This document shows positions 1-37,776 of a stretch of 37,776 nucleotides of DNA, in pieces (the stretch's first letter is position 1; each line of letters opens with the position of its first letter). The stretch lies in the IMG/VR virus record IMGVR_UViG_3300009127_000324, positions 1-37,776 of that record; one strand, given 5' to 3'. The notes beneath the pieces were generated by a model. It had not been told where the DNA came from. It worked only from the letters and a program-made list of their open reading frames with translations, and did not search any database. The DNA is from a virus. The position numbers and the translations under genes were made by a program.

Positions 1-61
1 TCGCCTTCAGCAGGAACGGCGGAACACGGGACGACTCCGGCAGCCTGTGGGTAGAGATCAT
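1..61 (-). CDS. N-terminal part of putative replication-region protein (runs off left edge)
   Basis: An ATG at 61-59 lies one base after the stop codon of the Cro-like gene and is preceded by a near-perfect Shine-Dalgarno (GAGGAGGTGA, about 8 bases upstream). The 20 visible codons read MISTHRLPESSRVPPFLLKA and stay open to base 1. If base 1 is joined to base 37776, the frame continues without a stop through the iterons to 37241, giving a 198-residue protein. Position directly after cro in the early leftward operon is where lambdoid phages carry their replication initiator. The assignment to replication is inferred from position and iterons, because no initiator domain is recognised. Confidence 0.6.
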   Translation of the reverse strand, partial: MISTHRLPESSRVPPFLLKA

Positions 62-62
62 G

Positions 63-272
63 TCAGATCACCTCCTCGGCCAGCTCGTCGCCGACAAGGT
101 CCTCGAACGTCACTTCGCCACCTGTGGCCCGGTGGATCCGGATCGCGGCTTCCATCGACGGCCTCAGCCTGCGATTGACCAGGCGCGAGAGGTACGACAC
201 GGACAAACCGGAGGCCTCCGCAAACTCGTGGAGCTTCAGGTCGTGCGCATCCAGGTAGTCTCTGAGGGTCAC
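63..272 (-). CDS. Cro-like small HTH regulator
   Basis: This is a 69-residue protein with a single helix-turn-helix of the XRE/Cro type (about residues 13-36; SGLSVSYLSRLVNRR is the turn and recognition helix). It starts with GTG at 272, and GGAGG lies 7 bases upstream. It is the first gene of the leftward operon, fires from a consensus promoter at 305-333, and is divergent from the larger repressor gene at 401. Size, position and the single HTH fit a Cro or early regulator acting on the shared operators. The next gene (start at 61) follows within one base, so the two are probably translationally coupled. Confidence 0.75.
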   Translation of the reverse strand: MTLRDYLDAHDLKLHEFAEASGLSVSYLSRLVNRRLRPSMEAAIRIHRATGGEVTFEDLVGDELAEEVI

Positions 273-283
273 ATGAGCCTCCG

Positions 284-304
284 TTCTTGCGGTTTCTGCA
301 AGAA
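284..304. promoter_or_regulatory. Operator 1 (inverted repeat over the early promoter start)
   Basis: TTCTTGC, 7 bases, GCAAGAA: a perfect inverted repeat with 7-base arms overlapping the transcription start of the early leftward promoter. Its core TTGCGGTTTCTGCAAG recurs in diverged form at 342-359. Binding by the repressor, the Cro-like protein or both is inferred from position. Confidence 0.7.
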
Positions 305-333
305 AATATAGGCCATACCCAAACGGCTGTCAA
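305..333 (-). promoter_or_regulatory. Early leftward sigma70 promoter
   Basis: On the minus strand, TTGACA (333-328), a 17-base spacer and TATATT (310-305) form a consensus promoter. Transcription would start near 298, about 25 bases ahead of the Cro-like GTG. The start point lies inside the operator at 284-304, so a bound repressor would block initiation, as at lambda PR. This is the strongest promoter I can see in the window. Confidence 0.85.
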
Positions 334-341
334 CAGAAATC

Positions 342-359
342 TTGCGGAACCTGAAAGTT
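342..359. promoter_or_regulatory. Operator 2 (diverged copy)
   Basis: TTGCGGAACCTGAAAGTT matches operator 1 (TTGCGGTTTCTGCAAGAA) in TTGCGG, CTG and AAG at the same spacing. It lies between the -35 of the leftward promoter and the likely -10 of the repressor promoter, so it could mediate auto-control of the repressor. Confidence 0.5.
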
Positions 360-384
360 GCTTGGAAGCAGTTACTGGCGGGAG

Positions 385-401
385 TATATTGGATTACACA
401 A
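385..401 (+). promoter_or_regulatory. Possible -10 of a leaderless repressor promoter
   Basis: TATATT at 385-390 is 10 bases before the repressor ATG at 401, and there is no Shine-Dalgarno at usable spacing. A transcript from this -10 would begin close to the ATG itself, as for lambda cI from PRM. No good -35 is visible at 16-18 bases, which would fit an activated maintenance promoter. The evidence is weak. Confidence 0.35.
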
Positions 402-859
402 TGCCTATCCGCTCAAAAATCAGGGAATTGCGTCGCGCAAGAGGGATGACGCTCAAGGATGTTGCTAAACATCTACGAGTTTCTGAGGCAACTGCAAGTC
501 GAATCGAGACAGGGGATCGGAAGGTCTCAGGTGAGGAAATCGCAAGTCTAGCGGAGCTGTTCGGGGTGCCAATTTCGGAGATCTACGGACAGAGGCCGGA
601 GTACGAGGTCAAAATCGAAGGGATAACCATCACAGGCGAGGACGCAGAGCGGATCATTACTCGTAGCAAGAACTATCCAGCGTTCTGGGAGGAGCTTCTG
701 GGATTAGCGAAGCTAGTAGATGGATTGCCTCCCGAATCTCTCGTGGATCTTGAATCCCTTCTCGCCGCAGTGCAGCGATTAGCTGCCGGACGGGAGCGTA
801 GCGATCGTGGGAAGGATGAAGACGGGGAGAAGGCACGGGACACCTCTGGCGACCAGTGA
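401..859 (+). CDS. Phage repressor, XRE-family HTH, no peptidase domain
   Basis: This is a 152-residue protein starting MPIRSKIRELR at 401. The N-terminal XRE helix-turn-helix spans about residues 5-60 (MTLKDVAKHLRVSEATASRIETG is the core). A middle segment and an acidic/basic hydrophilic tail follow. No S24/LexA peptidase domain is visible, so RecA-driven self-cleavage is not expected and induction must work another way, such as an antirepressor or protein turnover. The gene diverges from the Cro-like gene across the operators and ends just before a strong terminator. Its base composition is clearly more AT-rich than the leftward arm. The longer frame back to 287 was rejected because it would run through the promoter and operators. 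Confidence 0.8.
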   Translation: MPIRSKIRELRRARGMTLKDVAKHLRVSEATASRIETGDRKVSGEEIASLAELFGVPISEIYGQRPEYEVKIEGITITGEDAERIITRSKNYPAFWEELLGLAKLVDGLPPESLVDLESLLAAVQRLAAGRERSDRGKDEDGEKARDTSGDQ

Positions 860-893
860 TGCGGCGCGGTGGTCCAGGAATTGCAAGAATCGT

Positions 894-918
894 GCCCGAC
901 CGTGGTGTCGGGCTTTTT
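894..918 (+). terminator. Rho-independent terminator after the repressor gene
   Basis: GCCCGAC, loop CGTGGT, GTCGGGC, then TTTTT: a perfect 7-bp GC-rich stem and U-run, 35 bases after the repressor stop codon. It makes the repressor a single-gene transcript, so the lipoprotein gene downstream needs its own promoter. Confidence 0.85.
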
Positions 919-1000
919 CGCAGGCCGGGTGTCACTATTTGTGAACGTCTCGGGCGCAGAGCGTAACGTTTCGTTAGCATCTGCAGACGGGAGGCAGACT

Positions 1001-1426
1001 ATGAGGCAGATTGTCGGGGGACTGCTGATCGCCATCAACTCGCTTGTCGGCTGTGGTGGCGATGACCCACTCTCGTCAAAGTCACTGGCAGGCTTCTACG
1101 ATCTGCAGGAAGTCCACATAGATCTTGGTTATGGCAGGACGGATGTACGAACGCAAGGAGATGGGTCTCCTGGCGCCGATGCCAACGGCTACATAAGCCT
1201 CAAGAAAGACGGCACGTTCCGGCTGTTAGTCGGATATAGCGGGCTCAATGGAGGCACCTGGGGATCCGAAGGCAACTTCGAGGCATCTGGCATGCTGCTG
1301 AATCTCAGGTCCACCAGGGGTGAGTTCTCGGCGACACTGCACGCAGACAACCGTGAGATCAGGCTGCAAACTCTCCTGGGAACGCAGTCAGTGGTCTGCT
1401 TCTTCGTGAAGACTATAGATCTGTGA
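1001..1426 (+). CDS. Predicted lipoprotein (possible lysogenic-conversion gene)
   Basis: This is a 141-residue protein starting at the ATG at 1001, with GGGAGG 8 bases upstream. The N-terminus MRQIVGGLLIAINSLVGCGG is a short lipoprotein signal with lipobox LVGC, so Cys-18 would be lipidated. The remainder is Gly/Ser/Thr-rich and looks like a small beta-rich exported domain (for example YISLKKDGTFRLLVGYSGLNGG); no family is recognised. It lies on the lysogenic side, between the repressor and integrase genes, behind its own terminator boundary, and is AT-richer than the phage late genes. Superinfection exclusion or lysogenic conversion is an inference from these features. No convincing promoter was found in 919-1000. 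Confidence 0.7.
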   Translation: MRQIVGGLLIAINSLVGCGGDDPLSSKSLAGFYDLQEVHIDLGYGRTDVRTQGDGSPGADANGYISLKKDGTFRLLVGYSGLNGGTWGSEGNFEASGMLLNLRSTRGEFSATLHADNREIRLQTLLGTQSVVCFFVKTIDL

Positions 1427-1451
1427 TCTGACTAGCCAAGAGGATCGAGTG

Positions 1452-1706
1452 ATGGCTGAGAGAAACAGAAACGGCAGGAAGACATCAGCCTCCCCCGAAG
1501 CCCTCCGCCAGCAACTCGCCCGAGATCTCGACGAGCTGCTGCGCTTAGGGTACAAATATTCGGACGGGGACAAGGAAGCGCGGAAGGACTACGTCGAGCT
1601 GCAGGAAGGCATCGAGGTGAAGGCCGCGATCGCGAAGGGGATGGAGAGGAAGGCCACAGAACAACCCGGCCGGGATTCGGACCAGGTCGGCAACTCCGCC
1701 AGCTGA
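1452..1706 (+). CDS. Small charged protein, unknown function
   Basis: This is an 84-residue hydrophilic protein (MAERNRNGRKTSASPEALRQ...), largely helical and rich in Arg, Lys, Glu and Asp. ATG at 1452 is preceded by AGAGGA; a GTG immediately before it is an alternative start. It is first in a run of three small genes leading to the integrase gene, all on the lysogenic strand. No family is recognised. Confidence 0.55.
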   Translation: MAERNRNGRKTSASPEALRQQLARDLDELLRLGYKYSDGDKEARKDYVELQEGIEVKAAIAKGMERKATEQPGRDSDQVGNSAS

Positions 1707-1734
1707 CGATTGCGTATATTTGGAGGAGGGCGCT

Positions 1735-2037
1735 GTGCAGGAAGAAAAGAAACCCCAAGACGATCAGACCCAGGGCTTTCCCAAGGGCAAGTCGTTCCGC
1801 GCGAAAGTCGAGGAATTCGTGGCCAGGGTGGAGCCGAAGGAGAAGACAGTGGAAGATCTGCTGATGGAAGAGTTGACTCAGGGCGAGAAGGATTTTGAAG
1901 CGTCGATGAAGCGCCACGAAGAGTGGCTCATCCGCGCCGACAAGGACCTGGAGGAGATCCGTCGCAACAACGACGAGCTCGATGGGCTCGTGGCTGAGTT
2001 GGAGACCCTTTGCAGGGAAAGGGGCATCAAGGTATGA
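1735..2037 (+). CDS. Small coiled-coil protein, unknown function
   Basis: This is a 100-residue protein. The GTG start at 1735 was chosen because GGAGGAGGG lies 5 bases upstream at 1722-1730; the frame could also open from TTG at 1720. The sequence is strongly charged, with a long heptad-like stretch in the second half (EEIRRNNDELDGLVAELETLCRE), so a coiled coil is likely. Its stop overlaps the next start (ATGA at 2034-2037), showing translational coupling. The function is unknown. Confidence 0.6.
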   Translation: MQEEKKPQDDQTQGFPKGKSFRAKVEEFVARVEPKEKTVEDLLMEELTQGEKDFEASMKRHEEWLIRADKDLEEIRRNNDELDGLVAELETLCRERGIKV

Positions 2038-2213
2038 ATCTGGCCGACGTTGCTGCCGTCGTCGCACGACACGGTGACCGGATTCGAAGGCTCAATGAGC
2101 ATGTCTCCTCTTTGGAAGCGGGCCACGAATCACTCCGGGCAGAGATCCGCAGGACACAGACCCAGACGAATGCTGCGATACGCCACCTGGTTCAGATGAT
2201 CCGAGAGCAGTAA
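2034..2213 (+). CDS. Small helical protein coupled to the upstream gene
   Basis: This is a 59-residue protein (MNLADVAAVVARHGDRIRRL...) beginning in the ATGA overlap with the preceding gene. It is an almost continuous amphipathic helix with regular hydrophobic spacing, probably an oligomerising coiled coil. It may work with the product of the upstream coiled-coil gene, since the two are coupled. It ends 22 bases before the integrase start. No family is recognised. Confidence 0.55.
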   Translation: MNLADVAAVVARHGDRIRRLNEHVSSLEAGHESLRAEIRRTQTQTNAAIRHLVQMIREQ

Positions 2214-2235
2214 CTCCGCCACACCTTCCCTCCCT

Positions 2236-3300
2236 ATGGCCTGCATCTTCAAACGCGGCAAGACCTGGTGGATCGACTACGGCGTCGTGGCCGGCCGGCG
2301 GATCCGCAGATCTCTGCACACCACGTCACAGAAGCTGGCCGAGGAGGCCCTGGTCAAGCACCAGGGCGACAGGGTCCGCGGCGAGTTCATCGCCGAATCC
2401 CTGACAGACATCTCGTTCGATTCCTTCGCCAAGCGCTACCTGGAGCTGGTGACGCCCACCAAAGCCGAGACGAGCCAGGAGCGCGACCACGTCATCGCCA
2501 AGAAGCACCTGATCCCCTATTTCGACAAAACACCGATCCGGAAGATCTCGAAGGAAGCTATTCTCGAGTTTCGCTCGATGCGCCTGAAGACGAAGCTGAA
2601 GCGGAAGCCCGGGACGCCTGAACCGTTCGTCGCCCCGTCGACCGTGAACCGCGAGGTCGACCTGCTGCGCGCGATGCTCAAGCAAGGCGAGGAGTGGGGT
2701 TACCTCCGCGGCGTACCGATGGTTCCGAAGATCAAGACCGTCGAGAGGGAGCGCCGGTTCCTCACGCCGGGACAAGCCGGCCGGTTGATGGAAGTCGCCG
2801 AGGGCCAGCTGAGAAGCTTCATCGTCGTGGCCATCAACACCGGTCTGAGGAAGAACGCCCTCTTCACCCTCAAGTGGGAGAACGTCCGCTTCGATCAGCG
2901 CCAGATCCGAATCGTGACCAAGGGCGGCCGGATCCAGACTTGTGAGATGAACGACTGGGTCTACGACACGCTGCAGCAGCACCCGCGGCACATCTCATCG
3001 CCCTACGTTTTTCACAAGGCCGACGGCACGCGGTGGCACGACATCCGCAAGAGCTTCGGCACGGCCCTCACGAAGGCCGGCCTCCCGCACATGCGATTCC
3101 ACGATCTGAAGCACACGTTCGTGTCGAACCTGATTCTGACCGGAGAGGACCTGCGGGTCGTACAGGAGGCGGCCGGCCACCGGGACATCAAGACCACGAT
3201 GCGCTATGCCCACCTGGCACCCGGGCGAGTGAAGGCGGCCGTGAACCGGCTCAAGTGGGACAAGGGCGAGGATCAGTCTGCAGAGGCCCAGAGCGGGTGA
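2236..3300 (+). CDS. int: Tyrosine-family integrase
   Basis: This is a 354-residue site-specific recombinase. An N-terminal arm-binding segment (about 1-50, with FKRGKTWWIDYGVVAGRRIR) is followed by a SAM-like core-binding domain (about 58-160) and a C-terminal catalytic domain (about 172-345). Visible catalytic residues are Arg-205 (NTGLR), Lys-229 (TKGG), His-289 in HDLKHTF, His-315 (AAGH) and nucleophile Tyr-324 (TTMRYAHL). The second catalytic arginine of the family (HxxR) is Lys-292 here. The gene ends at 3300, directly beside the tRNA-Leu fragment that serves as attachment core, and is followed by a terminator. No clear Shine-Dalgarno precedes the start, so expression may be low or coupled to the gene before it. 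Confidence 0.93.
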   Translation: MACIFKRGKTWWIDYGVVAGRRIRRSLHTTSQKLAEEALVKHQGDRVRGEFIAESLTDISFDSFAKRYLELVTPTKAETSQERDHVIAKKHLIPYFDKTPIRKISKEAILEFRSMRLKTKLKRKPGTPEPFVAPSTVNREVDLLRAMLKQGEEWGYLRGVPMVPKIKTVERERRFLTPGQAGRLMEVAEGQLRSFIVVAINTGLRKNALFTLKWENVRFDQRQIRIVTKGGRIQTCEMNDWVYDTLQQHPRHISSPYVFHKADGTRWHDIRKSFGTALTKAGLPHMRFHDLKHTFVSNLILTGEDLRVVQEAAGHRDIKTTMRYAHLAPGRVKAAVNRLKWDKGEDQSAEAQSG

Positions 3301-3315
3301 CGATGTGGCAGGGGC

Positions 3316-3333
3316 GACACAAAAACGACACAG
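3316..3333 (+). repeat. Candidate integrase arm-type site, left copy
   Basis: GACACAAAAACGACACAG, matching 16 of 18 bases with the copy at 3569-3586 on the other side of the tRNA-derived core. Flanking direct repeats around the core fit arm-type binding sites for the integrase N-terminus. Confidence 0.5.
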
Positions 3334-3353
3334 GGCGCATCTCAGCCACGACA

Positions 3354-3392
3354 AAGGGCCTGCGATTTTCATCGCAAGCCCTTGTTTTTTTT
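3354..3392 (+). terminator. Rho-independent terminator after integrase
   Basis: AAGGGCCTGCGAT, loop TTTC, ATCGCAAGCCCTT: a 13-bp stem with one mispair, followed by G and eight Ts. It ends integrase transcripts. It abuts the 3' end of the tRNA fragment, so it may be part of the sequence shared with the host, where it would sit downstream of the tRNA gene. Confidence 0.85.
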
Positions 3393-3450
3393 GGTGCCGA
3401 AGCCGAGACTCGAACTCGGACGGGCAAGAGCCCACAGCGCCCTCAAGGCC
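3392..3450 (-). tRNA. 3' half of tRNA-Leu (anticodon GAG), attachment core
   Basis: Read on the minus strand, the sequence runs from an anticodon loop (CCTTGAGGG, anticodon GAG), through a long variable arm (GGGCTCTTGCCC), a T-arm (CCGAG TTCGAGT CTCGG), the 3' acceptor strand CTTCGGC and ACC, then A. The long variable arm and the anticodon identify leucine. The 5' half (acceptor GCCGAAG and D-arm) is absent, because sequence upstream of the anticodon stem does not match. It is therefore a fragment that restores the host gene on integration, not a working tRNA gene. Confidence 0.8.
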
Positions 3451-3568
3451 ACCAAGAGGAATGCCTAAGTTGCTGTTTTTGCTGTAACCTTCTTCCAGGT
3501 CTGGAGCTTAGGTCCCGCCGCAGTCACTCAGCGTTCCGCAGTATTCCCTACCATCTGGTGGCATACCG

Positions 3569-3586
3569 GACACAAAAGCGGCACAG
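3569..3586 (+). repeat. Candidate integrase arm-type site, right copy
   Basis: GACACAAAAGCGGCACAG, the second copy of the 18-base direct repeat at 3316-3333, differing at two positions. It lies just past the end of the endolysin gene. Confidence 0.5.
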
Positions 3587-3588
3587 CC

Positions 3589-3984
3589 TCAGTAGAGCCA
3601 GAACACCCCTGCCGGCAACCCCGGATCATCATCCACGTGGATGAAGTGGCGGTGCAGTCCGATACGCGGGAAGTACTCGAGCGCCAGCTTCAGGATCCGG
3701 TACCGGGATCTCGACGTCCGTGCGCCGATGTCGCCGGCTCGGCAGAGGTGGCCACCCTCGATCGTGAGGTGTGCACTGTTGGGCAACCCTCCCTCGTGCT
3801 CGTTCCAGGACGGGCACCGGCAGCCGGACACGATCGGCATCGGCCGGCCGAGGACGGTCCGCATCTGCTGGACCCTGTTGAGGAACTCCCGGTCGACCAG
3901 GCAGGTTCCGCACCCACACCTGCAGCGGAACTCTTCTGGAGTGAAGTTCGGGTAGACGTTCCAGTATCGAACGGGTCGGAGCAT
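3589..3984 (-). CDS. Endolysin, M15A-type D-Ala-D-Ala carboxypeptidase-like
   Basis: This 131-residue protein of the zinc peptidase M15 group would cut peptide stems of peptidoglycan at the end of infection. Visible zinc-site elements are SGCRCP (52-57), NSAH with His-72, AGDIG with Asp-85, and FIHVD with His-116. The stretch between His-72 and Asp-85 is several residues longer than the common H-x6-D spacing. No signal peptide is present, so export needs the holin candidates next door. The start codon overlaps the previous stop (TGATG at 3984). It is the last gene of the long leftward operon. The family is confident; the exact bond cut is inferred. Confidence 0.85.
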   Translation of the reverse strand: MLRPVRYWNVYPNFTPEEFRCRCGCGTCLVDREFLNRVQQMRTVLGRPMPIVSGCRCPSWNEHEGGLPNSAHLTIEGGHLCRAGDIGARTSRSRYRILKLALEYFPRIGLHRHFIHVDDDPGLPAGVFWLY

Positions 3985-4328
3985 CAGAACACCTTCGCTA
4001 GAGCCACGGCGCCGGCGATGAGGATGGCGGCTACAGACAGAAACAGCTGGGCGTTCTTCAGCGCTCGAGACCAGAGACTCTGTCGTTCGGACCGCTCATT
4101 CCTGAATTGCCCGTTGAGTCGATCCACCCGTCCCTCAATCGCATCCATCCTCAGAGCGTGTGCCTCACACGGCGGCTGGATACCGTCCAGCTTCCCGAAG
4201 ACGATCTGGAAGTTCTCGCGCGTCTCCTTGCGCAAGGTCTCCACAGACCCATCCAGGTCCTTCATCTTCTCCCAGATCAGATTCCCCTCACGCCTCGAGA
4301 TCGGATTGTCTTCATCGCCGTTCGACAT
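3984..4328 (-). CDS. Holin-like coiled-coil protein with C-terminal membrane helix (XhlA-like)
   Basis: This is a 114-residue protein with a hydrophilic, helical N-terminal three quarters (coiled-coil character over about 15-85) and one hydrophobic segment near the C-terminus (AQLFLSVAAILIAGAVALA, about 92-110). This plan is that of XhlA-type hemolysin/holin accessory proteins. It sits directly upstream of the endolysin gene and overlaps its start, which supports a lysis role. No enzymatic motif is visible. Confidence 0.6.
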   Translation of the reverse strand: MSNGDEDNPISRREGNLIWEKMKDLDGSVETLRKETRENFQIVFGKLDGIQPPCEAHALRMDAIEGRVDRLNGQFRNERSERQSLWSRALKNAQLFLSVAAILIAGAVALAKVF

Positions 4329-4340
4329 GGGACCCTCTGG

Positions 4341-4514
4341 CTATTCCGCCAAGATCTCCGCCACGAGCTCGCCGATCTGCTGAGCCAGCTCCGGGCTGAC
4401 ACCCCAGCCAATCAGCACCGTGGCCACGATGCCGGCCAGGATGGTCAGCGTCTTCCGCTTCTTGCTGCGACGCCAGACGATGTCCAGCGCTCTCCCTGCG
4501 ATTGCACCTAACAT
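4341..4514 (-). CDS. Small membrane protein, holin candidate
   Basis: This is a 57-residue protein starting MLGAIAGRALDIVWRR. The start at 4514 was chosen because AAGGAGG lies 7 bases upstream; the frame extends to 4601 but without a ribosome site. A positively charged RRSKKRK patch is followed by one hydrophobic helix (LTILAGIVATVLIGWGV, about 23-39) and an acidic amphipathic tail. Size, topology and position next to the XhlA-like and endolysin genes make it the best pore-forming holin candidate. It resembles small phage membrane proteins of unassigned family. Confidence 0.6.
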   Translation of the reverse strand: MLGAIAGRALDIVWRRSKKRKTLTILAGIVATVLIGWGVSPELAQQIGELVAEILAE

Positions 4515-4524
4515 AGATGCCTCC

Positions 4525-4938
4525 TTATGGCTTCGGGATCTCCTGGAGCTGCGACAGGCGTTCGATGGCATCCGCCAGCATCGACGCTGGGAAGTAGACA
4601 CGACCGGGCATCGCTTCCCGACTGCCGTCCTGCCCTAGCTTGAATCCCGGCTCGCCCCCCAGCGCGATGAATTCCCTGATTGCGAAGCGGCTGGCCATCG
4701 CCTTCGTGCCTGTTGCGGTGTCCAGCGGGAAGTCGATGTTGACCCACTCCGGATGGACCTCTGACTTCGCTGCGACAGCGCTAAGCAGATCGTTCATCAC
4801 GGAATCGACCTGGATCAGAGCTGAGGCGGCCTGCAGCGTGGCGTCCCGCTGGGGGTCTTCGGCCAGGCGCTGTTCGATGACGGCGATTTCCGCCTTCAGC
4901 TCGGCCAGCTTGGCCACGTCTTCATCGTAGGTTGGCAT
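4525..4938 (-). CDS. Hypothetical protein between tail adhesin and lysis genes
   Basis: This 137-residue protein has AAGGAG 8 bases before the ATG. The N-terminal 30 residues form a coiled coil (VAKLAELKAEIAVIEQRLAED), followed by a mixed domain and a C-terminus ending in Pro. Placement after the adhesin gene suggests an accessory tail-tip or fibre-assembly protein, but no family is recognised. Confidence 0.6.
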   Translation of the reverse strand: MPTYDEDVAKLAELKAEIAVIEQRLAEDPQRDATLQAASALIQVDSVMNDLLSAVAAKSEVHPEWVNIDFPLDTATGTKAMASRFAIREFIALGGEPGFKLGQDGSREAMPGRVYFPASMLADAIERLSQLQEIPKP

Positions 4939-4949
4939 CGGGAAACTCC

Positions 4950-6503
4950 TTACGGGTTGTTCGTGAGCGCGTGGATGAAGCGCCAGGCGTCGGCGCCGTC
5001 GATCTTGACCAGGCGGCCGGTCGCCGTGCCCGAGTAGGTAATCGTCGGCGCGATCAAGATCACGAGGCCGGCCGCGCCGCCGCCGTTTCCACCAGCGCCG
5101 CCATCACCGCCGACATAGCTTGCTGCAGCGTTGGAGCCATTGGCCCCAGCGCCACCAGCGCCATTCCCCATGCTTGCTACAAAGGCTGAAACTCCGGAAG
5201 CCCCGCTGCCGCCTACCCCATCAGTCGGAGAGCCGCCCTGGCCTGCCGCACCCCCCCCACCCCCACCCTGTCCGCCGGGGAGACCTGCATAGACAGACTT
5301 CGACGATAGTGCATATAGACTTGGCGATCCATCAGACCCGTCGCCACCATCGCCGCCGGTTCCGCCGACGCCGGCTCCTCCGCCTCCGCCACCAGATCCA
5401 ACGCAATTGGCAGCCGTTGCGGCACCGCCAGCACCGCCGGCGCCCCCTGCGAGGCCCCCACCTCCGCCACCCCCGCCGCCATTGGTCCCCCCTACCCCAC
5501 CATTGCCACCGCCACCCGGCGACCCACCTGATGCAGACGTTGCCGCTGTAGCCCTGACGCTATTGAGATCCAGGATCGTCAGGACTGTATCGTAATTGGC
5601 CAGGATCGCGTCTCCCGCCCCACCTGCACCCCCGTGCACTGTGCCTACCGAATTCCCGCCAACAGTATCCAGGGAGCCGCCAGCACCGCCGCCAGCGCCA
5701 TTGTGAACGTTGGCACCATCTCCTCCATTCTTGCCAGATATCAATCCAGTTCCGCCGACGCCGTTCTGCGATGATCCGCCGTTACTACCACCACCTCCAC
5801 CACCAGACCCACCAATACCAGCGTGTCCACCGGGTTCCTCCGAGTAGCTACCGGCCCCGCCTTTCGCACCAGCCGTCGCGTGGCCTGCACCAGCCGACAC
5901 GTCGATGGCGCCAGCTCCCGATATAGTGCCGGCCGACACGACGATGACCAGGCCACCTCCCCCGCCGCCGTCGCCAGAGGCATTCGTCCCAAGCGCGTTG
6001 ATGGCTGCGCCGATCGAGACGTTTCCTTCGGCCAGTATCTGGAGGATACCACCGCAGAGCGATGACCCTCCGGCCCCTGGCCGAATGGGCACCGGGATGC
6101 CCTTGGTCGCCAGCGCCACCAGAATGTCGCCCAGGCCTATCCCTGGGCCCCCGTGCGTTGTCGGGAACGAGTCGCGCACCTGGCCATCCTGCTTGTTGAC
6201 GGTAATCGTTTGCGTCAGCGTAACCGTCGAGCCGGCCCGAAGTATCCTGTTGGACGTCAGGGAAACCGTGCCCGACTGCGCGATCGTGGTGGCCATCACG
6301 TCGGCATCCGTGATGTTGGCCACGGCGCCGTCCGACTCGTCGCCGAAAGGATGGGAGTCGATGGCCAAACCCAGCTCGTCGAGGGTGTACTTCACGTGGT
6401 CGACCTTGATCCGCGCCTTGTTCAGACGGCTGATCGTGGTCGCCTGGTCGACGGTCCAGCGTTCGCCGTAGGCCCCAAAGCTATAGGGATTCTCATCCGG
6501 CAT
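4950..6503 (-). CDS. Glycine-rich tail adhesin (putative receptor-binding protein)
   Basis: This is a 517-residue protein. Residues 1-150 are ordinary, beginning MPDENPYSFGAYGERWTVDQ and including a beta-rich stretch (GTVSLTSNRILRAGSTVTLTQ). Residues about 185-485 are dominated by Gly, with Ala and Ser in GGGG, GGAGG and GGSG runs. A short non-repetitive C-terminal domain (GLVILIAPTITYSG ... WRFIHALTNNP) closes it. Gly-rich blocks with interspersed loops are known from phage adhesins such as S16 gp38, where stacked polyglycine II helices present receptor-binding loops. Position after the tail hub and before lysis fits a distal receptor-binding protein. The adhesin role is inferred. Confidence 0.65.
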   Translation of the reverse strand: MPDENPYSFGAYGERWTVDQATTISRLNKARIKVDHVKYTLDELGLAIDSHPFGDESDGAVANITDADVMATTIAQSGTVSLTSNRILRAGSTVTLTQTITVNKQDGQVRDSFPTTHGGPGIGLGDILVALATKGIPVPIRPGAGGSSLCGGILQILAEGNVSIGAAINALGTNASGDGGGGGGLVIVVSAGTISGAGAIDVSAGAGHATAGAKGGAGSYSEEPGGHAGIGGSGGGGGGSNGGSSQNGVGGTGLISGKNGGDGANVHNGAGGGAGGSLDTVGGNSVGTVHGGAGGAGDAILANYDTVLTILDLNSVRATAATSASGGSPGGGGNGGVGGTNGGGGGGGGGLAGGAGGAGGAATAANCVGSGGGGGGAGVGGTGGDGGDGSDGSPSLYALSSKSVYAGLPGGQGGGGGGAAGQGGSPTDGVGGSGASGVSAFVASMGNGAGGAGANGSNAAASYVGGDGGAGGNGGGAAGLVILIAPTITYSGTATGRLVKIDGADAWRFIHALTNNP

Positions 6504-6506
6504 TGT

Positions 6507-9170
6507 TCAGTTCCCCGCGTAGGATTCAGCACTGTCCGGATCCAGCCAGACCACTTCGCCATTCGGATAGCAACACCAGCCGTAGCGGGCCCGTTCTTCG
6601 GCCGAAGCGCTCGTATAGTCCGGTGTGCCGTCCGGCGCCACGTGGCCGATGGGCGTGTAGTCCCGCGGGGTCTCGCGGCCCGTGATCTGGATCTCCCGCT
6701 CGTTGCCCAACAGCTTGTTCTCCACCACCTCAAATTTGCTGATGGTTCGATAGACCTGGTCGCCGGCGTCCCACGATCGGCCCGGCGTGCCGCCCTGGGC
6801 CCGGGTGACATCGATCTCGCCGTTGACCTCATCGATGCCGGTGACCACCACGACCTCGCGGTAGTACTTGCCCGAAGTGTTCACCGACTGGATGATCAGG
6901 ACATCGTCCTCCCTGGCCAGCAGCGCACCGGTTCCCGTCATCGGCAGGGCCGTTGCGCTATCATTGATGCCGGCGGACAACGTGCCCAGCAGGATGGGCC
7001 GTTTCTTCGGCGTCAGGTCCGGATGGTCGACCAGGATCAGGTCCGTCAGCTCAAGGTCCACGGCGTTCAGGCTCGTGCGAAACTCCACCATCGTTCGCCG
7101 CTCGCTCCAGTACTCCACCTCGTGCTCGATCATCGCCTCGGCCGTGTCGCCATCCTGCACGACCTTCGAGTGAATCGTCTTCCGGTTGGTGAGCTTGTAC
7201 TTCTGCACGGACCGGAAGCACTGGAAGTCGAAGTTGGGACCGATGTAGTAGGTATCCGAGTGGCCGTCCGAGATCTCGCCGCCGGCTTCGACGGTCGAGA
7301 CGTCGAGCTCTGTCTCCGAATTCACAGCGTCGACCTGGTAGAGTTGGTCGCGCGCCACGAACACCTTGTAGCCGACCTGAACGCCGTCGGTCTGGAAGGT
7401 TGCGGATCCGTCCGTGAGCGTGCCGGCAGCCAGATCCAGCGTGCACGTGCCCGTGACCAGGTAGTGTGGCGAGGCGATCTCGATTTCGGTGTATTCGCCC
7501 AGCGCCTCATCCCAGCCGTAGTGGAGCACGAACTCGTTGAAGATCTCCGGCATAGGGCTCTGGAACACGCGCAGCGAGGACCGTTGCTGGCCCGCCGGCG
7601 CCTCGGGGTTCCGGACGTTGATGTTCCAGCCATGGGAGAAGTGGGCCGCCGGCGCCGCCGTTTTGTCGAACACCGAGAACTTCCACTTCCCGTCATAGGT
7701 CTGGAACAGGCGCAGCTTGCCCTGGCCCACGATCTCATCCAGCGCATCGAAGTCCAGAGTATCACTCAGCGAGAACGCCCATTCCCAATCGGAGATCTTC
7801 GCGCGCTCAGCCGCGATGGTCGACGTCTCGATGCTGGCCACGGCCATGCGCATCCCCAAGCGCTTGTCCCGCTGCAGCGCCAGCAGCACGTCGATCGGGA
7901 TCTCGAGGGCTGTGCCGGCGCCGTTGATGACGCCTCCATCGGCATACTGCGCCGCCTGGTCCTCGTAGCCGACGGCGGACTGGAACACCGGGAAGGCCAG
8001 CTGGTCGCCGGTCTCCTGCTCGAGGAAGGTGACATCCAGCGTGATCAGGTTGATCGTGGCGCTGCCCGTGCCGTCGATGAACACCTGGATCTGCTCGAAG
8101 TCCCAGTTCGTCGAAAAGTCCCAGCCGGCGCCGTCCAGGTCGATCGAGGTGTCGCCGACGCCGGATCCGGCAATGTTCGCCTCGCCGGCCTTCACGATGA
8201 TATAGTCGAACCCGCCCGTGGCCACGATCTCGACCTTGATGTCCGAGATGGTGCCCAGCTTCGGGGATCCCCGGAACTGGACGTCCAGGTTGTCCCCGTT
8301 CTCGATATCCGCACCCGTGGACGTGCTGCCGTCAACCACGTTCCGCCAGTCTGCGACGTCGTTGGTGCCCAGGGCGCGGATGGGCTTGATCTTCGTGAAG
8401 CGCGAGCTCGAGTCGATCGTGAAGAAGGCGCCGCTCTGGGTGTAGTCGACGATCTTCCCCCAGAAGCGGGCCGTGCGGTAGAAGACGTAGGGCTGCCCGT
8501 ACGTCTTATTGAACCGGCCCGAGGTGTATTTCAGGTCCACCACGTCGACGCAGATGCAGGTGGCCAGCCGCGGCCGTGCACCGGATGTGTTGAAGGGCTC
8601 GACGTTCAGGTCGCCGAACGCCGCAGGCAACGGCTTGTTGATGTTGTCCAGCGGGATGTTGGGGAACTCGACCAGGTCGGTGACTTCCTGGGGCACGTCC
8701 TTCAGCGTAGCGCGTGTGGCATCCTTGCTGAAGATCTCGAAGGCCTCCGTTGTGTGGCCGAAGTCTATGACCTTGCCAAAGTAGAGCGTGAGGATGTCCG
8801 ACGCTGTCTCGGAACCATCCCGGAAGACGAGCTTGTAGCGGATCTCGTCGTTCTCGATGAAGTAGTCATCCAGCATGTGAGACAGGCGATCGGCGCCGTC
8901 GGGGTTGTCCAGGACGAACGTCCAGTCATCCACGTAGGCGATGCCGCCGCCGGCCGCGATGTTTTGTCTCAGATCTCCGAGGCCGTCCTGCGCGATCGTG
9001 TCCAGGTAGGTGTTGCCACCCAGGGCGTAGGATTTCGTCCAGGTCCCGTAGTAGAGGATCGACTCCCCCGTCTCCGGATGATCGCGCACGATCTCGATCA
9101 GGAAGACAGGCTTGTTGAACAGGGCTTCCTTCTCGGCCGCGATGTTGGTACCGGACAGGTCCTTGGCCAT
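6507..9170 (-). CDS. Tail hub / tail-tip protein
   Basis: This is an 887-residue structural protein following the tape measure and Dit-like genes, the usual place of the central tail hub (Tal-like). The N-terminal 200 residues (VFLIEIVRDHPETGESILYYGTW ... LTLYFGKVIDFGHTTEAFEIFSKD) are beta-rich and resemble phage hub or baseplate proteins. Middle and C-terminal parts hold further beta domains and a WxxWDAGDQVYRT-like stretch near the end. It ends 3 bases before the adhesin start, so the two are probably co-translated. No peptidase motif is seen. The 1016-codon frame on the opposite strand is a composition artefact. Confidence 0.7.
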   Translation of the reverse strand: MAKDLSGTNIAAEKEALFNKPVFLIEIVRDHPETGESILYYGTWTKSYALGGNTYLDTIAQDGLGDLRQNIAAGGGIAYVDDWTFVLDNPDGADRLSHMLDDYFIENDEIRYKLVFRDGSETASDILTLYFGKVIDFGHTTEAFEIFSKDATRATLKDVPQEVTDLVEFPNIPLDNINKPLPAAFGDLNVEPFNTSGARPRLATCICVDVVDLKYTSGRFNKTYGQPYVFYRTARFWGKIVDYTQSGAFFTIDSSSRFTKIKPIRALGTNDVADWRNVVDGSTSTGADIENGDNLDVQFRGSPKLGTISDIKVEIVATGGFDYIIVKAGEANIAGSGVGDTSIDLDGAGWDFSTNWDFEQIQVFIDGTGSATINLITLDVTFLEQETGDQLAFPVFQSAVGYEDQAAQYADGGVINGAGTALEIPIDVLLALQRDKRLGMRMAVASIETSTIAAERAKISDWEWAFSLSDTLDFDALDEIVGQGKLRLFQTYDGKWKFSVFDKTAAPAAHFSHGWNINVRNPEAPAGQQRSSLRVFQSPMPEIFNEFVLHYGWDEALGEYTEIEIASPHYLVTGTCTLDLAAGTLTDGSATFQTDGVQVGYKVFVARDQLYQVDAVNSETELDVSTVEAGGEISDGHSDTYYIGPNFDFQCFRSVQKYKLTNRKTIHSKVVQDGDTAEAMIEHEVEYWSERRTMVEFRTSLNAVDLELTDLILVDHPDLTPKKRPILLGTLSAGINDSATALPMTGTGALLAREDDVLIIQSVNTSGKYYREVVVVTGIDEVNGEIDVTRAQGGTPGRSWDAGDQVYRTISKFEVVENKLLGNEREIQITGRETPRDYTPIGHVAPDGTPDYTSASAEERARYGWCCYPNGEVVWLDPDSAESYAGN

Positions 9171-9177
9171 CTCAGTA

Positions 9178-9549
9178 CTAAACTCCCAGGTCCTGGCGGA
9201 TGACGAGCTCGCCGGCCCACTTGCCCCCGCGGCCCCGCTTCCAGGTCGATCGGCCGGAGACGTAGCGCATGTTGCTGAAGGCCGTCGAAAACGTGTCCGT
9301 GAAGGTAAAGGTGTTCGCTGCGTAGTCGATGGTGTCCTCGATGAAGTCGACGAGGTCGGAAGCCTGACTGTTGGTCACACTCTTGAACCGCAGCCTGAAT
9401 ACAAGATCCGGATCGCCCGTCTCGGAGACACGTGGGACACCGCCTCCGGAGATACGCGTGACCTGGCGCGGCTCCGCCTCGGATCCGTAAGGAGACAGCG
9501 GGTCCGGGAGGGTTGCGGTCACTGCGTCTTTGGCCAGCGTGATGCTCAT
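9178..9549 (-). CDS. Small distal-tail (Dit-like) protein
   Basis: This is a 123-residue protein whose start overlaps the tape-measure stop (ATGA at 9549-9546). The sequence is beta-rich (LVFRLRFKSVTNSQASDLVDFIEDTIDYAANTFTFTDTF). Size and order (tape measure, this gene, hub) match small distal tail or minor tail proteins that cap the tube. The assignment rests on synteny more than on motifs. Confidence 0.6.
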   Translation of the reverse strand: MSITLAKDAVTATLPDPLSPYGSEAEPRQVTRISGGGVPRVSETGDPDLVFRLRFKSVTNSQASDLVDFIEDTIDYAANTFTFTDTFSTAFSNMRYVSGRSTWKRGRGGKWAGELVIRQDLGV

Positions 9550-12500
9550 CGCCTCAACCTCGACAGCCGGCCGTCGTGCCAGCTGTCCTCGATCAAGGGC
9601 TCCAGGGTTTCCTGATACATCCGCTTGATCTCGGTCTTCGACTGTGCGGATCCGCCCTGGACGGTGACGTTGACCACGACCTGCGGACCGGCGCCGGCCG
9701 GCGAGATTGTCTCGCCCCCGTGGATGATGGCCTGCATGGGCCGGCCGACCGGACCCGGGACCCGGGTGGGCACGTCCACGTCGAAACTCGGCAGTCGGGC
9801 CGCCCCGGCCTGTCCTACGATCTGTCCCAGGGCCACGAGGTTGGCGAACTTGAATGCGCCGGTGAATCCCTCGGTAAGGATGCGGTGTTTGAGCATCACC
9901 TCCGTCAGGTCGCCGATGCGCTTCAACTCGACCTGCAGCTCGATCGTCTGCCGATCGATGGCGCTCACCACAGGCGTGAGGTCCGCGGCGATCTTCGACA
10001 TCTGGACCACCTGGGTCGTGCTGGTTCCGAAGCCGCCGCCGTGCAGCATGCCCGCGACCGTAGCCAGGGCCGTCAGCATATCCTCACGCAGCAGACCCAG
10101 GGCACCCACGACGTTGTCCGTGTTGACGGTCCCCAGCTCATCACCGACCACGCTGGCCAGCACTTCCAGCTGTGTGCCGAAGTCCGTCGACAGCTGGGTC
10201 AGCTCACGCGCCAGCGCCGTTTCGAAGGTTGTGCCGAGATCCTGCGTCGCCCGCTCCACGGCCGCGATCTGGTCCAGCGTCGCCTGTTCGTTGGCCTTCC
10301 GGGCTGCCTCGAACTGCTCTCTCAGCTTCCCCAGTTCGGCCTCGCCGGCAGCCGCCTCCGCGATGCGCAGGTATTCGATCTCCCGCTGGAGCTCAGACAT
10401 CACGCGCGCCATCTCCAGGGGATCTGTCCGGGCGCCTGTCAACCGGCCGGCGAAGCTCTGCCTGAGCGCCGACTCCTGGATGTCGAACTGCAGGCGCACG
10501 TAGCGCAGCGTCGCCTGGCGCTGGGCCTCCCACGCATCATCCAGGGCACGCTGCACCTCGGCCGCCTGGTCATGGATGGCATCGATGAGCTTCGCAGCCG
10601 TCTCCTCCCGGGCCTTGATCTCCGCCTCCGCAATATCGCGCTGCAGGTCGGCGATCAGCTCCTGCAGGCGCCACTGCTCGCGCGTCGGGATGCCTGACAG
10701 ATCCGACGCGATTGTCCCGGCTTCGTCAATCAGGATTCCGATGCCGCCCATGGATTCCCGCAGGAGCTCGAATCTCCTCGCGGCATCCTGCAGACCTTCC
10801 AGCCGGACCACGTGGCTGTATTCATCCATCGCCTGCGAGAAAGAGAACACGCCTCCGGAGGCCGCACGTTCGATCGCTTCCAGTTGCTCGGCCAGTAGCT
10901 CGAACTCCATTCTCACGCTGGCCACCAGGCGGTTGCTCGAAGACAGCTCCCAGAGCGTGTCCCGGAATCCCTGCAGGTCGACTGTGAACTGATCCAGATT
11001 CACGTGCTGCGCGAAGTCGACGTCGAACGCATTCCCGAGAGGCCCGATCAGATCCTTCTGGATGATCTCCTCCCACTTGGCTCGGAACAGGCGCCGCTGC
11101 TCATCGAGGGATTCCTCCTGCAGCGATCGCGCGTACGTGCCTGAGGCGTCGGCCGTGTCGCGGATCGCCTCCTCGAGATCGCGCATCTTCACCCGCAAGG
11201 CATCTGCCTCTGCCTGCATCGTCTGATAGATCGAGATCCCCATCCCGATCGCACTCACCACGCCGCCCATAATGCCGGCGATGCCCTGATTCCGAGTCTT
11301 GGTGTCTCCCAGCAGCTTGATGCCGATCGAGACCGACTGGACCGCGTCGATGGCCATTCGCGATTCGGCAGAGAGACCGGCCAGGCGCTCCGTCAGCAGG
11401 CCCATCGAATAGGCTGCGAGATCTGACTGGTCCTTCACCTGGCTGACGTCGGCGTCGAACAGAAGGAGGATCCGGCGGACGTCCGGCTGGTCAAGCATGC
11501 GCTTCCGATGCTCCATGGCGGCCCTGACCAGCTCGGTAATCTCCTCTTCCGTCCGACCGGTCTCACGAGCCTTATTCGTCAGGGAGATCTTGAAGCTCAG
11601 ATCTTCGGCTTCCCGGATCTTCTGGCGATCGCCGACAGCTTTGGCCAGGTCCACCTCGAGTCGGGCCTGGTGCTCGAGCCATTTCTCGCCGGCCAGCCGC
11701 AGCTGCTCCTCAAGGGCATCCAGATCGACATCGACCAGCGAGGGTACGTCCAGGGTGAATCCTCCCGTCGTTGGCGTATGCAGTTTCTGGAGCATCTCGG
11801 TGGCCTTCTGCGCCTCATTCCTGGCAACCTGTAGCTCAGCGGAGAGTGCTCGGTAGAATCCCAGCGTTGAGTCCCGTCCCTCGGGATTCGCAAAGGACCG
11901 CATATTCACGGTCTCTCGGAGGATCTCATGAAATCTCCGTGAGCCGGTATCCATCGCATCGAAGGCTGTAAGGGACGTGGATCCTAGGCTACCGACCAGG
12001 CCCGTGAGCTCCTTCGTCTTGAGGATCTGCTGGACGAGCTCCTTCGTCACATCCCGAAGGGTCAGCCTGCCCTTCTCGATCACCGTGGTGTACTGCTCTG
12101 ACTCCTGCGTGTGATGACGCCGGGCCAGGGCCAGCTCTTGGGTGGTCTTCAACCACTTCTCCTCATCGTTGGCCACCGCACGAAGCCGCTCCGCCTCGTA
12201 TTCCGATACGAACCCCGACAGCATCGGCTTCCCTCGAGCCTGATCCGCCTCGTCCATCTTCTTCCGCGCTTCGAGTGCCATCTCGATCGATCTCTTGGCA
12301 CCCTCGGCGGCATTGGCCAGGCCTTTGGTAATCCCGGCCAGGAGCTCCATCACCGCATCTACAGGTCCCGAAGTCAAAGCTCCGACGCCGCGTAGAAGCT
12401 TGTCGAACTGCGCCGCCAGCTGTGCGGATTGAACGACGGCATTCTGTGTCGGAGCTGGGAGCGTCTCCATCTTCTCGGCCATCAGCCCGATGGCTCTGTT

Positions 12501-13043
12501 GACCAGGGCGGTTTTCTTCTCGAGGTCGCCCATGCCCTTGAACATCGCATCCTGGGCTGACAGGATGATGCCGGCATCGTCCAGGAAGAGTACCGATCCT
12601 CGCTGCAGGCCGGTGAAGATGGTCTGGACCAGCTGGTTGAAGTCCTTACCGAAAGCAAGACTGTACCTTCGGAGGAACTGCAGCGCGATCGTGGCCTGGT
12701 CGAACGTCAGGCCTGCATCGACCGCAGCGCCAACGCGCTGCATCAGCTCAAGATCGGATATGGTCCCCAGTGTGGCCCTTCGGAGGACGTCCATCTGCCG
12801 AACGACGTCCACGCCCGCCTTGGCGGCCAGTCTGTTGAACACCTGCGTCGTGATGCGCAGTTGAGCGTTCATCTGGGCCAGTTCCTGGGCTTTCTTCGCA
12901 ATCTCCCAGACGGCCCAAACGCTTGCCATCTGTCCCACGATCCTGGCCAGATCCAGGATTCGGCGTTCTGTGCCCTTCATCCCTCGATGGGCAGCGTCCG
13001 CCTTGTACCGGGCTTCGATGTCTACAACTCTGGTTGTTGCCAT
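9546..13043 (-). CDS. Tail tape measure protein
   Basis: At 1165 residues this is the longest gene in the window. It is overwhelmingly helical, with long coiled-coil stretches, a hydrophobic segment near the middle (GIAGIMGGVVSAIGMGISIYQTM), and a short C-terminal non-helical domain. It begins MATTRVVDIEARYKADAAHRGMKGTERRI, typical of tape measures. It follows the frameshifted tail-assembly chaperone genes, as in lambda (G/T then H). Using the general rule of about 1.5 angstrom per residue, the tail should be roughly 170 nm long. The start is preceded by GAGGA, and the stop of the T frame lies 1 base upstream. Confidence 0.9.
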   Translation of the reverse strand: MATTRVVDIEARYKADAAHRGMKGTERRILDLARIVGQMASVWAVWEIAKKAQELAQMNAQLRITTQVFNRLAAKAGVDVVRQMDVLRRATLGTISDLELMQRVGAAVDAGLTFDQATIALQFLRRYSLAFGKDFNQLVQTIFTGLQRGSVLFLDDAGIILSAQDAMFKGMGDLEKKTALVNRAIGLMAEKMETLPAPTQNAVVQSAQLAAQFDKLLRGVGALTSGPVDAVMELLAGITKGLANAAEGAKRSIEMALEARKKMDEADQARGKPMLSGFVSEYEAERLRAVANDEEKWLKTTQELALARRHHTQESEQYTTVIEKGRLTLRDVTKELVQQILKTKELTGLVGSLGSTSLTAFDAMDTGSRRFHEILRETVNMRSFANPEGRDSTLGFYRALSAELQVARNEAQKATEMLQKLHTPTTGGFTLDVPSLVDVDLDALEEQLRLAGEKWLEHQARLEVDLAKAVGDRQKIREAEDLSFKISLTNKARETGRTEEEITELVRAAMEHRKRMLDQPDVRRILLLFDADVSQVKDQSDLAAYSMGLLTERLAGLSAESRMAIDAVQSVSIGIKLLGDTKTRNQGIAGIMGGVVSAIGMGISIYQTMQAEADALRVKMRDLEEAIRDTADASGTYARSLQEESLDEQRRLFRAKWEEIIQKDLIGPLGNAFDVDFAQHVNLDQFTVDLQGFRDTLWELSSSNRLVASVRMEFELLAEQLEAIERAASGGVFSFSQAMDEYSHVVRLEGLQDAARRFELLRESMGGIGILIDEAGTIASDLSGIPTREQWRLQELIADLQRDIAEAEIKAREETAAKLIDAIHDQAAEVQRALDDAWEAQRQATLRYVRLQFDIQESALRQSFAGRLTGARTDPLEMARVMSELQREIEYLRIAEAAAGEAELGKLREQFEAARKANEQATLDQIAAVERATQDLGTTFETALARELTQLSTDFGTQLEVLASVVGDELGTVNTDNVVGALGLLREDMLTALATVAGMLHGGGFGTSTTQVVQMSKIAADLTPVVSAIDRQTIELQVELKRIGDLTEVMLKHRILTEGFTGAFKFANLVALGQIVGQAGAARLPSFDVDVPTRVPGPVGRPMQAIIHGGETISPAGAGPQVVVNVTVQGGSAQSKTEIKRMYQETLEPLIEDSWHDGRLSRLRR

Positions 13044-13435
13044 CTATCTGTCCTCATCCCGTGTGCCGGCGTTCTCTCGCATCTGCTCGATGCGCCTGGC
13101 CTTGCCGTCCTCGAGCTGACCGTGGACGTGGAGGATCGCCTGCTCTTCCCGCCACGACAGCTGGTCTCTGCCGATCTCCAGTCCCAGTTCGCGACGTCGT
13201 ATCTGATCGATGCACCACCGGAACAGGTCTCCGTACGTCGTGAGTTCTTCGTACTCCTCGCTGTTCAGGTGACAGGCCTCGCAGTCTTCCTGCGCTTTCT
13301 CGAGGTCCTCCGGATCCAGGGTCTCGATGTCGAGCAGCGGATCCGCCAGCGGGCTTTCGCACGTTGCGCACTCGGGGATGTCGCCCGCGGCCCGCTCATC
13401 CTGGAGCTGATTGTACCGGGCGCAGTCCCGGGTCA
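13044..13435 (-). CDS. T-like extension of the tail assembly chaperone (made by -1 frameshift)
   Basis: This frame is entered from the upstream chaperone gene by a -1 slip at GGGAAAC (13442-13436). It adds about 130 residues starting LTRDCARYNQLQDERAAG. The extension has two CxxC pairs (CATC and CEAC), suggesting a metal-bound fold, and a helical, acidic C-terminal half. The frame is open upstream to 13487, but no independent ribosome site is seen there. In lambda the G-T fusion carries tape measure and tail-tube subunits during tail assembly; the same role is inferred from order and frameshift. Confidence 0.8.
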
Positions 13436-14122
13436 GTTTCCCAGGTCGTCCTCCGCCAGTATCTCGATCTCTTCGAAGGCAGCACACGAGGAAGCAGCCC
13501 AGTTCTCAGGCACCTCGCGCTGCCAGTTCTCACGGCCGGAATCCAGCTCGTCGATACCTTCGACGCCAGTGCATGTCTCCCGGAACAGCTTCAGCCTCTC
13601 TCGATGAGAGGCGTCCTTGACGTGCCGGCCTCTTTGCCGCGTGCGGTTCTCCATCATGGCTTTCAGGCGCGCCCTGAAGCCTTCATCTTGGAGGCTGGGG
13701 AAGAAGAACCGGACCTCCCCGAAGAGGGTGTCGACCTCCACAACGGCGGGGTCGTTGAGGGCTTCCGGTTCGAGCACGAAGACATCCGCCAGTTCATCGA
13801 ACGGGCGTGTCACCGCCATCTTTGTCGGCGCGGGTATCTGCGGCTTCCATCCAGGTCTGGTGGCCAGCTCGACGAGCTCCTCTCCCTCTCGGATGGGGAT
13901 GTTTTCGGCGTCCTGGACCTTGCGGTCAAAGAAGCGGATCCGCAGATCCACAGTCCGGTTGTGGACCTTGGTGCCCTTCACCTCGACCTTGTTCTCGAGC
14001 AGGTACCGGATGTCCTCCTGCAGCTCGGCAAACGGCGGGAAGGTGAAGGTGGCGTCTTTCAGCCCGCCCACTGCCGCGATGATGCGGATCTCTTCGGTCA
14101 GCGAGATCTGTACAGAACCCAT
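13433..14122 (-). CDS. Tail assembly chaperone (G-like)
   Basis: This 229-residue protein (MGSVQISLTEEIRIIAAVGG) lies between a 170-residue tail-region gene and the tape measure gene. The start has AAGGAGGCTACACGCT before the ATG. The last codons are GGA AAC followed at once by TGA, placing the stop right behind a -1 slippery heptamer. Two products are therefore expected: this protein and a G-T fusion of about 360 residues. No enzymatic motif is visible, as usual for this class. Confidence 0.8.
   Translation of the reverse strand: MGSVQISLTEEIRIIAAVGGLKDATFTFPPFAELQEDIRYLLENKVEVKGTKVHNRTVDLRIRFFDRKVQDAENIPIREGEELVELATRPGWKPQIPAPTKMAVTRPFDELADVFVLEPEALNDPAVVEVDTLFGEVRFFFPSLQDEGFRARLKAMMENRTRQRGRHVKDASHRERLKLFRETCTGVEGIDELDSGRENWQREVPENWAASSCAAFEEIEILAEDDLGN
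13436..13442 (-). promoter_or_regulatory. -1 programmed ribosomal frameshift site GGGAAAC
   Basis: The minus strand reads CTG GGA AAC TGA in the zero frame. The heptamer G GGA AAC fits the X XXY YYZ rule; lambda G/T uses GGGAAAG. A -1 slip gives GGG AAA CTG ACC and enters the T frame. A short GC hairpin (CCGGG, loop, CCCGG) starts 3 bases after the stop and could stimulate slipping. Confidence 0.85.
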
Positions 14123-14161
14123 AGCGTGTAGCCTCCTTGTGTACCGGTCAGTAACGGGTGA

Positions 14162-14674
14162 TCAGACTTTCTCGGGAGCGTTGGCAGCGTGGCCGCCCGG
14201 CTCACGGCCGTAGGAGATGCCGCTCTCTCCGAACAGCAGCTCCCAGGCCCTTTCCGGCGTCTCTACGGCCTTGCCGTCGTCACGCAGACTGAAGCCCACC
14301 TTCTTGGCGAACGCCTTGAGAGGCCGCATCTCCGGCGGCTCCTGGGGAAACTGTGACAAGAGCCATGACCAGAACCTGTACGAAGCCTTGCAGTGAGGCT
14401 CCTTTCGGCCGGCCATCGCATCCGCGCGTTGGAAGACGTGCTTCCTCCGGATGCCCGGGTACTCCTGCTTCCCATCGAGGCCATCCACGATGATGTCGAA
14501 CACGCCCGTGGGCCCGGGCCGGCGCTTGATCTTGACGAGCTCGTAGGCCTTTTGTGCTGACGGCGCCGTCGACTCCGCGCCTCCGGCTTCGTCGCCCTCC
14601 TCCTCGAGGTCCTCGGTCTCGTCTGCTGCCGTTTCGTCGACCTGCTCTTCCGTGTCCTGCTTTGCTGTGGTCAT
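14162..14674 (-). CDS. Hypothetical protein, tail region
   Basis: This 170-residue protein has an N-terminal 45 residues that are extremely acidic and probably disordered (QVDETAADETEDLEEEGDEAGG), followed by a compact mixed domain (KAYELVKIKRRPGPTGVFDIIVDGLDG ... YGREPGGHAANAPEKV). The ATG is preceded by GGGAGGAG. It lies between the tail-tube-region glycosyltransferase gene and the chaperone genes. It could be an assembly cofactor or a minor tail component. No family is recognised. Confidence 0.65.
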   Translation of the reverse strand: MTTAKQDTEEQVDETAADETEDLEEEGDEAGGAESTAPSAQKAYELVKIKRRPGPTGVFDIIVDGLDGKQEYPGIRRKHVFQRADAMAGRKEPHCKASYRFWSWLLSQFPQEPPEMRPLKAFAKKVGFSLRDDGKAVETPERAWELLFGESGISYGREPGGHAANAPEKV

Positions 14675-14696
14675 CGTATCTCCTCCCGTGTAGCGT

Positions 14697-14707
14697 CTTG
14701 TACCGAG
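14697..14707 (+). repeat. Dispersed motif CTTGTACCGAG, intergenic copy
   Basis: Exact CTTGTACCGAG in the 42-base gap upstream of the 170-residue tail gene, just ahead of its GCTACAC and Shine-Dalgarno. It is one of eight [CT]TTGTACNGAG-type sites in the window. Confidence 0.5.
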
Positions 14708-14716
14708 TGAAAAAGA

Positions 14717-16021
14717 TCAGTACTCTCCGATCTTCAGGATCTTGCCCGTCTTGGGGAGCGCGGGACCCTCCTTCCGCTCGCGCGCCCGGCGCTGCTGTCG
14801 GGACTCTTTGCTGGGCACACCGCCCCCCCTCTCTGGTCGGTTGCCCAGGATGCCCGACAGGTGCTCCTCGTTGGCCACCTCGACGCTGGGAGCCCAACCG
14901 TCGGCCTTCAGCTTGGCCTTCCGCTCCATTTCCTGCTTGCCGGACAGATAGACCTTCAGGCGCTCCGTCAGCTCCCCGTGGTCGGTACCGGACTGCTCGA
15001 TGAGCTTCAGCATCTCGGCTGCCGGCACGTTGTCGGGATCCCGGTCGATCAACTCCAGGAGGATCTTCTTTCCTCGCTCGATGCCCGGGGGACCCAGACC
15101 GAACACGCACAGGATGGTCCGGTTCACGTAGCAGATGTATCGATCCGGATCCTTCTCCAGTGCGCGCTCGTAGTAGTCGAGGCCGGTGTGCACCAGGCGC
15201 ACGTCGGGCCGCTTCGCCTCGATCGTCATCGCCCAGGCCATCTGGCAGATCTTGCCCTTGACCTCCCAGTAGCGGCCAGCGATCGACACGGCGTCGATGG
15301 TGTCGGGATTGACGCGATCCAGCAATTGTGCCGCTTTGGCCGCATCCTTGTCGTGGGCCGCCTTCTCGGCCAGGTAGGTCGCCGGGATCGGCGCTGTAGG
15401 GTCATCCTGGTAGTCCAGCTGCAGCAGCGCATGGTAGTAGTCCCGCTTCGCCCCCGAATACCGGCCACGGTGGTAGAACCGCACCGGCACGCGCTTCTGC
15501 GTCCAGTCTGCTGTTGGGAACTCCAGCTGCTCGTGCACGCGGCCGGCGTACTGCGCGCCGATCGACCTGCGGAGCACGCGATTGCGCCAGTGCCGGGAGC
15601 AGAAGTCTCCGAACCGCTCGTCGTAGTGGAACGTCGGCTGGTAGGTCATGTCCACGAACATGTGGCACGACACCAGGTCGGCGTCATCGGCACAGAGCTC
15701 GTCCAGGAGGAGCTGCCCGTCGTCGGTGTCGAGCTCATCGTCGGCATCGAGGAACAGGACCCACTTTCCGGAACAAAGCTCGAGGGAGGCGTTGCGGGCC
15801 GCGGCGAAGTCGTGCGTCCACGCGCGGCTCTGCAGCACCAGCCTTGTGTTGGTCCGGTCCGCAGCCTTCCTGGCGAACGCCTCGGTACTGTCCGCCGTCC
15901 GCGAATCCAGGACGAGGACCACCTCGTCCGCGATCGTTCCAACGGACTCGACGGTGCGGGCGATGTGGTCCTCGGCATCCCGGGCGATGATGGCTGCTGA
16001 CAGCGTTGTGGATTCAGCCAT
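14717..16021 (-). CDS. GT2-family glycosyltransferase with TPR-like C-terminus
   Basis: This is a 434-residue protein. Residues 1-230 form a GT-A fold: nucleotide-binding LSAAIIARDAEDHI at the start, FAAARNASLE, and the metal-binding DXD motif in LFLDADDELD (92-95). The remainder is helical with TPR-like repeats (YYERALEKDPDRYICYVNR; KILLELIDRDPDNVPAAEML) and a basic tail. This GT2-plus-TPR plan is known from protein glycosyltransferases such as SunS-type enzymes. It is embedded in the tail operon directly after the major tail protein gene, so a virion protein is a plausible acceptor. The acceptor and sugar are unknown. Confidence 0.8.
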   Translation of the reverse strand: MAESTTLSAAIIARDAEDHIARTVESVGTIADEVVLVLDSRTADSTEAFARKAADRTNTRLVLQSRAWTHDFAAARNASLELCSGKWVLFLDADDELDTDDGQLLLDELCADDADLVSCHMFVDMTYQPTFHYDERFGDFCSRHWRNRVLRRSIGAQYAGRVHEQLEFPTADWTQKRVPVRFYHRGRYSGAKRDYYHALLQLDYQDDPTAPIPATYLAEKAAHDKDAAKAAQLLDRVNPDTIDAVSIAGRYWEVKGKICQMAWAMTIEAKRPDVRLVHTGLDYYERALEKDPDRYICYVNRTILCVFGLGPPGIERGKKILLELIDRDPDNVPAAEMLKLIEQSGTDHGELTERLKVYLSGKQEMERKAKLKADGWAPSVEVANEEHLSGILGNRPERGGGVPSKESRQQRRARERKEGPALPKTGKILKIGEY

Positions 16022-16060
16022 GGGTGTAGCGCCTTTCGAATAGCGGTGGGATGTATCGGT

Positions 16061-17116
16061 CTACTGCAGGTAGCTCGCCTGGGTGTTGTAGACCCAGGCC
16101 TCCACCGACCCGTGGGTCGCGTCCTGCTTAATGCTGGTGGTGATGTCGACCGTCATCCGGCCTCCCGCCGCACCCCGCGGACGGCCGACGTTGTACATCA
16201 GCTTGGGAAACACCAGGATGAAGCCGTAGTAGTAGCCTTCCGCCCCGATCTGCTGGCTCGAGTTGTGGCACTTGATCTGCATGGCCAGGGGCGTCTGGTT
16301 GTTGAGATAGTTGAGGTGGGTGGCGTCCTCCAACAGCAGGGTGGCCGAGATCTCCTGGGACCGCTCATCCCGCTCGGCCCGGCCCATGGTGATGCCGGAG
16401 CCCCAGGAGTAGAGGAAGTCGAGGTCCGAGTTGTTGTTGTACGCCCACCGGAAGCTGTCGATCGACGCCCTGATGTCCGATGGGGTGCCCCCCAGGTCGT
16501 TGACGCCCTTGCCCTGGGTGGGCGTGGATCCGTCGTAGGCGCCCGTCGAGAGCCAGCACACCGAGTCGCGCGTGTGGAGGCTGTTCTCCGACTTCTCACT
16601 GACGGAGGCTGAACCCGTGGTGAATTTCCCGCTGCCGTAGACCTGCGCGGACAGCGAGAAGAAATTGCGGCGGTCACCCGACAGCTCGAACGAGTCGACG
16701 AAGCATCCGCCGTATTTACGCTGCAGGCCCGATATCAGGAGCTCCTCGACGGTGAAGGTCTCGTGCTCATAGGCGCTGGTGTCCGGTGAGATGGTATGGA
16801 GCCGCGCCGTGGTGGCGCCGGCCGGCGTGCTGTGCGAGTGGCTGCCCAGACCCGCCGCGAGGATGAACGCCAGCGTATGGGGCTTGACCTTCGACTGGGC
16901 GATGGCGGCCTCATAGCGCCGGACGGACACCTCCTGGGTCGTGGACTCCTCCTCGCCGCCGACCAGGTCGCGGTCGTCTTCAACCTCATACTCCACGCCT
17001 CCGGGCTCGCCGGAGACCCGCAGCAGGCTGTCGACGGCCTCATAGCTGCCCAGCGACGCCTCCTTGTTTGCGGCGCTGACCATGAACTTCCGGTTGCGAC
17101 CGCGTGAGCTGGCCAT
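16061..17116 (-). CDS. Major tail (tube) protein
   Basis: This is a 351-residue protein between the tail terminator gene and the G/GT region, the standard place of the tail tube subunit. It is rich in beta-forming residues and in Ser, Thr and Gly, with many Asn (YNNNSDLDFLYSWGSGITMG), and carries an Ala/Gly-rich segment (LAFILAAGLGSHSHSTPAGATTARLHT). It follows its upstream neighbour by one base. It is long for a simple tube protein, so it may carry a surface domain and could be the target of the adjacent glycosyltransferase. Confidence 0.8.
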   Translation of the reverse strand: MASSRGRNRKFMVSAANKEASLGSYEAVDSLLRVSGEPGGVEYEVEDDRDLVGGEEESTTQEVSVRRYEAAIAQSKVKPHTLAFILAAGLGSHSHSTPAGATTARLHTISPDTSAYEHETFTVEELLISGLQRKYGGCFVDSFELSGDRRNFFSLSAQVYGSGKFTTGSASVSEKSENSLHTRDSVCWLSTGAYDGSTPTQGKGVNDLGGTPSDIRASIDSFRWAYNNNSDLDFLYSWGSGITMGRAERDERSQEISATLLLEDATHLNYLNNQTPLAMQIKCHNSSQQIGAEGYYYGFILVFPKLMYNVGRPRGAAGGRMTVDITTSIKQDATHGSVEAWVYNTQASYLQ

Positions 17117-17117
17117 A

Positions 17118-17624
17118 TCAATCCTCCAGGTTGATGTCTAGGGAAACGTCCAAGAGGGTCTGCGACAGACCCATATACTTGTGCTCCGCGACTTCGGCTT
17201 CGACGATCTGACTGCTCTCCACTTCGGTGACCACGCTGCCCGGATCCGCATCTTGTACCGCAGCATCCAGGCCGGACATCTGATTCGAGCCGTACTGCGT
17301 GCGCATCACCGTCTCGACCCGTGCCACGATGTTCTTGATCGACTGCATGCGTCGCGTCTCGTGGCCGGACTGCGCCATAACGTAGACGGCGACCTGGTAG
17401 TGGATCTCCACGCGCCCCGAGATCGCGACGGGCTCCTCATCCTCCTGGCCCGTCGCGCTGCCGAGGGCTTCCACCTGGATGGCCGGCAGCTCGTGCTCGT
17501 TGAAGTCTGCCGGGTCCTTCGTGCCGTCGGTGTCGAACGTCGTGACCTCCGACAGCAGCGTGGCATCCCCCTCCAGCGTCTCGAGAACCTTGTCTTCGAG
17601 CAGCATGTAGACGCGGTCAGCCAC
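17118..17624 (-). CDS. Tail terminator / tail completion protein
   Basis: This is a 168-residue protein of the size and position of lambda gpU-type tail terminators, between the head-tail connector gene and the tail tube gene. It is mixed alpha/beta, with IQVEALGSATGQEDEEPVAISGRVEIHYQVAVYVMA in the middle, similar in style to phage minor tail proteins that measure or close the tube. It overlaps the upstream gene by 8 bases. Confidence 0.65.
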   Translation of the reverse strand: MADRVYMLLEDKVLETLEGDATLLSEVTTFDTDGTKDPADFNEHELPAIQVEALGSATGQEDEEPVAISGRVEIHYQVAVYVMAQSGHETRRMQSIKNIVARVETVMRTQYGSNQMSGLDAAVQDADPGSVVTEVESSQIVEAEVAEHKYMGLSQTLLDVSLDINLED

Positions 17625-18222
17625 GACGCCGTCCTCGTCTGGATCCGGCGAAGTAGGCCCGGAACTTGCCTTCGATCATGTCCGCATCGGAAGGCACGTG
17701 GAACAGCGCGAAGGGATGGTGTTCCGACAGCTCTTCGGCATAGTCCACATTGGGGCCCATGTAGAGTCGGCGCCGCGTGAGCCTTCGCGACGTCATCGCG
17801 TGGCGCTTGAGGTTGCCCGTGTCCTGCATGATGGCGTCGCCCTTCTTGATCCGTCTGCCAGAAGGACGCTTCCGGCCCTTGACCGTGCCGGTGATACGTG
17901 TGTGAGCCCTGTAGATCGCGGCTCGCGACGCGATGTTGCTTCCGATGTGGTGGCGTCCCTTGGCCACACGGGGCACGCCACCCCACGCCGGCACCACGGT
18001 GCCGTCCTTCCGCCGGCCCTGGGGTGCGAAGTACTTCCAGGTGATGCCTCGAAAGCGGCCCCCCTTCCTGAGCCGATCGAACAGGGAGGTGACGCGAACC
18101 ACCATCTCCCGGTGGATGCGCTTGAAGGGCACGGTGGGATTCGCGATGCGCTTGCGAACCCCACGCACGCCCTCGACAGCGTCGCTGACATCCACCTTCA
18201 CAGACAGCGTCTCGTCGCCCAT
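17617..18222 (-). CDS. Head-tail joining / virion morphogenesis protein (Mu G / HK97 gp10-like)
   Basis: This is a 201-residue, very basic protein. The segments FRGITWKYFAPQGRRKDGTVVPAWGG, DTGNLKRHAMTSRR and NVDYAEELSEHHPFALFHVPSDADMI follow the pattern of Mu-type virion morphogenesis proteins (DTG..L, then Y...H..G/HPF). They act at the head-tail interface. The C-terminus is an Arg-rich tail. It is coupled to the tail terminator gene by an 8-base overlap. Confidence 0.7.
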   Translation of the reverse strand: MGDETLSVKVDVSDAVEGVRGVRKRIANPTVPFKRIHREMVVRVTSLFDRLRKGGRFRGITWKYFAPQGRRKDGTVVPAWGGVPRVAKGRHHIGSNIASRAAIYRAHTRITGTVKGRKRPSGRRIKKGDAIMQDTGNLKRHAMTSRRLTRRRLYMGPNVDYAEELSEHHPFALFHVPSDADMIEGKFRAYFAGSRRGRRRG

Positions 18223-18230
18223 GTCGATAC

Positions 18231-18677
18231 CTACGGGAAGAGCTCCGCCTGGTTGGCGTCCTCATCGCGGTCCTCATCGTCGCGCGATCGCGTGACATCG
18301 ACCAGACCCAGCCGCGTGGCGCTGTGTATCTCCGCGATGCGCGTCCGGGCCAGGCCCGTCTCCTCGTCGATCTGCAGCAGGTCTGCGGCCATCTTGTGCA
18401 TCACCTCGGCCTGGCCGTCTGACGGGTTCTTCGCGAGGATCGCGAACGCCAGGCCTGCGGCGTAATAGGTGGCCGCCTGCTGGATGATGTCCGGGGTGTC
18501 GGGAGTGGCCGACACGTCGGCGAAGGGCGCATCGTCCGGATAGACCGAATCGATCCACGCCTTCGCCGGCGTGCGCAGCTGCGTGTTCCTGGCAGATGCC
18601 GTCGCAATCACCGTGTTGGTGAGGTCCGACGGCAGCCAGGCCGTCACCTGAGCGTCAGAGCAGTAGTACGTGGGCAT
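18231..18677 (-). CDS. Head-tail connector / head completion protein
   Basis: This is a 148-residue protein starting MPTYYCSDAQVTAWLP, typical of DUF1320/gp6-like connector proteins, which are mostly helical and join the portal to the neck. The C-terminus is acidic. It lies between the capsid and morphogenesis genes, as expected. Confidence 0.7.
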   Translation of the reverse strand: MPTYYCSDAQVTAWLPSDLTNTVIATASARNTQLRTPAKAWIDSVYPDDAPFADVSATPDTPDIIQQAATYYAAGLAFAILAKNPSDGQAEVMHKMAADLLQIDEETGLARTRIAEIHSATRLGLVDVTRSRDDEDRDEDANQAELFP

Positions 18678-18696
18678 GTCGCGACAAGCCCCTCGC

Positions 18697-19677
18697 TTAC
18701 GCCTTCAGCAGGCGCCGCACCTGGGCTGCGTTCACATACGACCCGTAGCGGTACCAGCCGACGAAGTCCTGCCCGCGCATCGTGATGTCGAAGTCGGCCA
18801 GGATCTCCATGTTCAGGCGGTTCCCGAACTTGCTCTTCCGGCCCGGTGCCACCAGGTGGCCCAGGTAAGCGGCCTCGGCACCGGTCGTGGGCACCAGCCG
18901 CACGTTGTAGGCCAGCATCGGGCTGCTGGTATCCGGCACCACGGTGCGCATGGCCTTCAACAGGCGGGCGTAATTGTTGACGTGGGTGTAGAGCAGGAAC
19001 TGGCTCTGGGCGTTGACCCCGAGACCGGTGTCCTCGTTCTCGACCACGATCTCGGCCACACCGTCGTTGATGGTGTTGATGTCCTTCTCGGCCGTGTTCG
19101 CACCCGTCGTGTCGTAGGCGACGTCATCGGTTATCGCCGTGATCAGGCCATAGTGCAGCGTGGCCTTCTGCTCCGACTCCTCGAAGCGGAACTTGGTCGC
19201 CGCGTCCTCGATGTTCCACCACTCCTGGTCGTCGAACCAGTTCTGGAGGAACCCGATGCCGGCGCCGTAGGTGTCGATCGGGATGTTGATGCGCGATCCG
19301 GACACCCCGTAGATGCGGGCCCGGTGGCCGTCCGGCACGCGCTCGAACGTCATCCCCGAGGAGAAGCCGATGATGTCGAACGAGGACCGGGGTGTGCCCG
19401 TCAGGTCGACCTCCGCAAAGGCCAGGACCCAGCCCATGTCCATGTCGCCGATGTCGTCGGCGTAGACGTCGATCACGTTCTGCACGTTGTTCCACGCCGA
19501 CGTGTTGGTGTGGGCCGTGAACTCGCCGATCTTGGCCAAGATCTGGCCCCGCCGCTGAATCACGGCCCGCTCGGTCTCCAGCGGCGCCGTGATGAACTCG
19601 CCCAGCTTCGCCATGAAGCGGGCCTGGTGCTTCTTATCCTTCGGGTTGAATCCCGCATAGGACTTCAGAATAGGCAT
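18697..19677 (-). CDS. Major capsid protein
   Basis: This is a 326-residue protein with a strong GGAGGTG ribosome site. It follows the protease/scaffold and decoration genes and precedes the connector gene, the canonical major-head slot. Features include an N-terminal helical stretch, RVPDGHRARIYGVSGSRINIPIDTYGAGIGFLQNWFDDQEWW in the middle, and a C-terminal FDITMRGQDFVGWYRYGSYV typical of the last capsid strand region. It resembles Mu gpT-like members of the HK97 fold. No pro-region is obvious, so the separate scaffold is probably used. Confidence 0.85.
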   Translation of the reverse strand: MPILKSYAGFNPKDKKHQARFMAKLGEFITAPLETERAVIQRRGQILAKIGEFTAHTNTSAWNNVQNVIDVYADDIGDMDMGWVLAFAEVDLTGTPRSSFDIIGFSSGMTFERVPDGHRARIYGVSGSRINIPIDTYGAGIGFLQNWFDDQEWWNIEDAATKFRFEESEQKATLHYGLITAITDDVAYDTTGANTAEKDINTINDGVAEIVVENEDTGLGVNAQSQFLLYTHVNNYARLLKAMRTVVPDTSSPMLAYNVRLVPTTGAEAAYLGHLVAPGRKSKFGNRLNMEILADFDITMRGQDFVGWYRYGSYVNAAQVRRLLKA

Positions 19678-19766
19678 GTTCCCACCTCCGCCATCAGTGT
19701 CGTTTCGTCAGTGCTGCCAGACCTCAATCGGTTGATCCGACCACAGCGGCTCAGCTCAGTACAAGA
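19678..19766. other. Intergenic gap between decoration and capsid genes
   Basis: This 89-base gap is the widest within the head genes. It contains the CTTGTACTGAG-type motif immediately after the decoration gene stop, and the capsid ribosome site. No terminator hairpin or convincing promoter was seen. Confidence 0.5.
19755..19765 (-). repeat. Dispersed motif CTTGTACTGAG, intergenic copy
   Basis: CTTGTACTGAG read on the minus strand, two bases past the stop codon of the decoration gene. It is one of the few copies in this orientation. Confidence 0.5.
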
Positions 19767-20156
19767 CTATCGCCGGTGCTGGTCGCCGATCAGGTGGGCC
19801 TCGCCCTCGGTTGCCGCCGTGCCGGCCGACGCCAGGACGTCTCCAGCCTTCTTGTGGCCCGCGGACGTGTTCTGCGCGTTCGCGAACTTGTCGTTCGTGA
19901 CGTCGTAGTAGAGCTGGTCACCCGGCGACCAGGTCTGCCCCGTCGTCTTGGGAACGATCACGTCCTCGATCTCGTAGTAGAACGCCCCGTCAGCCTGCTC
20001 GGAGACGTCCACGTCGGCAGGAACCAGCCCGACCGTGTTGTTGAGGTAGTCCCACGTGCCTCCCGTCTGGTCGGAAGCGAACGTCAGCTTCATCGACTTG
20101 ATCCGGTCGTGGGTGCACCGGATCTTGCTCTCCGTCGACGTCGTGGTCGTAGCCAT
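19767..20156 (-). CDS. Capsid decoration protein, DUF2190 type
   Basis: This is a 129-residue protein with hallmarks of DUF2190: VGLVPADVDVSEQADGAFYYEIEDVIVPKTTGQTWSPGDQLYYD..., plus a C-terminal AGDVLASAGTAATEGEAHLIG. Family members are small beta-rich capsid-surface proteins next to the major capsid gene. The start is preceded by GTAGGAGG. Confidence 0.8.
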   Translation of the reverse strand: MATTTTSTESKIRCTHDRIKSMKLTFASDQTGGTWDYLNNTVGLVPADVDVSEQADGAFYYEIEDVIVPKTTGQTWSPGDQLYYDVTNDKFANAQNTSAGHKKAGDVLASAGTAATEGEAHLIGDQHRR

Positions 20157-20169
20157 GCGTCATAACCTC

Positions 20170-20757
20170 CTACTCGTCCTTGTCTTTGTCTGCGTCCGGA
20201 TCCTTCTCGGACTTGACCGGGTTGGCCTGCAGGAAGGGATCCTCATCGTCCCCCTCACCCTCTCCATCGCCGTCTGTATCGTCGGTCCCTTCCTTCTCCG
20301 TGCCGCCGGACTTGCCGGCGTCTGCGGACTTGCCGTAGAGCTTCCGGTAGCGCTCCACCGTACCGTATTCCCCCTGGACGGCATCCTCCACCAGCTTGTC
20401 GAGGTCCTCGTCCTTGGCGTCCGGATCCTCGGACGTCACGCGTGCCTTGAGGCTCTCCACCATCGTGGCCTTCTCTTCCTTCGTGGCCTTCAGCGCGTCC
20501 ACCTTCTTGTCGATCAGCGTCGCGATCTTGCCCGCGTTGAGGGCCGGCCCCACGTTCTTCAGCTGCTCGTCCTTGGTCTTCACCTGACCTTCGAGCTCCT
20601 CGATCTTCTCCGCCGACTTCTGGACGTCCGTCTTCAGGTTGGTCACCTGCGACCGCAACGTCTCCGTCTGCTCGTCGATCAAGGCCTTCACCGTCGGGTC
20701 TTCCAGCAGCTGGCTGCGCGTGAAGTCGTCACTCGGTTTCTTTCCGGCGCCGTTCAT
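20170..20757 (-). CDS. Scaffold protein from internal start (Nu3-like)
   Basis: This is an in-frame internal ATG at 20757 preceded by AAGGGGGAGGCTACA, a stronger ribosome site than that of many genes here. The product would be a 195-residue helical scaffold (MNGAGKKPSDDFTRSQLL...) lacking the protease domain. The position exactly matches the domain boundary. Nested protease/scaffold genes are established in lambda (C/Nu3) and others. Confidence 0.65.
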   Translation of the reverse strand: MNGAGKKPSDDFTRSQLLEDPTVKALIDEQTETLRSQVTNLKTDVQKSAEKIEELEGQVKTKDEQLKNVGPALNAGKIATLIDKKVDALKATKEEKATMVESLKARVTSEDPDAKDEDLDKLVEDAVQGEYGTVERYRKLYGKSADAGKSGGTEKEGTDDTDGDGEGEGDDEDPFLQANPVKSEKDPDADKDKDE

Positions 20758-21387
20758 TGTAGCCTCCCCCTTCGTAACGGATTCCTGTAGCTCGTTGATC
20801 GTAGCGACGATGCCGGCGCTGTCGAAGCCCGGCTTCTCCACCTTCGAGTTGGACAGCACGACGCCGTTGACATCCTGTATCGCGCTGACGTCGTAGACGC
20901 TGTCCACAGGATTCCAGGCGAGCACGGCGTTTGCCTCCACCGAGGCGACGTCCAGCTCACCCGAATCGATTTGCTTGCGCGTCGAGGCCTCCCGCACGTA
21001 GCCGATGCCGTAGGCCTCCACCCGGTCCCCTTCCGAGAAACCGGACAGCACCTCGCCGTGGCGAGACCGGTTCGGATCCTCGCGGTCGGTGTGGTTGCCC
21101 ACGAACAGGCCCGGGGATCCGAAGTTGAGCTTCCGCCCCAGGTCCTCGACCACCTTGCCGGCCCAACGCTTGATGAGGTTGTCGGTCTTGCTGCCGGCAG
21201 CCACGGCGCTGCCCGTGGACATTCCCTCTTCGGCCACCTTGATGAGCACGAACTGGGGATGCTCGTCCTCGGCCTTGATGGCGCTGTACCGGTCCTCGCC
21301 GATGCGCTCCTGCACGCGCGAGGCCGACAGCTCCTCGATGGTCGCCTGCAGCACAACAGATCGGGTAATGCGCGTGGTAGGAGGCAT
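20170..21387 (-). CDS. Prohead protease fused to scaffold
   Basis: This is a 405-residue protein starting MPPTTRITRSVVLQ at 21387, where ATG overlaps the upstream stop (TGATG). Residues 1-205 look like a capsid maturation protease: FVGNHTDRED around 95-105 gives a candidate catalytic His, and VVLSNSKVEKPGF a candidate Ser region. Residues 210-405 are a helical scaffold: long coiled coil (EKIEELEGQVKTKDEQLK) and an extremely acidic tail. A second ribosome site inside the frame (20757) would make the scaffold alone, as in lambda C/Nu3. The protease class (S78-like or S49/Mu I-like) is uncertain. Confidence 0.7.
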   Translation of the reverse strand: MPPTTRITRSVVLQATIEELSASRVQERIGEDRYSAIKAEDEHPQFVLIKVAEEGMSTGSAVAAGSKTDNLIKRWAGKVVEDLGRKLNFGSPGLFVGNHTDREDPNRSRHGEVLSGFSEGDRVEAYGIGYVREASTRKQIDSGELDVASVEANAVLAWNPVDSVYDVSAIQDVNGVVLSNSKVEKPGFDSAGIVATINELQESVTKGEATMNGAGKKPSDDFTRSQLLEDPTVKALIDEQTETLRSQVTNLKTDVQKSAEKIEELEGQVKTKDEQLKNVGPALNAGKIATLIDKKVDALKATKEEKATMVESLKARVTSEDPDAKDEDLDKLVEDAVQGEYGTVERYRKLYGKSADAGKSGGTEKEGTDDTDGDGEGEGDDEDPFLQANPVKSEKDPDADKDKDE

Positions 21388-22307
21388 CAGGCTGCCCTCC
21401 GGTAGCCGGCCTGCTGCAGCTGCCGGCGTGTGCCGGCCATGAGATAGGAGCGGCACAGGTGGAACGGATCCAGCCGCGGCGGCCGGCCGAAGCGCGACGC
21501 GTCCCACTGAGCCAGCGACATCGGTCCCGCCTTGGTGGCGTCCTCGCACTCCGGCGTCGTGACGTGGTCCATCGGATTGACGTTGACATAGAGAACTTGA
21601 GTCTCGCCGAACTCTTCAAAGACCTCTTCGGTCTCGACCTGGTGCACGCGGTTCATCACCTTGGCCGTCTCGACGCGGGCAATGGCCACGGCCCGCTGCC
21701 GCACGGTCCGGGTGATGATCTTCCCGTCCTTCGTGCGCACCTTGATGGGCTTCAGGCGGCCGGATTCGAACAGGCGCTCGGTGAGGCTTCCTGGGCCCTG
21801 CACGGGGCGACCCAGCGTGATGGATTCGGTGAGCTCCCCCCTGAAGAACTGGCCGACGTCATCGCCGACGGTGCCCACGATCTTGTACGAGTCCTCGATG
21901 CCCACCTGCAGCACGCCGGCCTCGGCGACCGACACCTGGCGAAAGGCTTCCCGCGCAATCCGCTCATCGATCAGCGACAGGTTGATGCTGGCCATCTGGC
22001 GGCCGTCCTTCCAGCCTTCAGCGATCGCGGCGTCCGCCCAGTCGCGACCCGGGTCGACCAGCTTTTCTCTCAGGATGCCGTCGACCTGCGTGATGAGGGA
22101 TTCAACACGCCCCAGGTTCGCATTGCCCTTCACCAGCTTCTCCCCCTCGACGGCCAGCTGCCCCAGGATCTCGGCACGCGAGTCGAACAAGGTCTTCTCG
22201 GCAGACAGGAAGATGCGCAGGAGCTCCACCTCGCGGCCCTCCACGCGGCCCTGCAGGGACTTCTCGTACTGGGCCATCCTGCGGGCGATGTCGCCGAACG
22301 AAGCCAT
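21387..22307 (-). CDS. MuF-type minor head protein
   Basis: This is a 306-residue protein with the Mu gpF domain at its C-terminal half: RAVAIARVETAKVMNRVHQ, then VNPMDHVTTPECEDATKAGPMSL, then RPPRLDPFHLCRSYL with the conserved Cys and His pattern (C...H..CR). The N-terminal half is helical. It lies between the portal and protease genes, as in SPP1- and Mu-like head modules, and MuF proteins are packaged inside the head. The stop overlaps the next start. Confidence 0.85.
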   Translation of the reverse strand: MASFGDIARRMAQYEKSLQGRVEGREVELLRIFLSAEKTLFDSRAEILGQLAVEGEKLVKGNANLGRVESLITQVDGILREKLVDPGRDWADAAIAEGWKDGRQMASINLSLIDERIAREAFRQVSVAEAGVLQVGIEDSYKIVGTVGDDVGQFFRGELTESITLGRPVQGPGSLTERLFESGRLKPIKVRTKDGKIITRTVRQRAVAIARVETAKVMNRVHQVETEEVFEEFGETQVLYVNVNPMDHVTTPECEDATKAGPMSLAQWDASRFGRPPRLDPFHLCRSYLMAGTRRQLQQAGYRRAA

Positions 22308-23747
22308 CTAAGCGGCCTCCCTCGCGTTGGCTTGAGCCAGGTCGATCACCTTCTGCACGCGCTCCTCCTGCTCGTCGACCTCGTCGGGGTTGGGCCCTTC
22401 GGCCTGCAGCTCCTCGACGATGCGCTTGATCTCCTCATCCGGATCCTCGACGCCGATGCGGATCAGGAACGTCTTGTGCGAGATCTTCTTGTTGAGGACC
22501 ACGGGCAGCCACGTCTCGACCAGCTCCTGGACAACCCCCTTCTGGGGAGAGGGGAAGGCGCAGTCGATGGCGTCCGGATCGTAGGTGCGGCCGTGCAGCT
22601 GCCCGTAGAGGGGCAGGACCTTCGCCCGCAGCTCCTCGAAGCCCCCCACGAATCGCTTGTCCGCCTTCGTCGCGTGGATCACGCTGGGCGAAAAGTCCTC
22701 GGCCGCCACGGCGCGGTTCGACATCAGGTCCGGGAAGCCCAGGAAGTGCACGGGCACCGACGTCGTGCCGGAGACGAACTTCACGTTCAGCGTGATCTCG
22801 TCGACCAGGGGCTTCGGCGTCTCCGCAGGGATCGTCACGTAATCGAGGTCATCGCCGTCGACCAGCACAATCGCCTTGCCGAGCTTCCAGTTCTTTCCGG
22901 CGATATCGTTCTCGATGCGGGTTTTGGCCTGCTCGTTCTTGGCAGTGAATTTGGGCGTGGGTGCTGCATGCAGGTGGTTGATGGCCCGCAGGTCCTTTTT
23001 CGCCTTGTGGAGGTCCTCGATTTCGTCGATGCAGCGCGCGCACGTGGGCACGCCGTAGGATCCATTCGAGACGCCCCGCAGACGGATGAACACGAACTCG
23101 CCGGCGTCGCGGGCCTCCTCCTTCTCCGTGCCCGGATACAGCACCGCCCGGGTCGGCTCCCACGGCTTTGTACCGAATTCAACACGGTATTTCGTTTCCA
23201 AGAGAGGAACGGTCCACACGCGCACGTGGCGATCCTTCTGGTCAACGTCCCAGAACAGCAGGACCTGGCCGTCCAGCTCTCCGGAGACGCCCAGATCGAG
23301 ACCGCCCTCCTCATCGAGATCGTTGTAATCGAGAAAATCTTCCCAGACCTCCTGCTCGAGGGGCTTCTCCCCGCGCTGGCGCAGCGTTTCGTCCGTGGCC
23401 ACGGTCCGCAGGCCCTGGCCCCACTGCATCGAGGCGTTGAAGTCCGTGATCACGCCGGCCAGCTGGTTGCCCCACTGGGCCTCGCCCTTGTACTTTTTCC
23501 GCAAATCCTCGATGGTCTTCCAGCGCGTGCGCTTCACGGACATCGACCGCTCGGTGACGTCCAGATCCAGGTTCTGTCGGGAGTAATAGATGTCCGCGAT
23601 CGTTGCTTCTGTCAGCTCGCGGACCTCCGCCTTGACCAGCCGACCGAGGGTGCGGTGGCGCAGCGTCGACACAAAGCGCTCCCACATCGATTCTTGTACC
23701 GAGGGCGCCGAGGCGCGATAGAGCTGAACGTAGTGTGAGGCGCTCAT
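22308..23747 (-). CDS. Portal protein
   Basis: This is a 479-residue protein between TerL and MuF genes, the fixed place of the portal. It has mixed alpha/beta content with a long C-terminal helical region (IKRIVEELQAEGPNPDEVDEQEERVQKVI), and VSGTTSVPVHFLGFPDL, the type of stem-wing segment typical of SPP1-like portals. The start lies in an ATGA overlap with the terminase gene stop. A CTTGTACCGAG copy falls within the first 20 codons. Confidence 0.85.
   Translation of the reverse strand: MSASHYVQLYRASAPSVQESMWERFVSTLRHRTLGRLVKAEVRELTEATIADIYYSRQNLDLDVTERSMSVKRTRWKTIEDLRKKYKGEAQWGNQLAGVITDFNASMQWGQGLRTVATDETLRQRGEKPLEQEVWEDFLDYNDLDEEGGLDLGVSGELDGQVLLFWDVDQKDRHVRVWTVPLLETKYRVEFGTKPWEPTRAVLYPGTEKEEARDAGEFVFIRLRGVSNGSYGVPTCARCIDEIEDLHKAKKDLRAINHLHAAPTPKFTAKNEQAKTRIENDIAGKNWKLGKAIVLVDGDDLDYVTIPAETPKPLVDEITLNVKFVSGTTSVPVHFLGFPDLMSNRAVAAEDFSPSVIHATKADKRFVGGFEELRAKVLPLYGQLHGRTYDPDAIDCAFPSPQKGVVQELVETWLPVVLNKKISHKTFLIRIGVEDPDEEIKRIVEELQAEGPNPDEVDEQEERVQKVIDLAQANAREAA
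23693..23703 (+). repeat. Dispersed motif CTTGTACCGAG, within 5' end of portal gene
   Basis: Exact copy inside the portal gene, encoding Ser-Val-Gln with the codons GTA and CAA, which are unusual in this GC-rich coding background. That points to selection on the DNA rather than the protein. Confidence 0.45.
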
Positions 23748-25249
23748 GATGGCGTCACGTCCGGCAAGAGGGTCAACCCCGAGCGGATCCCACGTCCCTG
23801 AGCCAGGGCCGCCAGGACCAGCCCATCCGCCCTGTCCGGTGACTTCTCGCCCCTGGCCTTGAGCTCCTTGTGGGACTCGATGAGATACTGCTGCCGTAGC
23901 GTGAACTTGTAGCGCTGCATCGCCAGCTGGTGGATCAGCCGCTTGTCGTTGGGGATCGAGAAGCCCACGTCGGGGTTGGCCGGATCCCGGTGGCCGGCCT
24001 CGAACTCGGATCGGGCTTGGAAGTACATCTCCGCCTTGATGTTGCCATACCGCTCCGGGTTTTGCACCGATTCCCGCTCAGCGAAGTTGACCCCGTCCGC
24101 GGGCAGGCCCAGCGCCGCCACATGGTCGGCGACGCCCACCAGGCCCGTATCGTCGATGCAGATGCGGGCATACTGGTGCTCGACCCACAGCTCGTGGATC
24201 TTGCCTTCAGTCCACACGGTGTCTCTCCCCTGGTAGGCAGCGGAGACCTCGGCGCGACGCCCGAACAGGGACACCAGCGCCGACTCGTCGACGCCGAACC
24301 TTGCGATGTCCACACCCAGCGTCTTGAGGCCTTCCTCGGAAACCGTCCGGTCGACCGCGGCCAGCACCCACGACAGCGGAATGACGACGTCGTCCCCTTC
24401 TTCCGGGAACTCGCCAACATTCATCGACACGAACAGCGGTGACGTTTCCCCCAGGTCTTGGCGATCCAGCTCGAGCTGGTCCAGGGCCACCCGCTCGGAC
24501 TCGTAGGCCGACAGGCGGAACACCTTCCACCGGTGCGACTGGTCGCCGGCGCAGATGTCGTAGAAGGCACCCGTCGGGGATCCCGGCGAGGACAGCGCAA
24601 TCCACCAGAACATCCCTCCGGGGTTGCCCCGCAGAATCCGGCGCACGGCGCCGAAGATCTCGTGGGGAATGGCCTTGGCCTCGTCCATCACCACGGCCAC
24701 GTAGGGTGCGTGCACCCCCTCGAACGTCGCCGCCCGATCCGCGGCCCGGCCGAAGGCCGCCCAGTCCGACGAGATGTTGATCTGGGTCTTGTCGATAACG
24801 TCGGGCGTGGCCACGATCGGCGCCGTCGCTCTCGAAGACCAGGTGGGGATCTCGCGCCACAGCTGTTCCTTCAGCTGCGACCAGGTCCCCGCCGTCGTGA
24901 CGATCTTCCCGCCCGGGTAGTTGTCCAGGAACCACAGGACGAACAGCGCCGCCGTCGCCGTCTTCGTCGTGCCGTTGGCCCACTGGAACGCGTAGAAGCC
25001 CGGGGTGGCCATCTCGTCCAACGCTTCGGCCTGGTAGCTGCGCGAGCTGTCCAGCACCAGCTTGCCGGCTGCCAGCTGCTTGCGGGCCCAGAGGTGCGTA
25101 TCGTCGGGGAAGCGCTCGAGCCAGGTCTCCAACTGCTCTCTCGAGCGATACCTGGCCAGCTCGATGTCGATGTGGTGCTTGATCCATAGCGAGGGCTTCT
25201 CTCGGTACATCCGCAGGTACCGAGCGTCTTCGGTAAGCACCTGGCTCAT
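23744..25249 (-). CDS. Terminase large subunit
   Basis: This is a 501-residue DNA-packaging motor. The ATPase domain shows a variant Walker A (ANGTTKT, 91-97) and a Walker B (VAVVMDE, 184-190). The nuclease domain shows acidic residues in LGVDIARFG (Asp-314), ARICIDDTG (Asp-366/367) and SPDRADG (Asp-472/475). Nuclease spacing and the VDIARFG motif fit a headful-type large terminase. The start overlaps the TerS stop (ATGA). The Walker A lacks the usual GxxGxGKT spacing but keeps the Gly, Lys-96 and Thr-97. Confidence 0.9.
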   Translation of the reverse strand: MSQVLTEDARYLRMYREKPSLWIKHHIDIELARYRSREQLETWLERFPDDTHLWARKQLAAGKLVLDSSRSYQAEALDEMATPGFYAFQWANGTTKTATAALFVLWFLDNYPGGKIVTTAGTWSQLKEQLWREIPTWSSRATAPIVATPDVIDKTQINISSDWAAFGRAADRAATFEGVHAPYVAVVMDEAKAIPHEIFGAVRRILRGNPGGMFWWIALSSPGSPTGAFYDICAGDQSHRWKVFRLSAYESERVALDQLELDRQDLGETSPLFVSMNVGEFPEEGDDVVIPLSWVLAAVDRTVSEEGLKTLGVDIARFGVDESALVSLFGRRAEVSAAYQGRDTVWTEGKIHELWVEHQYARICIDDTGLVGVADHVAALGLPADGVNFAERESVQNPERYGNIKAEMYFQARSEFEAGHRDPANPDVGFSIPNDKRLIHQLAMQRYKFTLRQQYLIESHKELKARGEKSPDRADGLVLAALAQGRGIRSGLTLLPDVTPS

Positions 25250-25767
25250 TCATCACCACTGTCGCCGCCTGCTTGCTCACGCTCGTAGGCCTCCAGGTCC
25301 CGGGCTGCCTGCCGACGCTGTTCCAGGTCCACCTCGTGTCGTATCGGTCCACCGCCCGGCGCTGCGTGGCGCACCTGCTGGGCGAACTTCTCGGGCCGGT
25401 GGGCCTTCAGCAGGAACATCAGCAGCCCGTCCGAGTGCTCCCGGACGTAGCCGGCCAGCTTCGTCTGCTGGTAGACCGGCTTCCGCACACCCTTGACCGC
25501 ACGGCGATGCGCCTCCAGCTCCATCCCATCGCAGGCTTCTTCCAGCGCCTCGTCCCAGGCCTTCCGGAAGGTTTGTACTGCGTCGCGATGCCGGTAGGCC
25601 GTCGTGCGGCTCACCTTCGCGGCCTTGCTGGCGGCCTTCACGTTGCCCGTCTTCTTCAGCTGCTCGAGGAATCGCTCTGGCCACGGCTTCCGTGTCCTCT
25701 TCCGCCTCGCGCGCGTGCGCGTTGGTGTCACGTTTGTGTCACCCGTGGGCCGTGTATCGTCAGGCAT
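25246..25767 (-). CDS. Terminase small subunit
   Basis: This is a 173-residue DNA-recognition subunit for packaging. A basic N-terminal tail is followed by a helix-turn-helix (GNVKAASKAAKVSRTTAYRHRD, about 41-62), a helical oligomerisation region (WDEALEEACDGMELEAHRRAVKG) and an acidic C-terminus. It is the first gene after the terminator at 25.8 kb, and its stop overlaps the TerL start. Only a weak ribosome site (GGTGG) precedes it. Confidence 0.85.
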   Translation of the reverse strand: MPDDTRPTGDTNVTPTRTRARRKRTRKPWPERFLEQLKKTGNVKAASKAAKVSRTTAYRHRDAVQTFRKAWDEALEEACDGMELEAHRRAVKGVRKPVYQQTKLAGYVREHSDGLLMFLLKAHRPEKFAQQVRHAAPGGGPIRHEVDLEQRRQAARDLEAYEREQAGGDSGDE

Positions 25768-25785
25768 TGTATCTGGCCACCAAGC

Positions 25786-25824
25786 AAAAAGGCCCCACCT
25801 GGACTTAAGTCCAGATGAGGCCTT
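25786..25824 (-). terminator. Rho-independent terminator between accessory block and terminase genes
   Basis: On the minus strand AAGGCC ... CTGGACTTAAGTCCAG ... GGCC is followed by TTTTT. The stem combines a 6-bp outer part with a 16-base perfect palindrome at the tip. It would stop leftward transcripts from the accessory block just 19 bases before the terS start. With no obvious promoter between it and terS, a late antiterminator may be needed. A GCCC-TTCG-GGGC tetraloop hairpin lies about 20 bases earlier. Confidence 0.8.
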
Positions 25825-25869
25825 ATTAGGGTCCTCACGACGTGCCCCGAAGGGCCGGCCGTCAGATAT

Positions 25870-26811
25870 TCAGTTGTCGGAATCTACAACCGGTTTCGTC
25901 AGCTCTCGGTCCAAGCGCTTGAGCAACCGGTTGGTTCTACGTCTCAGCTGATTCTGATACCTCCTGAGCTTCTCGTGTTCCTCCCGCGTCAGCGTCTTCC
26001 GATGCCGATACTCACGCAGATTCACTCCGCTCTCCCCCACAATGTAGCTCGCTTTGGCGTACCGGTCAAGACTTAAGTACGGTCGCAGGTCCTCACCCAC
26101 GGTGTAGGCCCCCCGCTTTGCGGCTCTCCGGAAGTCTTCGTAGCCCGTCCGCTCGTAGTAGTGGCGGAGGCACAGCTTGTTGTGCGGATGGTCCATGTGC
26201 TCGACGATCGGGCCACCCTTACCAACCGGCTTCACGATGCACAGGTGCCAGCCGGCCTCCCGGATCTTCCGGCAGAACTCGGTGCCGAAGAAACCCATCA
26301 CCTTGTTCGTGACCGGATACCCGCAGACCTGACGAAAGGCCTTCCTGCGCACCATGCAGCATCCGTGGGCCAGGTTCGCGCGGTAGAGCAGCCGAAATCC
26401 AGTATACTCCGCGATCGCCTTCACCTTGTCGTTGCGCTGATCGTCGTGGGCGCTGACCAGGCCCAGGTTGGGATTGGCGTCGAAAGCCTTGAGACACGCG
26501 TCCCGCCATCCTGGATGGAAGAGAAAGTCATCGTCGGAGAGCATCACGAACTCGTTCCTGTTGCCCGCGTTGCCGAACCAGAAGCCCGTGTTCCTTCCCG
26601 TCCCGCAGCCGACGTTCTTCTCCAGCGAGAGGTGCGTGAAGTCGGTCCTGTCGAAGCTCTGACCGTAGCCCTCGAGCAACGTCGACGTCCCGTCGAAGGA
26701 GGCATTGTCCACCACGATGACGCGATCGCGGTCGTCTTTGGTGGCCAGGAGCGAGTTCACGCAGCGCTTCAGATACTCCGCGCGGTTGAAGGTCACGACG
26801 ATGATGTCCAT
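25870..26811 (-). CDS. Glycosyltransferase, GT2 family (GT-A fold)
   Basis: This is a 313-residue enzyme. MDIIVVTFNRAEYLKRCVNSL is the nucleotide-binding start, VIVVDNASFDGT the second conserved element, and MLSDDDFLFHPGW carries the DXD motif (Asp-93 to 95) that binds the metal and sugar nucleotide. GFFGTEFCRKIREAGW is the acceptor-side ED-like region. The C-terminal 60 residues are basic and helical (RRYQNQLRRRTNRLLKRLDREL). It is the last gene of the accessory block, before the terminator. The sugar and acceptor are unknown. Confidence 0.85.
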   Translation of the reverse strand: MDIIVVTFNRAEYLKRCVNSLLATKDDRDRVIVVDNASFDGTSTLLEGYGQSFDRTDFTHLSLEKNVGCGTGRNTGFWFGNAGNRNEFVMLSDDDFLFHPGWRDACLKAFDANPNLGLVSAHDDQRNDKVKAIAEYTGFRLLYRANLAHGCCMVRRKAFRQVCGYPVTNKVMGFFGTEFCRKIREAGWHLCIVKPVGKGGPIVEHMDHPHNKLCLRHYYERTGYEDFRRAAKRGAYTVGEDLRPYLSLDRYAKASYIVGESGVNLREYRHRKTLTREEHEKLRRYQNQLRRRTNRLLKRLDRELTKPVVDSDN

Positions 26812-26823
26812 AGGCAGAAGGCC

Positions 26824-27483
26824 TCAGTAGTCATAGGCGCCGACGATCCAGGAGCCAACACGGGACCGGGCCTGAGACCGGTACGCTCCCAGCTGCGCGT
26901 GGATCCGGCGGTGGTAGGCATCCGCGCTGTAGTGTCGCAGGTGGTAGCGTACGCTCGGTCGAGTGGGCACCGTGACGATGACTCGGGAACCGGGACCCGC
27001 GGCCTGACCCATCGCGTTACAGATTGCTATGTCATCTGTCAGGTGTTCCAGTGTCTCGCAGCAGACGAGGGTCAGTGGCTGCCGGCACAGCGCGGCGTAG
27101 CCCGTTACCCGCTCGGGCGTGATCTCCTTGCAGACACAGCGCCAGCCGCTACGGTCGGTCAGCTTCATGTCCGCCTGGATGCCGAACCATCCCTCGAATC
27201 CCCTCCTCGCGCGCTCGGAGAAGTCCAGGCCGGTGTATTCGACTTCCCCCCGGAGTTTGCCGTCCTCGTGCATGAAGAGCAGGTAGGCCAACACACCAGG
27301 ACCGCAGCCGATGTCGAACACGCCAAATCCTGCGGGATCGTCCATCCTCTCGACCACCAGGTCCCGGACCTTGTGCCAGAGCTCGTGGTGGTTCTTCAGC
27401 TGGACGTACTTGCCGTGCGGCGTATTCGGGTGGGTCGTGTACTGCTGATCCCAGAAGTCAGGGGTGTTGGGGTTGCTGGTCAT
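26824..27483 (-). CDS. SAM-dependent methyltransferase (class I)
   Basis: This is a 219-residue protein. The start at 27483 (MTSNPNTPDFWDQQY) was chosen because GAGG precedes it; the frame extends to 27546. Motif I is FGVFDIGCGPGVLAYLL, followed by an acidic loop after strand 2 (VEYTGLDFSE) and CCETLEHL, matching small-molecule and lipid or glycan methyltransferases rather than DNA enzymes, because no NPPY-type motif is present. It overlaps the preceding gene by 26 bases. It may methylate a glycan made by its neighbours. Confidence 0.8.
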   Translation of the reverse strand: MTSNPNTPDFWDQQYTTHPNTPHGKYVQLKNHHELWHKVRDLVVERMDDPAGFGVFDIGCGPGVLAYLLFMHEDGKLRGEVEYTGLDFSERARRGFEGWFGIQADMKLTDRSGWRCVCKEITPERVTGYAALCRQPLTLVCCETLEHLTDDIAICNAMGQAAGPGSRVIVTVPTRPSVRYHLRHYSADAYHRRIHAQLGAYRSQARSRVGSWIVGAYDY

Positions 27484-27703
27484 CTGATTCCTCACGAAGC
27501 GACATGGTGGCTGGCACCGACACATCGAGTTGTACGATCCCAACATCGACCCCGTTCCCGATCAGCACACGCGGCCGTCTCCTGGCCTGAAGGACAAGCA
27601 CGAGATTCTGAGTGTCCCGGGTCATATCTACGCCGTCACGAGTGATCTTCACCTGCCCATTCCCCCGATCGAGGGTATCGAACTCAATCGCCCACTTCGC
27701 CAC
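27458..27703 (-). CDS. Small beta-rich protein, unknown function
   Basis: This is an 81-residue protein with a GTG start at 27703, GGAG 9 bases upstream. The sequence alternates charged and hydrophobic residues (VKITRDGVDMTRDTQNLVLVLQARRRPRVLIG), suggesting a small beta-barrel or binding protein. It overlaps the start of the methyltransferase gene and lies 3 bases after the CgeB-like gene. No family is recognised. Confidence 0.6.
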   Translation of the reverse strand: MAKWAIEFDTLDRGNGQVKITRDGVDMTRDTQNLVLVLQARRRPRVLIGNGVDVGIVQLDVSVPATMSLREESDDQQPQHP

Positions 27704-27706
27704 AGG

Positions 27707-28654
27707 TCAGCTCCTCTCCTGAATGCACTGCCACAGCAGCGCCACACGCTTCTCGTAGGTGTGATGCGCCTGTGCCCGCCGGAAGGCCGCCTGGCGGACC
27801 TTCTCGCGCTCCTCCTCGTACATCGTGGTCAGGCGGGCATGTACCACATCCGCAAAGGACTCAGCCGCTTCCGGATCCTCCCACTCGTCATCCCAGGCGA
27901 TCACCTCTCGCTCAGGATCGAACAGACCGGACAGCCCCGCGAAGTAGTTGCAGACGTAGAAAGCCCCGTTGCCTGTAGCCAGAAACAGCCGGTTGCTGTG
28001 GTAGCCGGCGCAGTCCGGATACGACACCCCCACCGACACGGCGGCATTGCGGTAGAGATTCGGCATCTCGGCTGTGATGTCAGCTTGCTCCTCGAGGCCG
28101 CCCGGATTCAGGCACCGGAATCTTGTGCCGAACCGACTCCTGAGCTCACTGAACACAGCCCTCCGCTCCCGGTGGAACTCGGGATGGCCTTCCGATCCGA
28201 TGTGCAGGATGTCGCAGGCCCAGTCCGGATCCGCCGGGGGCAGCTCCTCCAGGGCCAGGCACCCCTGCGGCAGCCACATCGTCTGCTCAGCACGTAGTCC
28301 CCAGGCTCGAGCGTAGTCGGCCAGCCAGCCCTGGCCCGTCATAGCCAGCAGATCCAGGCGCCCCGTCAGCTCCCGCGGCTCGGGCTTCCGGAGGTCGCAG
28401 AACCACAAGGCCGTGAAGGCGCCCCACTCCTTCGCCCGATCCAGCACAGAATCCGTCAGCGCGTCCATGACGCAGATCAGCACGACGTCGGGACGGAAAT
28501 CGGTGAGCTGGGCCAGGATTCGCGGCTCCGTGGATTTGCGCCAGTCCAGGACCTGGAGCTGGACGTCGGGCAGATCTCGGAGCGCCTGCTGCAGGCCGAT
28601 CCAATGATGGGCATACCAGTGCAGATGGAAATTGCCGATGGCGGAGACTTTCAT
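27707..28654 (-). CDS. CgeB-like glycosyltransferase (GT-B fold)
   Basis: This is a 315-residue protein with the plan of CgeB/spore-maturation glycosyltransferases. A Rossmann-like N-terminal half (MKVSAIGNFHLHWYAHHWIG ... DVVLICVMDAL) is followed by a C-terminal donor domain ending in the family-typical RLFLATGNGAFYVCNYFAGLSGLFDPEREVIAWDD and a helical tail (RRAQAHHTYEKRVALL). The DILHIGSEGHPEFHRERR segment is also typical. It starts in an ATGA overlap with its upstream gene. The donor and acceptor are unknown. Confidence 0.8.
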   Translation of the reverse strand: MKVSAIGNFHLHWYAHHWIGLQQALRDLPDVQLQVLDWRKSTEPRILAQLTDFRPDVVLICVMDALTDSVLDRAKEWGAFTALWFCDLRKPEPRELTGRLDLLAMTGQGWLADYARAWGLRAEQTMWLPQGCLALEELPPADPDWACDILHIGSEGHPEFHRERRAVFSELRSRFGTRFRCLNPGGLEEQADITAEMPNLYRNAAVSVGVSYPDCAGYHSNRLFLATGNGAFYVCNYFAGLSGLFDPEREVIAWDDEWEDPEAAESFADVVHARLTTMYEEEREKVRQAAFRRAQAHHTYEKRVALLWQCIQERS

Positions 28655-28872
28655 TCCTGTCCTCCCTGGACCTCGCCTATGAATGCCTTCATCGCCTCCT
28701 GATAGACAGGCAACCGTGCCGCGAAGGAGACCAGCGCCACGAGGACCTCTGGCTCCAGATAGATCGTGTTCGACGGATCGCCGGGACGTCCGTTCTCCGT
28801 CGTCAGCATGACGGCCCGGCCATCCACGTCCGCGTAGACGCTGTCACCCAGGTAGGTCTTCTGTTCACTCAT
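28651..28872 (-). CDS. Small conserved phage protein
   Basis: This is a 73-residue protein starting MSEQKTYLGDSVYADVDGRAV at 28872. The sequence KTYLGDSVYADVDG...LTTENG is of a kind often met in phages and mobile elements next to unrelated genes. It is followed by SNTIYLEPEVLVALVSF. It overlaps the previous gene by 8 bases. The function is unknown. Confidence 0.7.
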   Translation of the reverse strand: MSEQKTYLGDSVYADVDGRAVMLTTENGRPGDPSNTIYLEPEVLVALVSFAARLPVYQEAMKAFIGEVQGGQE

Positions 28873-29152
28873 CGAAATCCTCGCAGTCCATCGTGTCAAC
28901 GATGTGGTCCAGTAGGGATCGCAGCTCGGCGTAGCGCTCGGGCTCCTCCCCTTCGTACATTGCCTTGAGTGTCGAATCCAACCCCGCTACCTGCCACTGT
29001 GCGGACCGGTGGGCGGACATCGCCTTGCCTGCAGGGTTGCAGGTCACCGACATCCAAGCCCCCGGTCCGTTGCGCAGAATCACGATGTGCTCTTCACGCT
29101 GGAGGCGCCGGATCAGAGCGCGGCCGGCGATGCTGTGTGGGGAGTGCTTCAC
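28865..29152 (-). CDS. Hypothetical small protein
   Basis: This is a 95-residue protein with a GTG start at 29152, sharing a GTGA overlap with the methyltransferase stop. It is mixed in composition, with an acidic C-terminal half (YEGEEPERYAELRSLLDHIVDTMDCEDFDE). No family is recognised. Coupled overlaps on both sides support it as a real gene. Confidence 0.6.
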   Translation of the reverse strand: MKHSPHSIAGRALIRRLQREEHIVILRNGPGAWMSVTCNPAGKAMSAHRSAQWQVAGLDSTLKAMYEGEEPERYAELRSLLDHIVDTMDCEDFDE

Positions 29153-29799
29153 TGGGTTGGCTTGACGGCCAGCAGAATCACGAATCCCACCATCGGGTCC
29201 GTGTCCAGGTAGGAGAGAAACCGAACGTCCTGCAGGGGCAGGATGTTCAGGTTCGGGTTGCGGCTCTGGTTCCAGGCCTGCGATACCGTCCAGCCGGCCC
29301 CGACCAGCAGGTTGTAGAGCTCCGTCGGCCGGTATTCCTTCCGATGGAACTTCTTGCCCGACTTCGAGGAAAGGGGATTCGGGGAGGAGATCAGCAGCAT
29401 CCCGCCCGGGCGCACCAGGTCGTGGAAGGTCTGTACCACGCGGACCCCGGCTCCCTCGTCGAGGTGCTCGATCCCCTCAAGGCAGACCACAGCATCAAGC
29501 GGCAGCAGCCGTTCGTTCAAGTAGATATCCAGGAGATCCTGCGTGAGGAAACGCGGCTCCGGGTATCGGGATCGAGCGTAGGCGATCGCATCGGCATTGT
29601 TGTCGATGCCGATCACCGACCGGTGTTTCTGCGCCAGCACAGCGGATCCGTAGCCTGTGCCGCAGGGAGCATCCAGGACGGTGTAGGTGCCGTTGAGTGC
29701 CTGGTCAGCCAAGTAGTAGCGGGCAAAGTGCAGCCTCTCAACGCCTCGGGGCGATGCCCCCGGGACCATCCGCTCCCCGGTCCAGTCAAGAGACGTCAT
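29149..29799 (-). CDS. SAM-dependent methyltransferase (class I)
   Basis: This is a 216-residue protein. Motif I is TVLDAPCGTGYGSAVLA, then VIGIDNNADAIAYAR, VCLEGIEHL, and the C-terminal region RPGGMLLISSPNPLSSKSGKKFH ... EYRPTELYNLLVGAGW, which is typical of Methyltransf_11/UbiE-like enzymes acting on sugars or lipids. The start overlaps the sulfotransferase stop, so sulfation and methylation genes are coupled. It probably acts on the same product as the neighbouring glycosyltransferases. Confidence 0.8.
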   Translation of the reverse strand: MTSLDWTGERMVPGASPRGVERLHFARYYLADQALNGTYTVLDAPCGTGYGSAVLAQKHRSVIGIDNNADAIAYARSRYPEPRFLTQDLLDIYLNERLLPLDAVVCLEGIEHLDEGAGVRVVQTFHDLVRPGGMLLISSPNPLSSKSGKKFHRKEYRPTELYNLLVGAGWTVSQAWNQSRNPNLNILPLQDVRFLSYLDTDPMVGFVILLAVKPTQ

Positions 29800-30518
29800 C
29801 GATACACCTCGTCATCGAATCCCAGGCTTCGCGGCAGCCCCTTCACCACCGACAGCAGCTGGCGGTTCATCGCGTCCGTCCACTCCCCGGGATGCGGGAA
29901 TAGGGCCTGCCGGCCGGGAGGATTGGCGTTGTGGATGTCGGCGGCGGCGTGGACCTCGGGATCCGGATCAATCCCGTAGAGCCTGGCGATCTCCTCCGCG
30001 CGGGGATAGATGTCCTGTGTGCGCACCATCATCCAGCTCTCGTCAGGAATGCTCCGCACAGCCTTCCGCACCAGGTTGTTGCGCCAGCTCCAGATCCAGG
30101 CTGTCCGCTGCATGTCCGACCAACCTTCCCACTTCGCTGCCGACGGACGTCCCCGATCCGGGCACATCGACCAGATGCCCCGGGTGTGCCACTTCCGCGC
30201 GATCGCGGAGCGGCAGAACTCGCGTGGATCCCTGATCAGCCAGACGAGGCGGAAGCTCGCGCCGGACAGGTCGGCCATCTCGGAGAGCTGGGGAATGAAG
30301 TGGATGTAGACGTTGTTCGACTCGCGCCAGATCTTCAGGTCCTGTCCCGACAGGTGCTGCATCATCGTGGCCAGCCGATCCGGCCACGGATCCCCCTGGT
30401 TGCCGGGCTGCCAGTACCACGGATGGATCAGGTCCCGGATCTTCCACTCGTGGTGCATGTCGAACAGCTCGGCCATCGTCTTCGTGCCGCAGCGGCCTGT
30501 GCCCGTCGCGATGATCAT
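29796..30518 (-). CDS. Sulfotransferase-like protein
   Basis: This is a 240-residue protein. The N-terminus MIIATGTGRCGTKTMAELF matches the 5'-phosphosulfate loop of PAPS-dependent sulfotransferases, and LVWLIRDPREFCRSA (91-105) matches the 3'-phosphate-binding motif (RDPRE...S). Such enzymes transfer sulfate from PAPS to hydroxyl or amino groups of glycans or lipids. The gene overlaps its neighbours on both sides (ATGA). A sulfotransferase is unusual in a phage and fits modification of the glycan built by the surrounding enzymes. Confidence 0.8.
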   Translation of the reverse strand: MIIATGTGRCGTKTMAELFDMHHEWKIRDLIHPWYWQPGNQGDPWPDRLATMMQHLSGQDLKIWRESNNVYIHFIPQLSEMADLSGASFRLVWLIRDPREFCRSAIARKWHTRGIWSMCPDRGRPSAAKWEGWSDMQRTAWIWSWRNNLVRKAVRSIPDESWMMVRTQDIYPRAEEIARLYGIDPDPEVHAAADIHNANPPGRQALFPHPGEWTDAMNRQLLSVVKGLPRSLGFDDEVYR

Positions 30519-30703
30519 AGCGGTCCTTCGTTCGGATCGAACAGACTGAAGGCCTGACCGTGGAGCTCGTTGTGCCGACGGATCAGCTCGTTGATGGCCA
30601 GCGTATTCCGGCGAGTCAGGCTGCCGGCAGCTTCCTCAACCAGCTCCCGGTCGCCAGAGAGCAGATCCTCCCGGAGGTCCTCGATGGTGATGGGTTGGAT
30701 CAT
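30515..30703 (-). CDS. Hypothetical small protein
   Basis: This is a 62-residue helical protein (MIQPITIEDLREDLLSGDRELVEEAAGSLTRRNTL...). Both ends form ATGA overlaps with neighbours. No family is recognised. Confidence 0.55.
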   Translation of the reverse strand: MIQPITIEDLREDLLSGDRELVEEAAGSLTRRNTLAINELIRRHNELHGQAFSLFDPNEGPL

Positions 30704-30927
30704 AGCTTCTCCTCGCTCCTCAGCTCCTCGATCACCTCATCCACGATGCCGTCTAGCCGCTCCTTCAGTCGCTCGAAGAACCGGTCGCCGATCGCCTCAT
30801 ACCGCTTGCTGGACCAGGACCAGTAGCAGGACCACTCGCCCTCGGGGTCGAACCGGAAGAGGAAGAGCGCCTTGTCTCCGTGATCGACACGCAGCCGGCC
30901 AACCTCTTTGAGCGTCCAGCGCTTCAC
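30700..30927 (-). CDS. Hypothetical small protein
   Basis: This is a 75-residue protein, aromatic and charged in its first half (ALFLFRFDPEGEWSCYWSWSSKRYEAIGD) and helical in its second (ERLKERLDGIVDEVIEELRSEEKL). It is coupled by ATGA overlaps on both sides. No family is recognised. Confidence 0.55.
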   Translation of the reverse strand: MKRWTLKEVGRLRVDHGDKALFLFRFDPEGEWSCYWSWSSKRYEAIGDRFFERLKERLDGIVDEVIEELRSEEKL

Positions 30928-31151
30928 AGTCGCTTCACGTCTGTGGCCTTCAGGCCCTGATGCGTCCGGACAAAGTCGACGATCTCCACCTGCTCGTCCG
31001 TCAGCAGCGTCCGAAACGGCCGGCCATCGCGCCGCTCGGTGCGCCCGTCGACCGCGATCGCACGGTAGTGAACGAAGTACTCGTTGCCGTCCCCATCGGT
31101 CAGGAAGCCGTAGCCCCGCTCATCGTTGAACCACTTCACCGTCGCCCGCAT
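30924..31151 (-). CDS. Cold-shock-domain protein (CspA-like)
   Basis: This is a 75-residue single-domain protein of the cold-shock family: MRATVKWFNDERGYGFLTDG carries RNP1 (RGYGF), and YFVHYRAI the RNP2-like motif, followed by a family-typical middle region. It binds single-stranded nucleic acid and could act as an RNA chaperone or antiterminator during infection. A strong GGGGGAGG ribosome site precedes it, unlike most neighbours, so it is probably highly expressed. The first half is close to standard; the C-terminal part is less so. Confidence 0.8.
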   Translation of the reverse strand: MRATVKWFNDERGYGFLTDGDGNEYFVHYRAIAVDGRTERRDGRPFRTLLTDEQVEIVDFVRTHQGLKATDVKRL

Positions 31152-31163
31152 CTTGCCTCCCCC

Positions 31164-32288
31164 TCACATGAAGCTCACGGCAGCATCGGCCTTCGAGCCC
31201 TTTCGGAACTTGCCCTCCAGGATGTCCCACGCCTGCCCCAACACGTCGCGCCGCACATACTTCGCGATCTCCTCGAGCCTGTGGATGCCGTCGGGCCACC
31301 CCCGCTTGGTCGCCAGGTGATAGAACCGGACCAGGTTGACTGCCGACAGCACGTCCAGCCGCTCCGGATCATCCACGTAGCGCAGCTCCCCGAGCGCTTC
31401 CGCGTTCAGCTCCCTCAGGTACAAGGCGTGGGCCCGCTCGAGGTGGGCGATCTGCTTCATCGGCTCTTCGGGATACCCTGGCCAGATGGTTTCGGTGGGA
31501 ATGCTAGACAAAACCTTGACAATGATCTTCCGCTCGCACTCGAGGGTCACCCGGTCCAGGTCCTGGGGGAAGAGGCGATGGCCGATGCCGCGGCGTCCCG
31601 GATGGTTGCGCGCCCGCACCGTGACCTGGTTGATCGCCCGGATCTTGTACTGGGACTGCCGGGCTGCGTAGGCCAGGCGGATCCACAGATCGTAGTCCTG
31701 TGCCCGCTCCAGTTTCTCATCGAACGGCCAGGTGGGTTGCCTCACGTCGGTCTCCAGCATGGCCAGGTCGACCATCAGGCTGTGCCGGAACATCACCGAG
31801 ATCCCGAAGAAACAAGAACCCACCAAGAGGCGCCGTAGGATGTGGTCCTGTGGGAAGGATTCGGCCTTCCACGCCGACAGTTTCTTCTCCTCGTTCTCCC
31901 CCCTGAACCACTCGGCGTCCGTATGCACGAGGCCGAGGGTTTCATCTTGCTCGAATTCCGACACAAGACGCTCCAGCCGGCCGGGATCGGCCAGGTCGTC
32001 ATCGTCGAAGATCCAGAGCAGATCGGCTTGGGCCTCGGCAATGCCTTCGTTCGCGGCCACCGACTTCCCCTCGTTCTTCTGCCGCCGAATGTAGCGGACG
32101 AAGGGCCATCGCTTCTGCGGGAACCACTCCCGGAAGACGTCCTGGACAAGCGGCTGCGTATTGCCCGTGGATCCGTCATCCACCACGATGACCTGGTCGG
32201 CGGGCCGGGTTTGCTTCGCGATCGAGATCAGCGATGCCGGGAGAAACTCGGCCCGGTTGTACGTGGGTATGATCACGGTGACGGTCAT
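31164..32288 (-). CDS. Glycosyltransferase, GT2 family
   Basis: This is a 374-residue protein: MTVTVIIPTYNRAEFLPASLISI, VIVVDDGSTGNTQ, then LLWIFDDDDLADPGRL with the DXD motif (Asp-95 to 98), and a C-terminal helical region of about 130 residues with TPR-like character (LERAHALYLRELNAEALGELRY). It shares the general plan of the glycosyltransferase at 14717-16021 (GT-A plus helical repeats). It is coupled to the next gene upstream by a 4-base overlap. The substrate is unknown. Confidence 0.85.
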   Translation of the reverse strand: MTVTVIIPTYNRAEFLPASLISIAKQTRPADQVIVVDDGSTGNTQPLVQDVFREWFPQKRWPFVRYIRRQKNEGKSVAANEGIAEAQADLLWIFDDDDLADPGRLERLVSEFEQDETLGLVHTDAEWFRGENEEKKLSAWKAESFPQDHILRRLLVGSCFFGISVMFRHSLMVDLAMLETDVRQPTWPFDEKLERAQDYDLWIRLAYAARQSQYKIRAINQVTVRARNHPGRRGIGHRLFPQDLDRVTLECERKIIVKVLSSIPTETIWPGYPEEPMKQIAHLERAHALYLRELNAEALGELRYVDDPERLDVLSAVNLVRFYHLATKRGWPDGIHRLEEIAKYVRRDVLGQAWDILEGKFRKGSKADAAVSFM

Positions 32289-32524
32289 CCTGCCCTCCCC
32301 ATCTGGACTTTGCGGATCAGCACCTTCTGGATTCTCGTGTAGGCCCGCCTCCAGGCCTTCACCGTGCCCCGGCCGCGCGGCAGGTGCTCAGGACAGACGT
32401 GGAAGCGGATCCCGTCGATCTCGAGGCAGCGCCACCCGCATTCGACGTCGGGCTTGCCCTCACCTTCAGCACCACACAGGGAACACACCATCCTCCCGAT
32501 GAAGAGCTCAGGCGTGACGCTCAT
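32285..32524 (-). CDS. Small zinc-ribbon-like protein
   Basis: This is a 79-residue protein starting MSVTPELFIGRMVCSLCGAEG at 32524. Cys pairs (CSLC; C...C) and HVCPEHL near the middle suggest a bound zinc ion. The C-terminal part is a basic helix (KAWRRAYTRIQKVLIRKVQMGR). The start overlaps the preceding gene by 17 bases. The longer frame to 32599 lacks a ribosome site. Nucleic-acid or protein binding is possible. Confidence 0.6.
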   Translation of the reverse strand: MSVTPELFIGRMVCSLCGAEGEGKPDVECGWRCLEIDGIRFHVCPEHLPRGRGTVKAWRRAYTRIQKVLIRKVQMGRAG

Positions 32525-33206
32525 CCCGATGTCCGGCGGCCTCGTATTCCAGCCTCCTGAAGTCTGCAAACCACTCACCTCCCTTGTGGCGCTCTTCATC
32601 CTGGTCCTTGAACTGGCGACAGGTCGCGCCCCCGAGATGCTCGACGAAACAGTCGAGGCAGATGGCCGTCCGCCACCCCCGCTGCAGGGCCTTCCAGATC
32701 AGGGCCGACTCCTGACCGTAGAACGGTGCGTCCACAGGGAAGCCGCCGGCGTCAGCCCAAGCAGCCTTGCGCACCATGAGACAGAAGCCGGAGACGTACT
32801 GGTCCATGAACACCAGGTCGCGATATGTCTCCGTCCCGAGCCCCTCCCGATCGGGCTTCTGCCACATCGGGTGTTGTACCGACTGCACGGATCCACAGTT
32901 GTCCGTCATCGGCCCCACGAAGCCCACCCTTTCCGATGTCCGCAGGGCCCGCTCCATCTGAGGGATTGTCCGGGCGTCCTGGAGAAAGCAGTCGGTATTG
33001 AGCAGGAGGAAAGCCGGATCCGGATCGTCTCCGAAATCGAACTCGGAGACCATCCGATTCCAGACCACGGCCAGGCTCTCATCCTGGATACCGTTGTCCA
33101 CCACCTGCGGGGGATACTCCTGCGGATGCGTGAGGCGCTCAACAGTCTCGAGACACTTGGCCTCGATCTCCGGGTTCTTGTAGAGGACCACGAAGATGGG
33201 GATCAT
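32508..33206 (-). CDS. Glycosyltransferase-like protein (GT-A, GT2 family)
   Basis: This is a 232-residue protein starting MIPIFVVLYKNPEIEAKCLET at 33206, where ATG overlaps the upstream stop (ATGA). Core elements are PQVVDNGIQDESLAV, AFLLLNTDCFLQD with a DXD-like NTDC at 70-73, FMDQYVSGFCLMVRKAAW and a C-terminal FVEHLGGATCRQF. These fit GT2/rhamnosyltransferase-type enzymes. The DXD-like motif lacks the first Asp, so the donor or metal use may differ. Confidence 0.75.
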   Translation of the reverse strand: MIPIFVVLYKNPEIEAKCLETVERLTHPQEYPPQVVDNGIQDESLAVVWNRMVSEFDFGDDPDPAFLLLNTDCFLQDARTIPQMERALRTSERVGFVGPMTDNCGSVQSVQHPMWQKPDREGLGTETYRDLVFMDQYVSGFCLMVRKAAWADAGGFPVDAPFYGQESALIWKALQRGWRTAICLDCFVEHLGGATCRQFKDQDEERHKGGEWFADFRRLEYEAAGHRDERHA

Positions 33207-33457
33207 GGATTCGCCCATTCGGCCACGGCGCCGTCGACCACATCCTCGGCCACTCGCTGGCACATTGCGGCTATCTGGACCAGCTCAGCCAGGACTGCCG
33301 GCCGGTGTCTGTACTTGGCGTTCTTGCGCACGTGTTCCCACAACTCGTCGAACTCTTCGAGAATCACCGCATAGCCCTCATGCAAGCTGTTGATCGGGGC
33401 GTTGCGATCGCGCGCGATTGCTAGCTCCTCACGGACCTTCACTTCCCAAACCTTCAT
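33203..33457 (-). CDS. MazG-like NTP pyrophosphohydrolase (all-alpha)
   Basis: This is an 84-residue protein starting MKVWEVKVREELAIARDR at 33457 (ATGA overlap with the exonuclease stop). SLHEGYAVILEEFDELWEHVRKN followed by LAELVQIAAMCQRVAEDV has the acidic helix-helix pattern (EExxE ... ExxD) of all-alpha NTP pyrophosphohydrolases, which trim nucleotide pools. It is shorter than full MazG but matches the phage-encoded minimal type. The assignment is by motif, so activity is inferred. Confidence 0.6.
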   Translation of the reverse strand: MKVWEVKVREELAIARDRNAPINSLHEGYAVILEEFDELWEHVRKNAKYRHRPAVLAELVQIAAMCQRVAEDVVDGAVAEWANP

Positions 33458-34077
33458 CGTGCCTTCCATCCATTCGGAATCTGCACAGAGGTCCGCCGGC
33501 CGTTGTAGATGTAGACCACCTGCTTGTCGGCACACCCCTTCGCCCAGATGTCGTAGGTCTTCCGCGTATCGTCGCGGCAGTATTCGATGACCTCGAGGCG
33601 CTGACCCTTCGCCCACAGTTCCGGCGCCAGGGCGCCTTCCATGACCTTCTTCTCGGACAGGGTTCCCTCGGCCAGGGCGTCCAGCCCGCAGCGCTTGCCC
33701 GTGATTTCGTAGATGTCCAGCAGCAGGTCGACGTGCTTGCCCTTCAGCAGCGAGGAGGTATGCTGGCTGGGATAATGCCCTGGGAAATAGCCATCCAGCA
33801 CCTGCAGGTCGAACCGGACCCCGTTGAATGTGATAACCCGACTGAAGCCGTTCAGGTACCTGACCAGGTCATCCATCTCCCGGGAGTCCTCCGCCATGAC
33901 GATCCTGCCGCCGACCATATCGCCGAACCAATCCCGATACCCCTCCTCCGGCGAGTAGGTGCAGGCCACGGAGACGCCCAACTCCCAGGGCCGACCGAAC
34001 GAATATCGCTTGTGGTCGATGCTGTGGATGATCTCCAGGTCCAGCGCGATCGCCTTTTGTACCGATGCATCGTTCAT
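33454..34077 (-). CDS. DEDD-type 3'-5' exonuclease / RNase H-like nuclease
   Basis: This is a 207-residue protein with the four DEDD acidic elements: ALDLE (Asp-13, Glu-15), FNGVRFD (Asp-90), a middle Asp near 117 (HVDLLLDI) and EYCRDD (Asp-169/170). The N-G-x2-F-D and YCxxD forms match the DnaQ-like/YprB fold. It probably processes DNA or RNA ends during replication or recombination. AAGGAG precedes the start. A TTTGTACCGAT motif copy lies at codons 5-7. Confidence 0.75.
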   Translation of the reverse strand: MNDASVQKAIALDLEIIHSIDHKRYSFGRPWELGVSVACTYSPEEGYRDWFGDMVGGRIVMAEDSREMDDLVRYLNGFSRVITFNGVRFDLQVLDGYFPGHYPSQHTSSLLKGKHVDLLLDIYEITGKRCGLDALAEGTLSEKKVMEGALAPELWAKGQRLEVIEYCRDDTRKTYDIWAKGCADKQVVYIYNGRRTSVQIPNGWKAR

Positions 34078-34187
34078 CTGTAACTCCTTTCATGTAGCGG
34101 TTTTCGTGGCCTGTCGCCGGCCCCCGGCAACTTTGGACGGAAGGACCGGCGCGCCGCCGCTCCGACGGTCGCCACAGGCCATCACTG
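34078..34187. other. Gap between two early genes
   Basis: This 110-base stretch has no open frame or terminator that I can support. It contains the ATGTAGC-type 5' box and ribosome site of the downstream gene, and a GC-rich segment with the hairpin-like repeat GGCCTGTCGCCGGCC near 34110. Confidence 0.4.
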
Positions 34188-35021
34188 TCAGTCCTCGTCC
34201 CGATCGAACGAGATCTCCAGCTCCACGCTCAAGCGCTTCACCTTCACGCCCGGCTTGCCGTTGACCTTGCCTTTGAGCAGCTCGTCGGCGATGACCTGGG
34301 CAAGACCGTCCTGCGTCAAGGTGGGCGCCGGCGGCGTGGCCACCTCGGCCTTGGGTTTCGTGGCGAGCGCCGTTGTCTTCGCCGGTGACGTCGACCCGGA
34401 CTTCTTGCCTTTCTTCCGCTTCCTCCTCGGCTGCGGGATCTGGTCCGGCGACAGTGTGCCCCGCAGCCAGAAGCGAGCCGGCCGCCCTTCGGTCTTTGCG
34501 ATGTCCCAACCCTTGGCCACCAGGTTCTGGCGCATCGTGGTCAGGTTCCCGGTCTGAATCTCGGCGGCGGCCATCAGCTCCCGGCCCGTCAGTGCCTCGG
34601 ACTCCGTCGACGCTTGTCTCTGGAGGACCTGCAGCACGCGGTCCTGTTTGGTCAGCTGCCCGCCCTCTCCCTCAGCTGCCTGGCCACCTGGCTCTTCACG
34701 GCTCTCCTGTGCTTCGCTCACTTCCAACCTCCTTACGAATCCCCCTGACGTGACGTTGCGGCGCGTGATGCGCGTATCGTTGACCACCCGATCCGCCTGC
34801 TCGATGATGACGTCCGGATCCACGTTGCAGGCCAGGCACCAGAACTCGAGAGACCGGCGCCAGCGGCCTTCTCCACGGAGGAACAGATGAGACTGCCGGT
34901 CCCCGCGCCTGGTCGAGACGACGGCTTCCATGATGACATCAGCGCCCAGCCGGCGGATCCAGGGCGTGCGGATGGTGGGGACGGCATCCAAGTTGACGCG
35001 GGGCTTGTCTGAGGTGGCCAT
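34188..35021 (-). CDS. Putative DNA-binding protein with winged-helix segment
   Basis: This is a 277-residue protein in three parts. Residues 1-100 are a mixed domain (LGADVIMEAVVSTRRGDRQSHLFLRGEGRWRRSLEFWCLACNVDPDVIIEQ). Residues about 120-190 look like a winged helix (DRVLQVLQRQASTESEALTGRELMAAAEIQTGNLTTMRQNLVAKGW). A Lys/Arg-rich linker is followed by a C-terminal helical segment ending SVELEISFDRDED. It could be a replication or transcription regulator. No family is recognised. Confidence 0.55.
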   Translation of the reverse strand: MATSDKPRVNLDAVPTIRTPWIRRLGADVIMEAVVSTRRGDRQSHLFLRGEGRWRRSLEFWCLACNVDPDVIIEQADRVVNDTRITRRNVTSGGFVRRLEVSEAQESREEPGGQAAEGEGGQLTKQDRVLQVLQRQASTESEALTGRELMAAAEIQTGNLTTMRQNLVAKGWDIAKTEGRPARFWLRGTLSPDQIPQPRRKRKKGKKSGSTSPAKTTALATKPKAEVATPPAPTLTQDGLAQVIADELLKGKVNGKPGVKVKRLSVELEISFDRDED

Positions 35022-35027
35022 CCACGA

Positions 35028-35867
35028 TCACCGGTCGTAGTCCTGCAGCCGTTCGCGACTGCGCTTGGCCTTGTGCTCTTTCGCGAGACGCTGGGCCGTC
35101 TTGTAGGAGTAGTCCGCCCAGATGCGGAACGTGGGCCAGCCCGTCTTGCACAGGCTTTCGTGCTCCGGATCGCTCTTGCGGTTTTTGTAGGCGTCGCCGC
35201 CGTGCAGCCACATCACGCACTGATGGAAGTACAATCCCTGCTTCGTCGTCAGGGTCTCGTAGTCGGTCTGGATGCCCAGCGCCCGCACGCGCTCGAGCAG
35301 CGTCGTCTCGACAAGGACCTGCAGCGGCCCCTCGATCTTGGCGTAGCGCCAGCGGAAGGCCTTCGCCTTCAGGATCTCGGGTATCCCGTACAGACAGTGG
35401 TTCGGCGTCCGGGCGCCCTGACAGATCTCGATCGTGTCGTCCCGGCCGATGTCCATCTTGCTCACGAGATCCTCGAAGGCTTCCACACCGGCCTCCACAT
35501 ACTTCCGCTGGCTGTAGGCCGAGCCCTGGAAGTTTTGTACAGAGACTTCGACACAGTCGAACTCGTCGGTGTCCGTGCGGTAGCCGCCGATCAGCACGCC
35601 GCCGACCAGGGACCCCCAGCCGGCATCATCGATCTGCACGATGGGTTGTTCCGCCTTCGGCACGACCTCACCCTCCGTCGCTTTCTTCGCGATGTGCACG
35701 GTGCGCAGGTCCTCGGGCGACAGACCGTCCAGCTCCTCCAGCTCGCGGTCATGGTAGCAGACCACGTCCGGCGGCAGGTCCTCGGGTGTCGGCACATTGT
35801 CCGGCAAGAGCCAGATGGTTTCTCCGAGGATTTTCGAGCGAATCGCAACGCGGTGGGCCAGGGGCAT
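35028..35867 (-). CDS. Conserved early protein, possibly nuclease/RNase H-like fold
   Basis: This 279-residue protein starts MPLAHRVAIRSKILGETIWLL; the start codon lies inside the 72-bp inverted repeat, which also supplies its ribosome site GAGAGGGGGAAG. The core QPIVQIDDAGWGSLVGGVLIGGYR (about 76-99) followed by acidic residues and a conserved GPLQVLVETTLLERVRALG could be an RNase H-like fold, but catalytic residues are not certain. The C-terminal part is basic. It sits in the early operon between DNA-related genes. I do not recognise the family with confidence. Confidence 0.6.
   Translation of the reverse strand: MPLAHRVAIRSKILGETIWLLPDNVPTPEDLPPDVVCYHDRELEELDGLSPEDLRTVHIAKKATEGEVVPKAEQPIVQIDDAGWGSLVGGVLIGGYRTDTDEFDCVEVSVQNFQGSAYSQRKYVEAGVEAFEDLVSKMDIGRDDTIEICQGARTPNHCLYGIPEILKAKAFRWRYAKIEGPLQVLVETTLLERVRALGIQTDYETLTTKQGLYFHQCVMWLHGGDAYKNRKSDPEHESLCKTGWPTFRIWADYSYKTAQRLAKEHKAKRSRERLQDYDR
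35534..35544 (+). repeat. Dispersed motif variant TTTGTACAGAG
   Basis: A [CT]TTGTACNGAG site inside the 279-residue early gene, in the same orientation as most copies. Confidence 0.4.
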
Positions 35868-35897
35868 GGGCTTCCCCCTCTCGGTACAAGAGTCAGC
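35826..35897 (+). repeat. 72-bp perfect inverted repeat, left copy
   Basis: These 72 bases recur without a mismatch as the reverse complement at 36991-37062. The repeat begins inside the coding start of the 279-residue gene and ends at the stop codon of the ParB-like gene. It holds the ATG, ribosome site and first 14 codons of the downstream gene and a CTCGGTACAAG motif copy (35880-35890). This copy looks native, because it joins two neighbouring genes in normal fashion. Confidence 0.95.
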
Positions 35898-36724
35898 TAT
35901 GCGGGCTGGTGGGCGTAGTCGTCCTTGCCCTCGATCGCGGCAGCCTCCCCGTCGAACTCGGGGCCGTCGCCGAAGGTCAGCCCCAAGGCGCTCAAGCGGT
36001 AGGCCAGGTAGGCGCGGCCGTGGCCGGCCACCTCAACGGGATCCTGAAAAAGCAGGTCGCCCACGCAGGGCGGGGCCTCCTGGTCCCACAGGATGTCGAC
36101 GAGCTTCGTGAGAGACGTCGGCACGAACAGGACGAAACGTTCCTTCTGGTGTGGATCCGGCTGCTCAGTACAAACCTCGCGGAGGACCTGCGGCGCGTCG
36201 TTCCAGCGAAACAGCTGGATGGCCCGCTCCGTCAGTGTTCTTTGCTTCTGGGGCTTCGGCGCCGACGGCTCCCGAACCGCGGACAAGATGCCGGCCGTCG
36301 TCAGCTCCTTCTCCTCCTCCCGGAATCTTGTACAGAGCTCGTCGAACTCGTCATCGTGGATGTCCGCGAGCTTCTGCCACTTCGAGCTTTGCTTCTTGGT
36401 GACCCCCAGGTCTGCCAGCTTGACAGGTTTTTCGTCGGGACTGCCATTTAACGGTAACCCAGGGTTACCGTTTTCCGTTGGACGTCCCCCCTGGTGCTGG
36501 ATCACATCCTCCAGCATCGTGCCTACGGACCGCTCCGCGCGGATCTTCAGCTCCGCAGCCCGGTTCTGGACGTCCAGGCCGGCACCCCGGCGCTTGAGAT
36601 ACAGGCGCACGGCGTCGGCCTTGTCCGCGACGTCCGTCAGGTCCTCGACGCTGCGAGCTTCCGCCAGCATCCTACGCGCAGCGTCAAGCTTCACAAGACC
36701 TTGCTCTGGCTTCCCCTCCGACAC
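35897..36724 (-). CDS. ParB-like/DNA-binding early protein
   Basis: This is a 275-residue protein. The GTG start at 36724 was chosen because GGAGG lies 7 bases upstream; the longer frame to 36817 lacks a ribosome site. The region AAELKIRAERSVGTMLEDVI...KLADLGVTKKQSSKWQKLADIHDDEFD (about 60-150) resembles the helical DNA-binding segment found in ParB-like and methyltransferase-associated phage and ICE proteins. The C-terminal half is unrecognised. It contains a 23-bp perfect palindrome in its own coding sequence. A partition, silencing or transcription role is inferred. Confidence 0.6.
   Translation of the reverse strand: MSEGKPEQGLVKLDAARRMLAEARSVEDLTDVADKADAVRLYLKRRGAGLDVQNRAAELKIRAERSVGTMLEDVIQHQGGRPTENGNPGLPLNGSPDEKPVKLADLGVTKKQSSKWQKLADIHDDEFDELCTRFREEEKELTTAGILSAVREPSAPKPQKQRTLTERAIQLFRWNDAPQVLREVCTEQPDPHQKERFVLFVPTSLTKLVDILWDQEAPPCVGDLLFQDPVEVAGHGRAYLAYRLSALGLTFGDGPEFDGEAAAIEGKDDYAHQPA
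36174..36184 (-). repeat. Dispersed motif variant TTTGTACTGAG
   Basis: A minus-strand-oriented copy inside the ParB-like gene. Confidence 0.4.
36327..36337 (+). repeat. Dispersed motif CTTGTACAGAG
   Basis: A plus-strand-oriented copy inside the ParB-like gene, coding for rare-codon Cys-Thr. Confidence 0.4.
36450..36472. repeat. Perfect 23-bp palindrome within the ParB-like gene
   Basis: AACGGTAACCC, one central A, GGGTTACCGTT: 11-bp arms with no mismatch. It is coded by unusual AT-ending codons (GGT, TTA, TTA) in an otherwise GC-ending gene, suggesting selection on the DNA. Candidate roles are an operator or a parS-like site for the protein encoded around it. Confidence 0.75.
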
Positions 36725-36735
36725 GATCGATCCTC

Positions 36736-37074
36736 CTATGCCCGGATTCCGGCGTCGTGCAAGAACTCCGCGAGCTTCGACGGGGTGTCGTAAGCGTCCA
36801 AGTTGCCGGGAGCACACAGATACGACTTGTGGTAGCCCTCTTCCTCGTCATTCAGCTCGAACGTGTCCCGCACGGCGGGCACGATCCGCGAAAGCTGCTC
36901 GGCACCCGGCCAGTTGTCCGCCTTGACCCATAGCCCCCCGAGCGCGCCGGAGTAGATGTCCGTCAGCCGGCGTTCCAGGGCATCGATCGCGCTGACTCTT
37001 GTACCGAGAGGGGGAAGCCCATGCCCCTGGCCCACCGCGTTGCGATTCGCTCGAAAATCCTCAGCTTGCGTCAT
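36736..37074 (-). CDS. Small early protein with in-frame 72-bp insertion
   Basis: This is a 112-residue protein starting MTQA at 37074, with AAGGAG 8 bases upstream. Codons 5-28 are the 72-bp repeat read in reverse (EDFRANRNAVGQGHGLPPLG...), and the following residues AIDALERRLTDIYSGALGGLWVKADNWPG look like the natural continuation of MTQA. Removing the 24 codons would give an ordinary 88-residue protein. No family is recognised. The C-terminal part is acidic and helical. Confidence 0.65.
   Translation of the reverse strand: MTQAEDFRANRNAVGQGHGLPPLGTRVSAIDALERRLTDIYSGALGGLWVKADNWPGAEQLSRIVPAVRDTFELNDEEEGYHKSYLCAPGNLDAYDTPSKLAEFLHDAGIRA
36991..37062 (-). repeat. 72-bp perfect inverted repeat, right copy
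   Basis: Exact reverse complement of 35826-35897, separated by 1093 bases. It lies inside codons 5-28 of the 112-residue gene and keeps that frame open. It includes the CTTGTACCGAG motif (36998-37008). On the plus strand it carries a copy of the ribosome site, ATG and first 14 codons of the gene at 35867. This copy looks like the inserted one. Confidence 0.95.
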
Positions 37075-37237
37075 CTGTAGCTCCTTCCGTGTAGCTGTGT
37101 TTCCTGCGTGTGGGCTCCGGCACCGGGAAGTGCGGGAGGCCCGTCTCCGGATCGCGATCGATCGGGACAAATCGCAGGGGCACCCGGACCGTCCTGGTGC
37201 GCCCATTGCGCCTGACCTGCTTTCTCACGTACGCCAT
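37061..37237 (-). CDS. Small basic protein
   Basis: This 58-residue protein starts MAYVRKQVRRNGRTRTVRVPLRF at 37237 and ends in a stop overlapping the next start. The first half is strongly basic and the second half Pro-rich (PETGLPHFPVPEPTRRK). GAGGG precedes the start, and the upstream gene stops 3 bases earlier. Nucleic-acid binding is plausible. It is small, but both ends are coupled, so it is probably real. Confidence 0.6.
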   Translation of the reverse strand: MAYVRKQVRRNGRTRTVRVPLRFVPIDRDPETGLPHFPVPEPTRRKHSYTEGATDDAS

Positions 37238-37240
37238 CGC

Positions 37241-37776
37241 TTACGCCCTCATCGGGTAGTTGGCTCCATCCTCCCACACGGGGACGAAGTAGGCCATGGT
37301 CCGGATCTCCTTCGCGCCGGGATCCCGGAAAACGGCCTCCATGATCTCGACCAGGTCGCACAACTCCTGCATCTCGATCAGCTTCTGCAGCCGGCCCAGG
37401 TAGGCCTTCGTCAGCCCGTGGGGACCGGCCCGAAACTTCCGCCACGTGTCGTGGAGGACCTCGAACGGCTGGTGGTAGATGCTGTCGTCCTTGAATGGGT
37501 TCTGACGTTTCGAGCGCAGTCTGGGGTTCGAGTGAGAGCAGCCATTCCCCACAGGGCCGGCGGGCTTCCTGGTACCTCCACTACCTCCGGTGGTAGTGCT
37601 GCCTCCGTCTTCTTCAGAAAGTCTTGCTCTTAAGGGGGGGGTACTAGGGGGGGGATCGTTCATACCGGACGAATCTGACCGGTTTGGAGTGACAGATTTG
37701 ACCGGTGTATCATTTCCACCACCGGACATATCCGACCGGTGTGGAGAGTTATTCACACCGGACGAATTTGACCGGT
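37241..37776 (-). CDS. Main part of putative replication-region protein (5' end at the other edge)
   Basis: The frame is open from the right edge to a TAA at 37241. Joined to bases 61-1, it forms a 198-residue protein. The first part encodes the iteron region (NRSNSSGVNN, HRSDMSGGG, NRSDSSGMND) and a Pro/Gly/Ser/Thr-rich linker; the last 90 residues form a helical domain (FEVLHDTWRKFRAGPHGLTKAYLGRLQKLIEMQELCDLVEIMEAVF). As in lambda O, repeats lie in a flexible linker of the protein that may bind them. Alternative starts inside the window (GTG 37756, ATG 37663) lack ribosome sites. Two G8 runs near 37640 make an indel error possible. Confidence 0.6.
   Translation of the reverse strand, partial: RSNSSGVNNSPHRSDMSGGGNDTPVKSVTPNRSDSSGMNDPPPSTPPLRARLSEEDGGSTTTGGSGGTRKPAGPVGNGCSHSNPRLRSKRQNPFKDDSIYHQPFEVLHDTWRKFRAGPHGLTKAYLGRLQKLIEMQELCDLVEIMEAVFRDPGAKEIRTMAYFVPVWEDGANYPMRA
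37664..37683 (+). repeat. Iteron 1 (candidate replication origin)
   Basis: ACCGGACGAATCTGACCGGT: 20 bases with ACCGG/CCGGT inverted ends. It is one of four tandem units within a coding sequence, spaced 23, 34 and 36 bases start to start. Confidence 0.8.
37687..37706 (+). repeat. Iteron 2 (degenerate left arm)
   Basis: GAGTGACAGATTTGACCGGT: the right two thirds match the consensus and the left arm is lost. Confidence 0.65.
37721..37740 (+). repeat. Iteron 3
   Basis: ACCGGACATATCCGACCGGT: both arms intact and the centre variable. Confidence 0.8.
37757..37776 (+). repeat. Iteron 4 (ends exactly at the window edge)
   Basis: ACCGGACGAATTTGACCGGT: ends on the last base of the window, so further units may have been lost or collapsed at the contig junction. 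Confidence 0.8.

Follow-up and report, generated by a model that had tools for sequence, protein, structure and literature searches.

Mycobacteriophages are established to glycosylate their own virions with glycosyltransferases (GTs) encoded in the phage genome (PMC12363180, PMC11256854). Virion O-glycosylation is described for Che8, Corndog, and Myrna in work that passages of PMC11256854 and PMC12363180 attribute to Freeman et al. 2023, and the GT genes of Maravista lie near the 3' end of its genome (PMC11256854), so that a distant gene position is compatible with virion modification. In Mycobacterium phage Lucky2013 (Omegavirus), a GT set with four GT-annotated genes comes directly after the capsid gene (L050 5002-9399, genes 15-21); from its sequence, gene 17, annotated as a glycosyltransferase, reads as a methyltransferase-GT fusion. 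Sulfotransferases have been annotated in marine and other phages, where their function is called unclear (PMC10580990), and entries in BFVD include those of S-SCSM1 and FoX4. Given that these phage sulfotransferases are on record, the initial annotation of the DNA studied here, which regarded sulfation by a phage as new, went too far.

We analyzed a 37,776-base IMG/VR virus record (the window), which lacks end repeats and is therefore possibly incomplete. It contains an integrase gene (2236-3300), genes for the small and large terminase subunits, a weakly matched portal, a tail tube gene, and a weak profile match to a phage capsid at 18697-19677; with its integrase, the phage is temperate. The closest phage terminases share only 25-30% identity and belong to phages with very different hosts, so neither a host nor an actinobacterial origin can be claimed, and no comparable block was present in the stretches of those phages that we examined. 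We found no close relatives in IMG/VR of the sulfotransferase, the terminase, the methyltransferase at 29149, or the GT at 32508. Cultured phages gave no tblastn match to the sulfotransferase, the tape measure, the PF13524 GT, or the tail-adjacent GT, and a megablast search of phages with the right half of the window was likewise negative.

Like Che8, Corndog, and Myrna, the phage encodes soluble GTs, a capsid or tail-tube protein is the proposed acceptor, and the GT genes may lie away from the structural genes. In contrast to those phages, the window adds two methyltransferases and a sulfotransferase, an enzyme that the relevant passages of the citing papers do not mention, and the acceptor here is a candidate. 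With Lucky2013 the window shares a series of several GT2-type enzymes; however, the Lucky2013 set directly follows the capsid gene and has a kinase-annotated gene in place of a sulfotransferase. On checking, the idea that this 'serine/threonine kinase' is a hidden sulfotransferase was unsupported. The sulfotransferase of the window has its predicted fold in common with the annotated phage sulfotransferases mentioned above.

A glycan block with operon-like organization

Fourteen consecutive minus-strand ORFs, from 33206 to 25870, make up the glycan block (Table 1), and its enzymes sit where the initial annotation had placed them. The organization of the block is operon-like. Seven of its 13 internal junctions are exact 4-base overlaps; the initial annotation had described the genes as largely joined in this way. 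A strong terminator follows the block, ahead of the terminase small-subunit gene; the block is thus the end of an upstream unit and stands outside the structural operon. None of the block enzymes has a clear membrane segment (peak 19-residue hydropathy 1.63, versus 2.38 for a holin-like control), and we found no flippase, membrane GT, or polymerase for the block.

Table 1 Features of the glycan block and of the tail-tube region, in the direction of the minus strand.
Feature	Coordinates	Strand	Basis
Putative GT-A glycosyltransferase, 232 aa	32508..33206	-	Pfam PF13641 0.008, below cut-off; weakly supported
Small ORF, start uncertain	32285..32599	-	No family match
GT2 glycosyltransferase, 374 aa	31164..32288	-	PF00535 8e-33; PDB chondroitin synthase 1e-16
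Cold-shock domain protein, within the glycan block	30924..31151	-	PF00313 6e-14
Small ORF	30700..30927	-	No Pfam match; 4-base overlaps at both ends
Small ORF	30515..30703	-	4-base overlaps at both ends
PAPS-type sulfotransferase homologue, 240 aa	29796..30518	-	P-loop GTGRCGTK, residues 6-13; R96/S104; profile; fold
Class I SAM methyltransferase, 216 aa	29149..29799	-	PF13649 9e-14
Small ORF	28865..29152	-	No Pfam match
Small ORF	28651..28899	-	No Pfam match; weak match to a PHROG of unknown function
Glyco_trans_1_2 (PF13524) glycosyltransferase, GT-B type, 315 aa	27707..28654	-	PF13524 7e-15
Small ORF	27458..27703	-	No Pfam match
Class I SAM methyltransferase, 219 aa from an inner ATG	26824..27483	-	PF13489 6e-7
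GT2 glycosyltransferase, 313 aa	25870..26811	-	PF00535 1e-21; PDB GalT1 2e-6
Intrinsic terminator	25789..25824	-	16-bp stem, T run, fold z-score -4.3
Tail tube protein, candidate acceptor	16061..17116	-	PF18906 2e-10; 19% Ser+Thr
GT2 with TPR-like C-terminal part, 434 aa	14717..16021	-	PF00535 2e-17; TPR-S 4e-4, below cut-off

The initial annotation had counted three GT-A enzymes, a CgeB-like GT-B enzyme, and two class I methyltransferases free of DNA-methylase motifs, and had assigned TPR-like repeats to one of the glycosyltransferases. The GT2 enzymes at 25870 and 31164, the PF13524 enzyme at 27707, and the methyltransferases at 26824 and 29149 all pass the Pfam cut-offs, whereas the assignment of 32508-33206 as a third GT2 of the block is only weakly supported: tblastn finds Gordonia phage glycosyltransferases at ~1e-4 and a fecal phage record without annotation at 3e-5, and the single-sequence structure model has a pLDDT of 33. 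For the enzyme at 27707 the GT-B type holds, but NCBIfam gives no CgeB assignment. The TPR-like repeats were misplaced: no block GT has a TPR match at E<=1, and such a match occurs instead in the GT2 at 14717-16021, outside the block.

The methyltransferases are as first described, and neither has a DNA-methylase match in Pfam, although the one at 29149 has two weak PHROG matches to DNA methyltransferases (0.008-0.5). PDB relatives of this protein include several sugar N-methyltransferases; those of the enzyme at 26824 are of the UbiG type (0.001). A scan of the genome collection with the GT at 31164 found nothing closer than distant bacterial GT2 enzymes, which come from MAGs, are 29-35% identical, and give no hint of the host. 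GtrB-like PHROG matches of the block GTs are confined to the GT-A domain.

The sulfotransferase and its relatives beside capsid genes

Taken alone, the protein encoded at 29796-30518 has no sulfotransferase match in Pfam, PHROG, NCBIfam, or the PDB sequences. It carries an N-terminal P-loop of the 5'-phosphosulfate type, and a scan of IMG/VR with this motif yielded 28 loci, many of which encode proteins of ~200-260 aa. Pfam Sulfotransfer_1/3/4 matches were found in all ten of the P-loop relatives scanned, several above cut-off, and these matching relatives have the P-loop in common with the window protein. An alignment-based scan for further sulfotransferases gave the same set as the motif scan. 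R96 and S104 are invariant in 15 aligned sequences, in columns that played no part in selection; we take them to be the R...S 3'-phosphate motif of PAPS-dependent sulfotransferases. As a control for circularity, we deleted the motif region, left the window protein out of the profile, and scored the remaining part of that protein. It reached 23.1 bits, against at most 8.5 bits in 2,000 shuffles (rank 1), so the homology extends beyond the P-loop.

The AlphaFold model of the protein (pLDDT 71, pTM 0.73) leads to the same family: the first 34 ranks against the PDB are all sulfotransferases, at TM 0.4-0.6, with tyrosylprotein sulfotransferases among the best matches and heparan 3-O glycan sulfotransferases nearly as good. 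A direct search with the family profile also reaches solved sulfotransferases, but weakly (best 4e-4). Together, motif, invariant residues, motif-free profile, and predicted fold show a PAPS-type sulfotransferase homologue at 29796, as had been proposed. No gene for APS kinase or for other PAPS-making families was detected in the record.

In several of the relatives the sulfotransferase gene lies between a major capsid gene and a GT2 gene. IMG/VR contig L036 has a capsid gene at 8463-9980, the sulfotransferase at 9980-10639, and the GT2 at 10828-11937, and the order is repeated in L009, L011, L008/L022, and L021/L032. The same order appears in L044/L045, which were retrieved by capsid sequence rather than by the sulfotransferase motif. 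The capsids fall into five genotype groups that are 35-59% identical to one another, which means that the cassette has been kept through deep divergence. All nine cassette records tested encode exactly one Pfam GT2, the enzyme paired with the sulfotransferase.

The cassette also occurs in a cultured phage. In Salinibacter phage 15_4 (L049 8896-12037) the capsid, sulfotransferase, and GT2 are 15_4_12 to 15_4_14, all annotated as hypothetical. The sulfotransferase query matches 184 Salinibacter ruber M8 phage records and the capsid query 184 Salinibacter records, with adjacency read in one of them, 15_4. Compared with the window, these phages and the IMG/VR contigs have a homologous sulfotransferase family and a GT2 in one transcription direction; in contrast, they place two enzymes beside the capsid gene, whereas in the window two methyltransferases accompany the sulfotransferase and four or five GTs, at a distance from the capsid gene. 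In the open-licence literature we found no description of a capsid gene-sulfotransferase-GT cassette, and one may exist elsewhere; the Salinibacter mesocosm paper mentions neither sulfotransferases nor glycosylation.

Gene context varies in other records. L029, which belongs to another lineage and has a capsid of the SU10 type, carries a sulfotransferase gene next to a GT2 gene in the vicinity of its capsid gene, and L048 has the capsid gene followed by a GT2 and no sulfotransferase. On the viral contig L030 (1287-6818), two sulfotransferase-like and two GT2 ORFs lie close together. In L023 (4174-6568), whose capsid is 97% identical to that of L021, only a truncated sulfotransferase is present, and the next conserved gene follows without a GT in between; the two were apparently lost together, although an assembly error is also possible.

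Predicted virion glycan and competing readings

The GT2 at 14717-16021 is encoded directly after the tail tube gene. Its best relatives in the PDB are GmaR (2e-9) and SunS (3e-5). GmaR and SunS-type enzymes are soluble and glycosylate flagellin and bacteriocin peptides. The tail-adjacent GT resembles them in its GT2 sequence and has, in addition, TPR-like C-terminal matches that are below cut-off; however, the alignment spans the GT domain only, and its score against the SunS model of NCBIfam (2e-9) is far below the cut-off. We regard it as a candidate protein-initiating glycosyltransferase.

Our preferred reading, to which we give a probability of about 0.5, is that a soluble, cytosolic glycan-assembly set decorates the phage's own virion proteins with a methylated and sulfated glycan. 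The tail-adjacent GT2 would start the glycan by attaching a sugar, taken from a host nucleotide sugar, to a virion protein, for which the tail tube is the likeliest candidate, and the block GTs (two solid GT2 enzymes, the PF13524 enzyme, and the weak GT2) would then extend the glycan. The two methyltransferases would modify sugars with SAM, and the sulfotransferase would transfer sulfate from PAPS, most simply onto a sugar hydroxyl. All of the donors (nucleotide sugars, SAM, and PAPS) would come from the host. The glycan could benefit the phage by shielding the particle with charge or by altering the surface used in adsorption; acceptor, order of steps, products, and benefit are what we infer from the enzymes. 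The initial annotation had proposed a glycan that is built, methylated, and sulfated on the virion or on the host surface. That such a glycan is built and modified still fits the gene set best, with partial support. The virion is the likelier of the two targets, because the enzymes are predicted to be soluble, neither a flippase nor a membrane GT was found, a GmaR/SunS-like GT adjoins the tail tube gene, and capsid-linked cassettes occur elsewhere. Against a virion target stand the strong terminator that cuts the block off from the terminase and structural genes, the position of the block away from the capsid gene, and the low identity (only ~20%) of the window sulfotransferase to the capsid-linked ones.

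A rival reading is lysogenic conversion, in which the enzymes would remodel the host surface polysaccharide with sugars, methyl groups, and sulfate, blocking superinfection or hiding the lysogen. The phage is temperate, the block stands outside the structural operon, polysaccharide enzymes are among the matches of the GT2 enzymes at 25870 and 31164, and L026 encodes, besides a sulfotransferase, a methyltransferase of the FkbM type and an aminotransferase of the DegT type, a context like that of surface-polysaccharide loci. However, the membrane-anchored GT and flippase that characterize GtrABC-type serotype conversion are missing among the block enzymes, all of them soluble, and so is a polymerase. 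In addition, the block continues in operon-like fashion, with 4-base overlaps, from DNA-metabolism genes and is not next to the repressor, and the capsid-linked cassettes of other phages indicate the virion. We consider a host-surface target unlikely, but it deserves serious weight. It seems more doubtful still that the sulfotransferase acts directly on protein, for instance on tyrosine, with the GTs working separately: tyrosylprotein sulfotransferases are among its best structural matches, but the heparan 3-O enzymes match almost equally, so that the fold cannot separate the two, and the adjacency of sulfotransferase and GT2 recurs across lineages.

The proximity to DNA-metabolism genes, an exonuclease among them, would also fit hypermodification of the phage genome, with the GTs and the sulfotransferase decorating modified bases. 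A passage of PMC10829341 credits GT- and sulfotransferase-based base modification in phages to Iyer et al. 2013, and the cassette GT of L011 weakly matches a TET-associated GT (0.007, below cut-off). On the other side, the methyltransferases have no DNA-methylase match in Pfam, and no thymidylate synthase, TET/JBP, or TAGT family (PF00303, PF12851, PF20691) was detected in this possibly incomplete record, with a TET/JBP search that is weakly controlled (over the nine cassette records, no control genome gave a match). We think base modification very improbable. Equally hard to credit is a bacteriocin-like or other product, either a small molecule or a modified peptide, that would benefit the lysogen; SunS, which the tail-adjacent GT resembles, acts on a bacteriocin peptide, and the block has several uncharacterized small ORFs, but the family scans recognized no transporter, NRPS/PKS, or sugar-nucleotide biosynthesis gene.

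Proposed sulfated virion glycans in phages and further features of the window

If the virion glycan is the right reading, it may belong to a wider pattern. We tentatively propose, with somewhat less than even confidence, that sulfated virion glycans are a recurrent trait in several phage lineages, in which the capsid or tail would be coated, in this phage with methylation as well, and in which the sulfotransferase-GT set often lies beside the structural gene whose product it modifies. Such a trait would give phage sulfotransferases their missing function, and the placement of the sulfotransferase beside a capsid gene and a GT2 suggests what that function might be. The cassette in cultured Salinibacter phages makes it directly testable. 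If confirmed, sulfation would join glycosylation as a modification of phage particles, with consequences for adsorption, particle stability, and shielding, with the phage of the window as a more elaborate case that adds methylation and several sugars.

Elsewhere in the window, a perfect 72-nt inverted repeat (35826-35897 and 36991-37062), with arms 1,093 nt apart, covers the starts of two ORFs and is a candidate for an invertible segment or an assembly chimera. The product of the ORF at 4950-6503 (517 aa) consists of 29% glycine and may be a glycine-rich adhesin or a protein of the tail tip.
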